A stretch of 64,000 nucleotides of DNA from an uncultured Clostridia bacterium (lineage in GTDB: Bacteria; Bacillota; Clostridia; Oscillospirales; Oscillospiraceae): NCBI GenBank assembly GCA_946186375.1, contig CAMHMZ010000001.1:1-64000 (forward strand). Direction: 5' to 3'. Under the pieces are notes generated by a model. It ran no database searches, was not told where the DNA came from, and saw only the letters and a list, made by a program, of their open reading frames with translations. Position 1 is the stretch's first letter; every line of letters begins with the position of its first letter. Made by a program: the position numbers and the translations under genes. This document shows positions 1-64,000 of this stretch, in pieces.

Positions 1-1
1 A

Positions 2-844
2 AAGAAAAGCAAGAAGTCGTATACAACAAACGTTGTCATCTCCAAGAACGGAAAGCCGAATCTTTGGATCGGCAATAATTTCATACACCTGCCAAAGGTC
101 GGTTGCGTTGCGGCGAATATATACCGCAAGCCAATGGACGGTTGGACATTGAAATCAGCTACGGTTTCGCAGAGTCCAAGTAAAAAATACTATTGCTCCC
201 TTCTTTTTGAGTACACGGAAGACGTCCCCGCGTCCGTCACCCCAACATTGGATAGAACTATCGGTTTGGATTACTCCTCGCCGCACTTCTATGTGGATGA
301 TGATAACCATTCGCCAGATGTACCACACGCTTTTCGCAGTTCAGAGAAAAAGCTCGCAAAGATGCAGAGGCGTCTTTCGCGCATGCAACCAGGCTCTAAG
401 AACTACGAGCAGCAGAAGCAGAGAATTGCTGAACTACATGAGCATATAGCAAACCAGAGAAAAGACTTCGCGCACAAAGAGAGTAGACGGATAGCCAACG
501 CCTACGATGTTGTTTGCGTGGAAGATATCGATCTCCGCGGGCTATCCGGCTCTCTCCATCTCGGCAAGTCCACCATGGACAACGGGTTCGGCATGTTTCG
601 CAATATGCTTGAGTACAAGCTCAATGAACAAGGAAAACACTTTGTCAAGATCGACAGGTGGTATCCGTCGAGTAAGACTTGCAGTGCTTGCGGCGCCGTA
701 AATGCTTCCGTTGTTCTCGGCGTCGACGCATGGATATGCCCACACTGTGGCGCTCATCACCTCCGCGATCAAAACGGAGCTATCAACATAAAACAAGAAG
801 GGTTTGCAATGCTCATGAGAGCGTTTGCTCCTAACGTCGCTTAG
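2..844 (+). CDS. tnpB: TnpB (IS605/IS200 OrfB) RNA-guided nuclease, 5' partial
   Basis: The reading frame is open from the first bases of the window, so the N-terminus lies outside. The visible 280 codons carry the TnpB RuvC-like core: an Asp in a GLDYSS strand, a Glu in VCVEDIDL (codon near 520), and a final Asp in LRDQNGAINIK. Between the last two is a four-Cys zinc finger (CSAC near 680, CPHC near 737). All three acidic residues are present, so the nuclease looks intact. TnpB family proteins are guided by an RNA made from the element's right end and cut DNA next to a short motif. No TnpA transposase is visible. The 3' side matches a right end with a hairpin at 988-1008. Confidence 0.93.
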   Translation, partial: KKSKKSYTTNVVISKNGKPNLWIGNNFIHLPKVGCVAANIYRKPMDGWTLKSATVSQSPSKKYYCSLLFEYTEDVPASVTPTLDRTIGLDYSSPHFYVDDDNHSPDVPHAFRSSEKKLAKMQRRLSRMQPGSKNYEQQKQRIAELHEHIANQRKDFAHKESRRIANAYDVVCVEDIDLRGLSGSLHLGKSTMDNGFGMFRNMLEYKLNEQGKHFVKIDRWYPSSKTCSACGAVNASVVLGVDAWICPHCGAHHLRDQNGAINIKQEGFAMLMRAFAPNVA

Positions 845-1011
845 CCCTTTACTATTCCACAGCTATGCCGGTCGGAACACCGGTGAAAGCCCATTGTACT
901 CGGTCGCACGTTTGGCAGCGTGCCTAACAAACCGTCGAGTGAGAAAAATGACGTCTACCGAGCGCCTTGCGCCTCGATATTCGGATGCTCGGTTACTCAG
1001 TAGCCGAGTAG
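845..1011 (+). ncRNA. candidate TnpB right end and guide (omega/re) RNA
   Basis: This noncoding stretch follows tnpB directly and is rich in small inverted repeats. The last is a hairpin at 988-1008 with 8-bp arms (CTCGGTTA and TAGCCGAG, one G-U pair) and loop CTCAG, ending a few bases before a new reading frame opens at 1012. In TnpB elements the guide RNA scaffold runs from the end of tnpB to the right end, and the guide is copied from flanking DNA. The exact ends are inferred. Confidence 0.5.
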
Positions 1012-1212
1012 TTCACGACAACTGTCTTAGCCGTCTTTGTAGAGCTTCTTCTGTCCTTGATAGTGATCGGCGTTGGTTTTGCGCTCCTCACGGACAGCTG
1101 GGAGTTCGGATTCGCAGCGATTGCGTGGGCACTACTGATGACAGGATCCGCTGCAGCATTGCTTTTTGTCGGGTGTCTTCTGTCAAAAGCGATACGACCC
1201 AAACGAGAATGA
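1012..1212 (+). pseudogene. 3' remnant of a membrane protein interrupted by the TnpB element
   Basis: Starting immediately after the predicted TnpB right end, 66 sense codons encode two hydrophobic segments separated by a short loop (FVELLLSLIVIGVGFALL, then an Ala/Leu-rich segment), ending SKAIRPKRE. There is no credible start codon or ribosome binding site, and an in-frame TAG at 1009 lies inside the element. The simplest reading is that the element landed in a small two-helix membrane-protein gene whose 5' half lies to the left of the window. Family not recognised. Confidence 0.5.
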
Positions 1213-1251
1213 CAGGGGGTGCTATAAAGCTTGAGGTGTTTCAAACTCACC

Positions 1252-1425
1252 ATGGAAAACGGTTCAGCGCAGATCATCAAAACTGAAATGGGCATGCTTG
1301 AGCTTGGCAACGAACTTCGATCAAAATCGAAAGTCAGTGTAAACGATCTGGACGGAGAGCCTGTTACGATCAAAAGTGCAGACGTGCATTCAATAGAAGA
1401 CTATCGACAATCAAACAAATCATAA
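1252..1425 (+). CDS. small hypothetical protein (57 aa)
   Basis: A short acidic/basic mixed protein beginning MENGSAQ and ending RQSNKS. ATG 1252 is chosen, with GAGGTG about 13 bases upstream; a TTG at 1231 in the same frame is an alternative. No motif, signal or membrane segment is seen. It lies between the interrupted membrane gene and the gene at 1461 and could be co-transcribed with either. Function unknown. Confidence 0.5.
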   Translation: MENGSAQIIKTEMGMLELGNELRSKSKVSVNDLDGEPVTIKSADVHSIEDYRQSNKS

Positions 1426-1460
1426 TAGTTGAGAAATTCGAATCAGAAAGGGGAATCGCT

Positions 1461-1802
1461 TTGTCTATTTCGGAGGAATACAACGGCATGTCCGCAATCG
1501 AGATCCTGAACTTGTTTCGGAACAAGTACTACAACGATGGTAATGAAACCGAACTCGGTGTTGTCGCGAATGCGATCAACGAGCTGATGCCGAAACTGTC
1601 AAAGATGGATAATCTATCAGCGCTCGATTATATCGAATCGTACGGCTCGCTGGAATCAAAGAACGTTGCGGTGTTCGATCGTCGCCGCGTTTCTGAGAAA
1701 GAGGTCGTTTCTGCCATCAAAGCCGGAGGGTATCATCCAGACGTGCTCGTGATGTCTGAGAAGCAGTACGAGAGCGTATTTCGGAAAGGGCCGAACGACT
1801 GA
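1461..1802 (+). CDS. hypothetical protein (113 aa)
   Basis: Starts at TTG 1461, seven bases after a good AGAAAGGGG site. The product is soluble, mildly acidic and predicted largely helical, with a basic patch FDRRR near residue 73. No family recognised. Followed after about 90 bases by the nucleotidyltransferase gene. Confidence 0.65.
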   Translation: MSISEEYNGMSAIEILNLFRNKYYNDGNETELGVVANAINELMPKLSKMDNLSALDYIESYGSLESKNVAVFDRRRVSEKEVVSAIKAGGYHPDVLVMSEKQYESVFRKGPND

Positions 1803-1893
1803 CGTTTGATAGTGACATAGGCACAGTGAAATAAATCACATTACCGGCCGTAAGCGGTAAAACAACACCAGAACATAGAAGGAGGGAATACTT

Positions 1894-2916
1894 GTGACTA
1901 ATCAGGAAATTCAAGAACTTATTAAAAAGCCTGAATATGACTTTCTGAGAACGAATCCGCACCTGGGTGGAAAAATCATCTTTCTGACGCTTGGCGGCAG
2001 CCACGCGTATGGAACAAACGTAGAAGGATCTGACGTAGATGTCCGTGGCTGCGCTCTCAACAGCAGGTCGGACATTCTCGGCATAACAAATTTTGAGCAG
2101 GTGATCGACAACGCGACGGATACCACGGTGTATTCGTTCAGCAAGCTGATCCCGCTGCTTCTCAACTGCAACCCAAACGTGATCGAAATGCTCGGGTGTA
2201 GGCCGGATCATTACGTCATGATGACAGATATCGGCCGGCAGCTTATCGAGAACAGGAAACTGTTTCTGTCTCAGCGTGCTGTGAGTTCTTTCGGCGGATA
2301 CGCCAACCAGCAGCTCCGCCGCCTGGAAAATGCCCTGGTGCACGACCGTCTTCCGCAGCCCAAACAGGAAGAGTATATGCGCAAGGCAGTGGAGAGGGCA
2401 ATCGAAGACTTTGGCAGCAAGAACAAGATTCTGCCTGCCGGTGCCATTCGGTTGTATACGGATGTGAGCGACAAGGAAGAGTATGAACGCGAGGTGTTCT
2501 GCGACATCTCACTCAAAAAGTTTCCGCTGAGGGATCTTCGCGGGCTAATCAACGAGACGACTAATATCATTGGCACGTATTCGAAGCTGAACGGCCGCAA
2601 CGCCAAAAAAGATTGTGCACACTTGAATAAGCACGCGATGCATCTTATCAGATTGTACGCGATGTGCCTGGATATACTGGAAAAATCCACCATTCAAACG
2701 TACCGCGAGGAAGACCATGATTTGCTCATGGATATCCGCGGCGGTAAGTACATGAACGAAGACGGAACGTATCGTGATGAATTCTTCGACATGGTGAACG
2801 AACTTGAAAAGCGGATGCAGTATGCCAAGGCAAACACGTCGCTTCCTAAGAGCCCAGACATGAAGAAGGTCGAGGAGTTTGTGGAAGCGGTAAATGCAAA
2901 GGCCATTTCAGGCTAA
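1894..2916 (+). CDS. predicted nucleotidyltransferase (COG3541 type)
   Basis: GTG start behind AAGGAGGG. Near residues 33-52 it has the nucleotidyltransferase signature GGSHAYGTNVEGSDVDVRG, with the two metal-binding Asp residues in DVDV, followed by a long helical C-terminal part (340 aa in total). This matches the stand-alone predicted nucleotidyltransferases found in phages and Firmicutes. Substrate is unknown; members of the wider fold add nucleotides to proteins, antibiotics or RNA. A strong hairpin (2926-2953) follows the stop. Confidence 0.8.
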   Translation: MTNQEIQELIKKPEYDFLRTNPHLGGKIIFLTLGGSHAYGTNVEGSDVDVRGCALNSRSDILGITNFEQVIDNATDTTVYSFSKLIPLLLNCNPNVIEMLGCRPDHYVMMTDIGRQLIENRKLFLSQRAVSSFGGYANQQLRRLENALVHDRLPQPKQEEYMRKAVERAIEDFGSKNKILPAGAIRLYTDVSDKEEYEREVFCDISLKKFPLRDLRGLINETTNIIGTYSKLNGRNAKKDCAHLNKHAMHLIRLYAMCLDILEKSTIQTYREEDHDLLMDIRGGKYMNEDGTYRDEFFDMVNELEKRMQYAKANTSLPKSPDMKKVEEFVEAVNAKAISG

Positions 2917-2925
2917 AATCTGAAT

Positions 2926-2953
2926 ACGCTGTGAGGCTTCGGCCTCACAGCGT
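2926..2953 (+). terminator. 12-bp UUCG-loop hairpin
   Basis: Perfect arms ACGCTGTGAGGC and GCCTCACAGCGT close a TTCG tetraloop just after the nucleotidyltransferase stop. The run of T is weak, so it may act as an mRNA 3' stabiliser as well as a terminator. Confidence 0.6.
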
Positions 2954-2993
2954 TAGTTCGTATATGAATCTATCAAGAGAGGTTGTGTATTTC

Positions 2994-3584
2994 ATGGAAA
3001 GAAACGATATTCTGAAAGACGTGGATATTCGCATTGCAATGCTGGACTATCTCAGGAGAAAGAACCGGGACGCTCGCATTATTCCAGAGTGCGGTATCTG
3101 TGGCGGCTTTTCCAGGGCGGACATCGCTGTAGCAGGGAAGGAACTCTGCGGATATGAGATCAAGAGCGATGCCGACGATCTGGCCCGCTTGCCGTTTCAA
3201 GTGGATTTCTATGGCAAAACCTTCGACAAGGCCGCCATTGTGGTCGGAAAGCAGTATATCGACAATATTTCAAAAAACGTACCTTGGTGGTGGGGTATTT
3301 ACTACGCTGCACGCTGCGAGGATGGTCGAGTGATCATCTATGAGGTGCGCGCCGGCGAACAGAACCGTCACGTGGATACGATGGCTCTCTTGGAGCTTCT
3401 GTGGCGCGACGAGCTGTATGCGCTGCTGAAGCAGAACGGCGTAAAGGGTATTTCCGGCAAAAACCGCCGTATTCTACGGCAAATGGCAGAAGAAAATCTG
3501 GATGCGACAGTGATCAAAAATTATGTTCTGAAGATCATCAAAACCAGAAAGAACTGGCGAAACACAGAGGATGGTGTTGGCTGA
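2994..3584 (+). CDS. sce7726 family protein
   Basis: ATG 2994 is preferred because GAGAGG lies 11 bases upstream; a start inside the 2926-2953 hairpin is unlikely. The 196-residue product has the family's central block (ICGGFSRADIAVAGKELCGYEIKSDADDLARLP), which resembles a PD-(D/E)XK-like nuclease core: Asp in RADIAV and E-x-K in YEIKSD. sce7726 proteins are common in mobile elements and their function is not established. A nuclease role is inference from that motif. Confidence 0.75.
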   Translation: MERNDILKDVDIRIAMLDYLRRKNRDARIIPECGICGGFSRADIAVAGKELCGYEIKSDADDLARLPFQVDFYGKTFDKAAIVVGKQYIDNISKNVPWWWGIYYAARCEDGRVIIYEVRAGEQNRHVDTMALLELLWRDELYALLKQNGVKGISGKNRRILRQMAEENLDATVIKNYVLKIIKTRKNWRNTEDGVG

Positions 3585-3585
3585 T

Positions 3586-3657
3586 ATGAGCAGGGTGCAT
3601 AATCGCGAAAAATGCCATGTCCCGTTTGCGCCGGATGGGGCACCGCTTGGAATTTAG
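3586..3657 (+). CDS. possible 23-aa peptide
   Basis: Short frame MSRVHNREKCHVPFAPDG... between sce7726 and uracil-DNA glycosylase, overlapping neither. The upstream GAGG is weak. It could be a leader peptide or chance. Confidence 0.2.
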   Translation: MSRVHNREKCHVPFAPDGAPLGI

Positions 3658-3668
3658 AGGAAGCGAAC

Positions 3669-4325
3669 ATGTTTCAAACGTGGAAAGACTTTCTGGCGAT
3701 CGAGTCCAAGAAACAATACTACGCAAGCGAGCTAAAGCCTTTCGTGGAAGCAGAGTACTCTGCGCACACCGTGTATCCTGAACACAAAAATATCCTGCGT
3801 GCTCTGGAACTCACGCCTCTCAGTAAAGTAAAAGTAGTGATTCTCGGCCAGGATCCATACCACGAGCCTCGGCAGGCGCACGGCTTAGCTTTTTCAGTAC
3901 AGGATGGTGTTCCGATACCACCGTCGCTCAAAAACATCTACGAGGAGATTGATGCGGAATACGGGTGCGGGATACCGAACACGGGTAATCTGGAACCTTG
4001 GGCAAGGCAAGGTGTTCTGCTGCTTAACACGGTGCTGACCGTGCGGGCTCATGAAGCGAATTCTCATGCCGGTCATGGTTGGGAGCGGTTCACAGATGCG
4101 ATCCTAAAAGAGTTGGACAAGCAAGAGCGTCCAATCGTGTTCATGCTGTGGGGTGCTGCAGCCAAGAAGAAAGCCCAATTGCTGATCAATCCAGATCATC
4201 TGATTCTCAAAACATCACACCCGAGTCCTTTGTCTGTATATAGAGGCTTCAAGGGATGCGGGCACTTCAGGAAGTGCAACGAGTATCTTGAGAAAAACGG
4301 TCTGGCTCCGATTGTGTGGTGCTGA
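3669..4325 (+). CDS. ung: uracil-DNA glycosylase, family 1
   Basis: Removes uracil from DNA, starting base-excision repair. The 218-residue length is typical. The catalytic water-activating motif GQDPYH is at residues 60-65 (Asp62) and the DNA-intercalating HPSPLS motif lies near residue 190. ATG 3669 has TTAGAGGAAG upstream; the longer frame to 3612 has no ribosome binding site. On a mobile element it may protect against dUTP misincorporation, in keeping with the element's own polymerase and reductase. Confidence 0.95.
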   Translation: MFQTWKDFLAIESKKQYYASELKPFVEAEYSAHTVYPEHKNILRALELTPLSKVKVVILGQDPYHEPRQAHGLAFSVQDGVPIPPSLKNIYEEIDAEYGCGIPNTGNLEPWARQGVLLLNTVLTVRAHEANSHAGHGWERFTDAILKELDKQERPIVFMLWGAAAKKKAQLLINPDHLILKTSHPSPLSVYRGFKGCGHFRKCNEYLEKNGLAPIVWC

Positions 4326-4344
4326 GAAAGGGGTGTTGGCACGG

Positions 4345-4668
4345 ATGGATTTGATATGGTTTGCGTGTTTGTTTGCTGTTTTTGCAGTCGCATTGTTCCT
4401 GTACGGGCTGTGGATATACCGCTCGGGGAACTATGATTTGATCCCGCGCGGAAACTCGACAAGCCCGAAGGACAAACGCTCATACGCAAAACAGTTTGGA
4501 AAAGTAATTATGTGGGTCTCGCTAGCGCCATTCCTTGGCGCAACGACTGCCGTAATCAAGTGGTTTGGTGTGCCTACACGACCGATCGCCATTGTGATGA
4601 TTGGGGATTTTGTGCTCTTCATCTTTGTCGGCGTAAAAGTGTTTTTCATAGGTGAAAAAGGGAAATAG
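4345..4668 (+). CDS. small membrane protein, DUF3784-like
   Basis: 107 residues with three hydrophobic segments: residues about 3-23, a middle segment after a polar KDKRSYAKQFGK stretch, and one near the C-terminus, ending in a basic GEKGK tail. Layout and the polar D-K-x-x-Y-x-K stretch recall DUF3784 proteins of Firmicutes. ATG 4345 lies 11 bases after AGAAAGGGG. Function unknown. Confidence 0.6.
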   Translation: MDLIWFACLFAVFAVALFLYGLWIYRSGNYDLIPRGNSTSPKDKRSYAKQFGKVIMWVSLAPFLGATTAVIKWFGVPTRPIAIVMIGDFVLFIFVGVKVFFIGEKGK

Positions 4669-4707
4669 GTATATACGCACAAGTCAAAATTTTATGCACA
4701 ACAATTT

Positions 4708-4739
4708 ACGACCGTCATCAAAAAATGGCGGTCGTTTTT
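4708..4739 (+). terminator. rho-independent terminator
   Basis: Arms ACGACCGTCAT and ATGGCGGTCGT with a six-base A-rich loop and a T run, closing the ung/membrane-protein unit. Confidence 0.85.
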
Positions 4740-4787
4740 ATATAGTTTTTTGTCAGCCATGGCAGAGCATATGTAAGAAGTAAAACA

Positions 4788-4886
4788 GCCAAAAAGTTCA
4801 AAGAGTTTTTTGGCCCGAAACGCGAAAGCGTTGAAAACGCTATGTTTTTCCTAATGTGCGTTCAACGCACATTAGAGATTCGGAGG
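4788..4886 (+). promoter_or_regulatory. structured leader copy 1 (orphan)
   Basis: First of three related leaders. It has three consecutive hairpins: GCCAAAAAG/TTTTTTGGC, AACGCGAAAGCGTT with a GAAA loop, and TAATGTGCGTT/AACGCACATTA, then GGAGG. No coding sequence follows it; copy 2 starts 20 bases later. It looks like the leader of a deleted paralogue. Confidence 0.55.
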
Positions 4887-4905
4887 TAAAGTAAGAACAA
4901 AAAAC

Positions 4906-5006
4906 GGTCAAAAAGTTCGAAAGGAATTTTGACCAAAAACGTGAAAGCGTTGATAACGCAGAATTATTTTTTACCGGGAATTAAAATCCCGGTAAAGAAT
5001 TGGAGG
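4906..5006 (+). promoter_or_regulatory. structured leader copy 2
   Basis: Hairpins GGTCAAAA/TTTTGACC, AACGTGAAAGCGTT and TACCGGGA/TCCCGGTA precede GGAGG and ATG 5016. The third stem differs in sequence from copies 1 and 3 but keeps its pairing, which points to selection on RNA structure. It precedes the frameshifted BRO-N copy. Confidence 0.6.
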
Positions 5007-5015
5007 AAAAAAGTT

Positions 5016-5161
5016 ATGAAAAACGCCACAACCAAAAACATCCATCAATGAGCTTTTCGGAAAACTTAGAGAATTCAAAGACGCGGCAGGAGATCTCCAG
5101 TTTAGCGCCGTGGACGCATACAAAGCGTTAGGTCTGGACCACAAAGCGCTGCATTCGATTA
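5016..5161 (+). pseudogene. frameshifted BRO-N antirepressor copy
   Basis: ATG 5016 opens a frame that stops after 11 codons. Shifting frame recovers INELFGKLREFKDAAG... then FSAVDAYKALGLDHKALHSI, clearly homologous to the start of the intact BRO-N protein at 5521 (MFGALRE..., FSASDAYRALDLDRSAI). The similarity fades after about 5161. A decayed tandem paralogue. Confidence 0.75.
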
Positions 5162-5276
5162 CTGGATTTTCGACAATCGTTGTTTTTGTGGCAGAACGAA
5201 GGCTGTTTTGATGACAAAAAGAGATTCGGCGGTAAAACATACACAGGTATATGGCACAAATTAATACTAAAAATTC

Positions 5277-5322
5277 ACGACGCTTGCCGGGCTCAGGAGA
5301 GACGGTATAGGCGTCGTTTTTT
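5277..5322 (+). terminator. possible terminator
   Basis: ACGACGC pairs with GCGTCGT across a 27-base loop and is followed by TTTTTT. It would end transcripts of the decayed copy. Confidence 0.45.
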
Positions 5323-5410
5323 AATAGATTTTCCCCGCCAACAGGAATTGAGCGTTCCGGCATAGTCCGGCGCGAAGGCTTCTGATGACATATATGCAAG
5401 AGCGAAAAAC

Positions 5411-5510
5411 GGTCAAAAAGTTCGAAAGAAATTTTGACCAAAAACGCGAAAGCGTTGAAAAAACTAGATTAATCCGTTGTTGCGTTAAACGCAACAACGA
5501 CTTTTGGAGG
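5411..5510 (+). promoter_or_regulatory. structured leader copy 3, upstream of intact BRO-N gene
   Basis: Hairpins GGTCAAAA/TTTTGACC, AACGCGAAAGCGTT and GTTGTTGCGTT/AACGCAACAAC, then GGAGG ten bases before ATG 5521. The first two hairpins are almost identical to copy 2; the third covaries. Confidence 0.6.
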
Positions 5511-5520
5511 TAAAAAAGTT

Positions 5521-6306
5521 ATGATGGCATTCAAGGAATTCAAGAGCGATATGTTCGGCGCGCTTAGGGAGTGTACCGACAAGAGTGGTGCAATATGGTT
5601 CAGCGCTTCGGATGCGTATAGAGCGTTGGACCTGGATCGTTCGGCCATTCGGCGTATTCCGACGGAAGACAAGCAAGAGAATATGTTCCCGACGCCGAGC
5701 AACAACAGGCGCTCTGCTGGCGTCAGTCTTGGCGGCCTTTTTCTTCTCATCTTCGCGTCGAAGAAAAAGGAGGCTGTCGAGTATAAGAACTGGGTCGCGC
5801 ACGTTGTGCTCCCGGCGATCTATGCCGATGGCGGCTACATCCTCGGCCAGGAGCGCCTTCCCGCTGATGACCGCGCTGCTCTTGCGGCGGAGGTTGCCTA
5901 TCTCCACGATGCCGTGGAGAAGGCTAATGCCGGGAAGAAGAAGCTCAGCGAGTACCTTCAGATGACGGACGGGATCGTTGAGCAGCTCGTCGACGAGTCG
6001 GCGAAGCTCCGCAGCGAGCTTGACGTACTTCGGAGCAGCCAGGCGGCTATGATCGCCATGCTGCTGGACGAGGGTCAAGTCAAGGAGTACCTGGCGAAGC
6101 TGACCGCCGCTATCGAACTCGACGCCGTCATGGCATCCCGCCAGGAAGAGTTCCGCAAGCGCGACGAAGCGTTTGCGAAGCTCGAGGCTTCGATCCCCTA
6201 TGCGAAGCCGAAGGCGGAAGAGCCTGACCCGATGGTCGTGATGGCCAACGGCCTCCGCGTTCCGCTCAGCGAATATCTCGCTGAGCGCGAAGCCAAGCGC
6301 GGGTAA
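5521..6306 (+). CDS. BRO-N domain antirepressor-like protein
   Basis: 261 residues. The N-terminal about 100 residues form a BRO-N domain (FSASDAYRALDLDRSAIRRI, then GLFLLIFASKKKEAVEYKNWVAHVVLPAI). After it comes a coiled-coil-rich middle with many Ala/Glu/Lys and a C-terminal SEYLAEREAKRG tail. BRO-N proteins are DNA-binding and in phages often act as antirepressors. ATGATG at 5521/5524 leaves one residue of ambiguity. It has its own structured leader and a strong terminator, and the neighbouring decayed copy shows local duplication. Confidence 0.8.
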   Translation: MMAFKEFKSDMFGALRECTDKSGAIWFSASDAYRALDLDRSAIRRIPTEDKQENMFPTPSNNRRSAGVSLGGLFLLIFASKKKEAVEYKNWVAHVVLPAIYADGGYILGQERLPADDRAALAAEVAYLHDAVEKANAGKKKLSEYLQMTDGIVEQLVDESAKLRSELDVLRSSQAAMIAMLLDEGQVKEYLAKLTAAIELDAVMASRQEEFRKRDEAFAKLEASIPYAKPKAEEPDPMVVMANGLRVPLSEYLAEREAKRG

Positions 6307-6317
6307 AGGAGACAGGA

Positions 6318-6347
6318 AGCAGGTGTACAATTGTACACCTGCTTTTT
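6318..6347 (+). terminator. perfect-palindrome terminator
   Basis: 13-bp arms AGCAGGTGTACAA/TTGTACACCTGCT followed by T5, closing the BRO-N gene. Confidence 0.9.
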
Positions 6348-6382
6348 GCTATATATAGGGGAGCAGATGGGTGTATATTGCA

Positions 6383-6411
6383 TTAACAAGCACAACTAAA
6401 AATAGTAAAAT
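6383..6411 (+). promoter_or_regulatory. sigma-A type promoter
   Basis: TTAACA, 17-base spacer, TAAAAT. It drives the zinc-ribbon gene at 6481. Its spacer resembles those of the promoters at 10101, 29792 and 35589. Confidence 0.7.
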
Positions 6412-6480
6412 AATATTCAGAAAAAACCGGTAAATCGGCAGATTTCAGATGCAGAAAAATACTTGTTGGAGGAAGAAAAC

Positions 6481-6729
6481 ATGTTGAAAGTTCTTTGCGA
6501 CAAATGCGGAAAAGACTGCGACAAAACAGCGTTCGAGCTGCGTGTAGGCGTCATTCACAATCCGATCCCGCTGGATTATTCCGATGAGGGGGATATGCGG
6601 CTCACGGACACGCCTGATACGATTCGGTTCATTCTGTGCCAGGATTGCTACAAGGCTGCAGGGATGCCGAGCGTGTACAAGACGACGCAGGAAAAGAAGA
6701 TCACTTTCCGTGCCGATAGCGCGAGTTAA
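6481..6729 (+). CDS. small zinc-ribbon protein (82 aa)
   Basis: Two Cys pairs, CDKCGKDCD at residues 5-13 and CQDC near residue 55, frame a beta-rich middle (FELRVGVIHNPIPLDY). This looks like a treble-clef or zinc-ribbon fold that may bind nucleic acid or protein. ATG 6481 follows TTGGAGGAAG. Related short CxxC proteins are frequent in phages. Function unknown. Confidence 0.7.
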   Translation: MLKVLCDKCGKDCDKTAFELRVGVIHNPIPLDYSDEGDMRLTDTPDTIRFILCQDCYKAAGMPSVYKTTQEKKITFRADSAS

Positions 6730-6793
6730 CGAGATCGGAGCAGAACAGGCGGCGCTGCGGCACCGCTTGTTTCTTTTTTGAGCGGAAACTGCG

Positions 6794-6822
6794 TTGTCAA
6801 AAAGTATCGCAGACGGTAAAAC
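6794..6822 (+). promoter_or_regulatory. sigma-A type promoter
   Basis: TTGTCA, 17-base spacer, TAAAAC, upstream of the CCA-adding enzyme gene. Confidence 0.7.
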
Positions 6823-6861
6823 ACAATCACAAATTCATCGAAATCAAAGGGGTGAGCCAAA

Positions 6862-8196
6862 ATCGAGATCACCATTCCGCCTGGCGCGCAAGAGATCATG
6901 GACGCGCTGGAAAGTAAAAAATACGAAGCTTTTGTTGTTGGCGGCTGTGTGCGCGACAGCATGATGGGGAAGCAGCCGAGCGACTGGGACATTTGCACCA
7001 GTGCAAAGCCGGAGCAAGTAAAAGCGGCTTTATGCGATCATCGCATCATCGAGACTGGCATCAAGCACGGAACTGTAACTGTATTGACCGATGACGGAAG
7101 CTATGAGGTAACAACATATAGAACGGAATCCAGCTATTCAGATCACAGGCATCCGGACAAGGTGGAATTCACGCCATATCTTCTTGCCGATCTGGCAAGG
7201 CGTGACTTCACGGTCAACGCAATGGCGTACAATAAAAGGTTGGGCCTGGTCGATTGGTTTGGTGGCAAAAAGGATCTGCAAGCAAAGGTCATCAAATGTG
7301 TCGGCGATCCGAATGAACGGTTCAAGGAAGACGCACTCCGCATCCTGAGAGCGCTGCGTTTTGCCGCGACCTACGGCTTCACGATCGATGAGGAAACATA
7401 CATAGCAGCCCGATCAAACAAGGCCTTACTTCAAAAGATCTCTGCAGAACGCATCAGCTCGGAACTAACAAAGCTGCTATGTGGCAAGTATGCGTACGCA
7501 GTGCTTAAGAACTATTCTGAAATTGTCACTGAAGTGTTGCCGGAATTAAAACCGTGCATCGGTTTCGAGCAAAACAGTCTATATCATGACTGCGACGTAT
7601 ACGAGCACATCATCCGTTCTGTCGCTGTGTATGACGGCCATTGGCCGGTTATCAAGTGGGCGTTGCTCCTTCACGACATCGGTAAGCCAGCGTGTTACAC
7701 AGAAGACGAGACCGGCGGGCATTTCCGCGGTCACGAGTTGATAGGCGCCGAGATGGCCAAAAGCATTTTGGAGCGCTTACGCTTTGATAACGAGTCAAAA
7801 GCGGCTGTGGTTCAACTTGTGAGAGAACACAACAGACACATCGAGCCGAACCGCGCAAGCGTGCAAAAGCTGATGAGTGAGTTAGGCGAAGAACAGACAA
7901 GAAGGCTGTTGAAAGTCCGGCGCGCAGATCAGACAGCTCACGCCGAGGGAACCAGGCATCTGTACAAAGTCGATCGACTGGAAGCCATCGTCAACGGGAT
8001 CATAAAAGACGAGGCCTGCTTTCAAATCAAAGATTTGGACATTGATGGCCACGATCTGATGGTACTGGGCATTCCAGAAGGCCCGCAGATTGGAACCATC
8101 ATGAAGAAGCTGCTGAACGATGTGATTTTCGGAGAAGCAGAAAACAGAAAAAGCGCTCTTTTAGAGCGGGCAAAAGAATATTTAAGGAGGAATTGA
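6862..8196 (+). CDS. cca: CCA-adding tRNA nucleotidyltransferase with HD domain, probable ATC start
   Basis: Adds or repairs the 3' CCA of tRNAs. Motifs: VGGCVRD and DWD (catalytic metal site), RRDFTVNAMAYN, RILRALRFAATYGF, then an HD domain with HDIGKP. The first ATG (6898) has only a weak upstream AAGAG. A strong AAAGGGGTGA ends six bases before ATC 6862, and reading from there adds IEITIPPGAQEI, the usual N-terminal strand of this family. ATC is therefore the most likely start (444 aa). At least two tRNAs here lack an encoded CCA, so the enzyme has local work. It is followed by a lipoprotein gene one base after its stop. Confidence 0.93.
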   Translation: MEITIPPGAQEIMDALESKKYEAFVVGGCVRDSMMGKQPSDWDICTSAKPEQVKAALCDHRIIETGIKHGTVTVLTDDGSYEVTTYRTESSYSDHRHPDKVEFTPYLLADLARRDFTVNAMAYNKRLGLVDWFGGKKDLQAKVIKCVGDPNERFKEDALRILRALRFAATYGFTIDEETYIAARSNKALLQKISAERISSELTKLLCGKYAYAVLKNYSEIVTEVLPELKPCIGFEQNSLYHDCDVYEHIIRSVAVYDGHWPVIKWALLLHDIGKPACYTEDETGGHFRGHELIGAEMAKSILERLRFDNESKAAVVQLVREHNRHIEPNRASVQKLMSELGEEQTRRLLKVRRADQTAHAEGTRHLYKVDRLEAIVNGIIKDEACFQIKDLDIDGHDLMVLGIPEGPQIGTIMKKLLNDVIFGEAENRKSALLERAKEYLRRN

Positions 8197-8197
8197 C

Positions 8198-9502
8198 ATG
8201 AAAAGAATTATTGCGTGCATGCTGGCGTTGGTGATGATGCTATCGCTTGCTGGCTGTGCGGGGTCAGTAAAGTCTTCGCCGGAAATGAAACAGTACATTG
8301 GCGACTATTCAGCTAAATCTGTAATAACGATTGGTAGTGTAAATCCTGTTGAAAACTACTTCCCGAATGGGTTTGACATGATGCTTAGAGAGAAGAACAA
8401 AGGGTCGCTCTCAGCAGGAGAGACTGTCTATGATGTTACGTGGACAGTGTTGGATAATAAGTTCTACTTAAAGATAGAGGAAGAGACTTATACTGGTGAT
8501 CTGCGTGACGGTTGCATTGTCATCGAGGGGATTGCCGGAGAAGGCACCAAAACCGTTATGGCCAACAAAGCAAATTCGGATCAAGCTAAGCTTGATGAGA
8601 TCATAGCGGAATATGCGCCTGCAGCGCCGGGTGAATGGTGGGATGGCGTGTGGTACGGCTGGCTTGTGTACGATAATGCTCAGGGTGCATATGCGGACTG
8701 GCAGAGCAAAACTCACGACGTTGTTTGCCAGGTGCTGTCACTGGATTCTTTTGGCATGATGACGTTCTCTTGGGCCCAGGAAGATCCGAGCGTGCCGTTT
8801 GCGACGATAACAGGCCATTATGAGCAAGGCCGCAGTGATATCGCAAAATTCGTAGCGGACGATGTGGATGGCACAGAAGACCTTATGGGCGCCGAACATA
8901 TCGTAGTGGATCCGGCCCTGACCAGTGTATCATCCGTGCCGCATATGATTGAAATCACGGGGTCTTCGTCTTCAGAAAGCACAGACGAAGATTATTACCA
9001 GTTTTACATCTATCTGCGTCCATGGGGTGACAGTTGGGACGACCTCAAGGAAACGCCAGCTGGAAAGTATCGTTATAAGAATATGATGCCGTCAAACTAT
9101 GATTGGTATACGGAAATGGTCCAACAGAAGCTGGATCCCATGAAAGAATTTGAAACCAAGAGCATGAAGGATGCAGCAAAGAAACACGCTCGCAGTGTGC
9201 TTGGCTCCTGGAGCGCAAGCGGCTTTGTGTACACGTTCAAGAAGGACGGCACCGGCGTTTATTCTTACGGTTCCGGTGAAATGAAGTTCAAGTACACAGT
9301 CGACAAAGATACGCTGCAGCTGACATATGAGAACGAGGCGGAGCCGATCACGACCGTATTCTCTGTGAACGGAAATGAAATGACTATTCGGGATCCACTC
9401 GGCGTCGATATCACATACACCAAAGTTGTAGAAGAAACGGCGGCTGAAGCCACTGCAACGCCTGCTCCGGCTGAAAGCCCAGAGGCAACGCCAGCCGGTT
9501 AA
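8198..9502 (+). CDS. lipoprotein of unknown function (434 aa)
   Basis: Signal peptide with lipobox LAGC (Cys20), so secreted and lipid-anchored on the outer face of the membrane. The long beta-rich body ends in a lipocalin-like or DUF5640-like block (GSWSASGFVYTFKKDGTGVYSYGSGEMKFKYTV) and a Thr/Pro/Glu-rich tail. The SD AGGAGG overlaps the end of cca, so the two are co-transcribed. Binding partner unknown. Confidence 0.8.
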   Translation: MKRIIACMLALVMMLSLAGCAGSVKSSPEMKQYIGDYSAKSVITIGSVNPVENYFPNGFDMMLREKNKGSLSAGETVYDVTWTVLDNKFYLKIEEETYTGDLRDGCIVIEGIAGEGTKTVMANKANSDQAKLDEIIAEYAPAAPGEWWDGVWYGWLVYDNAQGAYADWQSKTHDVVCQVLSLDSFGMMTFSWAQEDPSVPFATITGHYEQGRSDIAKFVADDVDGTEDLMGAEHIVVDPALTSVSSVPHMIEITGSSSSESTDEDYYQFYIYLRPWGDSWDDLKETPAGKYRYKNMMPSNYDWYTEMVQQKLDPMKEFETKSMKDAAKKHARSVLGSWSASGFVYTFKKDGTGVYSYGSGEMKFKYTVDKDTLQLTYENEAEPITTVFSVNGNEMTIRDPLGVDITYTKVVEETAAEATATPAPAESPEATPAG

Positions 9503-9526
9503 GCGGTATAAAACATGCGATTAATA

Positions 9527-9555
9527 TTGACATAAACGAAGAGAAATAGTACAAT
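9527..9555 (+). promoter_or_regulatory. sigma-A type promoter
   Basis: TTGACA, 17-base spacer, TACAAT. The predicted start near 9562 lies just before the structured RNA at 9569. Confidence 0.8.
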
Positions 9556-9568
9556 ACAGTCAACAGAA

Positions 9569-9618
9569 CCCGCCACGCCTATGGCTGCTTTTTAAGTAGT
9601 TATGCGCAACCCGGCGGG
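9569..9618 (+). ncRNA. structured RNA upstream of Abi_2 (AbiD/AbiF-type RNA antitoxin)
   Basis: Closing stem CCCGCC/GGCGGG encloses a second hairpin with arms CTGCTT and AAGTAG and the segment TATGCGCAACC. A short RNA of this form directly upstream of Abi_2 genes is known from AbiD/AbiF systems, where it serves as the RNA antitoxin to a HEPN-type toxin. It has its own promoter (9527-9555) and is followed by ACTTTTATT. It looks intact although the protein is truncated. Confidence 0.7.
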
Positions 9619-9643
9619 ACTTTTATTGTAGAGGATTGATATC

Positions 9644-10126
9644 GTGCATCCGTATCCAAAACAAATCTTAACGCTGCAGCAACAGATTCAATCATATATT
9701 GATGCTGGAATGGTAGTTGAACCAAGTGATTCAGCGGCTGATGTGTTGACCAGGGTAGGTTTTTATCGCCTTCGAGGGTACTGTTTCCACTTATACGACA
9801 ATAGTACGAAACAGTATGCGCCAGGCACAAAGTTCTCAGATATTGTATCGCTGTACAATTTCGATATGGAGCTTTCACATCTTTTGTTTGGGATGCTGAC
9901 GTCCATTGAAATTGCTCTGCGAGCGCGTCTTAATGAAGCTCTTCTGACATATGGAGATGCGTTGATCGTTACAGATCCGACCCCCTTCAAAGATAAGTCC
10001 CTGTACTGGAAAAATATGAGTGCAGTTGCTTCGGAAATAGCTCGCTCAAATGATGTTTTTATCAAACACAACTTTGACAATCACGCATGCTCTTTTACGC
10101 TTGACAAACACAACGCAAAAGAGTAA
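9644..10126 (+). CDS. truncated Abi_2 (AbiD/AbiF-like) protein
   Basis: GTG start after GAGGATTG. The first about 145 residues match Abi_2 abortive-infection proteins (LTRVGFYRLRGYCFHLYD, YNFDMELSHLLFGMLTSIEIALRARLNEALL). Family members are about 300 residues with the HEPN catalytic Arg/His in the second half. Here the protein stops at 160 residues, and its last dozen residues are encoded by a promoter cassette (10101-10129). It is therefore probably a non-toxic remnant created by deletion. Confidence 0.75.
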   Translation: MHPYPKQILTLQQQIQSYIDAGMVVEPSDSAADVLTRVGFYRLRGYCFHLYDNSTKQYAPGTKFSDIVSLYNFDMELSHLLFGMLTSIEIALRARLNEALLTYGDALIVTDPTPFKDKSLYWKNMSAVASEIARSNDVFIKHNFDNHACSFTLDKHNAKE

Positions 10127-10129
10127 TAT
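10101..10129 (+). promoter_or_regulatory. sigma-A type promoter, nearly leaderless
   Basis: TTGACA, spacer AACACAACGCAAAAGAG, TAATAT. It lies inside the 3' end of the truncated Abi_2 gene. The -10 box ends only six bases before ATG 10136. Confidence 0.7.
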
Positions 10130-10135
10130 ATAACC

Positions 10136-10522
10136 ATGAAAAACATCAAGAAAACAATTTCAATCGTTCTGGCAATCGCTCTCGTTTTCGCGCTTTGTGC
10201 ATGCGGCAATGAAGGGAACGCCGCGAAAGACACATCCGAAGACGAAGCCACAAACATTCCCGAGCAGGTTGCCCCGGCGCCGACCGAGGCTCCGGCGGAA
10301 ACGGCAAGTGCAGCCGAAGAGGTCACGCTCGAAGATCTTCTCGCTCTGGTAGGAAGTCCTGCCGAAGAGGCTGTGAAGCTTCTGGGAGACCCAGCTTCCA
10401 CAGACTACGCGTCAAGTTGCCTCGGCCCTGGGGAAGACGGCGAGTGGGAATACGACCATTTCGTGGTGTACACGTACAAGAACGAAGGCAGCGAAGAGGT
10501 CGTAGACGTCGTAGCAAAGTAA
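10136..10522 (+). CDS. small lipoprotein (128 aa)
   Basis: Signal peptide with Cys23 after a hydrophobic stretch, then a Glu/Ala/Pro-rich linker and a compact C-terminal domain (LVGSPAEEAVKLLGDPASTDYASSCLGPGEDGEWEY). No SD precedes ATG 10136, and the promoter's -10 box is six bases away, so the mRNA is probably leaderless. Function unknown. Confidence 0.7.
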   Translation: MKNIKKTISIVLAIALVFALCACGNEGNAAKDTSEDEATNIPEQVAPAPTEAPAETASAAEEVTLEDLLALVGSPAEEAVKLLGDPASTDYASSCLGPGEDGEWEYDHFVVYTYKNEGSEEVVDVVAK

Positions 10523-10535
10523 ACTACAGGTTTAG

Positions 10536-10564
10536 TTGACAAAGAAAAGCAGCAACCGTAAAAT
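10536..10564 (+). promoter_or_regulatory. sigma-A type promoter
   Basis: TTGACA, 17-base spacer, TAAAAT, for the 40-aa gene at 10612. Confidence 0.8.
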
Positions 10565-10611
10565 AGCGGTGTAAAAACAAATTCGGGAATACTCCCAGAA
10601 AGGAAAAGACT

Positions 10612-10734
10612 ATGCGTACTGTATCGTTAAGACGTTCATATCAATTGTCAAAACAGTCCCGCAAGCTGTTTAGCTGCGAGAGTGAGCTTTGGCATGCCCA
10701 TATGGACGAACGAACGCGCGCAAAGAGGGAGTAA
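10612..10734 (+). CDS. small basic protein (40 aa)
   Basis: MRTVSLRRSYQLSKQSRKLF... with good AGAAAGGAAAAG upstream of ATG 10612, its own promoter and a downstream terminator. Rich in Arg/Lys, with one Cys and two His. Possibly nucleic-acid binding; not recognised. Confidence 0.6.
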   Translation: MRTVSLRRSYQLSKQSRKLFSCESELWHAHMDERTRAKRE

Positions 10735-10777
10735 CAGGGACCATAGGATCCTCCTCGAAGGTCGTTTAAGAGAGACA

Positions 10778-10816
10778 AACGCCGCTTGTTCGTCATTGAA
10801 CAGGCGGCGTTTTTGA
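10778..10816 (+). terminator. rho-independent terminator
   Basis: AACGCCGCTTGTTC pairs with GAACAGGCGGCGTT around a six-base loop and is followed by T5. Confidence 0.9.
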
Positions 10817-10850
10817 TTCTGAAATGACGTTTTTTTGAGGAGTGATAGTA

Positions 10851-11096
10851 ATGGCTATTCCGACAGTTAACATGGCGGCCACCGGCCGCAATATCAATAT
10901 GCTGCGCATGCGCGCTGGTATGACGGTTCACGATGTACAGAGCATCATGGGTTTCAACACGCCGCAGGCGATCTACAAGTGGCTGCGCGGCGAATCTCTG
11001 CCGACGATCGACAATATGGTTATCCTGGCGGCCATCTTCCATGTGGCTCTGGATGAAATCATCGTAGTGGATACAAATATCGTGGCAACAGCTTAA
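10851..11096 (+). CDS. HTH (XRE/Cro-like) regulator (81 aa)
   Basis: One helix-turn-helix: NINMLRMRAGMTVHDVQSIM followed by the recognition helix TPQAIYKWLRGESLPTIDNM. A C-terminal helix (VILAAIFHVALDEIIVV) is typical of short XRE regulators. ATG 10851 has GAGGAGTGA upstream. It sits directly before the tRNA array and may control it or neighbouring genes; that link is inference. Confidence 0.85.
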   Translation: MAIPTVNMAATGRNINMLRMRAGMTVHDVQSIMGFNTPQAIYKWLRGESLPTIDNMVILAAIFHVALDEIIVVDTNIVATA

Positions 11097-11179
11097 CACA
11101 CATTCAACGCGTATCCAACGAACGCGTGTGTTGAACAACAAAAAAACAATAAAGCAAGATGCGTTGCGTCTTGTAACAT

Positions 11180-11257
11180 GCTCCCATCGACTAGCTGGCC
11201 AAGGTCGCGGCCCTTTCACGGCTGAAACGCTCGGTTCGAATCCGGCTGGGAGTACCA
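11180..11257 (+). tRNA. tRNA-Glu (TTC)
   Basis: First tRNA of the array. Acceptor GCTCCCA/TGGGAGT, anticodon loop CTTTCAC, encoded CCA. Confidence 0.9.
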
Positions 11258-11264
11258 CAAATAT

Positions 11265-11351
11265 GGGTCGGTATGCCTAGCGGCGAGGGCAGGGGACTGT
11301 AAATCCCTAACATCGGAAACAACGTTGGTTCGAGTCCAACCCGGCCCACCA
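11265..11351 (+). tRNA. tRNA-Tyr (GTA)
   Basis: Acceptor GGGTCGG/CCGGCCC, loop CTGTAAA, long variable arm, encoded CCA. Confidence 0.95.
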
Positions 11352-11365
11352 AAGGGGATAGTTAA

Positions 11366-11635
11366 ATGTTCTATAATGTTGTGATTGGAAAGCCGGTCGT
11401 AGATCCGCAGTTGCTTCTCGCTGTCAGCGAAGAGGACTGGGAAAGGAACGAAAAGCCAAACACATTGTTCACAGAGACACGCTTTCTTCCAGCGGTTCTG
11501 AAAGAGACCGGTGTGGTTTCGTCAACAGGGGAAGTAAGACGAAATCGGCCTGACCTGGTGAGAACGTTGGATTCACTCGATTGCTTCCAGGTGAAATGGG
11601 GCAAGAAATTCTTATACATTGTTGTAGGAAACTGA
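11366..11635 (+). CDS. hypothetical protein inside the tRNA array (89 aa)
   Basis: MFYNVVIGKPVVDPQ... ends two bases before tRNA-Pro begins. AAAGGGGATAG precedes ATG 11366. Sequence suggests a small alpha/beta domain (RNRPDLVRTLDSLDCFQVKWGKKFLYIVVGN). Not recognised. Its mRNA would be cut from flanking tRNAs during processing. Confidence 0.7.
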   Translation: MFYNVVIGKPVVDPQLLLAVSEEDWERNEKPNTLFTETRFLPAVLKETGVVSSTGEVRRNRPDLVRTLDSLDCFQVKWGKKFLYIVVGN

Positions 11636-11636
11636 T

Positions 11637-11709
11637 CCAGGTGTGGCGCAGTTGGTAGTGCGCGTGATTTGGGATTACGAGGTCGCCGGTTCGAGCCCGG
11701 TCACTTGGT
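11637..11709 (+). tRNA. tRNA-Pro (TGG), no encoded CCA
   Basis: Acceptor CCAGGTG/CACTTGG, loop TTTGGGA. The 3' side reads T then TCACC, so CCA must be added enzymatically. Confidence 0.88.
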
Positions 11710-11783
11710 TCACCGAGAGTTGTGCTCGATCAGCAGTGAAAGTTAAAAGCTTCACTGTGGATATGCGTTCATCTCTCACACAT

Positions 11784-11857
11784 ACCCGCTTCGTATATCG
11801 GTAGTACAACTGGCTCTGACCCAGTTGGGCGTGGTTCGACTCCATGAGCGGGTGCCA
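11784..11857 (+). tRNA. tRNA-Gln (CTG)
   Basis: Acceptor ACCCGCT/AGCGGGT, loop CTCTGAC, encoded CCA. The 75-base spacer before it can close as GAGAG/CTCTC around a CAGTGAA/TTCACTG hairpin. Confidence 0.93.
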
Positions 11858-11860
11858 TAT

Positions 11861-11934
11861 AGGGGCGTCATCTAACGGTAGGATAGCGGTCTCCAAAACC
11901 GTACATGAGAGTTCGATTCTTTCCGCCCCTGCCA
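11861..11934 (+). tRNA. tRNA-Trp (CCA)
   Basis: Acceptor AGGGGCG/CGCCCCT, loop CTCCAAA, encoded CCA. Confidence 0.95.
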
Positions 11935-12011
11935 TGCCCTCCGAGATTTGAGGATCGTCGGTGAAAGCTCGTTCTTCGCGGAGAAATGAGAAAGGGAAAA
12001 CAGAACAATAT

Positions 12012-12103
12012 GCGGGATTACCCAAGTGGTTGAAGGGGCCGGTCTTGAAAACCGGAAGGGCGTTAACAGCGCCGCGGGGGTTCGAATCCCTCATCCCGCG
12101 CCA
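12012..12103 (+). tRNA. tRNA-Ser (TGA)
   Basis: Acceptor GCGGGAT/ATCCCGC, loop CTTGAAA, class II variable arm, encoded CCA. Confidence 0.95.
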
Positions 12104-12246
12104 GCGGAGTGCGAGCGATTGCGGCCCGGTTAGCTACCGGGTGCGGCTTACACCTGTGTCGTACGTCGAGCGGCTGTGCTGCAGTAAACAGCGATGCAAC
12201 GGCGGTAACGGATCTGCTTCCCCGTGAAGGAAGTAGCGCACTCCGT
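12104..12246 (+). ncRNA. closed structured RNA between tRNAs (143 nt)
   Basis: Begins at the base after the tRNA-Ser CCA. Ends pair as GCGGAGTGCG/CGCACTCCGT. Inside are hairpins CCCGGT/ACCGGG, GCTGT/ACAGC and CTGCTTCC/GGAAGTAG. It is not a tRNA and has no coding frame. Processing of the upstream tRNA 3' end would release its 5' end. Confidence 0.5.
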
Positions 12247-12255
12247 ATTCATAGA

Positions 12256-12309
12256 GGACGAAAGATCGCTCAGTGGTTAGGTGAACCAACACGAAAGTGA
12301 CTAACGTCC
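12256..12309 (+). ncRNA. small closed structured RNA
   Basis: Stem GGACG/CGTCC encloses GGTT/AACC and CAC-GAAA-GTG hairpins, a small three-way junction just before tRNA-Glu(CTC). Confidence 0.3.
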
Positions 12310-12315
12310 AAATCT

Positions 12316-12392
12316 GGTCCGATAGTCAAGTTGGATAAGACGCCGGCCTCTCAAGCCGGAAGCGGCGAGTTCAAGTCTCCCTCGGATCACCA
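12316..12392 (+). tRNA. tRNA-Glu (CTC)
   Basis: Acceptor GGTCCGA/TCGGATC, loop CTCTCAA, encoded CCA; one mismatch in the T stem. Confidence 0.88.
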
Positions 12393-12476
12393 TGGAGCAC
12401 AAACTGAGACGGCTCAGTTACAACTCGCTGGTGCCTGCACCGGTGGAAGTTTTATAACCGTCAAATATACAAATAT

Positions 12477-12552
12477 GTGCTATTAGTTCAGTCGGTAGAA
12501 CACTTGACTTTTAATCAAGGGGTCCGGGGTTCGAGTCCCCGATGGCACACCA
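12477..12552 (+). tRNA. tRNA-Lys (TTT)
   Basis: Acceptor GTGCTAT/ATGGCAC, loop CTTTTAA, encoded CCA. Confidence 0.95.
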
Positions 12553-12654
12553 TGGCCGGTATCCAAGTATCAAGGGCGCTGCAATACGTAGTGCAGTGGC
12601 TCGAAGCAGTCGCGAATGCGCGAGCACGGGTAGGTGGAACTCCTATCACGGCCA
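12553..12654 (+). ncRNA. closed structured RNA between tRNAs (102 nt)
   Basis: Starts right after the tRNA-Lys CCA. Ends pair TGGCCG/CGGCCA. Interior hairpins are CTGCA/TGCAG, TCGCG-AATG-CGCGA and TAGG/CCTA. Same layout as the RNA at 12104. Confidence 0.45.
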
Positions 12655-12663
12655 ACCATATAT

Positions 12664-12748
12664 CTGCGTGTGGTGGAATTGGCATACACGATGGACTTAA
12701 AATCCATCGCCGAAAGGATTGAGGGTTCAACCCCCTCCACGCAGACCA
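12664..12748 (+). tRNA. tRNA-Leu (TAA)
   Basis: Acceptor CTGCGTG/CACGCAG, loop CTTAAAA, class II arm, encoded CCA. Confidence 0.95.
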
Positions 12749-12752
12749 ATTT

Positions 12753-12838
12753 GCCGGTGTGATGGAATGGCAGACGTGACGGACTCAAAATCCGTTCCTG
12801 GCAACAGGGTGTGGGTTCAAGTCCCACCACCGGCACCA
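12753..12838 (+). tRNA. tRNA-Leu (CAA)
   Basis: Acceptor GCCGGTG/CACCGGC, loop CTCAAAA, class II arm, encoded CCA. Confidence 0.95.
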
Positions 12839-13309
12839 TTGCATTCCGTATGGAAGCGACGGCGTGCAATATTAAAACCCGGAAGGTTGGCTTAGAGGCA
12901 GCCATCCTTTAAAGAGTTCATCGCCGCCATAGTCATATGCTGAAAGCGGAGGAAACCCGCCAGGTATATGATAACGATGCATAATAGCATTCGACCCTGA
13001 CCTATGTCGCAACGTACGGCTTAACGGTCAACCATGCATCGCTGGCGCTATGTGTCTGACGAGGCACAGCGTATACGTCATGAGAGAAGATGTATCTATC
13101 GTATACGCGCCAGAGGAACATCTTCGGTGGATGATTTGGCGTAACAGCACACCGGGACCAAAAGCATGTGTGAATTCCAGCATGGAAGAGGTGGCCAGAC
13201 TGTGAACTGCGGGCAGAACCTTCGACGGTCGAACGCCGCTTTCCCACATGCAAACAACTCAGCGGTGAAGCAGTAGAATAACAGCTTCGCCGCTGAATAA
13301 AGCGAATAT
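12839..13309 (+). ncRNA. large structured RNA region containing a 23S rRNA GTPase-centre-like segment
   Basis: 471 bases between two tRNA-Leu genes with no convincing coding frame and many strong stems: ATTGCA/TGCAAT at its start, TCATAT/ATATGA with GCGG/CCGC, CTGGCGC/GCGCCAG (13042-13113) around GCGTATACG/CGTATACGC, and a 13-bp stem at 13259-13296. Bases 12885-12916 match 31 of 32 bases of bacterial 23S helix 43 and its 3' flank; 12976-12990 resembles helix 44. Size and tRNA-side position recall the ROOL and GOLLD classes of large phage RNAs. Class assignment is not proven. Confidence 0.6.
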
Positions 13310-13396
13310 GCATCCGTGGCGGAATTGGAATACGCGCCAGACTAAGGATCTGGTGCCCGAAAGGGCTTGTGAGTTCGAGTCTCACCGGATGCACCA
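13310..13396 (+). tRNA. tRNA-Leu (AAG)
   Basis: Acceptor GCATCCG/CGGATGC, loop CTAAGGA, class II arm, encoded CCA. A34 is rare for bacterial Leu tRNAs and would need deamination to inosine for wide decoding. Confidence 0.93.
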
Positions 13397-13403
13397 GATG
13401 TAT

Positions 13404-13477
13404 TGGGCTATAGTGTAACGGTAACACAACGGACTTTGACTCCGTCGTTTTGGGTTCGAATCCCGATAGCCCAGCCA
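13404..13477 (+). tRNA. tRNA-Gln (TTG)
   Basis: Acceptor TGGGCTA/TAGCCCA, loop CTTTGAC, encoded CCA. Confidence 0.95.
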
Positions 13478-13605
13478 TGCCCGAAAGGGCACAAAGGCTG
13501 CAAAGACTTACGAGTTTCTTGCAGGATGCGACGCGCGCTTGCCCGTCGCAGCACGGCCGGCGAATAGCTGGTACGCGATCGCCGCGGCATTGAGTCTGCT
13601 GTGAT
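13478..13605 (+). ncRNA. row of four hairpins between tRNAs
   Basis: Directly after the tRNA-Gln CCA: TGCCC-GAAA-GGGCA, CTGCAA/TTGCAG, TGCGACG/CGTCGCA and CGGCG/CGCCG. No coding frame is supported. Confidence 0.4.
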
Positions 13606-13609
13606 CGTC

Positions 13610-13733
13610 GCCCGTATAGTTCAAAAAGATACGATCAATAAATTAGAACGCCGGTTCGTAAGCCTGAGACAGCAGGTGGGAGTATTCCTGGGCCGGAGAT
13701 GCACCTTGGAGAATCGGGAAGGGTGCTGCGGGC
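13610..13733 (+). ncRNA. closed structured RNA or decayed tRNA region
   Basis: GCCCG pairs with CGGGC at the ends; AGGTG/CACCT lies inside. The first about 70 bases (GTATAGTTC..., GCCGGTTCGTAAGCC) faintly resemble D- and T-arms, so a decayed tRNA is possible. Confidence 0.3.
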
Positions 13734-13745
13734 AATTTCAAAAAT

Positions 13746-13819
13746 GGTTCCGTAGCCAAGTGGTAAGGCAACTGGCTGCAACCCAGCGATCGTCTGTTCG
13801 ACTCAGACCGGAACCTCCA
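13746..13819 (+). tRNA. tRNA-Cys (GCA)
   Basis: Acceptor GGTTCCG/CGGAACC, loop CTGCAAC, encoded CCA. Confidence 0.95.
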
Positions 13820-13822
13820 TAT

Positions 13823-13912
13823 GCCATCTTGGCAGAGCGGTAATGCGTCCGCCTCGAAAGCGGTAGCCAAGACGAGAGTCTTGCGAAGGTTCGATCCCTT
13901 CAGATGGCGCCA
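13823..13912 (+). tRNA. tRNA-Ser (CGA)
   Basis: Acceptor GCCATCT/AGATGGC, loop CTCGAAA, class II arm, encoded CCA. Confidence 0.95.
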
Positions 13913-13920
13913 GAAAAAAT

Positions 13921-14010
13921 GCCGATGGGCCAGAACGGTAATGGGTCCGTTTGGAAGACGGTAGCCAAGTCGAGAGGCTTGAGAAGGTTCGACTCCTTCC
14001 ATCGGCGCCA
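13921..14010 (+). tRNA. tRNA-Ser (GGA)
   Basis: Acceptor GCCGATG/CATCGGC, loop TTGGAAG, class II arm, encoded CCA. Confidence 0.95.
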
Positions 14011-14034
14011 AAAAATGAAAGGTGGTGAACATTC

Positions 14035-14535
14035 ACGGGCAAACTATTCACACGGCCAAATGGTCAAAAAGTATCTATTCCGGAAATCGCAGAAATTGTT
14101 GCACAATACATCGCAACAAATCCTCTCGCAAAATACTCCATCACAGTCGGAACAGACAGCCAGACATACGATCACACAAAGATAGCAGAAGTCGTTGCTG
14201 TACACAGAGTCGGGGCGGGTGGGATCTTCTTCTACCGCATTTCTCATGTAAACAGGATCGACAATCTGCGGCTGAAGATTCAGACGGAAACTCAATGCAG
14301 TCTCAGTATTGCAGACGAGCTTCTAACGTCAATCGAGTTGGATCTGCTCGAGCATGAGCTTGACATAGACGCTCTGGATGTTCACTTCGGTATTCACTGC
14401 GACGTTGGCTACAACGGCAGCACAAAGGCACTGATTCAGGAAATCGTAGGTTGGGTTCAGAGCCTCGGTTACGAATGCAGAATCAAGCCTGATAGCTACG
14501 CTGCAAGTGCTGTTGCTGACAGACTCAGCAAGTAA
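14035..14535 (+). CDS. YkuK-like RNase H-fold protein (DUF458 type), probable ACG start
   Basis: 166 residues: GKLFTRPNGQKV at the N-terminus, a YSITVGTDSQTY strand with the first acidic residue of the RNase H-like fold, IQTETQCSLSIADELL, HFGIHCDVGYNGSTKALIQEIVGWV, and the typical C-terminus RIKPDSYAASAVADRLSK. An in-frame TGA at 14026 forbids a start further upstream, and no ATG, GTG or TTG lies before the conserved region. AAAGGTGGTGA ends six bases before ACG 14035, which puts the start exactly before GKLF. The family is linked to RNase H-like nucleases; its place inside a tRNA array suggests RNA work, which is inference. Confidence 0.8.
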   Translation, partial: TGKLFTRPNGQKVSIPEIAEIVAQYIATNPLAKYSITVGTDSQTYDHTKIAEVVAVHRVGAGGIFFYRISHVNRIDNLRLKIQTETQCSLSIADELLTSIELDLLEHELDIDALDVHFGIHCDVGYNGSTKALIQEIVGWVQSLGYECRIKPDSYAASAVADRLSK

Positions 14536-14578
14536 CGGGAGTAACCGGGAAAAATTATTCTGAGGAATAAACAAAAAA

Positions 14579-14600
14579 GGGCGGTGGTGATCCGCCGCCC
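14579..14600 (+). terminator. hairpin after the YkuK-like gene
   Basis: GGGCGGTG/CGCCGCCC with a six-base loop. No T run follows, so it may be a processing or stabilising stem. Confidence 0.45.
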
Positions 14601-14610
14601 ACGTAAATAT

Positions 14611-14701
14611 GGAGTAGTACCCAAGCTGGTGAAGGGGCCTCCCTGCTAAGGAGGTAGGCACAGAAATGTGTGCAAGCGTTCGAGTCGCTTCTACTCCGCC
14701 A
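14611..14701 (+). tRNA. tRNA-Ser (GCT)
   Basis: Acceptor GGAGTAG/CTACTCC, loop CTGCTAA, class II arm, encoded CCA. Confidence 0.95.
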
Positions 14702-14722
14702 TTTTTCAGAAAGGAATGTACT

Positions 14723-14902
14723 ATGTCAAACAGAGAATTTATGCAAACGCTGGACACAGCAAGGTTTGAGGCGGCTATGCATGCAATCTATTTCGAAGGT
14801 TATATCAAAAAGGGGAGCACGCCGAGTTGCATTGATGTTGTCGCGTGGCTACATGATGATTGCACTAAGCACCAATTATTCTGGAACAAGGTACTGAATT
14901 AG
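14723..14902 (+). CDS. hypothetical protein inside the tRNA array (59 aa)
   Basis: MSNREFMQTLDTARFEAAM... with CAGAAAGGAATG upstream of ATG 14723. Contains a WLHDDCTKH segment. Not recognised. Confidence 0.6.
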   Translation: MSNREFMQTLDTARFEAAMHAIYFEGYIKKGSTPSCIDVVAWLHDDCTKHQLFWNKVLN

Positions 14903-14995
14903 AGTTCACTGAACTCAAATTCAGCAAAAAGAAGAATATCAAATTCAAACGGAAGAATGCCAAAATCATTCGATATATTTCTGTTTGCGAAACAT

Positions 14996-15084
14996 GCATC
15001 GGTGACGAAATTGGTATACGTGCCAGCTTCAGGTGCTGGTTTGCCGAAAGGTGAATGCGAGTTCGAATCTCGCCCGATGTACCA
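14996..15084 (+). tRNA. tRNA-Leu (CAG)
   Basis: Acceptor GCATCGG/CCGATGT, loop TTCAGGT, class II arm, encoded CCA. Confidence 0.95.
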
Positions 15085-15091
15085 GCAGTAT

Positions 15092-15167
15092 GCCTCGGTA
15101 GCTCAGTTGGTAGAGCAGGGGACTGAAAATCCCCGTGTCGCCAGTTCGATTCTGGCCTGAGGCACCA
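15092..15167 (+). tRNA. tRNA-Phe (GAA)
   Basis: Acceptor GCCTCGG/CTGAGGC, loop CTGAAAA, encoded CCA. A 12-bp A/T-rich hairpin (AAACGAAAAAAT and its complement) follows. Confidence 0.95.
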
Positions 15168-15220
15168 AACGAAAAAATATCAAAGCGGATCGACATTTTT
15201 TCGTTTACGAAAAAGTATTT

Positions 15221-15305
15221 GCCCGAATGGCGGAATTGGTAGACGCGCCGGACTTAGGATCCGGTGTTGCAAAACGTGAGGGTTCAAATCCCTTTTCGGG
15301 TACCA
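15221..15305 (+). tRNA. tRNA-Leu (TAG)
   Basis: Acceptor GCCCGAA/TTCGGGT, loop CTTAGGA, class II arm, encoded CCA. Confidence 0.95.
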
Positions 15306-15308
15306 GGG

Positions 15309-15417
15309 GAGCGGGAGGACACGTTCGATTCGGTAGCACGCGGTGTGCATCATTGGGCCAAGGAACCTCAGTGAAGGACGGTTCGATTCCGGTTAGTGTA
15401 GTGGCGCACGCCCGCTC
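15309..15417 (+). ncRNA. closed structured RNA with two T-loop-like motifs
   Basis: Ends pair GAGCGGG/CCCGCTC. The interior carries two TTCGATT loops, one flanked by ACGG/CCGGT like a tRNA T-arm. The rest does not fold as a tRNA and no anticodon arm is seen. Confidence 0.45.
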
Positions 15418-15433
15418 TGTTCCTTCGCAGTAT

Positions 15434-15511
15434 ATCCCATTAGCTCAGTGGGATCAGAGCATCAGATTCCGGTTCTGAAGGCGGATGGTTCAAATCCATT
15501 ATGGGATGCCA
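15434..15511 (+). tRNA. tRNA-Arg (CCG)
   Basis: Acceptor ATCCCAT/ATGGGAT, loop TTCCGGT, encoded CCA. Confidence 0.93.
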
Positions 15512-15517
15512 AAATAT

Positions 15518-15593
15518 GCAGCAGTAGCTCAATCGGCAGAGCATCGGCTTCCCAAGCCGGGGGTTGCGGGTTCGAGCCCCGTTTGCTGCTCCA
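15518..15593 (+). tRNA. tRNA-Gly (CCC)
   Basis: Acceptor GCAGCAG/TTGCTGC, loop TTCCCAA, encoded CCA that abuts the next tRNA. Confidence 0.93.
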
Positions 15594-15672
15594 GCGCCGT
15601 TAGCTCAATCGGATTTAGAGCGTGTGGCCACGGACCACGAGGTTGCGGGTTCGAGTCCTGCACGGCGTTCCA
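15594..15672 (+). tRNA. tRNA-Arg (ACG)
   Basis: Acceptor GCGCCGT/ACGGCGT, loop CCACGGA, encoded CCA; no gap to either neighbour. A34 would be edited to inosine by host TadA. Confidence 0.93.
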
Positions 15673-15749
15673 ACGCTCTTAGCTCAGCGGACAAGAGCAG
15701 GCGGCTCCTATCCGTCAGGTCGCGAGTTCGAATCTCGCAGAGCGTTCCA
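15673..15749 (+). tRNA. tRNA-Arg (CCT)
   Basis: Acceptor ACGCTCT/AGAGCGT, loop CTCCTAT, encoded CCA. Confidence 0.93.
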
Positions 15750-15756
15750 GAAACAT

Positions 15757-15833
<77 letters not shown>

Positions 15834-15834
15834 C

Positions 15835-15920
15835 GTGCCCATGGCGGAAAGGTTATACGCGTGCCCGATTAGCGGACATGCCTATGGGGCTGTGAAGGGT
15901 TCGATTCCCTTCTGGGCACA
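15835..15920 (+). tRNA. aberrant tRNA-like unit, class II, identity uncertain
   Basis: Acceptor GTGCCCA/TGGGCAC, a Leu-type D-arm and T-arm AAGGG-TTCGATT-CCCTT are sound. The anticodon arm reads GTGCCCG-ATTAG-CGGACAT: aligned to tRNA-Leu the loop is GATTAGC with TTA at anticodon positions but no U33, and the stem has a C-A mismatch. No CCA follows. Either a decaying tRNA or a specialised one (TTA would pair with UAA). Confidence 0.55.
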
Positions 15921-15924
15921 ATAT

Positions 15925-16000
15925 GCATCTTTAGCTCAGCCGGTAGAGCAACTGACTCTTAATCAGGAGGTCCACGGTTCGATCCCGTGAAGATGCACCA
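15925..16000 (+). tRNA. tRNA-Lys (CTT)
   Basis: Acceptor GCATCTT/AAGATGC, loop CTCTTAA, encoded CCA. The 77-base spacer after it can form TGGG/CCCA and ATAC/GTAT stems. Confidence 0.95.
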
Positions 16001-16077
16001 GCCGCATACACCGAGAGTTTATGGGTTGAGGCCCAAATTGGAGTCCGCAGGGTCGTATAAATATGTGGGCTCACTAT

Positions 16078-16154
16078 GGTGAGATTAGCTCAGTTGGCAG
16101 AGCACCGGATTGTGGTTCCGGGTGTCGTGGGTTCGAGCCCCACATCTCACCCCA
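16078..16154 (+). tRNA. tRNA-His (GTG)
   Basis: Last tRNA of the array. Has the His-specific extra G-1 opposite C73; acceptor GTGAGAT/ATCTCAC, loop TTGTGGT, encoded CCA. Confidence 0.95.
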
Positions 16155-16184
16155 AAACATCATCCAAGGAAAGAAGGGGTTATC

Positions 16185-16565
16185 ATGGCTTACAATCAGA
16201 ATTATTCGGAACTTTTGCAAATGGAACCTCCCGAGCTGCTTGATTATTTGACAGCCGAGTTTTCCATTGAAATTCCTGTGTCCATTGAAAGCGTGGATGA
16301 TCTGAATAACGCCGGAGTTCTTCTCGGGAGATGCGCTGCGAACTACTCGTTTCTGCTCACACAGGCAATGATGGCAAAGCTGGCCAAAAGGATATTGAAA
16401 CAGGAGAAAGCTGAAAAGGTAGAGATTGATAAAGCTCTTTCAAGAGAAGAGATCCTGAACATGTTTGCAGACATCACAAAAACTTCTTATAACGCAATTT
16501 CGAGAATGATCACTGTGAGAACACAGGCGACAGACGAAATGCGGATGATGCGGAATATTCCTTGA
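16185..16565 (+). CDS. hypothetical helical protein (126 aa)
   Basis: ATG 16185 follows AAGAAGGGG, 30 bases after tRNA-His. Mostly helical, acidic N-terminus (MAYNQNYSELLQMEPPELLDYL) and a long central helix (FLLTQAMMAKLAKRILKQEKAEKVEIDKAL). Ends in a Met-rich TDEMRMMRNIP. Not recognised. Confidence 0.65.
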   Translation: MAYNQNYSELLQMEPPELLDYLTAEFSIEIPVSIESVDDLNNAGVLLGRCAANYSFLLTQAMMAKLAKRILKQEKAEKVEIDKALSREEILNMFADITKTSYNAISRMITVRTQATDEMRMMRNIP

Positions 16566-16660
16566 TGCGATGTTCTTGGCCGTGCAAATGAGTTTTGGAT
16601 AGGAGCAAGCAAAAATCATGTACTTCATTCCAAAAAACATGTAAAAACAAGATGTTTCCA

Positions 16661-16705
16661 AAATGAGTTTAACTTTTCTCGACGAAAAGGTAGAACTCAT
16701 TTTTT
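16661..16705 (+). terminator. rho-independent terminator
   Basis: AAATGAGTT/AACTCATTT with an inner CTTTTC/GAAAAG stem and a long T run. Confidence 0.85.
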
Positions 16706-16719
16706 CTTTCACTTTTTCG

Positions 16720-16747
16720 TTGACGATAGCCACTCAACGGGTAAAAC
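16720..16747 (+). promoter_or_regulatory. sigma-A type promoter
   Basis: TTGACG, 16-base spacer, TAAAAC, upstream of the YqhQ-like gene. Confidence 0.65.
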
Positions 16748-16772
16748 TCCTACATACGAGGTGGTGATTCCA

Positions 16773-17726
16773 TTGGCAAATAAAAATGTCGAAAATAAAT
16801 CGTGCTTCCGAACTTCTATTGGTGGGCAAGCACTGATTGAAGGAATACTAATGCGTGGCCCGGAAAAGCAGGCAATTGTATGCCGGACGGAAAACGGTTT
16901 AGTGGAAAAAGTCGAAAACGTAAAATTAAAACGCGGCCGGCACAAGATACTCAATGTTCCGTTGATACGGGGGAGTGTTGTGTTTTTGGATTCCATGATC
17001 AATGGAACGAAAGCTTTAACGTATTCGGCGAGCCTGATGCCGTTGGAGGAGCAGGGAGAAAAGAGCAAGCTTGATGAAACTGTAGAAAGCAAGTTTGATG
17101 AAGAGACAGCAAAGAACATTCTCATTACTATTTCGGTCATCTTTGGGATCCTGTTTTCATTACTTCTGTTCGTGGTGCTGCCTACAACAATAGTGAACTT
17201 CATCAAGCCTCTGTCCAGAACACTGCTGCTCAGGAACTTTTCTGAAGGTGTAGTAAAAGTTGTGATTTTGGTCGCATACATGTGGGCAGTATCAAAGACG
17301 CCGGATATCAAAAGGCTGTTTCAGTATCATGGTGCAGAGCACAAAACGATTTTCTGTTATGAGCACAGAAAAGAACTAGCAGTCGAAAATGTCCGTCGGG
17401 AAAAGCGTTTTCATCCGAGATGCGGCACGAGCTTTCTGCTTGTAGTCGTTTTGGTAAGTATTCTCGTGAATGCTATGGTGCAGATCACAGGCGTTCTCCC
17501 GCGCATTGTGGTGCATCTGCTTCTCGTGCCGGTCGTAGTGGGTATCAGTTATGAGATAAACCGTTGGTGCGGTGGTCACGACAACTGGCTTTCTACTGTG
17601 CTTTCGGCGCCTGGAAAATGGCTGCAGCGTATCACGACAAACGAGCCAGACGAGGAAATGATCGAATGCGCGATCAGAGCAATGAAACTCGTGATCCCTG
17701 AGGACGAGGCGTCTGCGACCTGGTGA
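16773..17726 (+). CDS. yqhQ: YqhQ-like membrane protein (DUF1385)
   Basis: TTG 16773 is favoured, five bases after GAGGTGGTGA; GTG 16761 is alternative. Conserved blocks: GGQALIEGILMRGP near the N-terminus, YHGAEHKTIFCYE, and FHPRCGTSFLL, with four to five membrane helices. DUF1385 (B. subtilis YqhQ) is normally a chromosomal Firmicute gene next to prmC/prfA; its function is unknown. Here it stands alone with its own promoter and terminator, so it looks like a captured host gene. Confidence 0.9.
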   Translation: MANKNVENKSCFRTSIGGQALIEGILMRGPEKQAIVCRTENGLVEKVENVKLKRGRHKILNVPLIRGSVVFLDSMINGTKALTYSASLMPLEEQGEKSKLDETVESKFDEETAKNILITISVIFGILFSLLLFVVLPTTIVNFIKPLSRTLLLRNFSEGVVKVVILVAYMWAVSKTPDIKRLFQYHGAEHKTIFCYEHRKELAVENVRREKRFHPRCGTSFLLVVVLVSILVNAMVQITGVLPRIVVHLLLVPVVVGISYEINRWCGGHDNWLSTVLSAPGKWLQRITTNEPDEEMIECAIRAMKLVIPEDEASATW

Positions 17727-17741
17727 AGAGTAAAGAGAAAG

Positions 17742-17778
17742 AAAAATCCTTCCGCAAAACCGCGGAAGGATTTTTTGC
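17742..17778. terminator. bidirectional terminator between convergent genes
   Basis: AAAAATCCTTCCGC pairs with GCGGAAGGATTTTTT, with A and T runs on both sides, between the YqhQ-like gene and the minus-strand DUF3825 gene. Confidence 0.9.
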
Positions 17779-17792
17779 GCTTTATGGTGTGT

Positions 17793-19715
17793 TCACTCGT
17801 CTTCGTCGTTATCTTCGTCCTCGCCGGAACTGTTGATTTCCGCGGGTACCAGCCAATCACTATCGGGTCTTGTGATTAGGCGAGAACTGAGATACGCCAT
17901 TTCGAGGGTAAGAATGGTTTCGCCTTGGTAGTCTTTTTCCGGTTCAGATTCTGTTGCTTTGGGCTGGCGATAGACAACGAGGGCGACGTCGGGCTTGGAA
18001 ATCTCGCCGGGAGCAGCCTTGCTCGTCAAGGAAAGCGGCAAAAGGAGACTGACGCAAGCTCTGGAGTAATAGTAGCAGGGGACAGCAGCCCGATAGTTCC
18101 ACTCAGCCCTGCAACGAGCCTCCTTGACAGCTCGTTCGAAGAACACTTCAAGGTCGTGCTTGTAGGAAGGGTTCGCTTCAATGAATTCCACGAGATGGTC
18201 GTATATATGAGGATTGAACCCACGGGCGGCATGGTCGGTCACAGGATTAGCCTGTCTCTGAAGCTGAGTGTCGATCTCATCAAGTATCGGTTTGACCTCA
18301 TCCACCCACAACCCGGCACGAAGGAAGAACTTCAAAGGAAGGCGGCTGATGTTATCGCCGAACACATGCCGGTAATCGACTTTGATCTCGTAGTTACTGT
18401 CATAGTACAAATCGGAAAAAGTGGAGATGTACTGGATGCGGGAAGGTAAATCCGCAGACGTGAAGAGCTTGGTCAGCTTCTTACCATACGGGGAACTTGA
18501 ATCGCCGACAACTGCAAAGTCAAGGAATTTCCAACGCTGGCGGATAGGGCTTCCTTTGCCGACCGCTTGGAGCACACAGTAGATGGGCTCATAGCGGTTA
18601 TTGACCAACCCCGTATTGAACACGCGATAGGTATTGTGATCCTGAGGATCTTCAGCGTCAGAGAACATTTGCCGAACAAAGACGCCGTAATACGTCATCA
18701 GGAAATAATTGTCGAGGATCCTGTTTTCTATTTTATCGCCGGGAAAAGACCAATTCTCCGACAGGGCAAGATCCGACAACCGCTCCAACAATGCGCTGTG
18801 ATCGTTAACGAATACATGGTTGCGAAAAGCTTTTGCCGCGGCTTTTCCTTTGTATCCGACAAACTCAACGAACCATTTTTGCTGTGGAACTTGCGCAGGA
18901 ACGTCATCTTTGCGCTTGTTAGGGCGCATGCCGATCCACTGGACAGAAACACCCTTTACCCACGAGGTGTGAAGCGGAAAGGTGAAACTCAGCGTGTGCT
19001 CATTATCAACGACGACAGTGCCGTCACGCTGCGCGATAGCATAGGACTCGCTTACGATCTTCGCCGCGCGATCCCTTTCTTCGACACTGTTGCTCACATC
19101 GATCTCTACGCCCTTCTCATCGACAACGCGTTTTGTGCGCGAATTGACAAGAATATCGCTTGGATCGATCGTTTCAGGTAAAGACGGGAATTCGCGGATT
19201 CGTACTGTTTGGCGCCAAGGCTTGTAATAGCCGATGCGCACGATCTCGCCACGCGGTGGAACAGTGGAATTAACTAGTCTGAGTAGGAAGCTTTCCCCTG
19301 GATTCAGGTTAGCTTTGTCGCAAAGATATACACAGTCACCTTCAGACGCGAAATAGCGTTCGCTCAGTTGAAATACAGCACCGCGCACATTTGGCTCGCC
19401 AACGCATCCGAGAACATAGTCACCGGTTTGGTAACGGTAAACAAACCCGCCATCGTGTGGTTGCACAAGAACATGGCCTTTTGACGTGGTCGGATGAATG
19501 ATTTTGAACCACATGGACTTATTGAGCGAGTCTTCGGAGATGTTTTGGCATTTGATTCGAAGTCCGGGAACGCAGGTGCTCACATAGCCGTACGATGGGA
19601 AACCGCCTTTTCCTGGGTATACACTGTACACTTTGCCCCATATGAGCTGATTTCTGTGCAAGTTGGATTGGATTTCCGAAACATCTATTTCTGCAGATGT
19701 ATGATTGTCAGGCAT
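17793..19715 (-). CDS. DUF3825 domain protein (640 aa)
   Basis: The middle contains the DUF3825 hallmark: FPGDKIENRILDNYFLMTYYGVF followed by YRVFNTGLVNNRYEPIYCVL. The N-terminal 200 residues are beta-rich with repeated GKVYSVYPGKGGF-like blocks, perhaps an S1/cold-shock-like nucleic-acid-binding module. The C-terminus ends in a very acidic GEDEDNDEDE tail. DUF3825 proteins occur with stress and RNA-related modules; no activity is established. AGGTGTGATA precedes the start. It is the only minus-strand gene in the left half. Confidence 0.75.
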   Translation of the reverse strand: MPDNHTSAEIDVSEIQSNLHRNQLIWGKVYSVYPGKGGFPSYGYVSTCVPGLRIKCQNISEDSLNKSMWFKIIHPTTSKGHVLVQPHDGGFVYRYQTGDYVLGCVGEPNVRGAVFQLSERYFASEGDCVYLCDKANLNPGESFLLRLVNSTVPPRGEIVRIGYYKPWRQTVRIREFPSLPETIDPSDILVNSRTKRVVDEKGVEIDVSNSVEERDRAAKIVSESYAIAQRDGTVVVDNEHTLSFTFPLHTSWVKGVSVQWIGMRPNKRKDDVPAQVPQQKWFVEFVGYKGKAAAKAFRNHVFVNDHSALLERLSDLALSENWSFPGDKIENRILDNYFLMTYYGVFVRQMFSDAEDPQDHNTYRVFNTGLVNNRYEPIYCVLQAVGKGSPIRQRWKFLDFAVVGDSSSPYGKKLTKLFTSADLPSRIQYISTFSDLYYDSNYEIKVDYRHVFGDNISRLPLKFFLRAGLWVDEVKPILDEIDTQLQRQANPVTDHAARGFNPHIYDHLVEFIEANPSYKHDLEVFFERAVKEARCRAEWNYRAAVPCYYYSRACVSLLLPLSLTSKAAPGEISKPDVALVVYRQPKATESEPEKDYQGETILTLEMAYLSSRLITRPDSDWLVPAEINSSGEDEDNDEDE

Positions 19716-19748
19716 ATTGGTATCACACCTCCATGTTATATCTAGCTC

Positions 19749-19777
19749 ACTATATCACGGTTTTCGTGTCTTGTCGA
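19749..19777 (-). promoter_or_regulatory. promoter of the DUF3825 gene
   Basis: Read on the minus strand: TCGACA, 17-base spacer, TATAGT. Confidence 0.6.
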
Positions 19778-19895
19778 ATGTTTTGCTCAAAAAATCGAAA
19801 AAGTGCGCCAAGTTAAGAATTTTTAAGGTGCGGTTTTTGAAAACAGCGGGTAATAAACGGACAGCAAATTCAAAACCTTTCCATGCGTGGAAAAT

Positions 19896-19925
19896 GTCAC
19901 ACTCCTTGCGGGTGTGGATCAAAAT
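19896..19925 (+). repeat. solitary type I-C CRISPR-like repeat (30 nt)
   Basis: Reads GTCACACTCC, TTGCGGGTGT, GGATCAAAAT. Known type I-C repeats follow GTC, a C-rich arm, a G-rich arm, then GTGGATTGAAAT. The stem ACACTC/GGGTGT closes a five-base loop as in that class. Only one copy exists here, and the bases after it hold the SD of the surface-protein gene. A second degenerate copy is at 30022. No cas genes are in the window. Confidence 0.5.
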
Positions 19926-19940
19926 ACGGAGGTGTTCAAC

Positions 19941-22900
19941 ATGAACAGAAAGGTAAAATCATTCTTATCACTTGCAATGGCTGCACTACTGTCCATTCAG
20001 CTCGCTGTTCCTGCTTTTGCGGATGACGTCGAGCAGGAGCCGGAACTAGACAAGGACGCGCTTGTGCATGCGGTCGTTCTGGTAAAAGAGAACGAAGAGG
20101 GTAAAGCCCCGTTCGTAGACGAATTCGAGGCTCAGAAAGAACCGGAAGAAGAGCCGGGCGAACAGGAGGGCGAACCGGAGGGTGAACCGGAAGGCCAGGG
20201 CGAGGACCTGGGAACCAACGAGGGGCCTGAAGGCGGAGAAGAGCTGGTACCGGAAAAGACCAGAGAGGAACTTCTGCTCGAGGCTACAGATGCCGTTGAG
20301 GCACAGGAAGGCTTCATTAAGATTGGAGATGCGGATCTGGTCAGTACGATCATTGCAGACGTTTCTGTCGGCAAGGTTCTGGAAGACGGAGTCGTTATCA
20401 CTCCGCCGGATGGATACGCTGTTACTGATATCGCAGTCGAGGCGGTGATTCTGGAGGCCGAGGAAGAGAATGAAGAAATTCAGGAACAGAATCCAGAAGA
20501 GAACCAGGGAGAGAATCAGAACGGCGAGCCAGATCTTGGTCTTAACGGAGACGGTGAAGAAAATGATCAGCAGGAGCCTGTAGAGGTCCCTGAGTGGTTT
20601 TCTGTAATCGAGCCGACAGGGGAGGGCCCTGCTGTTAAAGTGCCCGCAGAGAGCATCATAGAGGCTATGTTCGAGATTCCCGCGGACGCATACAGATTTC
20701 TCGTAACGCTCATGCCCGTTGAGGTTGTAGAGAAAGTGGAGCCGACTTGCGCACAGGAAGGCTCAGAGCAGGTTTACAAGATCGGCGATGAGATCTTCCG
20801 TGACGAGGCGTGCACAGAGAAGCTGGAAGAAATCCCTGTGATTGAGAAGTCTAATGTGCACGGCGATCTTATCAAGCACGTAGGTTCTCCCGCGAGCTGC
20901 CTGAAGGAAGGCGTGGAGGAGTACTGGGAGTGCTCGGTGTGCGGAAAGCTCTTTGCGGATGCCAATGCGTCTGAAGGTATTGAGACGCCGGTGGCTATTG
21001 CGCTCACGGACGACCATCAGCTGCATAAGCACGAGGCTGTTGCCGCGACATGCACGGTAGACGGCATCGGTGAGTTCTGGGAGTGCATTGTCTGCGGAAA
21101 GATCTTCGCGGACGAAAACGGTGCGTCTCCGATCACTTCGCCCAAAATCGTCAAAGCCAGCGGACACCGCCTGGAAGAGCATGAGCGCGTAGAGGCAACA
21201 TGCACTGAAGCGGGTCATGAGAAATATTGGCGCTGTGTTGTTTGCGAAGAGCTGTTTGCGAACAACATGGCGAAGGAAAGCATCAGCGAGCCGGTGGAGA
21301 TTCCTATGAACGACAATCACTCGCTGAAGCACATCGCCGCTGTAGAGCCGACAGAGTCTTCTGAAGGTAACACTGAATACTGGCAGTGCGAGGCTTGCAG
21401 CAAGATTTTCTCGGACAAGAAGGGTGAACACCAGATCACACTGCAGGAAACGGTTCTTGCAAAACTGACGCCGGTGGAGACGCCCGCTCCTGTAGAAACT
21501 GTAGAGCCAACTCAGGAACCGCAGCCTGAACAGACTCCTGATCCCACTCCGGAAACGAAGCCTGTGCCTATGCCGATCCCGGTTGTGCCTGGCGCAGAGC
21601 CGACGATGGGACCCGCGGCCTTGCTGGAGCCTATTGCTAAAGTAGAAGCAACATGTGAAAAAGACGGTGTGATCGAGCACTACAAAGAAACGATCGGATC
21701 TGACATCACCTACTATGTGCGTCTGGACGGAACATTTGTGAAGATCGATGAAAAGGATCTCGTAGTCCCGGCTCTTGGACATAACCTCAAGAAGGTTGAT
21801 GGAGTCGAAGCAACATGCACGGCTGCCGGCACTGAGAAGTACTGGAAGTGCGAGCGCTGCGGAAAGATGTTCAGTGATAAGAAAGGCGCAAATGAAATAG
21901 AGAAGCCGGTTGTGATCGACGCGAAAGGTGAGCATAGGCTTGAAAAGCACGCAGCTGTGAAGCCTACAGAGTCTGAGAATGGGCATGTTGCTTACTGGGA
22001 GTGCACAGAATGCGGGAAGCTGTTCCTTGATAAGAAGGCAAAGAAAGAGACAACTCTCATTGGAACAATGATTCCGCCGCTTGGAACGGATGTCTATGCT
22101 GTACTCAAAGACGGCACGGATACCGTCTGGACGAAAGGCAGTGAGAAGGGTGCCAGCATTCATATCGATGCCAAATACGGCTCTGATACGATCACCTCGA
22201 TCAAGATGGGAAAGAAGTCTGTTCCTGCCGATATGTACGGGGTGAAAGAAGGGTCTATCATCGTGACCTTTAAGCCGGAATTCCTTCAGAAGATGGACGC
22301 TGGATCATACGAAGTCGTTATCGAGTTTGCAAGCAGCAAGCATGTGAACAGCGTGATCACGATCGAAGAGCCAAAGCTTCCTTCGATCGAAATTGAATGC
22401 GAAGGCAGCTATCTAAAGAAGGTCTATGATGGCACGAGCTTTGATCTGAATGAACTCAGTAAGCATCTGACAGCGAAGGGCTTGCCTGACGGCTACAAGG
22501 TTAACATGAAGATGGCTTTCGCCAACGAAAAGATCACTGAAATGCACAATGCTGGCTCTGAAGACTTTAACGTAGAAATCACGAAGGTTTTCGACAAAGA
22601 CGGCAATGATGTGACAGATCAGTTCGCGCTCGAGAAGAAGACGTTCAATCTGACTATCGAAAAGCGCAAAATCATGATTGAAACAAGAAGTGACAGCAAG
22701 GTGTATGATGGCCAGCCCTGGACGTATCAGCATCTGTCTGTGGTTCAGCCTATTGTGACTTATACGGACCCGAAGCTCGGCGAGTATACGCGTGATGGTA
22801 TCACCTATTCTCAGGTCATCAGCATGACGTACACAGCTTCTCCGAAGGAAATGGGCACGTATGAGAATACGGCCAAGCTGATCATCAGAGAGCGCCAGAA

Positions 22901-23120
22901 AGACTCTGCGGCCGATCCTGTTGACGTGACAAGCAACTATGACATCACCTACAAGTTCGGCATCGTGAAGATCACTGACGCGGAAGGCCGTGTGCCGGTA
23001 ACGGTAGCGCCGAAGACCGGAGACAGCACGAACATTGTGATTTGGATCGCTATGTTCGCACTTGCTGCATCGGCTTCTGTTACACTCATGTTGGTTCAGC
23101 GCAAAAAAGATAATGCATAA
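19941..23120 (+). CDS. large LPxTG-like wall-anchored surface protein (1059 aa)
   Basis: ATG 19941 follows GGAGGTG. Signal peptide ending VPAFA, then a long Glu/Gly-rich stretch (repeated EPEGEPEGQGE). About eight repeats of a roughly 70-residue unit follow (ATC...G...YWxCxxCGKxF.D), with paired Cys as in metal-binding or disulfide repeats of Gram-positive surface proteins. A Pro-rich spacer, more beta domains (two MBG-like YDGT/YDGQ modules), and a sorting signal APKTGDSTN plus membrane helix and RKKDNA tail end it. A class B-type sortase is encoded at 56759. Likely adhesion or shielding of the host cell; ligand unknown. Confidence 0.88.
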   Translation: MNRKVKSFLSLAMAALLSIQLAVPAFADDVEQEPELDKDALVHAVVLVKENEEGKAPFVDEFEAQKEPEEEPGEQEGEPEGEPEGQGEDLGTNEGPEGGEELVPEKTREELLLEATDAVEAQEGFIKIGDADLVSTIIADVSVGKVLEDGVVITPPDGYAVTDIAVEAVILEAEEENEEIQEQNPEENQGENQNGEPDLGLNGDGEENDQQEPVEVPEWFSVIEPTGEGPAVKVPAESIIEAMFEIPADAYRFLVTLMPVEVVEKVEPTCAQEGSEQVYKIGDEIFRDEACTEKLEEIPVIEKSNVHGDLIKHVGSPASCLKEGVEEYWECSVCGKLFADANASEGIETPVAIALTDDHQLHKHEAVAATCTVDGIGEFWECIVCGKIFADENGASPITSPKIVKASGHRLEEHERVEATCTEAGHEKYWRCVVCEELFANNMAKESISEPVEIPMNDNHSLKHIAAVEPTESSEGNTEYWQCEACSKIFSDKKGEHQITLQETVLAKLTPVETPAPVETVEPTQEPQPEQTPDPTPETKPVPMPIPVVPGAEPTMGPAALLEPIAKVEATCEKDGVIEHYKETIGSDITYYVRLDGTFVKIDEKDLVVPALGHNLKKVDGVEATCTAAGTEKYWKCERCGKMFSDKKGANEIEKPVVIDAKGEHRLEKHAAVKPTESENGHVAYWECTECGKLFLDKKAKKETTLIGTMIPPLGTDVYAVLKDGTDTVWTKGSEKGASIHIDAKYGSDTITSIKMGKKSVPADMYGVKEGSIIVTFKPEFLQKMDAGSYEVVIEFASSKHVNSVITIEEPKLPSIEIECEGSYLKKVYDGTSFDLNELSKHLTAKGLPDGYKVNMKMAFANEKITEMHNAGSEDFNVEITKVFDKDGNDVTDQFALEKKTFNLTIEKRKIMIETRSDSKVYDGQPWTYQHLSVVQPIVTYTDPKLGEYTRDGITYSQVISMTYTASPKEMGTYENTAKLIIRERQKDSAADPVDVTSNYDITYKFGIVKITDAEGRVPVTVAPKTGDSTNIVIWIAMFALAASASVTLMLVQRKKDNA

Positions 23121-23125
23121 AGCGA

Positions 23126-23158
23126 AGGTGGCTCCGCAAACGGGGCCACCTCTTTTTT
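23126..23158 (+). terminator. rho-independent terminator
   Basis: AGGTGGC/GCCACCT followed by CTTTTTT after the surface-protein gene. Confidence 0.88.
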
Positions 23159-23181
23159 ACGGCAGAAGCCTCTTCTCGTGA

Positions 23182-23210
23182 TTGACAGCTTTTCGACGTG
23201 GAAATAAAAC
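23182..23210 (+). promoter_or_regulatory. sigma-A type promoter
   Basis: TTGACA, 17-base spacer, TAAAAC, for the gene set starting at 23281. Confidence 0.8.
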
Positions 23211-23280
23211 ATAAATACATGTGTAGAAGGTTTTTGGATCAATCAATACACAGAAAAATCTATAAAAGAAAGGAAAGAGT

Positions 23281-24006
23281 ATGAAATTCATCGGAAAGAG
23301 AATTGCTGACGGCGTTGAGATCGAAGGCTATCTTCTCGGCTGTGAGGGAAACGTAAACAAGGGAAGGATGTATATCTGCCCTGAGGTAAAGCAGGGGAGC
23401 ATCCTTGCGTTCAAAGGCAACCTGTTTGAAATGAGTTTTGGCCCGTTTTATGCTGTCGTGCCTGAGAGTGTCCGGCCTGCGCCGACGCGGAGCAAGATCC
23501 GCGCAAAGCTTGCGGAGCTCGAAAAGGAGGCGGAAAGTCTTGGCGCCGAACTTCAGGTTCGGGAAGACGACTTCATCGACGACGATCACCTTGACTGCCT
23601 GTGGTATGGTGGTCAGATCGGTTCCATCATGTACAAGGGCTTTGAGATCAGTATCGAGGTTCAGGGAGAGGTCGCGCTGTACGGGGACATGTATGATGAA
23701 GAGCTAAAGAACTTCACTTACATCAACAAGCGGGGGAACGGCGCGTTCAATATGGCGGCAAGCGACTCTCTTCGGACGGCGTTCAAGAACGACACTGAGC
23801 TGCGTGCTGCTCTGATGGAGAACCGGCTGGTTGTGGAAAACAACAACTGGGTCGAGTATTTCATTTGCACGCCCGACGGCGTGTGGCACGGCGGCGATGT
23901 GATCGACTGCGACAATGTTCTTGACGCGTTTGAAGACATCAGTACTTGGCTCGACCTTCTTCATGACGAATTTGGCGTCGAGCTGCCTGAGAGGAGTGAT
24001 GTGTAA
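23281..24006 (+). CDS. hypothetical protein (241 aa)
   Basis: ATG follows AAAGGAAAGAG. The N-terminus (MKFIGKRIADGVEIEGYLLGCEGN) resembles the opening of phage YopX-type proteins but the rest does not fit that family. A helical segment (RSKIRAKLAELEKEAESLGAEL) separates it from an acidic C-terminal half. First gene of a four-gene run. Confidence 0.65.
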   Translation: MKFIGKRIADGVEIEGYLLGCEGNVNKGRMYICPEVKQGSILAFKGNLFEMSFGPFYAVVPESVRPAPTRSKIRAKLAELEKEAESLGAELQVREDDFIDDDHLDCLWYGGQIGSIMYKGFEISIEVQGEVALYGDMYDEELKNFTYINKRGNGAFNMAASDSLRTAFKNDTELRAALMENRLVVENNNWVEYFICTPDGVWHGGDVIDCDNVLDAFEDISTWLDLLHDEFGVELPERSDV

Positions 24007-24296
24007 TGCTGACGGCCATTTCAGAGTTGGACTTGCTGCGTGACTATGTCAGCAGGAACTTCCCGAACGGCATGTATGCCGCCATCAACTTCTACGAGGG
24101 CGATTCTATCCAGGAGTTCGAAACACTCCTGGCTGACGTTCGCAGCTATGTTGGTGATGATTTCGCGCCTCTGGTTGGTTGGAACATCTTCCACATCAGC
24201 GCAGAGCTGAAGCAGAAGCTCATGTACGACTATCACAAAGGCGGCATGAGAATCTACATCTTCAGCGATGGCGAGCTCATCGACGAAAACTCATGA
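24006..24296 (+). CDS. hypothetical protein (96 aa)
   Basis: Start overlaps the previous stop (TAATG), indicating translational coupling. Acidic, with MRIYIFSDGELIDENS at the C-terminus. Not recognised. Confidence 0.65.
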   Translation: MLTAISELDLLRDYVSRNFPNGMYAAINFYEGDSIQEFETLLADVRSYVGDDFAPLVGWNIFHISAELKQKLMYDYHKGGMRIYIFSDGELIDENS

Positions 24297-24305
24297 GGTA
24301 TCGTC

Positions 24306-24515
24306 GTGTACGTATACGATCTGTTCATCTTCGACAGCTTCTGGTGGGTTGACATTCTTGAAGACCTCGAAACCGATCTGATCCGATACGGTTTGAATTA
24401 CGAATTGGATATCCGCGTCGGAAGAGAATCGCTGTACATCTACGGCGATGATCATGATGCCGTTTTGGCCGAAGATCTGATGCGGATAAACGGCATCGAT
24501 TTTTATCTCAAATGA
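24306..24515 (+). CDS. hypothetical protein (69 aa)
   Basis: GTG start nine bases after the previous stop with ATGAGGT upstream. Acidic; MYVYDLFIFDSFWWVDILEDL... Possibly a small alpha/beta protein related to its neighbour. Not recognised. Confidence 0.6.
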   Translation: MYVYDLFIFDSFWWVDILEDLETDLIRYGLNYELDIRVGRESLYIYGDDHDAVLAEDLMRINGIDFYLK

Positions 24516-24527
24516 GGAGGTTTCGGC

Positions 24528-24698
24528 ATGCAGAAAACCAGGGTGAAAAAGAAACGGAAGTATTTCCGTAAGTGCGGGATCTGTGGAGAACGCTTGGAGC
24601 AATCCAAGATGGTTCGCACAGACGATTCGCCGAACGGATGGCTGTGTGCCGACTGCCATAGAAGCATGCACCTCGATTGGTTTACAGAAAACTATTAG
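24528..24698 (+). CDS. small zinc-ribbon protein (56 aa)
   Basis: ATG 24528 is preceded by GAGGAGG. Basic N-terminus MQKTRVKKKRKYFRK, then CGIC and CADC pairs about 27 residues apart and a final HLDWFTENY. A small nucleic-acid-binding zinc ribbon is plausible. Last gene of the run before the nrdD promoter. Confidence 0.7.
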   Translation: MQKTRVKKKRKYFRKCGICGERLEQSKMVRTDDSPNGWLCADCHRSMHLDWFTENY

Positions 24699-24721
24699 GT
24701 GGCAATAATGCTGCCAAAAGA

Positions 24722-24750
24722 TTGACAAACGAAACTACTAACAGTAAATA
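24722..24750 (+). promoter_or_regulatory. sigma-A type promoter for nrdD
   Basis: TTGACA, 17-base spacer, TAAATA. Confidence 0.75.
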
Positions 24751-24764
24751 TGTATCACAAACAC

Positions 24765-24798
24765 AAGCTCACCACAAGATATTGTGGTGAGCTTTTTT
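24765..24798 (+). terminator. transcription attenuator in the nrdD leader
   Basis: AAGCTCACCAC/GTGGTGAGCTT followed by T6, located between the nrdD promoter and its SD. It can only serve to limit read-through into nrdD, so it is a candidate attenuator. Confidence 0.7.
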
Positions 24799-24822
24799 CA
24801 TCATCTGAAAGGGGTAATCAAA

Positions 24823-27800
24823 ATGTATCAAGTCAAGAAAAGAAACGGAAAGGTCGTGGCTTTTGACATCAAGAAGATCGCAGCGGCCGTTGAGAAAGCT
24901 TTCGACGCGACAGAAACGCCTGTCAATCAAGACACACTGGATTTCATTGCGCTGAAAGTAACTGCTGATTTTGCTGGAAAGGTCAAGGACGGCATCATCG
25001 GCATTGAAGATATCCAAGACAGCGTGGAATCTGTTCTGTCCAAAGCAGGTTACGAACATGTGGCCAAAGCGTTCATCCTGTACAGAAAACAGCGTGAACG
25101 CATGCGTAACGCAAGCGGAACGCTCCTTGACTACAAAAGCGTGGTCGATAAGTATTTGAAGGTTGAAGACTGGCGCGTAAAAGAGAACTCCACTGTGACA
25201 TATTCCATTGGTGGACTGATTCTCTCAAACTCTGGCGCCATCACCGCAAATTACTGGCTCAGCGAGATCTACGATAAGGAAATTGCAGACGCTCACCGCA
25301 ACTGCGACTTCCACATCCATGATCTGTCAATGCTTTCTGGTTATTGCGCAGGTTGGAACCTGAAACAGTTGATTCAGGAAGGGCTCGGCGGCGTACCAGG
25401 CAAGATTACTTCTGCGCCGGCTTCGCATCTTTCAACGCTCTGCAATCAGATGGTCAATTTCCTGGGCATCATGCAGAACGAATGGGCTGGCGCACAGGCT
25501 TTCTCCAGTTTCGACACATATCTGGCGCCGTTTGTCAAGAAGGACAATCTGACCTACAAGCAGGTCAAGCAGGCTATCCAGAGTTTCGTTTTCGGTGTAA
25601 ATACGCCATCACGTTGGGGGTGCGTAGACCAGGACACTGAGGTTCTTTCTGTTAATGGGTTCAAGAAGTATGACGAGCTTAAGGAAGGGGACCAAATCTA
25701 TACTTGGAACAACGGGAAACTCGAACTCAACACCGTCAGAAAGGTTGTTGTAAAGCCTTTTGCTGGCAAGTTGCATTCGTATCGCGGCCGTGGTTACGAT
25801 CAGACGGTGACGCCAACGCACAGAATGCTTGTGAAAAAGCACAATGTGGATGAGTATGTCATCAAACACAGCGAAGAAGTGTTTGATTGCACAACTCCGT
25901 ATGCTCTTCCAGTTATGCTTAAGGATTCGTCTTTGCCGAACATTGATCTTTCTGACGCAGAAATCATGCTTGCCGCTATGGTTTACACGGACGGCAACAT
26001 CGATATGCGCGGAAACAATGTTCATAAAGTCAAAATTTTCAAATCATCGAACAGATACGGCGGGGATGAGATTGAACAAATACTCAGCGACATTGGACTT
26101 GAGTACTTCAAAGACGAAAAGACAGATGGATTTGCGCCGTGTGTTGTTTACACAATGTATGGTGACGCAGCTCGTTATATCAAGGATCTCGTTGGCCAGA
26201 AGGGCATGATCGGCAACAAATTTCTTAAAATGAGCAAACGTCAAGCAGATTTATTCCTTCGTACATGGTCACGCTTCGACGGTTCCGCAGAGAGATTCCG
26301 GTGTCAGTTTGATAACGAAGCCATCGCGGACCAGCTTCAGCAGATTGCTATTCTTGCCGGTAGCTGTTCTTATCGATTTGAGAAGAAACTGCCGAGTGGA
26401 AAAACAACAAACTACATCAAGATCAGGCAGGTAGACAATGTTATTCCCAAAGAACGTATTGAAGTGGAATACGACGGTCTTGTCTGGTGCCCGAATGTGG
26501 AAAACGGAACGGCCGTGTTCAGAAAGAATGGAACCGTGTTCATCTCGGGGCAAACGCAGGCTCCATTCTCGAACATCACACTCGACTGGACTGTTCCGGC
26601 AGATCTGAAGGATCTCCCGGCAATCGTTGGTGGCAAAGAGATGGACTTCACCTACGGTGACTGCAAGAAGGAAATGGACATGGTCAACAAGGCGTTCATC
26701 GAGATCATGATTGAAGGTGATGCCAACGGCCGTGGCTTCCAGTATCCTATACCAACATATTCCATCACCCGCGACTTTGATTGGTCTCCAACCGAGAACA
26801 ACAAGCTGCTCTTCGAGATGACTGCCAAGTACGGAACGCCGTACTTCTCCAACTACATCAACTCCGACATGGAGCCGAGCGATGTGAGAAGCATGTGCTG
26901 CCGTCTGCGTCTTGATCTCCGCGAGCTGCGCCGTAAGTCCGGTGGCTTCTTCGGCTCCGGCGAATCTACTGGCTCTATCGGTGTCGTGACCATCAACATG
27001 CCGCGTCTGGCTTATCTCTCTGAGAATGAAGCCGACTTCTACAGGCGTCTGGACAAGCTGATGGATCTCGCTGCCAGGTCTCTCAAGATCAAGCGCGACG
27101 TGATCACAAAACTGCTGGATGCCGGTCTATATCCGTACACCAAGCATTATCTCGGCAACTTCAACAACCACTTCTCCACGATTGGTCTTGTGGGCATGAA
27201 CGAAGCCGGCCTTAATGCCAACTGGATCCGCAAGGATATGACTCACAAGGAGTGCCAGGACTTTGCGAAGCAGGTTCTGGATCACATGCGTGAGCGTCTG
27301 AGCGACTACCAGGAGCAGTACGGTGACCTTTACAATCTGGAAGCCACTCCTGCCGAGTCTACATCGTATCGTTTTGCAAAGCATGACAAGGAAGACTTTC
27401 CGAACATCATCACCGCTGCAGAAGCCGGAGGCAACCCGTACTACACGAACTCTTCTCACCTCCCGGTGAGCTTCACGGATGACGTGTTCGAGGCGCTGGA
27501 TATCCAGGACGATCTGCAGACCAGATACACTTCCGGCACTGTGTTCCATGCGTTCCTCGGCGAAAAACTTCCCACGTGGGAATCTGCTGCAACTCTCGTT
27601 CGCAAGATCGCAGAGAACTACAAGCTGCCGTACTACACGATGTCTCCGACCTACTCCGTCTGCAAGGACCACGGTTACCTGACAGGCGAGCAGTTTATTT
27701 GCCCGCATTGTGGTCAGAGTGCCGAGGTTTACAGCCGCATTACCGGCTACTACCGTCCAGTGCAGAACTGGAACGACGGTAAGGCTCAGGAGTACAAGCA

Positions 27801-28173
27801 GCGCCGTGAGTACACTCCCGGTGGAAAATTCAGGAATATGGAAAAGCGCAATCCGAAAGAGGCCGCCCAAGAGGAGCCGACTTCGGAATGTTCTCAGGAT
27901 ACGTGCCTGATTCAGGCGAAGGCTGAAGAGCCTACAGACATGACTCCGGTGCTCTTTGCTTCCGCGACTTGCCCGAACTGCCGTATGGCTAAAGCCTTCA
28001 TGGACAAGGCCGGATTCCAGTACAAGGAAATCCTGGCTGCCGACAACCTTGGCCTCGTCGACAAGTTCGGCATCCGTCAGGCACCTACGTTGATCGTTCC
28101 GAAAGCGAACGGTGAGTATGAGAAGTACGCTGGTGCTGGAGCTATAAAAGGTTACTTGGACACACTCAAATAA
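24823..28173 (+). CDS. nrdD: anaerobic ribonucleoside-triphosphate reductase NrdD with intein and fused redoxin
   Basis: Makes dNTPs without oxygen. Order: N-terminal ATP-cone (residues about 1-95), catalytic barrel start, an intein (25621-26553), barrel continuation, C-terminal zinc site (SVCKDHGY, FICPHCGQ), glycyl-radical loop RITGYYRPV, then a linker and a glutaredoxin/thioredoxin-like domain with SATCPNCRMAKAF. The redoxin fusion suggests thiol electrons are supplied in cis. The radical Gly loop differs from the common RVCGY. No NrdG activase is in the window; it may be elsewhere or from the host. ATG 24823 follows GAAAGGGG. Confidence 0.95.
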   Translation: MYQVKKRNGKVVAFDIKKIAAAVEKAFDATETPVNQDTLDFIALKVTADFAGKVKDGIIGIEDIQDSVESVLSKAGYEHVAKAFILYRKQRERMRNASGTLLDYKSVVDKYLKVEDWRVKENSTVTYSIGGLILSNSGAITANYWLSEIYDKEIADAHRNCDFHIHDLSMLSGYCAGWNLKQLIQEGLGGVPGKITSAPASHLSTLCNQMVNFLGIMQNEWAGAQAFSSFDTYLAPFVKKDNLTYKQVKQAIQSFVFGVNTPSRWGCVDQDTEVLSVNGFKKYDELKEGDQIYTWNNGKLELNTVRKVVVKPFAGKLHSYRGRGYDQTVTPTHRMLVKKHNVDEYVIKHSEEVFDCTTPYALPVMLKDSSLPNIDLSDAEIMLAAMVYTDGNIDMRGNNVHKVKIFKSSNRYGGDEIEQILSDIGLEYFKDEKTDGFAPCVVYTMYGDAARYIKDLVGQKGMIGNKFLKMSKRQADLFLRTWSRFDGSAERFRCQFDNEAIADQLQQIAILAGSCSYRFEKKLPSGKTTNYIKIRQVDNVIPKERIEVEYDGLVWCPNVENGTAVFRKNGTVFISGQTQAPFSNITLDWTVPADLKDLPAIVGGKEMDFTYGDCKKEMDMVNKAFIEIMIEGDANGRGFQYPIPTYSITRDFDWSPTENNKLLFEMTAKYGTPYFSNYINSDMEPSDVRSMCCRLRLDLRELRRKSGGFFGSGESTGSIGVVTINMPRLAYLSENEADFYRRLDKLMDLAARSLKIKRDVITKLLDAGLYPYTKHYLGNFNNHFSTIGLVGMNEAGLNANWIRKDMTHKECQDFAKQVLDHMRERLSDYQEQYGDLYNLEATPAESTSYRFAKHDKEDFPNIITAAEAGGNPYYTNSSHLPVSFTDDVFEALDIQDDLQTRYTSGTVFHAFLGEKLPTWESAATLVRKIAENYKLPYYTMSPTYSVCKDHGYLTGEQFICPHCGQSAEVYSRITGYYRPVQNWNDGKAQEYKQRREYTPGGKFRNMEKRNPKEAAQEEPTSECSQDTCLIQAKAEEPTDMTPVLFASATCPNCRMAKAFMDKAGFQYKEILAADNLGLVDKFGIRQAPTLIVPKANGEYEKYAGAGAIKGYLDTLK
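25621..26553 (+). mobile_element. intein with LAGLIDADG homing endonuclease in NrdD
   Basis: 311 residues from CVDQDTEVLSVNGF (Cys1 after TPSRWG) to NGTVFISGQ before TQAPF. Block B TPTHRM and a DOD endonuclease motif (LAAMVYTDGNI) are present. The C-terminal residue is Gln rather than Asn and the penultimate His is Gly, a minority but known variant; the +1 residue is Thr. Splicing should restore TPSRWG-TQAPFSN, the normal NrdD active-site region. Confidence 0.9.
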
Positions 28174-28212
28174 TAATTCCAAAGGCAGTCTGCATCAGCA
28201 GGCTGCTGTACA

Positions 28213-28250
28213 TAAAGCAGCCCGCCTTCGTTTAGGAGGCGGGTTGCTTT
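28213..28250 (+). terminator. rho-independent terminator
   Basis: AAAGCAGCCCGCCT pairs with GGAGGCGGGTTGCTTT. Confidence 0.85.
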
Positions 28251-28278
28251 GCTGTCACACATAAGCATATAGTGACCG

Positions 28279-28307
28279 TTGCGCAAACGTGTCTGCACAG
28301 ATATAAT
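28279..28307 (+). promoter_or_regulatory. sigma-A type promoter
   Basis: TTGCGC, 17-base spacer, TATAAT, upstream of the SLOG gene. Confidence 0.65.
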
Positions 28308-28339
28308 GAAACCAGACCGGATAAGAGGGATGTTTGCTC

Positions 28340-28819
28340 ATGAAAGACAAAACGGCATGTTTCACCGGACACAGGAAGATGCTGCCACAACAAGCACACG
28401 AAATTCAGAGCAAAGCGGAAATAGTAATCAAGAATCTATATGAACGCGGCATCATCTATTACGGCTGCGGCGGCGCAATCGGGTTTGATGCGTTAATGGC
28501 TCAAGTCTGTTTTCGCCTCCGCGACAGCGGTATATGCCCGAGTATGCGAGTGATCCTTGTCGCGCCTTTCGAGGGCCAGGAAACGCATTGGAATATCCGC
28601 CAGCAAGCAATCTATCGTGGTATGCTACAACGATATGATAAGATCGTATACTTATCAAAGGAAGCGAACCGTGAAGCTTTTCTGGCGCGCAATCGGCATC
28701 TGGTTGATGGGTCGTCGGTCTGCGTCGCGTATTGTGTTGAGACGGGCGGGGGAACGGCTTACACTGTGGATTATGCGAAGAGGAAGGGATTGGAGATCAT
28801 AAATTTGGTAGATTATTAA
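28340..28819 (+). CDS. SLOG-family protein (DUF1273/YpsA-like, 159 aa)
   Basis: Starts KDKTACFTGHRKMLP, contains YYGCGGAIGFDALMAQVCFRL and ends in VCVAYCVETGGGTAYTVDYAKRKGLEIINL: the Rossmann-like SLOG fold with a glycine-rich nucleotide-binding loop. Such proteins are proposed to bind or cleave nucleotide-derived ligands. ATG 28340 is preferred over TTG 28334 on SD spacing. Confidence 0.85.
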   Translation: MKDKTACFTGHRKMLPQQAHEIQSKAEIVIKNLYERGIIYYGCGGAIGFDALMAQVCFRLRDSGICPSMRVILVAPFEGQETHWNIRQQAIYRGMLQRYDKIVYLSKEANREAFLARNRHLVDGSSVCVAYCVETGGGTAYTVDYAKRKGLEIINLVDY

Positions 28820-29093
28820 TCATATTATATTCAGCAGAGTCTTTAACTCGACTGTTAACGGGATTCTCGATCGCCATTGCAAGGCGGTAGGAATTCCTGT
28901 GATTACCGTGCACGGCCTCCGCCACACACATGCGTCCATTTTACTCTTTGCGGGCGTTTCTATTGCCAGCGTGGCACGTCGGTTAGGTCACGCCAGCATG
29001 ACAACGACGCAAAAAACTTATCTTCATATCATCCAGGAACTTGAAAATCAAGACATAGACCTTGTAATGCGATCCATGTCCGGATTGAATTGA
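28810..29093 (+). pseudogene. C-terminal fragment of a tyrosine integrase
   Basis: Open from a stop at 28807 with no start signal. Encodes NGILDRHCKAVGIPVITVHGLRHTHAS, then RRLGHASMTTTQKTYLHI: the HxLRH, GHAS and tyrosine motifs of phage integrases. The N-terminal domains and first catalytic Arg are missing. Its 3' end overlaps the hsdS fragment on the other strand, so both are parts of a rearranged remnant. Confidence 0.8.
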
Positions 29094-29601
29094 GCAATAA
29101 AAGCTTACGCTGATGAAGGGTGATAAGGGCGTCGAGATCATCAAAGGCCTCTGCTATCTGCCTTTGCTCATCCAACGAAGATGGAATAATGAAATCTGTA
29201 TTTGATACAAGATTCCAGTCCGCACGAGGCATTTTTGATCCCGAAGATAGATTTGCGACATCATCAAATTGTTGCGTCTGGATCAAACGATAAAGGAATT
29301 CTTTATCCACTCCAACAGGCCGCAAAACCCACCAGTCACCGACTGCAACGCCTGAAAAATCAGGGTTTAGCCAATTGTGCAAGTATGGCCGAAGTTTACC
29401 ATAAAGCACTTGCGTTCCGTCAAAGACAATGCCAGTCTTCTGTGCTTCTTTCAGCCGGACATCCTTATTCAGCCGACCTTCCCCGGCGACTACATCTTCA
29501 TACTCAACGCTTGGAAATTCATCAGATGATAACTGGAAAGCCGACTCTCTCTGTGCAAATTCATAGAACTTACGCTGTTCCCAAGCGTGAGCTCGATCGG
29601 A
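29029..29601 (-). pseudogene. fragment of a type I restriction specificity subunit (HsdS)
   Basis: The minus-strand frame is open from a stop at 29602 with no start. It reads AHAWEQRKFYEFAQRESAFQ, FDGTQVLYGKLRPYLHNW, SGVAVGDWWVLRP, PSSLDEQRQIAEAFDDLDALITLHQRKL: the second target-recognition domain and conserved coiled-coil of HsdS. The last residues are out of family, marking the junction with the integrase fragment. No hsdM or hsdR nearby. Confidence 0.82.
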
Positions 29602-29708
29602 TTAATAGTGACACGGACAGAATGTCTTTTGCGTTATGGTATATCAAAATCAAGAGGACGTTGTCGGCTGATAAAAGTATAATGATCGCCTAATCATAGG
29701 TATACGAA

Positions 29709-29745
29709 ACACCCGCCATTGGGTTCTGATGGCGGGTGTATTTTA
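29709..29745 (+). terminator. rho-independent terminator
   Basis: ACACCCGCCAT/ATGGCGGGTGT followed by ATTTTAT. Confidence 0.75.
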
Positions 29746-29791
29746 TGTCTCATTTTTTTGGGGAGCATAACGCAAAAGGCCTCGTTTGCGT

Positions 29792-29820
29792 TTGACAAGC
29801 ACGACTAAAAAGAGTAGAAT
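29792..29820 (+). promoter_or_regulatory. sigma-A type promoter of an apparently noncoding transcript
   Basis: TTGACA, spacer AGCACGACTAAAAAGAG, TAGAAT. Downstream, GGAAAGGGG leads only to ATG-GTG-TTT-TAA, so the transcript seems to run noncoding toward the hairpin at 29980 and the repeat at 30022. Confidence 0.65.
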
Positions 29821-29979
29821 GGTATCACAAAGAAACGAGAAACACGCTCGGAAAGGGGAAAGACGATGGTGTTTTAAAATAAACGGGGTTTCGCGCCTAA
29901 AAATACAGCATCGATGGGCATAGCAAAACAAAAAATGCAATACTTATAATAGCAATTCCTTCAAGCAAAAATTTATACG

Positions 29980-30020
29980 GCAAAAGTGCACAATGCAGTC
30001 ATGCATTTGTGCACTTTTGC
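29980..30020 (+). repeat. long hairpin immediately before the solitary repeat
   Basis: GCAAAAGTGCACA-ATGCA pairs with TGCAT-TTGTGCACTTTTGC: about 18 bp with one bulge and a GTCA loop. It ends one base before the CRISPR-like repeat. Confidence 0.7.
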
Positions 30021-30021
30021 A

Positions 30022-30052
30022 GTCACTCCCCGCGTGGGTGTGTGGATCAAAT
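30022..30052 (+). repeat. solitary type I-C CRISPR-like repeat (31 nt)
   Basis: Reads GTCACTCCCCGCG, TGGGTGTG, TGGATCAAAT. It has the GTC start, C-rich and G-rich arms and TGGATxxAAAT end of type I-C repeats, and shares GGATCAAA with the copy at 19896. No second repeat follows at spacer distance. It lies in a promoter-served noncoding stretch. Confidence 0.55.
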
Positions 30053-30412
30053 GCGGGAGTGCGGTGGAGAGGTCGATGGGTGCGGAGCAGAACAATGACA
30101 AAAGCGTAAAACGAATGTTGACAGGTGATACAGCAACAAGTAAGTATTGTATGGTTGTAGAAGGACGAGTCTGTTGGCTGCTTTGGATCGGTAGCATAAA
30201 CAGACAAGATCAAGATTTTGCAACCAAGCTATCGGGGCTTACTTCTATGTAAAATATTTTCTTAAACAGTCCCGAAATAAATGGAGCGGCCAGCAGCTAT
30301 TGTGCGTTTACTTCTTTTAACATATGAGATGAACAAAAAGCAACGCCAAAATAACGCTGGTCGCGTTTTTGCCTAAAAACTCAAAATTTTGATCTTGGAA
30401 AAGGAGATTTTC
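30053..30412. other. intergenic stretch without a recognised gene
   Basis: The first 35 bases would be the spacer of the solitary repeat. A TTGACA at 30118 with a weak TAAGTA could be a promoter. Near 30340 an ACGC/GCGT stem before GTTTTT may terminate. No supported coding frame. Confidence 0.4.
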
Positions 30413-32446
30413 ATGAAAGAGTTTTTCAAACCCATTCTGTTTAGCAAGGGCTACTTTGCGGCCAACGCCAAAAGCGAAAGCGCTTTTGAGGCGTTGTTCG
30501 CTCTCGCCGCGCTGTTCAACATCAAAATCACGCGTGGCATGGAGATGGCTTCGCTCGAGATGGTGCATCTGGCCGAAGACGTCATCGGCTGCTACGTGCC
30601 TGCAGCCTTTTATCGCGGATTCCCGCAGAGCGTACGCGAATTGTCGAAAGATGAGCTTCTGTTCGACCAGGCGCTCCATTACTTCCTGAGCTACGGCTTG
30701 GGGGTTCGGGACGAGGCCGGACATTCCGTTCTGGAGGGAGCTATCGAGCGTGCTGCGTTCAAGGAGGATTGCGAGGTGCGCGAGATGTCCATCATCACGG
30801 AGGAAGAGGCGGAGCCTATTATTGCTGACTACATCAGTTCGCTGATGGCCAGCTCTCGGCCTTTGAACGACCTGCAGTACGCGGCCGTTCTGGATTTCGT
30901 CCGTGACCATGGTGTGACGTTCGACGCCTGCGCGTCCAAGGACACGCTTGTGAGGCTCCTGAACGACACGCAGAATCTCGACCTGGTGCGCTTCATCAAG
31001 ATGTCTGACGTCATCAAGCTAGTTGATTATATCAACTTCTGCGAGTATGGCAACAAGAACATCAAGCGCCTTGCTTTCCGCAACAAGACGCGGAAATTCG
31101 TCACGGCCGTGATTGATCGCGTGTTCGAGCTCGATGCTTGCGACACGCGCAACTGCTTTGAGCGTCAGGCGGTGTGGTGCGGTCTCCTGCATCACATTCA
31201 CTACCAGCCCAAATCTGAGGCCGCGCGTAGGTTCCTGAGCGCGATGCGCGGCGTGCCTAACTTCTCCACGTACTCTCGCTTCGAGCGTGCCATGTCTGAG
31301 GGCAACATCCGCCAGGCTGTGGAAATTCTCGTGAGCGAGAAGGGCTCCGCTGCGCTGCTGCGCAACCTGACCTATATCCTCAGCCGCTGCAAAACGGCCG
31401 AAGATATCGGCTATGTTGCCAGCAGGATCGCCTCGGCCAACGTTGTAGTTTTGATCCAGATGATCATGAACTACAGTGAGGGTGTCAGCAACGCTGCCAG
31501 GAACTTCGTGTTCACAAAGTTCGGTGCGACAAGAGTTCATAAAGAGACGCCGGAAGAAGTCTCTGCGCGCAAATCGTACATTTCGGAGGCCACAGCGTCT
31601 CTGCTTGTGTCGAGGCTGCGCGAGAACCTTGCGAACTTGCTGAAGGGTCGTCTTGGCAAGGTCTACATTGACCCTGCTATGTCCTCAATTGCCGTCCCGA
31701 TTCAGGAGAGCACGTCTCAGGGCGGTCTCGGTGTGCTGCCGCGTGGCTCCCGGATCAAGATCGAAAAAGGAAAGAAAGTTCGCGCTTTCACCTATTGGGA
31801 GAAAGTCAACGACATAGACCTTTCTGTGATCGGTCTGGACGCTAACGGGAAGCAGCGCGAGTTCTCGTGGCGAACCATGTATGATCTGCAGGACACCTCG
31901 ATCGCTTTTTCTGGAGACCAGACGATGGGCTACAACGGAGGCTCGGAATACTTCGATGTGGACCTTGAGGCGTTCCGAAGAGAGTATCCGGACATGAAGT
32001 ACCTCATCTTCTGCGACAACGTCTATTCGGGGACGCCTTTCGCCGACTGCGTCTGCACGGCCGGCTATATGCTGCGCGAGGTAGATGACAGCGGCGAGAT
32101 CTTCGAGCCGAAGACCGTCAAGTCCTCCTACAAGGTTACTTGCGACAGCACGTTCGCCTATCTCTTCGGCATTGACCTTGCGACCAACGAGTTCGTGTGG
32201 CTCAATACTGCCAGAGAGGGCCGCTGCGCTGTGGCCGGAGCGACGGATCTCAGCTTCCTTGAAAAGTACTTCAAGGCAACGTCTGTGATCAACATGGCCT
32301 CTCTGTTCACCATGGCGGCCCAGGAGATCGTCAGCGATCCTCTTGTAGCGGACGTCGTCCTGAGCGATGAGACCTTCGAGGGCTTGGATCCGGCCAAACA
32401 GGTCCGGAGCTGTGACTTCGAGAAGGCTTTCACCATGCTCGGGTAA
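30413..32446 (+). CDS. TerD-domain protein, MXAN_6230/SCO0854-like (677 aa)
   Basis: ATG 30413 follows AAAAGGAG. The first about 450 residues are helical and repeat-like. The C-terminal part has the TerD-like calcium-binding block: LPRGSRIKIEKGKKVRAFTYW, DIDLSVIGLDANGK, FSGDQTMGYNGGSEYFDVDLEAFRREYPDMKYLIFCDNVYSG. Proteins of this type occur in tellurium-resistance-like stress and phage-defence clusters. Stand-alone here with its own terminator. Precise role unknown. Confidence 0.82.
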   Translation: MKEFFKPILFSKGYFAANAKSESAFEALFALAALFNIKITRGMEMASLEMVHLAEDVIGCYVPAAFYRGFPQSVRELSKDELLFDQALHYFLSYGLGVRDEAGHSVLEGAIERAAFKEDCEVREMSIITEEEAEPIIADYISSLMASSRPLNDLQYAAVLDFVRDHGVTFDACASKDTLVRLLNDTQNLDLVRFIKMSDVIKLVDYINFCEYGNKNIKRLAFRNKTRKFVTAVIDRVFELDACDTRNCFERQAVWCGLLHHIHYQPKSEAARRFLSAMRGVPNFSTYSRFERAMSEGNIRQAVEILVSEKGSAALLRNLTYILSRCKTAEDIGYVASRIASANVVVLIQMIMNYSEGVSNAARNFVFTKFGATRVHKETPEEVSARKSYISEATASLLVSRLRENLANLLKGRLGKVYIDPAMSSIAVPIQESTSQGGLGVLPRGSRIKIEKGKKVRAFTYWEKVNDIDLSVIGLDANGKQREFSWRTMYDLQDTSIAFSGDQTMGYNGGSEYFDVDLEAFRREYPDMKYLIFCDNVYSGTPFADCVCTAGYMLREVDDSGEIFEPKTVKSSYKVTCDSTFAYLFGIDLATNEFVWLNTAREGRCAVAGATDLSFLEKYFKATSVINMASLFTMAAQEIVSDPLVADVVLSDETFEGLDPAKQVRSCDFEKAFTMLG

Positions 32447-32449
32447 ACA

Positions 32450-32482
32450 AAAAGCAGTCGGTATCTTACCGGCTGCTTTTTT
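32450..32482 (+). terminator. rho-independent terminator
   Basis: AAAAGCAGTCGGTA/TACCGGCTGCTTTT with T6. Confidence 0.9.
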
Positions 32483-32511
32483 CATGTGGTGGCATATGCG
32501 TTCTGCAAGAA

Positions 32512-32540
32512 TTGACGCTTCTGAGGCTTGAAAGTAAAAC
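32512..32540 (+). promoter_or_regulatory. sigma-A type promoter
   Basis: TTGACG, 17-base spacer, TAAAAC, 120 bases before the phosphatase-kinase gene. Confidence 0.7.
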
Positions 32541-32579
32541 TTCAATACAATGTAGAAGAAACGCCGTTAAAGAGCGGCG

Positions 32580-32650
32580 ATGTTTCCTTCTGCATGAATA
32601 AAGAAACATCAAAGACAGGTTGAGGCCTGTCTTATTTTTTCAGAAGGGAG
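32580..32650 (+). promoter_or_regulatory. candidate attenuator / SD-switch leader
   Basis: ATGTTTC/GAAACAT (32580-32609), then AAGACAGG/CCTGTCTT followed by ATTTTTT (terminator form), then CAGAAGGGAGG, the SD. CCTTCTG at 32586 can pair instead with CAGAAGG at 32641, hiding the SD. Two exclusive folds between promoter and gene suggest regulation. Confidence 0.5.
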
Positions 32651-32659
32651 GAAAAGAAA

Positions 32660-33643
32660 ATAGCGAAGAGATTCTTTTTTGATATGGACGGAACAACGGC
32701 AAGATTTTATGAAAACGCCGGTTGTGTGAACGATTTTCACAACAAAGGCTTCTTCAAGAATCTGCTGCCGTATGAGTCCATGCTCGGAGCAATGCAGATG
32801 CTTCGAGACCGCGGCGACGTGTATGTGTACGTACTGTCGGCCGTGGCAGATTCTGATGGTGAAGCTGAAAAGGAAACCTGGATCGCAACACACCTGCCGT
32901 CCACAGTACCCATCGGCTGCTTTTTCACGCGTCCTGGCGAGAGCAAAGGCCAGTATGTGAAGGATTTCTATGGTGACCTCACAAAAGACGACATTCTGCT
33001 CGATGACTATTCTGCAAACCTGCTGGATTGGGAATCTTGCGGCGGTTACGCCGTAAAGGTGCTCAATGAGCATAACGGGCGAGGTTGGAACGGCCTAAAT
33101 TTTCAGGGTTCTGCCATCTCTACAGAATGGTCGGCAGAGATGATCTACGACGTGCTGTGCACGCTTTTTGATCTCGGGCCGGTTGAAAAGCCGCCGGTTC
33201 TGACCGTGATGGTCGGCTTGCCGGCAAGCGGGAAAACCACTATGGCTCAGAAAATTATGGCTGAAGAGCCGGAAAACGTCTACCTGTCTTCGGACATGGT
33301 TCGCAAAGACCTGTACGGAGATGAGGACGATCCGGGTGACCCCGAAGAAGTCTTCGGTGAGGTAAACAGAAGGATCTACAACGAGCTTCGAGCGGGGCGC
33401 TCCGTTTTGTATGACGCGTCCAATCTTCACATAGCGGCACGTTCTCATGTGCTCGAGGCGGTCCCGTCGGATGATGTTACCGTACGTTTCTGGGTGATAA
33501 ACACACCGCTCGAGACCTGCCTCTTCCGAAACGCGACAAGAGACAACCCGATGGCGGAAGACGTGTTGAAAAAGCTCGCAAAACGCTACGTTGCGCCAAA
33601 GGCCGAAGAGTATGACGGTCTTTGTATTATTGTGAATTCGTAA
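32660..33643 (+). CDS. HAD phosphatase - P-loop kinase fusion (PNKP-like order), probable ATA start
   Basis: N-terminal HAD domain of 5'-nucleotidase/NT5C type: FFFDMDGTT (nucleophile Asp and acid/base Asp), VYVLSAVAD, DDILLDDYSANL. C-terminal polynucleotide-kinase-like domain: Walker A VGLPASGKTTMA and a LYDASNLHIAARSHVL block. The first ATG (32684) would delete the catalytic Asp. A stop at 32621 bounds the frame and only ATA 32660 is at good distance (eight bases) from GGGAGG. A phosphatase followed by a kinase is the order in animal PNKP and the reverse of T4 Pnkp. It could repair RNA or DNA ends, or be a nucleotide enzyme. Confidence 0.85.
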   Translation: MAKRFFFDMDGTTARFYENAGCVNDFHNKGFFKNLLPYESMLGAMQMLRDRGDVYVYVLSAVADSDGEAEKETWIATHLPSTVPIGCFFTRPGESKGQYVKDFYGDLTKDDILLDDYSANLLDWESCGGYAVKVLNEHNGRGWNGLNFQGSAISTEWSAEMIYDVLCTLFDLGPVEKPPVLTVMVGLPASGKTTMAQKIMAEEPENVYLSSDMVRKDLYGDEDDPGDPEEVFGEVNRRIYNELRAGRSVLYDASNLHIAARSHVLEAVPSDDVTVRFWVINTPLETCLFRNATRDNPMAEDVLKKLAKRYVAPKAEEYDGLCIIVNS

Positions 33644-33665
33644 AAAAATGAAAGGAGTAAAAAGC

Positions 33666-34040
33666 ATGGCGAAAACGCCTGAAGTAAAAGTTTATAAGAA
33701 CGATACCATAACGCTTTCTCTGCCCGCGTCGCTTCGACGCAAGGCGAAGAACGGCGTCTCTCTGGAGGAAGCCCAGAACAACATCAAGAAAGCGGTGTTT
33801 GACGCTCTCGATGTGGAGTGTGACACGCTGCCTGTGAACGGGGCTCTGGAAGAGATCCAGATCGGCGAAAACTGCGCCAGCGCCTGGCGGATGTTCTCTT
33901 TCCAGACGCTGCAGGAATACCACATCACGGAAGATGCGCTGTTCGAGGCGGGAGAGGGCAAGCTTCTGCGGCTCAGGCCCAGCTTCCCGACGAAGGACAC
34001 CCTGGCCGAAATGATGTGGCTCGGGAACGCAACGACCTGA
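33666..34040 (+). CDS. hypothetical protein (124 aa)
   Basis: ATG 33666 follows AAAGGAG. N-terminal half is beta-rich (PEVKVYKNDTITLSLPASLRR), the rest helical. Co-transcribed with the fusion gene. Not recognised. Confidence 0.65.
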   Translation: MAKTPEVKVYKNDTITLSLPASLRRKAKNGVSLEEAQNNIKKAVFDALDVECDTLPVNGALEEIQIGENCASAWRMFSFQTLQEYHITEDALFEAGEGKLLRLRPSFPTKDTLAEMMWLGNATT

Positions 34041-34053
34041 AGGACAAGCCAAG

Positions 34054-34296
34054 ATGAAGTTCGATCTGAATATGAATGTATTCAAGGTTCACCATTCTGC
34101 GGGCAGAACCAACCAGGTTGATCTGACAGCCGATATTGGCGAGCTCGCGAATGCCGTAAACCAGGTCCTCGACAAGTGGGAACACGTTCGCAAACGCCAC
34201 AACGCGGAGTTCTGCGCCGATAGAGGCGCGATCGAAGCCATGGCCGCTGCGGCGTCCAGAGCATCCGCCATTGTTGGCAGAACCAATACTTACTAA
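34054..34296 (+). CDS. hypothetical protein (80 aa)
   Basis: Thirteen bases after the previous stop; helical (ADIGELANAVNQVLDKWEHVRKRHN, then an Ala-rich helix). Upstream AAGGA is weak. Not recognised. Confidence 0.55.
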   Translation: MKFDLNMNVFKVHHSAGRTNQVDLTADIGELANAVNQVLDKWEHVRKRHNAEFCADRGAIEAMAAAASRASAIVGRTNTY

Positions 34297-34301
34297 AACG
34301 C

Positions 34302-34337
34302 AAATGGCCTCTCAGTTCATCTGGGAGGTCATTTTTT
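34302..34337 (+). terminator. rho-independent terminator
   Basis: AAATGGCCTCTCAG/CTGGGAGGTCATTT plus T run; a second A/T-rich hairpin (AAATAGTG...CACTATTT) follows at 34364-34400. Confidence 0.88.
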
Positions 34338-34427
34338 GTTTCGCAATAAAGTCGGCTATCTCCAAAATAGTGTGGGATTGTAATAATATCCCACTATTTC
34401 TTTATCTGTATAGGGCATAGCTCCTCC

Positions 34428-34640
34428 ATAAAAAGTGGAGGCCTTCTCTCGAAAGCCTCCATCGAATGCATAGTACGGGTTTCGTTTGGGTGCCTTGCCA
34501 CCACACGTAGGCATTTCACCTACCGACCCATTTATCCTCCGGGCTCAAGAGTATATGCAAAGTTGTTATCGCTGCCCGTACAGCGGAAGCACGCTCCTTA
34601 TGCTTCGTGTCCCTTTCGGGAGGAAGATTAACTTCCTAGC
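34428..34640 (-). ncRNA. structured minus-strand ncRNA, about 210 nt
   Basis: On the minus strand a near-consensus promoter (34647-34675) is followed by about 210 bases without a coding frame, ending in TGGAGGC/GCCTCCA plus T5. The body contains GTAGGTGAAATGCCTAC, a GTGGTGGCAAGGCACC block and AAACGAAACCCGTAC, dense with short stems. Length and style fit a stand-alone structured RNA, possibly of the raiA type; I cannot verify the class. Confidence 0.65.
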
Positions 34641-34646
34641 ATCTAT

Positions 34647-34675
34647 ATTATATGCCTCGTAGGCTCCAAAGTCAA
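34647..34675 (-). promoter_or_regulatory. promoter of the minus-strand ncRNA
   Basis: Minus strand: TTGACT, 17-base spacer, TATAAT; predicted start near 34640. Confidence 0.8.
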
Positions 34676-35220
34676 CGAGAATTCGCATTTTGTAAAAAAA
34701 TATGGCTCTATCACATAGTTGTGATGATTATTCAATCGAAAGAAATGATCTGCAGAGAGTTGCTTCGAACACAGCGATATTTTTATCCTGATATATTAAG
34801 CAGCAGTTCATAAAATGCGCTCAAAATGCAGAAACGCATTATTCTGACCATGGAATAGTTCAAATCATTATTTCTTTGTTTATCATCACACTGCTGTGAT
34901 ACAGCCAAAAATATTTATTGTGCAAACAAGAAATGTGAGATGTTTCTGGCCCTGCCGTTTCCCCATGAAGAAGCGAGCATTCATCCATCACCTTCCTTTT
35001 CCTTCGTACTTGCTAATATAATTAAACCATATAGGAAGGTGAATGTCACACACACGGGAAGCTGTTTTGAGGCGGCTTGGCGACATTTGCATCAGCCCAC
35101 ACTAAAATACATTCGAAACCTATGTCGGCCAAATGCGTGCCAGGCTGATCCCCTTGGAAGGTGCTGGCGTTTTCGAAAATTTACCCACACTGATTTATAG
35201 ATATCCAAAAGTCGTGATTA
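34676..35220. other. A/T-rich stretch without a recognised gene
   Basis: About 545 bases with no supported coding frame, tRNA or strong terminator. The A/T content is higher than in the flanks. It may hold a replication or transfer site, but no iteron set is visible. Confidence 0.4.
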
Positions 35221-35250
35221 TTGACACGATCTGTTTGCATGGTGTATAAT
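35221..35250 (+). promoter_or_regulatory. sigma-A type promoter
   Basis: TTGACA, 18-base spacer, TATAAT, for the 52-aa gene. Confidence 0.8.
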
Positions 35251-35273
35251 ATCCCGGAAGTGAGGGGATATGC

Positions 35274-35432
35274 TTGGGCCAAAAAGAAAACGTTCTGCGA
35301 GAAAAACATGTCAGGTCAAGTGCGAGCAAGCACCAGCAGTTTCTTGAGAGCAAAGGTTTGCAAAAGACCTGGAACGAGATCTTGTCAAAGAGCAAAACAG
35401 ATAGCCAAAACGATGAGAAGCCGACAGCGTGA
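35274..35432 (+). CDS. small basic protein (52 aa)
   Basis: TTG start six bases after GAGGGG. GQKENVLREKHVRSS... then KHQQFLESKGLQKTWNEIL and a polar tail. Has its own promoter and terminator. Not recognised. Confidence 0.6.
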   Translation: MGQKENVLREKHVRSSASKHQQFLESKGLQKTWNEILSKSKTDSQNDEKPTA

Positions 35433-35451
35433 CAGTTGCGGCTTCTTTTTT
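35416..35451 (+). terminator. rho-independent terminator
   Basis: AGAAGCCG/CGGCTTCT then T run; its 5' arm overlaps the end of the 52-aa gene. Confidence 0.85.
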
Positions 35452-35588
35452 GCGAACTGGGTAGCGCCGCGCCAAACGAATGACATTCGCAACGAAATCT
35501 GATGAACTCGATGGCTTTGGCAATAAACATTTTGCTGATTTTTGCATATTTTCTGTGTACCGATGCAGTGAAATTGAACGAAATAGCG

Positions 35589-35617
35589 TTGACAAACACA
35601 ACGCAAAAAAGTATAAT
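35589..35617 (+). promoter_or_regulatory. promoter of recG
   Basis: TTGACA, spacer AACACAACGCAAAAAAG, TATAAT: consensus boxes. Confidence 0.9.
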
Positions 35618-35644
35618 ATAGGCAGCTACGAACGGGAGGTGCCT

Positions 35645-37660
35645 GTGCAATTGGATCTGCAAGAACTTGGCGTCACAAATGCAAAAATCAAACAGTTTGA
35701 ATCGCGCGGCATTATGACAGTAGAAGATCTGCTGTCGTTCCTTCCGCGTTGCTATAAAGATTACAGCAAAATCACGGGCATTTTGCCGCCTGATCAGACA
35801 TCATGCATTCGAGTAAAGGTGCTGAGCACAGCATCCAAGAATGCGGGAAAGGTCCCTTACATAACCGCGAACTGCGTCACTGTTGATGGAAAGAACAAGA
35901 TCAATGTCATCTGGTTCCGTTCGCAGTGGATGTATGGGAAGATCCGCGATTTCGTAAATCGGGTCGTTGTGGTAGCAGGCAAGGCAACATACAACGAACA
36001 GTATAACAGCTACAGCATCGCGCAGCCCGAATTGTTTGACACAGAGGATTGTTTAGGTATTTATCCCGTGTACAAAAACATTCAAGGGATGAGCGTCGAT
36101 TATCTGACGGATAAGGTAAAGAAAGCTCTTGCTGTTGGAATGGCCGGAAGCGAGATTATTCCTGACGATATCGTCAAGCGGGAGAACTTCCTTCCGATGC
36201 CGACGGCGCTTCGGTACATTCACACGCCGAAGACGATCGCGGAAAGTGAAGCCGGGAACAGGCGTATCCTGATCAACGATCTGCTTTATTTCGCTTTGCA
36301 CAATGAATTGAACAAAGCGAGCGTTTCCAAGGGGAGTCAGTACAACATCAAGTCTGTTCAGTTGATGAACGAGATCATCGACCGTTTGCCTTACAAGTTG
36401 ACTCCGGATCAAGAAACCGCGGTGAGCGACATGGTCGCGAAGGCAAAAGACGGCCGGCGTCTGCAGGCGCTTCTGCAAGCGGATGTTGGCGCTGGGAAGA
36501 CGATATGTGCCGCTCTTTTGGCGGCGGCTTTTATCGGGAGCGGATACCAGGTGGTGCTGATGGCACCGACGCAGGTTCTGGCACGGCAGCATCTTGACAC
36601 AGTCAAGGAATTGTTTGACCCGCTGAATGTGGAAATCGCTTATCTGGACAGCACACTGAAAACGTCCGAGAGGAAAGCTGTTTTAGCAGAGATATCGAGC
36701 GGGCGTGCGAGTTTTGTCGTCGGAACCCACTCCTGCATCGGAAAAGATGCGGAATACAACGACCTCGCCCTGACGATAGTGGATGAAGAGCACAAATTCG
36801 GCGTCAAGCAGAGAGCGGCTATCGTTCAGAAGGCGGCGGACGGCGTGCACAGCATCACAATGAGCGCTACGCCGATCCCGAGAAGCCTTGCGCAGGTTGT
36901 TTATGGCGACAATCTGCAGCTTTACACGATCCAGACGATGCCTGAGGGAAGAAAGCCGGTTATCACTGGCGTAGCCAAGGACCAGGGCAAGGTGTTCAAA
37001 TTCATTCTCTCCGAAGTGAAGAAGGGGCATCAGATCTATGTTGTTTGCCCATTGATCGATGCGAGTGAAGCTTCCCCGGACATTGAATCTGTGGAGAGCG
37101 TGAGTGAGATGTACCGTTCTGTTTTAGAGCTGTGTGGTGTCAGAGTGGCTACGTTGACAGGCAGAGATGACAAACTCTCAACAGAAAGCATTATCGGCCA
37201 GTTTAAATCTGGTTTTACGGACGTGTTGATCGCTACTACCGTTATAGAGGTCGGCGTGAACGTTCCAAATGCAACGGTCATGGTCATACATAACGCAGAG
37301 CGTTTCGGTTTATCTGGTCTGCACCAACTGAGGGGCCGAGTCGGCCGAGGGAGCGACCAGTCGTATTGTGTTCTCAGAAGCGACAGCGATGACGAAAAAG
37401 CTTTGAATCGTCTGAACGTGCTTTGCACGAGCAGCAACGGCTTCGAGATCGCTGAAGCGGATTTGAAAATGCGCGGCGCCGGAGATTTCCTCGGCACGAG
37501 GCAGTCCGGAGATAATAAATACATCATGCTGATGCTTGCAAACAACAAAGAATATCAGAACGCGGTAGAAATTGCGCGCGAACTGATCGATAGAGGCCCA
37601 AATTGCTGCAAGCTCATGCAGAAAGTAATAGAAGAGCGTATAGCAAACTCGCAGGAGTAA
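35645..37660 (+). CDS. recG: ATP-dependent DNA helicase RecG
   Basis: 671 residues, normal RecG length. N-terminal wedge/OB part, Walker A LLQADVGAGKTICAALL, DEEHKFGVKQR (motif II; usually DEQH), SATPIPRSLAQVVYGDNL, and RGRVGRGSDQSYC near the end, then LKMRGAGDFLGTRQSG. Remodels stalled forks and branched DNA. GTG 35645 follows GGGAGGTG. The next gene starts 41 bases later. A full-length RecG on an element points to autonomous replication. Confidence 0.95.
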   Translation: MQLDLQELGVTNAKIKQFESRGIMTVEDLLSFLPRCYKDYSKITGILPPDQTSCIRVKVLSTASKNAGKVPYITANCVTVDGKNKINVIWFRSQWMYGKIRDFVNRVVVVAGKATYNEQYNSYSIAQPELFDTEDCLGIYPVYKNIQGMSVDYLTDKVKKALAVGMAGSEIIPDDIVKRENFLPMPTALRYIHTPKTIAESEAGNRRILINDLLYFALHNELNKASVSKGSQYNIKSVQLMNEIIDRLPYKLTPDQETAVSDMVAKAKDGRRLQALLQADVGAGKTICAALLAAAFIGSGYQVVLMAPTQVLARQHLDTVKELFDPLNVEIAYLDSTLKTSERKAVLAEISSGRASFVVGTHSCIGKDAEYNDLALTIVDEEHKFGVKQRAAIVQKAADGVHSITMSATPIPRSLAQVVYGDNLQLYTIQTMPEGRKPVITGVAKDQGKVFKFILSEVKKGHQIYVVCPLIDASEASPDIESVESVSEMYRSVLELCGVRVATLTGRDDKLSTESIIGQFKSGFTDVLIATTVIEVGVNVPNATVMVIHNAERFGLSGLHQLRGRVGRGSDQSYCVLRSDSDDEKALNRLNVLCTSSNGFEIAEADLKMRGAGDFLGTRQSGDNKYIMLMLANNKEYQNAVEIARELIDRGPNCCKLMQKVIEERIANSQE

Positions 37661-37701
37661 AATCACACAAAAGCACACAGAAGGAAGGAGGTGTGAAATC
37701 G

Positions 37702-38298
37702 TTGAACCAAAACGAAGTCAAAACGAATGAATCCGTCGACTGTGTGGAAACAGTCGGCAAAAACGCTGAGCAAGTAAGTCAGAAGCAGGGAAGAACAATG
37801 TTGAAGTCGATCATGGAACAGCTCATACCTCCGATCATCGTGTTTATCATGTTAAAACTGGTGATTTGTCCGTATATCATTCCGACCGAGTCTATGGATC
37901 CGACCATCAAGGCGGGTTCCTTTGCATTCGCATGGAGAGTTCCTTACCTGCTCGGCGATCCGGTGCCTGAGTACGGAGACATCCTCACGTTTGACAGCAA
38001 AGAATCTGGCAAAATCCTTATCAAGCGCGTGGTTGGGCTTCCCGGAGATAAGCTGGAATTCAAGGATGGTAAGCTCGTCCGAAACGGAGAAGTCATCGAG
38101 GAAGAATACGCCGTTGGAACGACAGAGCCCGGCAAGGACGAGGAATACGTTGTCCCGGAAGGTCATGTGTTCTTCATGGGCGATAACCGTGAACATTCCG
38201 CGGACTCCAGAGAGTTCCGGAACCCGTATATTCCGCTCAAAGACATCCAGGCGAAATACCTGTTTGCGTTAGAAGTACCGTTCCTGAAAGAGCGGTAA
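37702..38298 (+). CDS. lepB: type I signal peptidase
   Basis: TTG start behind AAGGAAGGAGGTG. One N-terminal membrane helix, Ser64 in PTESMDP, Lys108 in LIKRVVGLPGD, and GDNREHSADSR. Ser/Lys dyad complete. Cleaves signal peptides of secreted proteins, possibly the element's own surface proteins. Behind recG, perhaps one transcript. Confidence 0.95.
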   Translation: MNQNEVKTNESVDCVETVGKNAEQVSQKQGRTMLKSIMEQLIPPIIVFIMLKLVICPYIIPTESMDPTIKAGSFAFAWRVPYLLGDPVPEYGDILTFDSKESGKILIKRVVGLPGDKLEFKDGKLVRNGEVIEEEYAVGTTEPGKDEEYVVPEGHVFFMGDNREHSADSREFRNPYIPLKDIQAKYLFALEVPFLKER

Positions 38299-38346
38299 GT
38301 CAGATTAGCCGCGCCTCGGCGTCGCGCAAGCTTGTATGCTCCGCAA

Positions 38347-38375
38347 CTGACAAACAAAGTGCAAGGGAGTAAAAA
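38347..38375 (+). promoter_or_regulatory. sigma-A type promoter
   Basis: CTGACA, 17-base spacer, TAAAAA, for 38405. Confidence 0.6.
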
Positions 38376-38404
38376 AGAAACATAAGCAAAAGAGGTGCAG
38401 CAAT

Positions 38405-38764
38405 ATGCTTGCCAAGACAAAAGCTCAAGAAGAAAAGATCATAAAAGCGCTGCTCGACAGAGGCTATAAAGAATTCCGTCCTGGCCCGTTCGATCACGGC
38501 AAGAGAGCGTTTCAGAAATGCTTCGCCGACGGGAACGGCGTGCGGAGATACTTCTTGACGGTATACATGCACGAGCCGCTCATTCATCCTACGACAGGAG
38601 AGAACTTCGGAACTGCGTTTGAGGTGAATGTGCAGGTGTACGGGGAAGAAAACCATGAGCCTGTCGACATGTTGTTTCACACTGAGTGGAAGATCGACAA
38701 AGTCGAGGCCTTTATGGAGAAGCTATTCGACACAGGAATACTCGACGCTTACGATAACAGGTGA
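38405..38764 (+). CDS. hypothetical protein (119 aa)
   Basis: AGAGGTG precedes ATG. Alpha/beta, with YFLTVYMHEPLIHPTTGENFGTAFEVNVQVYGE in the middle. Not recognised. Confidence 0.65.
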   Translation: MLAKTKAQEEKIIKALLDRGYKEFRPGPFDHGKRAFQKCFADGNGVRRYFLTVYMHEPLIHPTTGENFGTAFEVNVQVYGEENHEPVDMLFHTEWKIDKVEAFMEKLFDTGILDAYDNR

Positions 38765-38769
38765 TTGCT

Positions 38770-39087
38770 ATGCTGGAATGGAACGTATATGTCGAGGACT
38801 TCAATGCAAGAAAGTTCAAGGCACACAATGTATTCACCAACAGGCGGTTCGTAGACGCATGCAAAAAGGCCTATACGGAACACAAAAGCGACCGAACGGC
38901 ATTTGAGGAAGACGTGCGCAAAGCGCTCAGGTATGACTACTGGTCGCGCTGCGAATGGGAGATCATTCTTTCGTCATGGCCGCCTTCAGACAGGGTCAAA
39001 GAAGAGAAAATCGATGTGTATGACCAGGTCATGCTGAACTGGAAAGTGTTCATCGACTACATTCTAAACAACATCAAGAATCTATAA
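38770..39087 (+). CDS. conserved phage-type hypothetical protein (105 aa)
   Basis: ATG 38770 follows AGGTGATT which overlaps the previous stop. MLEWNVYVEDFNARKFKAHNVFTN..., and WSRCEWEIILSSWPP followed by KIDVYDQVMLNWKVFIDYIL resemble a small protein recurrent in clostridial phages. Function unknown. Ends 21 bases before tRNA-Met. Confidence 0.7.
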   Translation: MLEWNVYVEDFNARKFKAHNVFTNRRFVDACKKAYTEHKSDRTAFEEDVRKALRYDYWSRCEWEIILSSWPPSDRVKEEKIDVYDQVMLNWKVFIDYILNNIKNL

Positions 39088-39108
39088 CGGGCGTTTTCGC
39101 CCGCACAT

Positions 39109-39185
39109 GGACCGTTAGCTCAGTTGGTCAGAGCTGCCGGCTCATAACCGGTTGGTCCGGGGTTCGAGTCCCTGACGGTCCACCA
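39109..39185 (+). tRNA. tRNA-Met (CAT), elongator type
   Basis: Acceptor GGACCGT/ACGGTCC, loop CTCATAA, encoded CCA. A paired first base pair marks it as elongator Met rather than initiator; a Ile(k2C) identity is not excluded. Confidence 0.9.
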
Positions 39186-39200
39186 CCATGAGGTGTTCAT

Positions 39201-40127
39201 ATGTCCAAAAAGAAAAGAAAAACCATTCATAAAGACGTTGGCGGATACGATTACGTCATCTACACCGACGGCGGCTGCGCTGTCAATCCTGGCGGTCGAG
39301 GCGGCTACGGTGTTGTGGTCGTGAATAAGCACACCGGAGAAGTAACGACCTCTTCTGCGGGCTTTAAGAGCACCACTAACAATCGCATGGAGATCACTGC
39401 CGCGATCGTTGGAATGCAGCAAGTCAAAGAAGGTGAGTCTGCGCTGCTGATATCAGACTCACAGTACTTCATCAAATGTTTTTCCGGCGAATGGGAACGC
39501 AAAAAGAATAAGGATCTGTTCGCGAAGGCGGACGCAGCGGCGCGCGGAAAGACGATCGTCCTGGATTGGGTGAAAGGCCACGCGGGGAACGAGTACAACG
39601 AGCTATGCGACAGCATGGCAACGGAAGCTATGTCAGGCGCTGATCTGCAGGATGACGTGGGCTATGTTGCTGAAAAAGCTGCCGGGCGCGCGTTTTATGA
39701 ACGCTTGGACGCGCACGAAACACGCCGGAAAGGCGGTGGAGCGTTGGCTGTGGACATCCAAGTACCGCAAGAGCTTGCATCAGAGATAGATCTGATGAGC
39801 AAGCGAGAATATGCAGAAAAGCACAACGTTCATTCTGCTTGTGCTTCAGCCATCATTGATTTCGCGATGTTTGGCAGCCGCAGTTTTAAGTCGTACGCTG
39901 CTCTCAAAACGGGTGGTGTGGACGCATGGTCAAGAAAAGGCTTGGATGCTCTTATCGAGGCTGTACAGAACGGCGCAAAGGTGTATGAGTGCATCAAGGA
40001 ATATCTGCCAAGCGAAAAAGAAGCAATATCTGCGTTGCGGTGGTGCGCGAGAGGACTTCCGGTAAAAGACAGTATACGTAAAATTCTTGTCGACAAAGAA
40101 ATCTCCGAAAACTGCATCAGAGGTTGA
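39201..40127 (+). CDS. rnhA: ribonuclease HI with C-terminal extension (308 aa)
   Basis: RNase HI domain at residues about 15-150: YTDGGCAVNPGGRGGYG (Asp), NNRMEITAA (Glu), LISDSQY (Asp), WVKGHAGNEYNELCDSMA (His, Asp). Degrades RNA in RNA-DNA hybrids and primers. About 150 extra C-terminal residues contain a helix-rich module of unknown role (MSKREYAEKHNVHSACASAIIDF). Starts 15 bases after tRNA-Met. Confidence 0.92.
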   Translation: MSKKKRKTIHKDVGGYDYVIYTDGGCAVNPGGRGGYGVVVVNKHTGEVTTSSAGFKSTTNNRMEITAAIVGMQQVKEGESALLISDSQYFIKCFSGEWERKKNKDLFAKADAAARGKTIVLDWVKGHAGNEYNELCDSMATEAMSGADLQDDVGYVAEKAAGRAFYERLDAHETRRKGGGALAVDIQVPQELASEIDLMSKREYAEKHNVHSACASAIIDFAMFGSRSFKSYAALKTGGVDAWSRKGLDALIEAVQNGAKVYECIKEYLPSEKEAISALRWCARGLPVKDSIRKILVDKEISENCIRG

Positions 40128-40129
40128 TC

Positions 40130-40747
40130 ATGGAAACAGGACTCACAGCAAAGCTCAAAAAGCTGACGCACGGCTTCAGACCGAAACTCCCGACTAAAAT
40201 GCGGACGATCCGCTGGGCGGATGAGGTTTGGACGCCAACGGGCATTGTGGACTCCATACGGTTCGAGGATTACTACGCGAAAGATCTCAGCATCTGCCCG
40301 TATGTCGATCCAGATAAATTCGAACCGGCCGCCATCGAGAATATGTATGCTCCTCTTCATCCAATAGGGGAGTGCTTCCGTGATGGGGGCAAGGAAATCA
40401 GCGAAGATCGCTGCCGTGGCTGTGTATTCATCCACAGAGGCCATGAGATTGGTATGATGTGCACCTGCTATGAGGTCAAAATCACGCTGTCTGATTTCAA
40501 GTCAGAGAACGGCCATAATTTTCACGGCAACGAGAACTACTATGTGGTGCCGGCCGAGCTGGCGCCGAAAATCGAAAACCTTATTCCGACAGATGTCGGT
40601 ATCCTGGTCTATAAGGAAACCGCTAAAACGGCCGGGCTAAGAATGTATAAACCGTCGGGTTGGCGCGAAGTCGATCCGAGTGTTATGACGATGCTGCTCT
40701 ACAACGCACTAAAGAAGTGGTGCGATGGTGCGGTATTCGTTTCATAA
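40130..40747 (+). CDS. PD-(D/E)XK-type nuclease-like protein (205 aa)
   Basis: RTIRWADEVWTPTGIVDSIRFEDYY (possible Asp), then a four-Cys cluster near residues 78-107 (GECF...CRGCVF...MCTCYEVK), and EVKITLSDFKSENGHNFHGNENYYVVPAEL, an ExK core with an MmcB-like layout. Probably a DNA repair or end-processing nuclease. Directly follows rnhA. Confidence 0.72.
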   Translation: METGLTAKLKKLTHGFRPKLPTKMRTIRWADEVWTPTGIVDSIRFEDYYAKDLSICPYVDPDKFEPAAIENMYAPLHPIGECFRDGGKEISEDRCRGCVFIHRGHEIGMMCTCYEVKITLSDFKSENGHNFHGNENYYVVPAELAPKIENLIPTDVGILVYKETAKTAGLRMYKPSGWREVDPSVMTMLLYNALKKWCDGAVFVS

Positions 40748-40803
40748 AAAGCGCACAAGGCGCGCCCTAAGCTGGCAGGGCTAAAACGCGAGCGCAAACC
40801 TCT

Positions 40804-40876
40804 CCGGGTGTAGCCCAGTTGGTAGGGCACCAGATTTGGGATCTGGAGGCCGTGAGTTCGAGTCTCGCCACTCGGA
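40804..40876 (+). tRNA. tRNA-Pro (TGG), no encoded CCA
   Basis: Acceptor CCGGGTG/CACTCGG, loop TTTGGGA; the 3' side reads A then GGGG. Confidence 0.9.
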
Positions 40877-40911
40877 GGGGATAGAAAAAAGCGAACGACA
40901 GGGAGGGAGGA

Positions 40912-43800
40912 ATGGCCTTGTTATCACATTTCTATGATATTGAGTCTCTAAAAAACGTTTTCTCGCTCTGTAACTATAAACCGGAAGAAAACGCAATAGA
41001 CGTTTATGTTCTTGCAGATACGCTTTCGTTGATGCGCTCAGAAACTTTTGAGCGGGATCTGCTGAACAGGATCTATGAGCGCAACTACAACTTCCGCGGC
41101 AGCATCCGGGTATTCAATCTCGCGAAGAAAGACGCGAACCACTACTTTGCGAGCGAGTTCGGTGTTTCGAATGCACCGCGTGCAAACGACCCTGTTTCGC
41201 CGTCGATGTATCCCAAAGAGTTTCGGCTCGTGTGTGATACAGATCCGGAATACGATGAAGAAAAGCATCCGTATCTATTTGGCTATAACAGCTACAACTA
41301 CGATACGACGATGCTTGCGTTTTATTTTGAGACTGTTTTCCCTCGTGGTGTTTTCCACGCAACGAGTGCCGAGAAAATGCGCGAATTCAACAACCGTCTG
41401 TTCAGCGATGGCATTAAAGATAATATGCCGAGTGCTTTGAGAAGCACAAAACGTGCCAACAGATACGACGAGACGGACGCTGAGGCGATACGGCGCAATA
41501 TGCTGGCTTCCGGGCGGCATTTGGATGTTGCGAGACTGAATGAAAAGCAGCAGCACGTTGGTCTGAAACGATTGCTCGGCATGATGGGCTGGCAGATCCT
41601 CGAGTCAGACAAGCTTAAGACCGGGCAGGACGTGGTCGAGAACGAAGATCAGCTTTATGACCTGATCGCGTATAACGTCAGCGATGTCGTCAACCTCGAA
41701 AAGCTGTTCAACCACAAGGTCTATATGTCGGCCTTCGAGCTGAAGAGGGGACTGCTTCACACATACCCGGAGCTCATTTATGACCAGCTTGACGATACAT
41801 ATAAGCCCGACATCCGTCCGCAGAAAGTGCGGCGAGACCGGCTGACGATCGATTCTTCGTCAGCGCAATTTGCAACAAAAACCCTTTGCCCGTACGGTCA
41901 CCTGAAGGATATCCCTCGCGTCAGCTTCATGTATCCTTCAGAGCGCAAGGCGAAAGAGCTTGGGATCCCAAGAGTGAATGTACTGGAAGAAACGAGGAAG
42001 TTCTTTTACAGCCTATTCCCTCAGGAAGAGCTTCGAAAGCAATTTGACGTCATCTATTACTACTACAAGTCCATCGAAGGGAAAAACTTCAACAGCAGCA
42101 AGAACTATGCCCGCGATTTCGGCGATAAGATCCCCGTATTCAATCTGGCAAAAGACATTCCAAAGGTAAATGCCTGCATGCCGTACTTTGACAAGGACGG
42201 CAATCCGACGTCCTGCTTCGTGACGTTCTCGGTGGGTGGTATCCACGGCGCCGAATATAACAAGGAGCTTTATGAGTCAGATCTTGCTGCTTGGGAAGAA
42301 GAGAAAGCCGCTTTCGACTGGGTCAAGAGCCAGTTCCCTGAGCCGACCGATCTCGTCAAAGCAAAAGAAGTCATGATGATGGATGGTTCTATTCGCCCGT
42401 CAAAAGATTTTCTTAAATCCGGTTTCACGCGAAAAAAAGCTGTTTGGAAGGATATAGACGCCAAGAAGCCGGAACTGTTTACAACAAAAGACAGCGGCAC
42501 AAAGCTTGACGAAGATTATGTCTTCACATCAGCAGACACATGCAACCACGAAGACTTCACGTCCTATTATCCGAACCTCCTTCGTATGATGGAGGCCTTC
42601 TACAACGACGGTCTCGGTTATGACCGATACGGTGAGATCTTCGAGCAAAAGAGCCTGTACGGTAAGAAGATGAAAGACCCGTCTATCTCGGCAGATGAAC
42701 GCCAGCATTACAGCATCCTCCGAAACGGAGTCAAGCTCATTCTAAACTCGGCGTCCGGAGCTGGCGATACAAACTTTGAGTCCAACATCCGCATGAACAA
42801 TCAGATCATCTCCATGCGAATCATCGGGCAGCTCTACAGTTTCCGCATCGGCGCCGCGCAGGCATTTGCCGGCTCCCGTGTGATCTCGACCAACACAGAT
42901 GGCCTGTATTCTGTTCTGGAAGCGGAGCTCAACAATCGCATCCTTGTGGAACAATCTGAGCAGATCCATGTTGAGATTGAACCGGAAGAAACCTTCCTTA
43001 TCTCAAAAGACTCGAACAATCGCATCGAGTATGACGGAAAGAAACGCAAAATCGATTCTGCTTCCGGTGGCACTCTGGCTTGCCAGAGCGGGCCGGATCC
43101 CACAAAATCCCTGGCCCACCCGGCCGTAATTGACTGGGCCTTGTGCCAGTACCTGATACTGGCGGCACAGCGCAAGAAAGGCCTTGATTTAACAGGGGCT
43201 TTTGACAGAGATGTCGGCCGTTGGATCTTAGATGCATCAAAGAACCGTTGGGATGACATTAAATGGCTGAACATGTTTCAGAACATCATCGCGTCGTCTC
43301 CTGGTTCTATCCAGTATGTATTCGGCATTACAGACGGTTCTGATGAACCCATTATTCTTCAGCATTACAACCGCGTGTTCATCATGAAAGACGGAACGCC
43401 GAATACCGTGCATCTTTTCTCTGCCTACGGACGTTCTGTCACACCGGCGACGGTAACCAAGCGTGAGAGAGACGGTGAGCCGACGATCCAGCATGAACAG
43501 AAAGCGCTGGATATACTGGCCAAGAACGGCGTGCTCTCCCTGCCGGCTGGCAGAGAGGCGTCGATCAAGAAGCTGAACAGTATCGGCGACACATGGTGCA
43601 TGTTTATCGAAAACCACGCGCTTGAGTCAATGACAGAGGAGCAAAGGCGGTTCATTCGCGAGAACATCGATATGGAAAAGTACGTCGACCTTTTGGAAGA
43701 CTGTTACGAAAAGAACTGGCGCAATCACATGCCGGGTCAAAAAGAGGACCCGACAGAAGCAGCGTCTTTTGAGAGCCAGCAAATGATGCTGGATCTGTAA
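40912..43800 (+). CDS. polB: divergent family B DNA polymerase (962 aa)
   Basis: N-terminal 3'-5' exonuclease: YDIES (I), GYNSYNYDTTM (II), YNVSDVVNLEKLF (III). Polymerase motifs: DFTSYYPNLL (A), ILRNGVKLILNSASGAGD (B, Kx3NSxxG), STNTDGLYSVLE (C, DTD replaced by NTDG with a single central Asp pattern). The remainder matches no familiar subfamily. Replicative polymerase of the element is the natural reading. AGGGAGG precedes ATG. Confidence 0.88.
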   Translation: MALLSHFYDIESLKNVFSLCNYKPEENAIDVYVLADTLSLMRSETFERDLLNRIYERNYNFRGSIRVFNLAKKDANHYFASEFGVSNAPRANDPVSPSMYPKEFRLVCDTDPEYDEEKHPYLFGYNSYNYDTTMLAFYFETVFPRGVFHATSAEKMREFNNRLFSDGIKDNMPSALRSTKRANRYDETDAEAIRRNMLASGRHLDVARLNEKQQHVGLKRLLGMMGWQILESDKLKTGQDVVENEDQLYDLIAYNVSDVVNLEKLFNHKVYMSAFELKRGLLHTYPELIYDQLDDTYKPDIRPQKVRRDRLTIDSSSAQFATKTLCPYGHLKDIPRVSFMYPSERKAKELGIPRVNVLEETRKFFYSLFPQEELRKQFDVIYYYYKSIEGKNFNSSKNYARDFGDKIPVFNLAKDIPKVNACMPYFDKDGNPTSCFVTFSVGGIHGAEYNKELYESDLAAWEEEKAAFDWVKSQFPEPTDLVKAKEVMMMDGSIRPSKDFLKSGFTRKKAVWKDIDAKKPELFTTKDSGTKLDEDYVFTSADTCNHEDFTSYYPNLLRMMEAFYNDGLGYDRYGEIFEQKSLYGKKMKDPSISADERQHYSILRNGVKLILNSASGAGDTNFESNIRMNNQIISMRIIGQLYSFRIGAAQAFAGSRVISTNTDGLYSVLEAELNNRILVEQSEQIHVEIEPEETFLISKDSNNRIEYDGKKRKIDSASGGTLACQSGPDPTKSLAHPAVIDWALCQYLILAAQRKKGLDLTGAFDRDVGRWILDASKNRWDDIKWLNMFQNIIASSPGSIQYVFGITDGSDEPIILQHYNRVFIMKDGTPNTVHLFSAYGRSVTPATVTKRERDGEPTIQHEQKALDILAKNGVLSLPAGREASIKKLNSIGDTWCMFIENHALESMTEEQRRFIRENIDMEKYVDLLEDCYEKNWRNHMPGQKEDPTEAASFESQQMMLDL

Positions 43801-43816
43801 TTGAGGAGGAAAAAAC

Positions 43817-44440
43817 ATGAAAGGGTTTAAGAAAATCTTTATTTTCGTTGTTGCCATTCTTGTTTTGGCAGCAGCGTACGTGCTCGCAAAGAGCAGTGAG
43901 CCGCTCAAGGACTTCATTGAAGACCTGCAGTGGAAAGCAGAAACCAGAATTGCCGACATCGAAGAATACGCGAATCCGAGCAAGACACCTGCGCCTGAGC
44001 TGCCGGCTGTACGTGCGGATTTAAATGGGCCGTATAACGTCATTCGAGTCGTAGACGGCGATACGGCTATGATCGACATCGACGGTCTTGAAACAAGGGT
44101 TCGCTTCATTGGTATTGACACACCGGAAAGCGTAAACCCGGATGAGAGTAAAAACACAGAAGAAGGCAAGAAGGCCTCTGACTTCACAAAGGAACTGCTG
44201 ACCGGCAAATCTGTTTATCTGGAATACGACATTGAGCAGCAAGATAAATACGGACGCACCTTGGCCTATGTGTTTATGGACGACGGGGAGACCATGGTGC
44301 AGGATCTCATTCTGGAAGCCGGTATGGCGACCACCATGACGATCCAGCCGAACAGCAAATATGCGACGCACTTCCACGAAGTACAGGTGGCGGCGCGCGA
44401 GGCCGGAGCGGGCCTGTGGGCCACGGACTTTTACGAGTAA
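43817..44440 (+). CDS. membrane-anchored staphylococcal-type nuclease
   Basis: N-terminal membrane helix, then an SNase domain: VIRVVDGDTAMIDIDG, VRFIGIDTPES (Arg, Asp), YLEYDIEQQDKYGRTLAYVF (Arg). Non-specific nuclease facing outside; might degrade foreign DNA or scavenge nucleotides. GAGGAGG precedes ATG; follows polB by 16 bases. Confidence 0.92.
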   Translation: MKGFKKIFIFVVAILVLAAAYVLAKSSEPLKDFIEDLQWKAETRIADIEEYANPSKTPAPELPAVRADLNGPYNVIRVVDGDTAMIDIDGLETRVRFIGIDTPESVNPDESKNTEEGKKASDFTKELLTGKSVYLEYDIEQQDKYGRTLAYVFMDDGETMVQDLILEAGMATTMTIQPNSKYATHFHEVQVAAREAGAGLWATDFYE

Positions 44441-44453
44441 GCGGTGGTGGCAC

Positions 44454-44813
44454 ATGAGCTTCAATGTAATCATTGCGGGGAGCAGGACATTCTCCGACTA
44501 CAACATGCTGCGGGAGAAATGCGATCACATTTTATCGAACAAAGCGGCGGATGAGATCGTGATCGTCTCTGGTGCAGCAAAAGGCGCCGACAATCTCGGC
44601 GAAAAGTATGCGCATGAAAATGGCTTTGGACTCATTAAAGTACCTGCTGATTGGGACAAGTTTGGGCCTTCCGCCGGCTATCGGAGAAACGCTATCATGG
44701 CTGAGATCGCGGATGCTGTGATTGCGTTCTGGGACGGAGAAAGCCCAGGAACAAAACACATGCTCGAGCTGGCAGACCAGAAAGAGATTCCAACACGAGT
44801 GTTTCGTTTCTGA
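44454..44813 (+). CDS. SLOG-family protein (DUF2493, 119 aa)
   Basis: VIIAGSRTFSDYNMLREKCD, VSGAAKGADNLGEKYA and AVIAFWDGESPGTKHML give the DUF2493 Rossmann fold. Frequent in phages; ligand thought to be a nucleotide. Second SLOG protein of the window. GGTGG lies upstream of ATG. Confidence 0.9.
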   Translation: MSFNVIIAGSRTFSDYNMLREKCDHILSNKAADEIVIVSGAAKGADNLGEKYAHENGFGLIKVPADWDKFGPSAGYRRNAIMAEIADAVIAFWDGESPGTKHMLELADQKEIPTRVFRF

Positions 44814-44827
44814 GGGGAAGGAGTTTC

Positions 44828-45418
44828 ATGGAGAAATCAGCATTATCATTGGACAGCAATATTTCCGTGGATGGCAAGGAGTACAGGGTCGGAGATCTAA
44901 CGTTAAAAGACATACAATTCCAAGTTCGAACAGGTCGCGCTGTCGTCCGCAGAGGCGATGGTCGTAACAAAGAGTACGCCTACAGAGACGGCGTAAAAAC
45001 TCCCATCGGAGATATTGAGCTTTCTCTCTGGGAAGAAGTGGCCAGGGCTCTCATCTCGGATAAGTTCAACCTCGCGGCCGAGTACGATGCTTGTGAGGAG
45101 TGGGCTCGAAGAAATGCTCCGTGGCTCAAAACAGACCGCGACAGAGATGTTTACGCTCTGGACATGGTTGTGTCCAGGCTGACGGAAAACGCGCTGTGGG
45201 TCGAATTCGTGCCGTTTAACGCAAAATATTTTCCGGAACGACTAAATACCGTTCCGACCGTTCTGGTGACGCTGGATTGCTGTATGCTTCCTGGGGAAGC
45301 AACGGCTGCGCGCGTAGACTACGACACGGCCAACGGCTCTGGCAAGACCCATTGCCCGCTCTGTGGCCGATGGGCGAAGATCATCAACATAGAACAAGTG
45401 AAGAGGGGAGAAGTATGA
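44828..45418 (+). CDS. hypothetical protein with C-terminal zinc-ribbon half (196 aa)
   Basis: Central SLWEEVARALISDKFNLAAEYDACEEW segment; CPLCGRW near the C-terminus. Overlaps the next start (ATGA). Not recognised. Confidence 0.65.
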   Translation: MEKSALSLDSNISVDGKEYRVGDLTLKDIQFQVRTGRAVVRRGDGRNKEYAYRDGVKTPIGDIELSLWEEVARALISDKFNLAAEYDACEEWARRNAPWLKTDRDRDVYALDMVVSRLTENALWVEFVPFNAKYFPERLNTVPTVLVTLDCCMLPGEATAARVDYDTANGSGKTHCPLCGRWAKIINIEQVKRGEV

Positions 45419-46359
45419 CCGGCTACACACATGTACTTATTCAGCACGTCGTCAACAACGACCTGAAACGCGCACGGGAAACAGCAAAGGGGATTCTCGA
45501 ATCGAACACGGTCCAGAAAGACAAGGCTTTCTGTGAAGAAATGCTTGCCAAGATGAAAGCACAGGAAAGCGGGATTGAAATCCCGTATAATCTCAAATCC
45601 ATTATTCGCACCGAATGCACGCCGTATGGCTTCCGTCCGGAACGATATTATTTGCCGCAAAGAGAAGCCAAGCTCTTGGAGCACATCAAACGCATGTATG
45701 GTGCCGGCGAGAGGATGTCTGAAATGGGTATTCATTACGCCAACGCCATTCTTCTTCACGGAGCCTCCGGTACCGGTAAAACGACGTTTGCCCGCTATGT
45801 TGCTGACGCACTCAATCTTCCGTTTCTGTATGTGAGCATCACACAAATGATGGACTCGCTGCTTGGCAAGACGGGTCAGAACTTAGATTTGGTTTTCAAG
45901 TTTGCGGAAACCATTCCGTGCGTCCTCGTGCTGGACGAAATTGATCAGATCGGAACAAAGCGCGGAGACGATATGGGGACGAGCGGCGAAATGAAGCGCG
46001 TCCTAATCACGATCATGCAAAATCTTGACCGCCTGCCGAATAACGTGGTTTTGATTGCAGCAACAAATAGAGTTGAGGCGATCGATCCTGCTCTGATGCG
46101 CAGATTCACAGTAAAACACGACGTGTGGTCGCTGAGTGATGAAGAAGCGACATGTTTTGTCAGCATGTATCTGTCAAAGCTTGGTCTGCAGTGGTCTGGT
46201 GAGATTTATCCGTTCTTGTCTTTCGCTGTGGCGCCAAAGCAGGCGGTAGAAATCGAAATGGGTCGTTACGCGCCGGCCGTCGTTGTGGACTGCTTAAACG
46301 AACGTATTGCTCAAGCGATAGAGCGAAATGAAGGGGACATTGTGGTCTCGTTGCAATAA
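45415..46359 (+). CDS. AAA+ ATPase (314 aa)
   Basis: Helical N-terminal 80 residues, then HYANAILLHGASGTGKTTFARYVA (Walker A), VLVLDEIDQIG (Walker B), sensor AATN, and DPALMRRF (arginine finger). Resembles the classic AAA clade (FtsH/spastin/p97) without a protease. May remodel a protein complex of the element. Translationally coupled to the gene before it. Confidence 0.88.
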   Translation: MTGYTHVLIQHVVNNDLKRARETAKGILESNTVQKDKAFCEEMLAKMKAQESGIEIPYNLKSIIRTECTPYGFRPERYYLPQREAKLLEHIKRMYGAGERMSEMGIHYANAILLHGASGTGKTTFARYVADALNLPFLYVSITQMMDSLLGKTGQNLDLVFKFAETIPCVLVLDEIDQIGTKRGDDMGTSGEMKRVLITIMQNLDRLPNNVVLIAATNRVEAIDPALMRRFTVKHDVWSLSDEEATCFVSMYLSKLGLQWSGEIYPFLSFAVAPKQAVEIEMGRYAPAVVVDCLNERIAQAIERNEGDIVVSLQ

Positions 46360-46376
46360 AGAGGGGAGAGCAAACC

Positions 46377-46991
46377 ATGAAGCTTCCTAAACATATCAGG
46401 AAGAAATTGGAACAAATGAACACACACGCGCAGAGAATTGGCCAACTTGGAGACGAGATCGAAGAGTGGCTTGCTGAAAAAGGATTCACGAATCCAGAAG
46501 ATTATCGTGGCGGTGACGGTTCTTCTTTGGAAGAATTTGAATACGGTACCGGTGATGTGGACGCTTTCGAAGAATTGCTGTCACGCATGGAATGTTCATG
46601 TGATGTCAAAAACAGTGTAAAATCCAGCATTCCTGAGCAATATCAGTGGAAAAGAAGTCCTGCCGGAAGCGCGAGCCGTACTTATAGTCAAGTGGGAAAA
46701 GATTTGGAAGCGATGCCGCTGTCTGAGATCGATTGCCCACGCTGCCGCAAAAAGGCGCTGCGAGTTATGACGTCAGATGGTGTAATGCCGGACTTTCCCA
46801 AATACAAAGTGGGTTGTGATGCGTGTGGATGGTTGTGCAACCAAGATGAGATGCTTGACGTTGGAGACGCCGTCGAGAACTTCAAATGCTGGTACGAGGC
46901 TTTTGTGCTTCTCGGTCTGCCAGAAGACCGGCTGCACGAGGATCTGACAATCGAATTCTGGCCGGAGGAGGAGCGGGAATCTTATGACTGA
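46377..46991 (+). CDS. hypothetical protein with zinc-finger-like Cys pairs (204 aa)
   Basis: Acidic N-terminal half; CPRC and CDACGWLC in the second half suggest metal binding. Overlaps the next start by eight bases. Not recognised. Confidence 0.65.
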   Translation: MKLPKHIRKKLEQMNTHAQRIGQLGDEIEEWLAEKGFTNPEDYRGGDGSSLEEFEYGTGDVDAFEELLSRMECSCDVKNSVKSSIPEQYQWKRSPAGSASRTYSQVGKDLEAMPLSEIDCPRCRKKALRVMTSDGVMPDFPKYKVGCDACGWLCNQDEMLDVGDAVENFKCWYEAFVLLGLPEDRLHEDLTIEFWPEEERESYD

Positions 46992-47775
46992 AACAACAAA
47001 CAAGAAATTCAAAAAGGGTGACAAAGCATTTTTCATCGACCGATTTGTAAACGCTGTTCATGCATGCACTGTCGAGCGCGTTGTTTTTGATGCGTTCAGG
47101 CAGGAAACCGTATACAACATCCATGATGATACGACGTTCGGCAATCTGAACGTCATGGAAGACATGCTTTTCTGGCTGGAAGAAGACGCAAAAACAGCTA
47201 TGTACCAAGATGATCATGACCAATTGATGGCTTTCAAGGCGGAAATCAAAGATCTGGAAGCACTGGCGAAGTTTCCACTGTGTCACGTATTGTGCGGAGA
47301 AGACGCAGATGATATTGCTCGCCTGGCGTACAAGCTTCGGGCCGAAGAGCTAGGCGTTATGAAAGAAAACAATAAGAAAACGGAGGATAAAAATATGGCA
47401 AATCAGTTTAACGCAAAATATTTCGCCGAGCGGCTTGATGGCAGGGAATATGGGGACGAGATCTCCTATGCCGAGGAGAAACTGGCAAAGGAAAACGGCA
47501 TCGTGATTGTTTTTGGATACAGTGATGACAACATCGAGTTCCGCGGCTCGATCGACGACGAACTCGGCTGCTTTAACGGCGGTGATTTCTATGTGAGTAA
47601 GTCCGGAGATGTAAGCGGCGAGAACAAGACCGGTCGTTTGATCCGCGCGGTGTGGTGTGGACCTTCCGGTGCGAGCTGGGAGTATGAGACTGATATCCCT
47701 CACGAGACATTCAACATCTATGAAGACGGCGAATTCTTTTGCCGAGGAATTGTGTTCGAGATGCAAGACATCTAA
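46984..47775 (+). CDS. two-part hypothetical protein with internal start (263 aa)
   Basis: Residues 1-137 form one soluble domain. At 47395 an in-frame ATG follows CGGAGGATAAAAAT, an SD as strong as any here, so a shorter 126-residue protein (MANQFNAKYFAERLDGREYGDEIS...) is likely also made. That second half looks like a phage-type single domain. Either a fusion keeping its old start or a deliberate two-product gene. Confidence 0.65.
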   Translation: MTETTNKKFKKGDKAFFIDRFVNAVHACTVERVVFDAFRQETVYNIHDDTTFGNLNVMEDMLFWLEEDAKTAMYQDDHDQLMAFKAEIKDLEALAKFPLCHVLCGEDADDIARLAYKLRAEELGVMKENNKKTEDKNMANQFNAKYFAERLDGREYGDEISYAEEKLAKENGIVIVFGYSDDNIEFRGSIDDELGCFNGGDFYVSKSGDVSGENKTGRLIRAVWCGPSGASWEYETDIPHETFNIYEDGEFFCRGIVFEMQDI

Positions 47776-47780
47776 GACAA

Positions 47781-47800
47781 TGCGGGGAGGCCTCCCCGCA
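47781..47800. terminator. 10-bp perfect palindrome
   Basis: TGCGGGGAGG/CCTCCCCGCA between the preceding stop and tRNA-Pro. No loop and no T run; may be a processing signal or binding site. Confidence 0.5.
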
Positions 47801-47804
47801 ATAT

Positions 47805-47881
47805 CCAGGTATAGCTCAGTTGGTTAGAGCGCGTGTTTCGGGTACACGAGGCCGCTGGTTCGAATCCAGCTACTTGGACCA
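47805..47881 (+). tRNA. tRNA-Pro (CGG)
   Basis: Acceptor CCAGGTA/TACTTGG, loop TTCGGGT, encoded CCA. Confidence 0.93.
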
Positions 47882-47934
47882 AACGGATATTAAAATGCAC
47901 TCGCGAAAAATCATACGAACGGAGAAGTGCTGCC

Positions 47935-48339
47935 ATGACAAGCAAAAAAGATATTCTTGATTACGTTGCCTTTCGGAAAGAAGCCCGCGGCAACATTGAG
48001 GGAGATGAGCCCATCTACTGCATCTATCTGATCACGAACCCTGATGAGGAACGCATCTACGAGAAGGAAGGGGAGAGGATCCGCTCCGGTTTCCCAGATA
48101 CGGGCCCTACTGATGAGCCGGGATACTACCACGATTTAGATTCAGCGATCAAGGCAATGAACGAGAACGCATGCGATATCAGGGAATACTGCTACAACGC
48201 GGGCTTCATCCTGTGCCGTTTTGCTGGCATGTACGATTGTGTGTGCCGCGACGCAAGAATGTATTTTCTGTGGGATGATGAGAAAGAAGGTTTCTTTCAA
48301 GCGGAAGAACCGCAGATATTTGCACACGTCGCTTTTTAG
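47935..48339 (+). CDS. hypothetical protein (134 aa)
   Basis: ATG 47935 with CGGAGAAG upstream. DEPIYCIYLITNPDEERIYEKEGERI and a Cys-containing second half. Not recognised. Confidence 0.65.
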   Translation: MTSKKDILDYVAFRKEARGNIEGDEPIYCIYLITNPDEERIYEKEGERIRSGFPDTGPTDEPGYYHDLDSAIKAMNENACDIREYCYNAGFILCRFAGMYDCVCRDARMYFLWDDEKEGFFQAEEPQIFAHVAF

Positions 48340-48448
48340 CGGCGGGGAAGTACAGCAAAATGATAAGAATGGCTAAAAAGAATAAGAGTAGATGGAGGTG
48401 TAAATCTTCATTTAATCGAAATTAAACGAAATAACGGAGGGATTAATT

Positions 48449-48847
48449 ATGAGTTACGATGATCTGTTCGAAATTTCAGGTGAAATTTTTGGTGAGAGCG
48501 AAATTCTTGCCGACAACGAAAAATTTCATGAAAATCAAACTTTTCATGATCAGCAAAAGCAAAAACGAAGAATCAGTAGAAACAAACAGCGTGCACGCAA
48601 AGTTCGAAGAATCAATACGCTTTCCGATTGCGGCGGTGGCATGACTGTTTGGCTGGATGGCCATCTGGATGATGTCACTGGCAGCTTTGTTCCCTCAGGC
48701 AAGTTAAAACGCAGCAAAAACAGTAACACCCAAAGATATCTGAAGCGTGCGAGCACACGTAAAATCCGCAGGATCCCGGCAACGGAAAAGCCGGCAGACG
48801 GCGGTCATTACCGCAAACATTTCGATTATTGGTGGAATTTGACATGA
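48449..48847 (+). CDS. hypothetical basic protein (132 aa)
   Basis: ACGGAGGGATTA before ATG. Acidic first 30 residues, then strongly basic (KQKRRISRNKQRARKVRR, KRASTRKIRR). Nucleic-acid binding is plausible. Coupled by ATGA overlap to the next gene. Confidence 0.65.
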   Translation: MSYDDLFEISGEIFGESEILADNEKFHENQTFHDQQKQKRRISRNKQRARKVRRINTLSDCGGGMTVWLDGHLDDVTGSFVPSGKLKRSKNSNTQRYLKRASTRKIRRIPATEKPADGGHYRKHFDYWWNLT

Positions 48848-49440
48848 TCGACCATGAAGTTATTACCGACCGCATTGCGGTCTACAAGGATGATTTCCTT
48901 AAATCTGAAGATGTTTCTAAATACGCGATCGGCAAAAGCTTGCCGCCGTTCGTAAAAATCAAAGGCAAATATTACGCATTACCAACTGCCAACGAATACG
49001 GTGAAGAGTTTGACGAAGAGCTTGTTCCGGATTACGTCGAGCGCATTCCCCTTTCCTTATACACGTTCTGGCAAAGGCTCGATGCGATGTTCAAGCAAGG
49101 CCTCGCCATTCTCTGTGTTAACGGTGTATGGTATATGGCTGTTTGCGCGGATGATGCGTTCACCATGCAGCCGCCAAGCAATCCGTCATTTGACCGCGAC
49201 GAATACAGAATCGAAGCGCTTAAAGAATTGTGTAAATCGGCCAAATACGGTGGCTGCCGGTTCTTGTATTCGGCACACACAGACGAAAACAAAGCGCGCC
49301 TTTGGTGCTTGCTGCCAAAGCAAAAATGCAGTCAGGCTTCGCTTTGGCTTGATGCGAAGCTGGATATGCAGATGATCCTGTGTGAAAAGCCAAAGCCGGC
49401 AGAAGAACTCAAAGAAGTCTTTTCACTTATTTGTGCATAA
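48844..49440 (+). CDS. hypothetical protein (198 aa)
   Basis: Start overlaps the previous stop. Alpha/beta; SLYTFWQRLDAMFKQGLAILCVNGVWYMAVC in the middle. Not recognised. A CGCCGCAA/TTGCGGCG stem follows in the next intergenic space. Confidence 0.6.
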   Translation: MIDHEVITDRIAVYKDDFLKSEDVSKYAIGKSLPPFVKIKGKYYALPTANEYGEEFDEELVPDYVERIPLSLYTFWQRLDAMFKQGLAILCVNGVWYMAVCADDAFTMQPPSNPSFDRDEYRIEALKELCKSAKYGGCRFLYSAHTDENKARLWCLLPKQKCSQASLWLDAKLDMQMILCEKPKPAEELKEVFSLICA

Positions 49441-49577
49441 AAAACAAGCCAGAAGACGATCGCCGCAATTCGCTCATTTATGAATTATGTAAACCATAAA
49501 CGGGCGGTTTTGCGGCGTTCATTCATAATGTAGTCACAATCTGGCAATAAAATACATTCAGAAAGTGAGGCAAAAGC

Positions 49578-49955
49578 ATGAGAGACAAGACTCCACTTCG
49601 CGAAGAAGATCAGGAACTGCGCTATCGAAAGAAAAAGCCGCAGGAATCCAAAAGTAGTCAGAGAGCGGATCACAAGCATCAATATGTAAAGACGATCACG
49701 ATGTATGTGAATCCATACAACAACAATATCACAGGTTACCTATGGACAACGCATTGTGAGATATGCGGACGACTCGGAAACGTCAACATACAGGACAGGG
49801 ACGATTTCTTAAAGCCTGAGTACAGAGGGTTGCATGTATTTATGGGACCGCCTACTGTCCTTCTCTCTTTCGCTGAGATCAGAGCAAAATATCCGGACAT
49901 CCCTGTGTACAGGAGCGGATATAGAACCGACGGCAACGACGTGCGTATCCGATAG
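49578..49955 (+). CDS. hypothetical protein (125 aa)
   Basis: GAAAGTGAGG precedes ATG. Basic N-terminus, then HKHQYVKTITMYVNPY and HCEICGRLG (one Cys pair plus His). Not recognised. Confidence 0.6.
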   Translation: MRDKTPLREEDQELRYRKKKPQESKSSQRADHKHQYVKTITMYVNPYNNNITGYLWTTHCEICGRLGNVNIQDRDDFLKPEYRGLHVFMGPPTVLLSFAEIRAKYPDIPVYRSGYRTDGNDVRIR

Positions 49956-49967
49956 AGGTGATCTCTT

Positions 49968-50525
49968 GTGACTGGCAAAACACACTTGGCTGCAGGGATC
50001 ATAACCGGTGAATTGATCATTCTCAGCACGCAGATACAAACCGCGGCACCTGCGACAGCGCTGTTATTCGCATCAGCGATTGGCTCGCTGCTTCCGGATA
50101 TCGACCATCCGAGCTCCATGCTGTCAACGTCGAACAGCGCCACAAGAGCGCTTTCATCGTCTGTGACCGCGGTAACAAAGCACAGAGGCTTTACGCACAC
50201 CACGATGTTTGTAGCGCTTATAACATTTCTGCTCAAATACGTCATGGACGGAAAGGTTCCGTATTCCACGTTAATAGCTATGGGCATATGCGCCGGGATG
50301 CTATCTCATCTCCTGTTAGACACACTGAATGAAAAAGGCGTCATGTGGCTATGGCCGTTCTGGAGAAAACCGTTTTACATTGCAAAGATAAGAACCGGCT
50401 CAAAGGTCGAAGACACGATCCGCGTGTTTCTGAACATACTGGCGACAGTCGGTTTGCTATACCTTCTCTTCTTAACGGTGGTTAAGCCTTATCTACCGAT
50501 GCTGCTTGATCTTTTCCGGAGGTGA
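49968..50525 (+). CDS. YdjM-like membrane metal-dependent hydrolase (DUF457)
   Basis: GTG start after AGAGGTGAT. Motifs: GKTHLAAG near the N-terminus, LLPDIDHPSS, KHRGFTHT, and HLLLDTLNEKGV, all family metal-ligand positions, with four to five membrane helices. Physiological role unclear; often SOS-linked or on mobile elements. Confidence 0.88.
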   Translation: MTGKTHLAAGIITGELIILSTQIQTAAPATALLFASAIGSLLPDIDHPSSMLSTSNSATRALSSSVTAVTKHRGFTHTTMFVALITFLLKYVMDGKVPYSTLIAMGICAGMLSHLLLDTLNEKGVMWLWPFWRKPFYIAKIRTGSKVEDTIRVFLNILATVGLLYLLFLTVVKPYLPMLLDLFRR

Positions 50526-50531
50526 CACAAA

Positions 50532-51575
50532 ATCGCAAACATGTATTTCAACCCGTCTGACGGGAAAAAGCTGAATATCAAGTCGATGAATCTGCCGCCT
50601 TTCGCAAAAAGCTGGCTCAATTATCTAATCGTCGAGTTGAACCTTGCCCAAAGAACTGTATTCGACTATGCTGTTTCCGCGACGACATTTCTTCGTTGGA
50701 TCAAAGCTGTTGAGTTGAATATCACAGCGGAACATTTTAAGGAAATCGACGTCTCTGATGTACAGATTGAAGCCGTTGCCGCGCTTAATCGAAATGACAT
50801 CTATGAATTTCTCAGTTTTTGTGCAACGGATCTGAATAATTCGGCGAGCTCCAGAGCCTGTAAGTTGGCGGCTGTTCGCTCCATGTATGATTTCCTGCGC
50901 AACAAGCTCCCAGGCAGCCCGATAAAAGAAAACCCAACGGCGGATATTTCGTCGCCTAAACGGGAACGTCCACTCCCGAAGCATTTGACGACATCTGAGG
51001 CGCAGAAGCTTCTTGCTGCCGTATCAGGAGAGGCTGTTGAACGTGACTATTGCATCATATTGTGGTTCTTATCCTGCGGCATGAGACTTTCTGAGTTGGT
51101 GGCGATTGACAAATCGGACGTAAAAGAGTCAATGCTGAAACTGTACGGAAAAGGCCGTAAAGAGCGCGTAGTCCACTTAAATAAGCCATGCCTTGACGCT
51201 CTTGAAGATTATATGACAGCGAGATCTTATTGGCACAAAGCGGATGATGAGCAGGCATTGTTCGTTTCTAAGAGAACCGGTAAACGGCTTACAGGGCGGC
51301 GTGTAGAACAAATTATAGAAGACACGCTGGCTAAGGCCGGTCTGCAGGGTAACGGATATAGTGTGCACAAGCTAAGGCACAGCACGGCAACGATGCTGTA
51401 CTCGCAACAGCTCGGTTTGCTTGAGATCAAAGAGCTGCTTGGGCATGCTTCGCTGAAATCAACTGAGGTTTATACACACCTGCAAAACAAAACAACAACA
51501 AATAACGCGCTTGAAGCGCTTGGCGACGATTTGGTCGCAAATCAAAAGAAAGGAGTCCTTGACCATGACACATGA
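50532..51575 (+). CDS. XerC/XerD-like tyrosine recombinase, probable ATC start
   Basis: Core-binding domain then catalytic domain with R (CGMRLSEL), K (GKGRKER), HKLRH, LGHAS and Y (TEVYTHL): complete active site. GGAGGTGA ends six bases before ATC 50532 but 15 before the first ATG (50541); ATC fits better. Likely dimer resolution or integration. Its 3' end overlaps the sigma factor start by 11 bases. Confidence 0.93.
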   Translation: MANMYFNPSDGKKLNIKSMNLPPFAKSWLNYLIVELNLAQRTVFDYAVSATTFLRWIKAVELNITAEHFKEIDVSDVQIEAVAALNRNDIYEFLSFCATDLNNSASSRACKLAAVRSMYDFLRNKLPGSPIKENPTADISSPKRERPLPKHLTTSEAQKLLAAVSGEAVERDYCIILWFLSCGMRLSELVAIDKSDVKESMLKLYGKGRKERVVHLNKPCLDALEDYMTARSYWHKADDEQALFVSKRTGKRLTGRRVEQIIEDTLAKAGLQGNGYSVHKLRHSTATMLYSQQLGLLEIKELLGHASLKSTEVYTHLQNKTTTNNALEALGDDLVANQKKGVLDHDT

Positions 51576-52599
51576 CGATACTGTACTGAATGTCGATGAG
51601 ATGGAACGTTCAGCGCGGGCAGAAGAAAAAGAATCCTCGTTCGACAAAGCTCTGGATCTTATTCCCTTCAGCAATGACGAGGATGACGTTTCTTATCTGG
51701 CCGATTATGAGCCGATGCTGCAGGACGGCATCGAGGAAGAAATGCACGACGAAGACGGACGTTCACTCATGGCAAATGACCAATACTACCGCGAAATCAA
51801 CGCGATCCCCATTCTCTCCGTCGAAGAAGAGCGAGAAATCGCAAAACGAGCGTTTGAAGGCGATTCTTACGCCCGCTCAAAGCTTATCGAGCATAGTCTG
51901 CGTCTCGTCGGCTATGTAGTCAAAAAGTATTTAGGCCACGGTGTGGAGAAAGAAGACCTCGTTCAGGAAGGAAACTTCGGGCTCTGCCAGGCGGCTGAAC
52001 GCTATGACTACAGAAGGGGCTTCCGTTTTTCCACCTATGCGGTTTGGTGGATCCGTCGCGCAATTGTCAGATGTCTTGCCGCCCAGGGTCATCCTATCGC
52101 ACTTCCGGAGAAGGGGCACAGGGACGTTGGCGCCATTCTTCGCGCCATCGAGGTCTACCGTGAGAACAACGCGGATACATCACCGACGATCCAGGAACTC
52201 GCGGATATCACAGGAGAATCTCCTGAGCGCATTCAGGATCTGATGCGCGCCGCTACACTTCCCCTCTCCATCGATACGCCAAACCCCAAGAAAGAGGGCT
52301 CCACGTTTGAAGAGATCATTCCGGACATGTTCTCTGACACACCGGTTCAGATGACGGAGAGCATTGAGCTTTCGTCTGTTCTTACAAAGGCAATGGAGAA
52401 AGTCCTCGGCCGTAAAGACAGGCACATGATGGAACTCAGATATGGGTTTACTGATGGGCAACCTCATAGTTTGGAAGACATCGGCAAGGAATTCGGTGTT
52501 TCAAGGCAGCGCGTACAAATCGTCGATAAGAACTCTCGCGACAAACTGATTCAGTCCACATATGGGAAGTCCATCAAGGATTTCGCTGAAAACATCTAG
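51565..52599 (+). CDS. RpoD-like sigma-70 factor (344 aa)
   Basis: Acidic N-terminal 60 residues, region 1.2 (DQYYREINAIPILSVEEEREIA), region 2 (KLIEHSLRLVGYVVKKYLGHGVEKEDLVQEGNFGLCQAAERYDYRRGFRFSTYAVWWIRRAI), region 3 and region 4 (LRYGFTDGQPHSLEDIGKEFGVSRQRVQ). A primary-type sigma factor on the element may direct host polymerase to its uniform promoter set. Coupled to the recombinase gene. Confidence 0.93.
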   Translation: MTHDDTVLNVDEMERSARAEEKESSFDKALDLIPFSNDEDDVSYLADYEPMLQDGIEEEMHDEDGRSLMANDQYYREINAIPILSVEEEREIAKRAFEGDSYARSKLIEHSLRLVGYVVKKYLGHGVEKEDLVQEGNFGLCQAAERYDYRRGFRFSTYAVWWIRRAIVRCLAAQGHPIALPEKGHRDVGAILRAIEVYRENNADTSPTIQELADITGESPERIQDLMRAATLPLSIDTPNPKKEGSTFEEIIPDMFSDTPVQMTESIELSSVLTKAMEKVLGRKDRHMMELRYGFTDGQPHSLEDIGKEFGVSRQRVQIVDKNSRDKLIQSTYGKSIKDFAENI

Positions 52600-52621
52600 A
52601 GTATTTTGGAGGATATAAAAG

Positions 52622-55036
52622 TTGAAAAAGATCATTTCTCTGCTGCTTGTAGCAGTGTTGGTATTCACCCTCGCCGCCTGCGGGGCGCAGAAACAGGCGG
52701 AAGATAAACCTGGCGCTCAGGAATTGAGCGATGCACAGACGATGGTATACACATCGTCTTTCAAAGAGCTGGACTGTAAGGATGTCGATACGCTCGACTA
52801 CCTTGAGCCTATGCTGGTGGACGAAGACGCAATTTATTGCGCGACTTCAGTGAAAGTCGGAGAGAACATTCCGGAAGGTGTTGTGCCGTCCTACGAAGGT
52901 CAATACGACGTGTATGCGCCGCGGATTTACGTGGTCAAAGCAGACGGCTCGGTCGCTGATTTTCAGGGTTTCGAACCGACGGATCTTGCTGACAGCGAAC
53001 ATAAAAACGAGCAGGACTACTCAGTGTCGTCTTCGGTCATGAGCATTATGAAAGCTGAGGACGGTTCCTTCGTCGTCACAGAAAACGTGTATGAAGGTTG
53101 GACATCGAGCGAGTCTCTCGTGAGTGTGAATGAGTTTGAAAACTACATGTCTGAACAGCATGTTTACTTCCACCGGATTTCAGCGACCGGTGAGCTGCTT
53201 CAAAAGAGCGAGGTTGATCTCGGTGATAACGAGTATATTTCCTTCTCAAACAGCTGCCTTGATGATAACGGGAATGTTCTGACAGTTGGCGACCTTGCTA
53301 TTTGCGCTTTTGATCAGAACGGCACGCTTGCTTATCAGATCCCGACTGAAGACTGGGTGTATAACATGATGCGATACGCTGACGGAAAAATCTATGTCAG
53401 CGCATGGGATGAAAGCGGCGTGTGTGCGAGAGAGGTAAACACGGAAGCAAAAACTCTTGGTGAAAGCAAAAAGCTTCCGCAGGAGGCGTTCTCGCTGGTG
53501 CGCGGGGCAAACGGCTATGATCTGTTTTATCTGGATGGTATCTACCTGTACGGATACAAGATGGATGGAGAAACCAAAGACCGTATTTTGGATCTTGTAG
53601 ACTGCGATGTAAATCTGCAGGACATTCGGAGTTTTCGCGTAAACGAAGACATGTCTGTATACGGACTGTCTTGTGAGTTCAGTGAAGAAGCCACTGTGTA
53701 TTCTGTATTCACGATTAAAGCAACGCCTGATTCTGAAACAGCACAGAAAAAGATCATCACGTTGGGCTCTTTGAACGGGCCTATGCTCAGCGACGCCGTC
53801 GTGAAGTTTAACCGACACAACAACGATGTAAAGATCGTGATCAAGGATTACTCCGATTACGTCGATGGCGCGGATGACTATTCGGCGGCTATCACGAAGC
53901 TGACCACAGAACTTATCTCAGGGGAGATGCCGGACATTCTGGATCTTGACAACCTGCCGTACGAGCGACTCGCCGCAAAGGGTTTGCTGTCTGATCTTTA
54001 TTCGTTTATGGATAATGACGCAGAGCACGGGAGAGATAAGTATTTCGCTAATGTTCTGAAAGCCATGGAAGTTGACGGCAAGCTATATGAGATGACCGGA
54101 AGTTTCGGGGTATCAAGTCTTATGGGTTCGGCAAAAGTTGTTGGGGACAAGGCTGGTTGGACGCTTGAGGATCTTCTTGAGGCGTGGAAGTCAATGCCTG
54201 AAAACTGCAGTATTCTTGATCCGTATGAGACGAAATCCAATATGCTGTCAACGTTGCTCGCCGTGAATATGCATCATCTGGTGAATTGGACGACGGGTGA
54301 ATGCAAGTTCAACACAGAAATGTACACAGACATGCTCGAATTCGCCAACCTGTTCCCCGCCGAGTTCAACGCTGACACCTATGATTGGGAAAACGAAAAG
54401 ACATCGGATGAAAAGCTGGCTTCAGGTGAACAGATGCTGATGATGGTCAATATCAGCAGCCCGAGCGATTTGCAGTGGAATACGGCGTCCTTTGGCGGCA
54501 AAGCCACATGCGTCGGCTATCCGACGGCTGATGGGCAGCCCGGACACGGAATGGATATTGGAAAAGCGTTCGCTATCACAGAAAAGTGTGAAGAAAAAGA
54601 CGCTGCATGGAAATTTATCTGCGAATACATTGACAGGTACGGCTCTTACGGAATCCCTCTCAACATCTCTAAATATAACGATCTCGTAAAAGATGCGATG
54701 ACGCCTGAGTACCAGGTGGACGAGAACGGAGAGTTCGTCCTCGACGAAAACGGGAACAAGATTGAGATTCCGAAGGGCGGCATGATCGCATATGATATTG
54801 ACTCCACAAAAGTGCCGGGCCTCCCGAGCGGCGGAATTTATGCAATGACACAGGAAGAGGCTGACGCACTGTATGAACTACTGTCGACACCGACCTCAAT
54901 CTCATCTTACCAGAATGAAATCAACGACATTGCGCTTCAAGGCGCAGAAGCATACTTCGCCGGACAGAAGACAGCCGAAGAAGTGGCGAATCTGACGCAG
55001 TCAAGAGTTAGCCTGTATGTAAACGAGCAGCGCTAA
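52622..55036 (+). CDS. extracellular solute-binding lipoprotein with N-terminal propeller-like part (804 aa)
   Basis: TTG start after GGAGGATA. Lipobox LAAC (Cys20). Residues about 40-370 are beta-rich with propeller-like repeats; about 380-804 form an ABC sugar-type solute-binding domain (VVKFNRHNNDVKIVIKDYSDY, GEMPDILDLDNLPYERLAAKGLLSDLYSFM, WKFICEYIDRYG). No permease or ATPase is nearby, so it may serve a host transporter or act as a surface receptor. Confidence 0.85.
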   Translation: MKKIISLLLVAVLVFTLAACGAQKQAEDKPGAQELSDAQTMVYTSSFKELDCKDVDTLDYLEPMLVDEDAIYCATSVKVGENIPEGVVPSYEGQYDVYAPRIYVVKADGSVADFQGFEPTDLADSEHKNEQDYSVSSSVMSIMKAEDGSFVVTENVYEGWTSSESLVSVNEFENYMSEQHVYFHRISATGELLQKSEVDLGDNEYISFSNSCLDDNGNVLTVGDLAICAFDQNGTLAYQIPTEDWVYNMMRYADGKIYVSAWDESGVCAREVNTEAKTLGESKKLPQEAFSLVRGANGYDLFYLDGIYLYGYKMDGETKDRILDLVDCDVNLQDIRSFRVNEDMSVYGLSCEFSEEATVYSVFTIKATPDSETAQKKIITLGSLNGPMLSDAVVKFNRHNNDVKIVIKDYSDYVDGADDYSAAITKLTTELISGEMPDILDLDNLPYERLAAKGLLSDLYSFMDNDAEHGRDKYFANVLKAMEVDGKLYEMTGSFGVSSLMGSAKVVGDKAGWTLEDLLEAWKSMPENCSILDPYETKSNMLSTLLAVNMHHLVNWTTGECKFNTEMYTDMLEFANLFPAEFNADTYDWENEKTSDEKLASGEQMLMMVNISSPSDLQWNTASFGGKATCVGYPTADGQPGHGMDIGKAFAITEKCEEKDAAWKFICEYIDRYGSYGIPLNISKYNDLVKDAMTPEYQVDENGEFVLDENGNKIEIPKGGMIAYDIDSTKVPGLPSGGIYAMTQEEADALYELLSTPTSISSYQNEINDIALQGAEAYFAGQKTAEEVANLTQSRVSLYVNEQR

Positions 55037-55062
55037 TCAAAAAACACAGCAAAGAAATAAGA

Positions 55063-55098
55063 AAAGGCAGCAGATCATTTGATCTGCTGCCTTTCTTT
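55063..55098. terminator. bidirectional terminator
   Basis: 15-bp arms AAAGGCAGCAGATCA/TGATCTGCTGCCTTT around TT. Confidence 0.92.
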
Positions 55099-55161
55099 GT
55101 TGTGGCAGATGGTTTGTTGTGTTATTGCTGGGCTACAGTGAGCACGATTGCAAAGGTGTCA

Positions 55162-56708
55162 TCATGCGATTCGAGTATTCAGCATATCAAACTCACTTTG
55201 ATTGGCTTTCGTAAAAAACACCAGGTTATCATCGCTATACATTTGCTCCCAATCCGGATTCTGCTCGAGCCATACCCATACAGCGTCATCTTTATACAAC
55301 AGAAACGAATCAAAGTTATACTCGTCGACATATGACTTCAGATCATCCGAAGTGAAGCCGCTCATACCCGGAAATAGAATGGCGCGCTCAAGCATGCCAC
55401 TCGGGAACAGATCCGCACGTGAGTCTATAAATGACTGGTATCCGTGGTAAATCGCAAAGCCACCGACGTTGTAATCGGTAAACATGCGCTTTGGTTCAAC
55501 TTTGTCTATCGCCGTCACCAATTCAGGAGTGATGGGGTCTGGTTTCACAGTGTCAATTAAATTCATTGCGAAGAAAACAGCTTCGGCTCCAAAAACCAAC
55601 GATACAGCTAACAAGAATGAAACGAATTTTTCGATTACTATATTTGTCTTATGGGCAGGCTCTTTGTCTCTAAATAAAACCTGCAAGCTGTGATGCAGTA
55701 AAATAATCGTGCAAACGACAAGATAAACGACGATCCGCATATACTTGCCGGACATTATAAGCGTGGCCAGGACGGGAAGCAGATAGCTGATTTCGATCGG
55801 CTTATCTTCTCTTTTTAGCCACATAACAAACAGCATGACGGACAAAGCAATCACAACGGCTATATCCTTTAGAACAACCGGCTGCCATTCAGAGATGTAT
55901 TTCTTTGTTATTTCGTTGTTTGTTACGAAAAAGTAGATGAACAGTTTTGCGCCATACGGGTTGATGGAAGCGGCAGCAATATTAGCCGCCAAAAGAAGTG
56001 CGAAGCGGCGGATGCGCGCTTTTGTACGCTCGTATGTATGCCCAACGCCATGTATGTTGAATGTATTGAAGAAGGCCATAACCAAGAACAGCCCGTTGAA
56101 CGCGAACATGATTGGGACAGATCCGCCGTGGGTATTTGCCCACAAAGCAGAAATGAGTGGTAGGAACCAGCACTTCCTACTTTCCGGGTGTTCAAATCCA
56201 TCGTGCAGGAGATACATGGATAGCAGAAAAAGAATGATCCCGATATTTCCTGGTCGGGCATCACATCCGGCCAGAGCGATCGACGATCCGGCGATCAGCG
56301 AGAACACGATGTTCGGCAAATCATATTTAGGATTGTTTTTATCGAACGGCGTGCCGTAAAGTCGAGCTATGACATATCCAAAAATGACGGTTGACACAGC
56401 GGCGACACGAAGGCGCCGACGAACGGTTCGGAATGAATTTCGGAAAACAGGTAGATCACAACGGATCCCAGCCAGGAATGTGCTGTTTCCGTCCAACCGT
56501 TTTCAGCGGCGATCCACGAGAAAACGTCCTCATGAAAAATAGCCTTATGTTCCAGAATATAGCGGCCGAGCGTGATGTGCCAGTAGTAATCCGAGTCGTA
56601 CCCATCCGTCAAAGACATCTGGATCACCCTCAAGAATCCAGCAACTATGCCGGATAAAACGGCCATTACGCGCCAGGCATTTTCCCGTCTGCTTTCTTCA
56701 CACAACAT
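55162..56708 (-). pseudogene. GT-C-like multi-pass membrane protein, frameshifted
   Basis: Two overlapping minus-strand frames make one protein. N-terminal part (from 56708): DSDYYWHITLGRYILEHK...FSWIAAENGWTETAHSWLGSVVIYLF...FVGAFV. The frame shifts near 56400 and continues AAVSTVIFGYVIARL... through about nine helices to MFTDYNVGGFAIYHGYQSFIDSRADLF. This is the layout of bacterial GT-C-like membrane proteins. One indel breaks it; decay, sequencing error or frameshifting are all possible. Confidence 0.7.
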
Positions 56709-56758
56709 TCAGATTACCCCTCGATGCACTAGATATTTTACGCGGCGAACGCACAGCA

Positions 56759-57604
56759 TCAGCCAGAAATCGGAATCATCTGCCCGATAAGCAGGCCTCG
56801 GCCATTGTTCATCGTGTACGTGCAAGTACTAAGGCTTACGAACTTATCGCCGGGCGTGTACTCATATGTGCTATCCTTAGAAATAGCAGTTGCCATGACC
56901 CAATCGCCCCACTCTTTCACTTCATCATCGTTATAGAACTCGATCTCATATCCCCTGCTGGTAGGCGGGGTGTCGAAAAATGCAATCACGCGGACTTTAT
57001 AGTTACCTTCAGGTGTGTTGATGTAATAGTACGGATGAGCATCGAAGAACTCCTGCTTTCTCCACTTATCGATATTCCCGAACATTGATCCGTCGTTCAT
57101 ATGATGTCCGTGAATAATGGTATTCGTATCAGAAAAGTCTGGGAAATTTGCAGCGTCAATAAAGATGGCGCCACCGGCAGAAGCTACGCCACGCGAATTA
57201 TGGTTCAAATAGTAGCTGTTGCTGTCGTGGTGCATGATCGGATAGCTGATCTCGCGTAAATCGTCATAATGGATATACAACCACCCACAAACATCATCGC
57301 CCAGTTCTTCCACAAGGCTGTCGAAATCAATTTCAATCGGAGAACTTTCGTTTAATATACTCTTGCCGTTGTTCTCTTCGACAGGCGGAATAGTTGCTGC
57401 AACGCCAGTTTCTAAGGAAACTTTCTTGGCGTATGTTTCACTTATGGCATCATAAGCTTCTTTTTGAATATGATATTGATTGGCAATCGAATAGATCTTA
57501 TACCCGCAAAAAGCGGCAACCATAAGCAGAAGAATGATCAGAACGACCAAAACTGCCCGTATCGCTCTGTTCTTGTTCTTTTGTTCGTCTTTGATTTTAA
57601 CCAC
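56759..57604 (-). CDS. srtB: class B sortase
   Basis: N-terminal membrane helix (AVLVVLIILLLMVAAFCGYKIY), then the sortase B core: NTIIHGHHMNDGSMFG (His), FVSLSTCTYTMNNGRGLLIGQ (Cys, Arg). Transpeptidase that anchors surface proteins to peptidoglycan; the anchored protein at 19941 is a candidate substrate. GTG 57604 overlaps its SD; an in-frame ATC at 57595 is better spaced. Confidence 0.93.
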   Translation of the reverse strand: MVKIKDEQKNKNRAIRAVLVVLIILLLMVAAFCGYKIYSIANQYHIQKEAYDAISETYAKKVSLETGVAATIPPVEENNGKSILNESSPIEIDFDSLVEELGDDVCGWLYIHYDDLREISYPIMHHDSNSYYLNHNSRGVASAGGAIFIDAANFPDFSDTNTIIHGHHMNDGSMFGNIDKWRKQEFFDAHPYYYINTPEGNYKVRVIAFFDTPPTSRGYEIEFYNDDEVKEWGDWVMATAISKDSTYEYTPGDKFVSLSTCTYTMNNGRGLLIGQMIPISG

Positions 57605-57654
57605 TCCCTTTCATGCAGGTTAACGCCACGCACGGGCGAAAACCATCACGATTC

Positions 57655-57683
57655 TTATTACTGGCGCAGTTATATTTTGTAAA
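57655..57683 (-). promoter_or_regulatory. promoter of the sortase gene
   Basis: Minus strand: TTTACA, 17-base spacer, TAATAA. Confidence 0.55.
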
Positions 57684-57750
57684 CCGCCGAAAATTCGAGA
57701 AAAACAAGCAAAAAGCGAGATACTTCAATGTGCACATGTGTATATTTGCA

Positions 57751-57779
57751 TTGACAAAAAGGTTTCAAAAAAGTATAAT
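57751..57779 (+). promoter_or_regulatory. promoter of parA
   Basis: TTGACA, 17-base spacer, TATAAT: consensus. Confidence 0.9.
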
Positions 57780-57839
57780 CATAATCAGAAAGCAGCACAA
57801 ACAGCCGTTTTCACACTATTTAGTAAAGGAGAGCAAAAG

Positions 57840-58628
57840 ATGCCAAACAGAGCAACTATTATATCTATCTCGAACCAGAAAGGTGGTGTTGGCAAGACGA
57901 GCACGGCCAACGCTTTCGCCGCCGGCCTCAAACGAAAGGGCTACAAGGTATTGGCCGTAGACATGGACCCGCAGGGCAACCTGTCGTCGAGCGTTGATGC
58001 AGACCTCAGTGAAGATGCACTGACAATTCTTGAGGTCATGAAAGGCAAGGCTCCGGCCGCAGATGCCGTCCAGCACCTCTCCTCTTTCGATATCATCCCA
58101 GCGGATATTTCTCTTGCAGGATATGAGCAGGAGCTGATCTCGTCTACGTTCGGCAGAGACTCGCGTTTAAAGGAGAGTCTTTCGAAAATCAGAGACGAGT
58201 ACGACTACATCGTCATCGATACAGCTCCCTCCCTGGCAATGCTCACGATCAATGCGCTCGTTGCTGCAGATGAAGTCCTTGTTCCGGCGACGGCAGAATT
58301 CTTTGCAACGTCTGGTCTGGAGCAGCTGGCTGATACCGTGCAGAACGTGAGACGTTATGCCGGAAACCCAGATCTCGCGATCTGCGGCGTCCTGTTCACG
58401 ATGCATGATCCGAGGACGATCAACGGTCAGACGATCCGCGAAGAGACCGAGAAATATGCGCGGTCGATTGGAACCTTCGTATACGACACATTCATCCGCA
58501 AAGCCGTAGCCATGGGCGAAAGCCAGACAAACAGGATGGACATCTATACGTTCAACGCAAAATCGAACGCGGCAAAAGACTACATGGCGTTCGTCGAGGA
58601 GTACCTCAGTAGAAAGGAGTCCAAGTGA
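57840..58628 (+). CDS. parA: ParA-family partition ATPase
   Basis: 262 residues. Deviant Walker A KGGVGKTS, VDMDPQGNLSSS, YIVIDTAPSLAMLTINAL, FATSGLEQLADTVQ. Soj-like type Ib size, no N-terminal HTH. Drives segregation of the element between daughter cells; evidence for a plasmid-like state. AAAGGAGAG precedes ATG. Coupled to the next gene (TGATG). Confidence 0.95.
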   Translation: MPNRATIISISNQKGGVGKTSTANAFAAGLKRKGYKVLAVDMDPQGNLSSSVDADLSEDALTILEVMKGKAPAADAVQHLSSFDIIPADISLAGYEQELISSTFGRDSRLKESLSKIRDEYDYIVIDTAPSLAMLTINALVAADEVLVPATAEFFATSGLEQLADTVQNVRRYAGNPDLAICGVLFTMHDPRTINGQTIREETEKYARSIGTFVYDTFIRKAVAMGESQTNRMDIYTFNAKSNAAKDYMAFVEEYLSRKESK

Positions 58629-59053
58629 TGGCAAGCAGAAGAACTGTGGATACGTCGAAAATGTTCAAGAGCATGACCGGCCGTTCTGAGCCGGATGCGG
58701 CGGAAGCGTCTGCCTCCGTGACGTTGACTCAGCACGAGGGACTTCCTGCGCCAGCCTCAAAGAAGAAAACAAACGCGGCAGGCAAGAGGGAGAAAGACGC
58801 CAACCCCCTGGACAGGCAAACGGTGAAGCTTGGGTTTTACCTGACGCCGCGCGTATATGAAGCGATGCAGCTGCACAAAGCTGTTAACTTCATTGGAGCA
58901 CACAACGATTCTCAGATTGTGAACAAAGCCCTGGCCATGTATCTTGAAAAAGAGATCGAAGCCCTGCGCTCTGTGAGCGAAAACATGACAGCAGATGAGC
59001 GCATGCGCCAAGCAAGCGTAAATATGATGACAGCCCGCGCTTCGGCGGAGTGA
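58628..59053 (+). CDS. putative ParA partner (141 aa)
   Basis: Disordered Ala/Lys/Glu-rich first 65 residues, then RQTVKLGFYLTPRVYEAMQLHKAVNF...DSQIVNKALAMYLEKEI, like a ribbon-helix-helix domain of type Ib partition proteins. Inferred centromere-binding partner from position directly after parA. Confidence 0.72.
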   Translation: MASRRTVDTSKMFKSMTGRSEPDAAEASASVTLTQHEGLPAPASKKKTNAAGKREKDANPLDRQTVKLGFYLTPRVYEAMQLHKAVNFIGAHNDSQIVNKALAMYLEKEIEALRSVSENMTADERMRQASVNMMTARASAE

Positions 59054-59062
59054 TGATCAGAT

Positions 59063-59086
59063 CATTTTCGTGGCGTCACGAAAATG
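59063..59086. repeat. palindrome after the partition pair
   Basis: CATTTTCGTG-gcgt-CACGAAAATG, perfect 10-bp arms, just after the partner gene. Candidate centromere (parS-like) half-site or terminator. Confidence 0.5.
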
Positions 59087-59149
59087 GTTTAAGCAAAGCG
59101 TATGCCCGGTAAATCCTGATATTGATTTCTGCCACACACAACGTTCGAG

Positions 59150-59178
59150 TTGACAAATACGGCGCAATTATGTAAAAT
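59150..59178 (+). promoter_or_regulatory. promoter of the two-HTH regulator
   Basis: TTGACA, 17-base spacer, TAAAAT. Confidence 0.85.
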
Positions 59179-59182
59179 GCCT

Positions 59183-59221
59183 ATATACCGTTGTATAAAA
59201 CATAGCGCAACAGCGGTATAT
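59183..59221 (+). promoter_or_regulatory. operator-like inverted repeat
   Basis: ATATACCG and CGGTATAT arms separated by about 20 bases, directly downstream of the -10 box. Likely binding site for autoregulation by the gene at 59250. Confidence 0.55.
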
Positions 59222-59249
59222 CATTCAACTCGATACGAAGGTGGTGAAA

Positions 59250-59834
59250 ATGGCAGATAGAAATGATTCCAGTGATAAAATATTAGAAATCGTAGCTCGG
59301 CGACTTCGTGGTGAGCCAGTCATGAATATTTCGCGAGATATTGGAGTATCGCGACAGTATATTTACAGGATTTTCGGCCGTCTTCCAAAAGGACACGCCA
59401 CAGTTGTTCATTCGCTTCAAATCGACATGGAAACGCAAGAGGAAATCGTCATGACATACTTGAGCAAGGTTCCTGCCAAAAGAGGCGAAAATAAGCGTCC
59501 AGACGAGCAGCGGTGGAGAGCGGCGATCTCAAGCACGGCAGAAGAGCTTGGCGTATGCGAGAAGGAAGTTTCCGAAGTTTTGGCAAAGATGACGGAGCAT
59601 CACCCGTGCGTGGTTCATAGCGGATGCCACGCGACACTGCAGCAGTGGCGGGAAGAATATGCCGTCAGTTTGGCAGACATAGCGGCAATAGTCGGATGCA
59701 GCCAGTCCAAAATGCGGGAGATCCTTCGGGGGAAAAGCAGGCTCACGAAGGGGATGGCAAGAAAAATAAGTAATAAAAGCGGCATAGAAGTCAATGTGCT
59801 GCTTGCCGAGCAGCAAAAAGAGGTGGTAGATTAA
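59250..59834 (+). CDS. regulator with two HTH motifs (194 aa)
   Basis: First HTH: EIVARRLRGEPVMNISRDIGVSRQYIYRIFG (resolvase-like). Second: YAVSLADIAAIVGCSQSKMREILRGKSRLTKGMARKI (XRE-like). Middle segment links them. AAGGTGGTGA precedes ATG. Overlaps the next start (TAATG), so it shares a transcript with the membrane protein. Confidence 0.78.
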   Translation: MADRNDSSDKILEIVARRLRGEPVMNISRDIGVSRQYIYRIFGRLPKGHATVVHSLQIDMETQEEIVMTYLSKVPAKRGENKRPDEQRWRAAISSTAEELGVCEKEVSEVLAKMTEHHPCVVHSGCHATLQQWREEYAVSLADIAAIVGCSQSKMREILRGKSRLTKGMARKISNKSGIEVNVLLAEQQKEVVD

Positions 59835-61120
59835 TGGCACGAGACAAAAATCGTGAAAACAACAATGAGGAAAGCAAAAAAGAAAAGCGTAGAAACCCTG
59901 GTCGATTGCGCTTAGAAGCAATGGCTGCGTTCCTCGCTCTCGTGCTTTTTGTTCTCGGGATTTTTATCTTCGGACCAAAGATTACGGGAGAAGGCCAAAA
60001 AGAGCCGGAACCGGCTGAAACAGAAACGCCTGCGCCATTGGAAACAGAGGCGCCCCCGGCGCCTACGAGCCACGTGATCGAATACGACAGCGAGGAAGAT
60101 GAGGACTATGTGTACGAGGACACCAGCGAGATACCGGAAGCAGTATATGTGCCGGAAGAAGGATCTTCTGCCGTCGAGGAAGAAGAGCTTCCTTTGCGAT
60201 ATGACAACTCCGTTTCTCTGTCCTGTAACGCTGGAAGAGGCACGAAAGTAACCATTGGCCTCGGCAGAAATATTGAGGGGGACGGAATTTACCTGAACCC
60301 GTCCATCGTGGATCCGAATGAGCTGATGAAAGACGAGAAGTACGCGTTTTTATGCAGCGCGTCTTTCGGCTCGATCAGCACGACGGGAACGCCTTCCGAC
60401 AAGAACAGCTCCGCGAATGCGGGGAACAAATACTTCTATCTTGCTGGAAGAACATACGACAAGCTGGTCCCGGCTGGATATGTTTCAAATGACAGTTACG
60501 GCGTGTGTTGGTATGACGCCACGCAAGACGGCCAGTATGCCGGAAACTCAGCGGATATCTACATCCAGGCCATTCGCCTGTCAGACGGAGTTTTGATGGA
60601 CGGACTTAAGGCCCGCGTTGAGTACGTGGAGACAGAAAAGACATATAAGCTTGTCAGTTTGACGAGATCGGATGTGCTTGTGACCGGAGACCTCGACGGT
60701 GCGACACGTGATGGGCTCATCCGCGGCGCGATAGCGTTTCTTAATGAGGGAAATAAGAAGCTCGACGTTACGATCACAGATGATGATTATTTCAACGTGA
60801 GAAACAATATCGTAGTCGAAAAGCGTATGAGATTCTGCTACGGGCGCATTTTTGACGCAGTCGGAGTGGTTAGGTCCGCGGGCGAAATGTCTCATTTCAC
60901 AGAAATCTATGCGGTACATATCCCGCATTTTGGGTATGGTTATTTCACCGTATATATTGCAGAATTGCACGATGTGAGCACGTACTCACATGTTCCGATC
61001 AGCGACGAAGCAGCTGACGGTTATGCTGTCATCGGTTATGACGCCCTGGCGCCGTTCACAGTTGATGTATTCAACTCGCACTTGCTGCCAGATGACCGAG
61101 AAGCTTTTGGCGTTTCGTAA
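59834..61120 (+). CDS. membrane-anchored exported protein (428 aa)
   Basis: Basic N-terminus, one membrane helix (AAFLALVLFVLGIFIFGP), a Pro/Glu/Thr linker, acidic stretch, then a beta-rich extracellular domain (GRGTKVTIGLGRNIEGDGIYLNP, FYLAGRTYDKLVPAGYV). No known family. Coupled to the regulator. Confidence 0.7.
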   Translation: MARDKNRENNNEESKKEKRRNPGRLRLEAMAAFLALVLFVLGIFIFGPKITGEGQKEPEPAETETPAPLETEAPPAPTSHVIEYDSEEDEDYVYEDTSEIPEAVYVPEEGSSAVEEEELPLRYDNSVSLSCNAGRGTKVTIGLGRNIEGDGIYLNPSIVDPNELMKDEKYAFLCSASFGSISTTGTPSDKNSSANAGNKYFYLAGRTYDKLVPAGYVSNDSYGVCWYDATQDGQYAGNSADIYIQAIRLSDGVLMDGLKARVEYVETEKTYKLVSLTRSDVLVTGDLDGATRDGLIRGAIAFLNEGNKKLDVTITDDDYFNVRNNIVVEKRMRFCYGRIFDAVGVVRSAGEMSHFTEIYAVHIPHFGYGYFTVYIAELHDVSTYSHVPISDEAADGYAVIGYDALAPFTVDVFNSHLLPDDREAFGVS

Positions 61121-61178
61121 CGCTCTCGTCTCCCCAAGCCTTACGGGGTGAGCGGGCGCAATAAGGAGTTGAGTGAGT

Positions 61179-61505
61179 ATGGCTGTACTCATCAGAGATG
61201 AAAACCAAATCAAAGCGTGCGATGAGATCAACGCAATGCTTTCCGAAGTAAAGACGATCAACACGCTGATTGAAGCAGGCCCTGTTTCCGGCTTCAGCTT
61301 GGTGGTCACGAAGAAACAGGCGTTGCCTGTCGACCATAACTTTGACGCAAAAATCATTACCGTTCTTAAACAGCAGCGAGCTCGCAGGATCAAGTCAATT
61401 CTTTCTAAGGCGGACAAATTCCACATCGCTTTGGATAAAGCCGATCTGGAAATCATTTCAGAAAGGCACCCAGAAAACAAAGATCCTTCGGAAACTGAAA
61501 ACTAA
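61179..61505 (+). CDS. hypothetical protein (108 aa)
   Basis: AAGGAG precedes ATG 61179. Helical N- and C-termini around FSLVVTKKQALPVDHNFDAKII. Not recognised. Confidence 0.65.
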   Translation: MAVLIRDENQIKACDEINAMLSEVKTINTLIEAGPVSGFSLVVTKKQALPVDHNFDAKIITVLKQQRARRIKSILSKADKFHIALDKADLEIISERHPENKDPSETEN

Positions 61506-61526
61506 GCCGGCAGTGGATAAACAGAA

Positions 61527-61560
61527 ATAGCCGGCAGCAGAGAAATCTGCTACCGGCTAT
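61527..61560. terminator. bidirectional hairpin between convergent genes
   Basis: ATAGCCGG/CCGGCTAT plus AGCAGA/TCTGCT around GAAA. Confidence 0.75.
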
Positions 61561-61567
61561 GATTATA

Positions 61568-62101
61568 TTACAGGTCTTCAAAGCCAAGTAATGTATGTGG
61601 GTTATCCGTGTCAAAATAAATGATGTATGGATATTGAGGGATGAACTGATCTGCCTCCCGTTTTCCGATATTCTCGAAACGAAAGAACTCTGTGTCCTCA
61701 TCATGTTCCGGAGCGGTTCGAAACGTGACCGTGCTCTTATCGCGTATCCGCGACTGTTTAACAGCCGTGCAAAGTACGGGAACGCCTCGGATCAGGCCCA
61801 TATTAAATCGTCTGTTGATAGAGAAGACTCTAAACAGGAAGAACGCCGCAGGCAACAGGAAGAAAAGCGGCTTAAAGCTCTTGACGTAGATGGCAAGAAC
61901 AGCCGTTGCGGCGACAAGACCGATGCCGGCAAGAAGCGATTTCAGCTTGTACATTGCCAAGCCGGTTGGAAGTGCTCTGTGTTTGATGGCTTCATGATCT
62001 GATTCGACATCATCAGCTAAGGTTTCGTTGCTATCGTAGTTTGTGATGGGCGTAATGTCGATGATGTTATCATCATCAAAAAAACTATTGTTTGACCCCA
62101 T
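61568..62101 (-). CDS. membrane protein with two helices (177 aa)
   Basis: Acidic N-terminal 45 residues, two adjacent membrane helices (LLAGIGLVAATAVLAIYV, PLFFLLPAAFFLFRVF), then a beta-rich domain (GVPVLCTAVKQSRIRDKSTVTFRTAPE). Not recognised. Confidence 0.7.
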   Translation of the reverse strand: MGSNNSFFDDDNIIDITPITNYDSNETLADDVESDHEAIKHRALPTGLAMYKLKSLLAGIGLVAATAVLAIYVKSFKPLFFLLPAAFFLFRVFSINRRFNMGLIRGVPVLCTAVKQSRIRDKSTVTFRTAPEHDEDTEFFRFENIGKREADQFIPQYPYIIYFDTDNPHTLLGFEDL

Positions 62102-62174
62102 AAGAATCTATCGCCTTTCGTAAAGTGTTCGAACGCTGTATTGCGTTACAAGAGAATGTTTTTTCAATGTTAAC

Positions 62175-62203
62175 TTTTTACCGTCGCAGTCCAAGTGTGT
62201 CAA
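62175..62203 (-). promoter_or_regulatory. promoter of the two-helix membrane protein
   Basis: Minus strand: TTGACA, 17-base spacer, TAAAAA. Confidence 0.7.
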
Positions 62204-62243
62204 CAAAAATTATGGAAAACCATACGTAAATCAGGAGGTTTGC

Positions 62244-63059
62244 ATGAGCGTAGAAAAAGTGCAGCAGCAAGAAAAATTCCGCAGGATCTACAAGCAGGAT
62301 GAAGACAGGCTGATGGCCGTCGTCAATCAAATGACGACCGTGTCAGAAGCAGATTCGGAGGCGGCGATCAAAGACAAGCAACGTCGCGCGAAACGCATCG
62401 CGGAGTTCTATGAGAGATATCCGCGCGGCGAAGCGAGCCGCAGAGTACACAAAACACCAAAGCGGTTATGTTATGAAAACATCGGAGAGTTTATTGCCGC
62501 GGCTGGGCTTTCCTATAAAGCGCTTCTTGAAATAACAGGAGGTTCTGATGGGAGCAAGGCCAAACTTGAGTGGCCGAACAAAATTGAGAGGATCATGTGC
62601 TCGTATTGTGATTCTCTGAGCGATGAAGATCGGGATAAGGTTCTTGCTCTTGTGAAAGGTCTTGTGCCAAAATCGATCATGGACATCGTTGAAAGTGACG
62701 CTGTCGTAGCCGTAAAGGTCTTTGATATAGCCGAAGCAAGGAAGATGGAGATCGGGCCGTTGGGTGGGAAGTTAAAAGATGACTACATGCTCAACAACGT
62801 CTACACCTACTGCCATGACGCAAAGAAGAGCTGCGACACGATTCCGTTCTATGCCGCTAACAGGATCTCTGCTTTAGCTGACACGTCATATCACTTCATG
62901 CTTGGTCTCGATGAAAATGATTGCATCCTGGCCAAAAACGGGAAGACTGAGACGATCATGGATTACTTCTGCCTTCTGCCGCTGATCTGGAAGGAACATG
63001 TGTTGGCCGCTGTGAAAGAGTATGCATCCAGGAAGAAAGGAGCTGTGTCCGCTGTATGA
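62244..63059 (+). CDS. hypothetical protein with HTH-like segment (271 aa)
   Basis: CAGGAGG precedes ATG. Basic helical N-terminus (AIKDKQRRAKRIAEFYERYPRGEASRRVHK), then YENIGEFIAAAGLSYKALLEITGGSDGSKAKLEWP, which reads like an XRE-type helix-turn-helix. Overlaps the next start (ATGA) and resembles it in layout. Confidence 0.6.
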   Translation: MSVEKVQQQEKFRRIYKQDEDRLMAVVNQMTTVSEADSEAAIKDKQRRAKRIAEFYERYPRGEASRRVHKTPKRLCYENIGEFIAAAGLSYKALLEITGGSDGSKAKLEWPNKIERIMCSYCDSLSDEDRDKVLALVKGLVPKSIMDIVESDAVVAVKVFDIAEARKMEIGPLGGKLKDDYMLNNVYTYCHDAKKSCDTIPFYAANRISALADTSYHFMLGLDENDCILAKNGKTETIMDYFCLLPLIWKEHVLAAVKEYASRKKGAVSAV

Positions 63060-64000
63060 ATGAGCCGAACATCACCGCAGAAGAGTTCAAAAGTTCCGTG
63101 CAGTCGCGGATGAAAATCAAGCCGCTGCAAAACCCGTATATCGATTATCGATATATAGCGGGGTTCCCGCTTGCGACCAGGTACACGGCGAGCCAAAACG
63201 TGCTTTCGAAAGAAGAGCTTTTGAGCTTAGGCTTGAAGGAAGATTACCTGCCGGATATCATGTTGGCAAGGTGGCAAGCGGCAAAACGTCTCGCGGAGAT
63301 CATCAAGCAAAAGAAAATGAGTTTGCTCGATATCGCAGACATCACCAAAATCGACAGCACGATGCTTGCAAAAATAACAAACTGGCACAGGCCCCTATCG
63401 GTTGGCTCTGAATCGCTGGTGCCATTGTGTTACGAAGTTCTCCACATGTCATGCCACGATTTAATGTTTGGAGAAAAAGGCAAAGTTGTTTTGCCTGGTA
63501 TTTATTCGCATATTGCGAAATGTTTCTCGCAGTTGTCTGTGGAGGAAAAAGACGCGGTTCTTGAGAATTCTGACGTTGTGAGAAAACACTTTGAGAGGCT
63601 CTCCCCCACGACAGCAGGTGTTGGCCTGCACAGAGAGCCGCGTATGATTGCACGAGACAGGATCGTGTGCCTGGCACACGCACTTGGTCGAGGCGACGAC
63701 GTTTTGCTTGGGGATGAACAGAACAGACGTATGACAATAAACGTCCGCGCATATACGACCGATCTTGGGTATGCGTCCAAAGTCGCATTTTTGATGTTCC
63801 TGTCGAAAGAAACAGGCCTCGCGCTTGACTACTTCCTTGCTGAAGACTTCACAGCGTATGTACCGTGTTTCTACGAAGACAACGGCGAGGAAGTTGAAAT
63901 CAAAGATCGGGATGCGCTTCGCTTCATTGGAAATGTTCTTTCTGTTGATAATGAAACGAGCACGAAGATGACCGCTCCCTTGTATGCGGCCGTACTTGCA
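63056..64000 (+). CDS. hypothetical HTH-containing protein, 3' partial
   Basis: ATG 63056 overlaps the previous stop; frame open to the window end (315 codons). KRLAEIIKQKKMSLLDIADITKIDSTMLAKITNWHRPL is an XRE-like helix-turn-helix, and the following CYEVLHMSCHDLMFGEKGKVVLP block is typical of regulators after that motif. Later part helical. Tandem with a similar gene. Confidence 0.65.
   Translation, partial: MNEPNITAEEFKSSVQSRMKIKPLQNPYIDYRYIAGFPLATRYTASQNVLSKEELLSLGLKEDYLPDIMLARWQAAKRLAEIIKQKKMSLLDIADITKIDSTMLAKITNWHRPLSVGSESLVPLCYEVLHMSCHDLMFGEKGKVVLPGIYSHIAKCFSQLSVEEKDAVLENSDVVRKHFERLSPTTAGVGLHREPRMIARDRIVCLAHALGRGDDVLLGDEQNRRMTINVRAYTTDLGYASKVAFLMFLSKETGLALDYFLAEDFTAYVPCFYEDNGEEVEIKDRDALRFIGNVLSVDNETSTKMTAPLYAAVLA

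Follow-up and report, generated by a model that had tools for sequence, protein, structure and literature searches.

Phage RNAs with the fold of the 23S rRNA GTPase-associated centre: an element in a phage tRNA array and its family

The window, by which we denote the whole stretch of 64,000 nt analysed here, is a phage-like contig in a fragmented and incomplete assembly of 3.29 Mb. It carries the following genes, including a tRNA array that holds an RNA element resembling the GTPase-associated centre (GAC) of 23S rRNA:

6898-8196, CCA-adding enzyme (tRNA nucleotidyltransferase), ~3 kb upstream of the tRNA array
11180-16154, array of 26 tRNA genes called by ARAGORN, all on the plus strand, holding the GAC-mimic element
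24784-28173, anaerobic ribonucleotide reductase
35480-37660, helicase
40912-43800, DNA polymerase
50541-51575, integrase

The element sits in a gap of 471 nt between tRNA-Leu(caa) at 12753-12838 and tRNA-Leu(aag) at 13310-13396. A preliminary description of the sequence had matched 12885-12916 to helix 43 and its 3′ flank, and had proposed a covariance-model alignment to 23S rRNA as a check; run with Infernal over 491 bases, this alignment placed positions 1094-1147 of the bacterial LSU rRNA at 12880-12926, with a score of 24.8 bits and E=1e-5 for the stretch searched. Counted by eye against the Rfam bacterial 23S consensus, 12885-12916 corresponds to E. coli 1058-1089 with 31 of 32 positions identical, the equivalent of A1067 (12894) being kept and that of A1070 (12897) being the sole mismatch, just as had been described. 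With the E. coli sequence itself we take 28 of the 32 positions to match, two of the four differences presumably forming the compensatory pair 1058/1080. The element is composed of the following parts:

12878-13156, plus strand, whole GAC-mimic RNA element (the family covariance model described below aligns 12874-13160)
12878-12882, plus strand, 5′ strand of the closing helix (top of helix 42, equivalents of 1051-1055), pairing with 13152-13156
12884-12908, plus strand, helix 43 equivalent (1057-1081), in the Rfam LSU_rRNA_bacteria match at 12880-12926
12909-12917, plus strand, junction strand of the UUUAAAGAGU type (1082-1090 equivalents), with the 1082-1086 tertiary pair kept
12918-13134, plus strand, structured insert, with a basal stem of 5 contiguous pairs (12918-12922 with 13130-13134)
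13139-13148, plus strand, helix 44 equivalent (1091-1100), with A1095 at 13143
13152-13156, plus strand, 3′ strand of the closing helix (1104-1108 equivalents), pairing with 12878-12882

The 47-base LSU match at 12880-12926 lies below the family cut-off and is the only one in the whole assembly; the remainder of an LSU rRNA (~2.9 kb) is absent around it and helix 44 does not directly follow helix 43, in agreement with the earlier view that this is not an rRNA gene. The earlier assignment of helix 44 to 12976-12990 did not hold: this stretch lies inside the variable insert and is not conserved across the family, and we reject it as helix 44. The conserved equivalent is the sequence GGCGTAACAGCACAC, which occupies 13138-13152 and to which the 3′ end of the family model is aligned with high posterior probability. 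The view that a hairpin stands in place of the normal link between the two helices is right in part: an insertion of ~220 nt and several stems lies between the equivalents of U1090 and G1091. The segment 12876-13160 folds with -97.5 kcal/mol (z -3.2).

To find relatives, we searched a phage collection by BLAST; 47-49 records matched similarly over ~30-40 bp, several of them phages without an annotated feature at that place. Among 49 such records, 21 were phages named in this text or, judged by name, their duplicates or siblings; we fetched 12 of these 21 together with Paenibacillus phage Pd_22F and classed the records outside the fetched set from annotation, name or size. In 12 of the 13 fetched records a second block, TTTGGCGTAAYAGCACACC, follows 107-266 nt downstream and corresponds to helix 44 with its 3′ flank (counterpart in the window: 13135-13153), while the thirteenth, Pd_22F, is real 23S rRNA sequence. 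Several short ‘phage’ records of Listeria, Staphylococcus and Salmonella match as rRNA, judged from annotation or small size, which suggests host contamination. Further BLAST searching added Cronobacter phage GAP32, Pectobacterium phage CBB and Vibrio phage 2.275.O as carriers, and another round added none. We then scanned IMG/VR with the 3′ block alone and with the 5′ block alone and paired the halves, allowing at most 5 and 2 substitutions. The same split GAC, whose recurrence in related elements the preliminary description had named as a test, was recovered in 184 of 240 sequences, amounting to at least 185 elements whose scored half-motifs lie 28-446 nt apart, the distance in the window being 222 nt. 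At least 171 of these elements lie in IMG/VR contigs and 12 in named phages, the other two being those of the window and of a copy of the window. At the same stringency, 2 loci among the 240 sequences are real rRNA and 28 contain the 5′ half only; all 28 were later matched by the family covariance model, the second half being missing or unproven in five of them (L029, L162, L187, L193 and L212) because four matches end at the contig end and that of L212 is short.

Phages of Pseudomonas, Xanthomonas, Aeromonas, Acinetobacter, Serratia, Erwinia, Cronobacter, Pectobacterium and Vibrio carry the element, as does a 909-kb replicon of Pseudomonas sp. FeN3W listed as a plasmid (CP136011.1), which may be a giant phage-like replicon. 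The interval 754210-760259 of this replicon contains 12 tRNAs within 6 kb, and the closing helix of the element there is unusually long. In Pseudomonas phage pf16 the element occupies 29414-29606 on the minus strand of KU873925.1. CP136011 was the top match, and the one fetched, among the best 30 of 493 records in the plasmid search; the plasmid matches are probably for the most part 23S rRNA of chromids. On genome contigs, 12 of 17 pattern matches have both halves (5′ half within 600 nt) and 5 do not; the named strain among these carriers is Flintibacter muris DSM 110149, whose element we assume to lie in a prophage. Among 60 genomes related to the host assembly the element was found in one, which is the window's own. 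When 13 named phage and plasmid records, selected for a prior match, were checked over their whole length, all scored, with one match each and two in Astolliot; in the Vibrio phage, whose helix 44 is divergent, the match is weak (44.3 bits) and short. Two copies stand side by side in three loci (L112; L040, 2158-2481; L044, 2158-2481). Those of L112 are both good, whereas Milchi and Astolliot each have a second copy that has diverged strongly (13.8 and 21.1 bits). One further locus (L143), on a carrier phage contig, combines 30 tRNA matches with a cow-rumen-3 RNA and, below the cut-off, a partial match resembling tmRNA, at 7261-7401 and 13484-13591. Across the family, the RNA measures 92-510 nt, and ~280 nt in the window.

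A covariance model built from phage elements only, with the window absent from its training set, aligned over its full length (1-178) to 12874-13160 of the window with 80.7 bits and E=2.1e-22 over the 55 sources searched, E-values of this model being rough according to the tool's own warning. In a run over the whole assembly with stricter handling, the same place was found with a shorter alignment (12874-12968, 54.1 bits). Applied to rRNA loci, the phage-only model recovered the true 23S GAC in 21 of 21 (E=4e-13 to 1e-17). Homology is therefore demonstrated both ways, since the Rfam LSU model finds the element and the phage-only model finds the 23S GAC.

For quantitative comparison, the 185 elements were reduced to 183 by leaving out L036, the copy of the window, and L114, which has no flank, and then to 138 by removing 45 near-duplicates. 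Of the 137 of these outside the window, the 66 with inserts of 60-142 nt were aligned. Because fetching a locus by one pattern inflates the conservation of that half, each half was scored only where the pattern for the opposite half had retrieved the locus, giving two overlapping sets of 70 loci each.

The helices are maintained by compensatory change. The closing helix varies widely in sequence despite its pairing and extends over a mean of 5.57 contiguous pairs, compared with 1.41 when partners are shuffled (maximum 1.72 in 500 shuffles; n=138), and the basal stem of the insert extends over 3.91 compared with 1.20 (maximum 1.46; n=138). In the 66-row alignment, 92.2% of 1581 cells are paired and 20 of 24 pairs show double changes (9 of 9 in the closing helix), and double changes occupy 405 cells, where shuffles give 127. 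Covariation scores 0.612, compared with 0.152 for shuffled and 0.109-0.176 for slid alignments, the slides being the better control because shuffles lose the relatedness of the sequences. The closing helix is not uniform: counted outward from 1054-1105 in a fixed register, 42 of 138 elements have two or fewer contiguous pairs, and the outermost positions are unpaired in 19 of 66 rows. RNAalifold, run unprompted on 15 sequences, recovered helices 43 and 44 together with the closing helix and the stem of the insert. From pair counts and RNAalifold alike, the top of helix 42, helix 43 and helix 44 are joined in a three-way junction.

The tertiary contacts of the GAC are found both in the 138 elements and in the bias-controlled subsets. 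Positions 1082/1086, which we take to form a tertiary pair in the rRNA structure, are U-A in 84 elements, C-G in 30, A-U in 13 and other in 11 (n=138). Positions 1072/1092/1099, presumably a base triple there, are C/C/G in 128, U/U/A in 8 and U/U/G in 2 (n=138), so that 1072 and 1092 always change together; the 5′ patterns do not constrain 1092 and 1099, and among the loci they retrieved the respective counts are 62, 6 and 2. The triple is uninformative in the 66-row alignment (one variant), because most variants carry longer inserts. The 1060-1088 contact occurs only as U-A (133) or U-G (5) and therefore adds little as evidence. Covariation establishes the fold, and we are all but certain that the element represents a genuine family of phage RNAs with the GAC fold. 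The initial finding of a GAC mimic that is not rRNA, placed in a tRNA array, is thus real and larger than had been stated, with covariation and a large phage family behind it, and misplaced in part, namely in helix 44.

The elements are non-coding and share the orientation of neighbouring tRNA genes. Open reading frames of at least 100 codons' product length (≥100 aa) cover 14.2% of element length, compared with 60.8% of the length of random intervals in the same loci. Of the 82 elements whose closing helix has 5 or more pairs, 23 show a T-run behind that helix, where 5.3 are expected. Short hypothetical genes annotated over the element in three loci (L040, 2529-2660; L041, 2572-2679; L047, 2527-2619) look spurious. 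All 327 tRNAs within 1 kb, and all 867 across the loci, lie on the strand of the element; both strands were read, since a reversed control turns all 867 to minus. ARAGORN calls overlap none of the 137 elements, and the window element received neither a tRNA nor a tmRNA call. A tRNA lies within 1 kb of 86 of 137 elements, where positions drawn at random from the same loci would give 66.9, and ARAGORN found none within 1 kb of the other 51 in the sequence examined, nor any in the 5-kb stretches of XacN1, XaC1, BF and GAP32. Linkage to tRNA genes is therefore common and moderately above random, not universal.

Scanning of the tRNA array in the window gave 6 promoters against 5.4 expected (no excess) and 9 terminators against 6.1 (a weak excess). 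Between the element and tRNA-Leu(aag), 13160-13309 forms a second structured segment (-58.2 kcal/mol, z -5.72), close to whose end lies a hairpin of 13 bp; a BLAST search of phage sequences with this segment gave no match at E≤1. Other gaps of the array (12553-12663, 12104-12250 and 13478-13610) fold somewhat better than their shuffles (z -2.0, -1.8 and -2.65), so that several non-coding RNAs may be present in the array, while 13600-13745 (z -1.15) and 15306-15433 (z +1.4) are unremarkable.

The element shares with the GAC of 23S rRNA (E. coli 1051-1108, in Rfam RF02541) the top of helix 42, helices 43 and 44, the 1082-1086 pair, the 1060-1088 contact, the 1072/1092/1099 triple and A1095 at the tip. 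It differs from the GAC in being detached from 23S rRNA, in the 28-446 nt placed between 1090 and 1091, in an unrelated closing helix, in a relaxed tip and at position 1101, which is A in 134 of 138 phage elements and U in E. coli. It does not belong to a known Rfam family: at gathering thresholds a scan of the whole window returned tRNAs only; at the element, E≤10 gave the LSU fragment and two chance-level matches (mir-2756 and GlsR5); at six relatives, E≤1 gave LSU fragments at two elements and otherwise nothing there. Like the phage and prophage RNAs GOLLD and ROOL, it is a structured RNA frequently located close to tRNA islands; unlike them, it is far smaller and built on an rRNA domain, and neither covariance model matched at the element or at the six relatives. 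Passages of PMC12286853 report that GOLLD is pulled down with ribosomes and that OLE RNA was proposed to sequester a ribosomal protein. The autoregulatory leaders of ribosomal proteins resemble the element in that they bind a ribosomal protein by copying its site on rRNA, as the element would. These leaders are rRNA mimics in ribosomal-protein mRNAs and act as cis elements of ribosomal-protein operons; the element is no such leader, no ribosomal-protein gene being annotated in 13 stretches around the elements. The T4 species 1 and 2 RNAs (rnaC and rnaD), to our knowledge without an assigned function, are stable RNAs in a phage tRNA cluster, as the element may be. They are not relatives, a 5-kb T4 stretch giving no match to the family model and showing no visible GAC sequence. 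In the open-access PMC literature we found no report of a GAC-mimic phage RNA, and the class is new as far as our literature searches reach.

Junction bases are nearly fixed across the phage elements. In the 5′ half, scored in loci fetched by the 3′ pattern, A1067 is kept in 51 of 70 and G1068 in 56 of 70; in the 3′ half, scored in loci fetched by the 5′ patterns, A1096 is kept in 55 of 70 and A1095 in 67 of 70. The tip is thus relaxed, and the same positions, which the pattern leaves free, are invariant in the rRNA of the 21 pattern-matching genomes among 101 genomes of the host phylum. The C-terminal domain of ribosomal protein L11 (uL11) grips the GAC junction. A near-unchanged junction with freer tip bases fits a ligand that binds the core, e.g. 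this domain, and we therefore favour capture of L11 over mimicry of the factor or thiopeptide site. Among the decoy targets named in the preliminary description (thiopeptides, L11, RelA or a ribosome-targeting effector), L11 fits best. According to passages of PMC4409310, the isolated 58-nt RNA 1051-1108 folds autonomously, constitutes the L11 binding site and has been crystallized with L11. The domain PF00298 of L11 was found in 0 of 13 carrier records, so that host L11 would be the target; a phage-borne L11/L12 partner was discarded on this ground, an L12 domain being found in 1 of 13 records (UNO-G1W1, partial). Against L11, conservation of the core could arise from folding alone, and L11 may find its site obstructed by the inserted arm. 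We put L11 as the ligand at even odds.

We propose the following mechanism. A free-standing non-coding phage RNA adopts the three-way tertiary structure of the 23S GAC; an arm specific to the phages separates U1090 from G1091, and the helix that closes the molecule is likewise phage-specific. It is probably excised from the tRNA-array transcript and stable, and its likeliest job would be to bind host L11. During infection the RNA would titrate L11, or newly made L11, and the insert may position or protect it. Since L11 is about as abundant as ribosomes, titration would need high levels of the RNA. Loss of L11 function blocks the activation of RelA (relC). What depends on L11 at the host ribosome, the activation of RelA for example, would be weakened, phenocopying relC/rplK mutants; this anti-RelA consequence we consider doubtful. 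For the reading as a whole, in which widespread phage RNAs carry the GAC as a free molecule and take L11 from the ribosomes or the supply of the host, producing a relC-like non-stringent state and translation remodelled for the phage, we estimate a probability of about 0.3.

The insert invites a different emphasis, in which it is the working part and the GAC fold serves as a stable platform or L11-docking handle for a phage-specific effector arm near ribosomes, or as the scaffold of an RNA machine. The insert varies greatly between elements; its length ranges over 28-446 nt, sub-classes carry motifs, for example those resembling CACCCCGGAAACGGTAAGG (29 of 138) and GACCCTTAGAG (18 of 138), and its basal stem begins directly after GAGU in most elements (GT there in 128 of 138). 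In opposition to this, 79 of 138 inserts have none of the three motif classes searched and it is the GAC core that is near-invariant, so that we hold a working insert to be unlikely. Direct capture of RelA, EF-G, IF2 or a ribosome-targeting host effector by a mimic of the factor-binding tip would draw on the retention of A1095 in 67 of 70 elements, RelA, EF-G and IF2 all contacting the A1067/A1095 region on the ribosome. The relaxation of A1067, G1068 and A1096, all fixed in rRNA of the 21 pattern-matching genomes, points the other way, as does the absence from the conserved core of the sarcin-ricin loop and the A-site tRNA, which RelA and the translational GTPases also contact; we regard such capture as quite improbable.

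The RNA might also soak up or divert thiopeptides, acting as a sponge or decoy, or do the same to a nuclease or methyltransferase directed at the GAC in phage defence or competition. A1067 is the drug contact of thiopeptides; it is changed in 19 of 70 elements, at a position that the 3′ pattern leaves free. These members should bind the drug less well, and thiopeptides therefore fit poorly. A sponge would find precedent in the isolated 58-nt RNA, a substrate of A1067 methyltransferases in passages of PMC4409310, and in phage tRNAs, which PMC10264068 and PMC11555353 report to counter tRNA-targeting host defences; on balance we judge a sponge to be very unlikely. The plain kinship with 23S rRNA, the fragmented and incomplete assembly, and matches in the phage collection that are real rRNA, e.g. 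in Pd_22F, could be taken to indicate a captured rRNA fragment or pseudogene, or host contamination or misbinning, without function. The extensive compensatory change in helices and tertiary contacts, A1101 and a fixed insert site throughout the family, the lone LSU match below cut-off and the presence of the element in complete genomes of cultured phages lead us to reject a real rRNA gene, a pseudogene or contamination, and leave such an origin next to no probability.

A domain central to the function of the ribosome can thus be detached from it and carried by phages as an RNA in its own right, selected down to a base triple. The family provides a further reason for the long unexplained gaps in phage tRNA arrays, and the 1090/1091 site shows where nature tolerates RNA grafts on the GAC, which is useful for studies of L11 and thiopeptides. 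The family also opens a testable route by which phages could act on host translation or the stringent response. If L11 capture proves true, a GAC RNA that takes L11 would be the RNA counterpart of phage proteins that hijack the ribosome.
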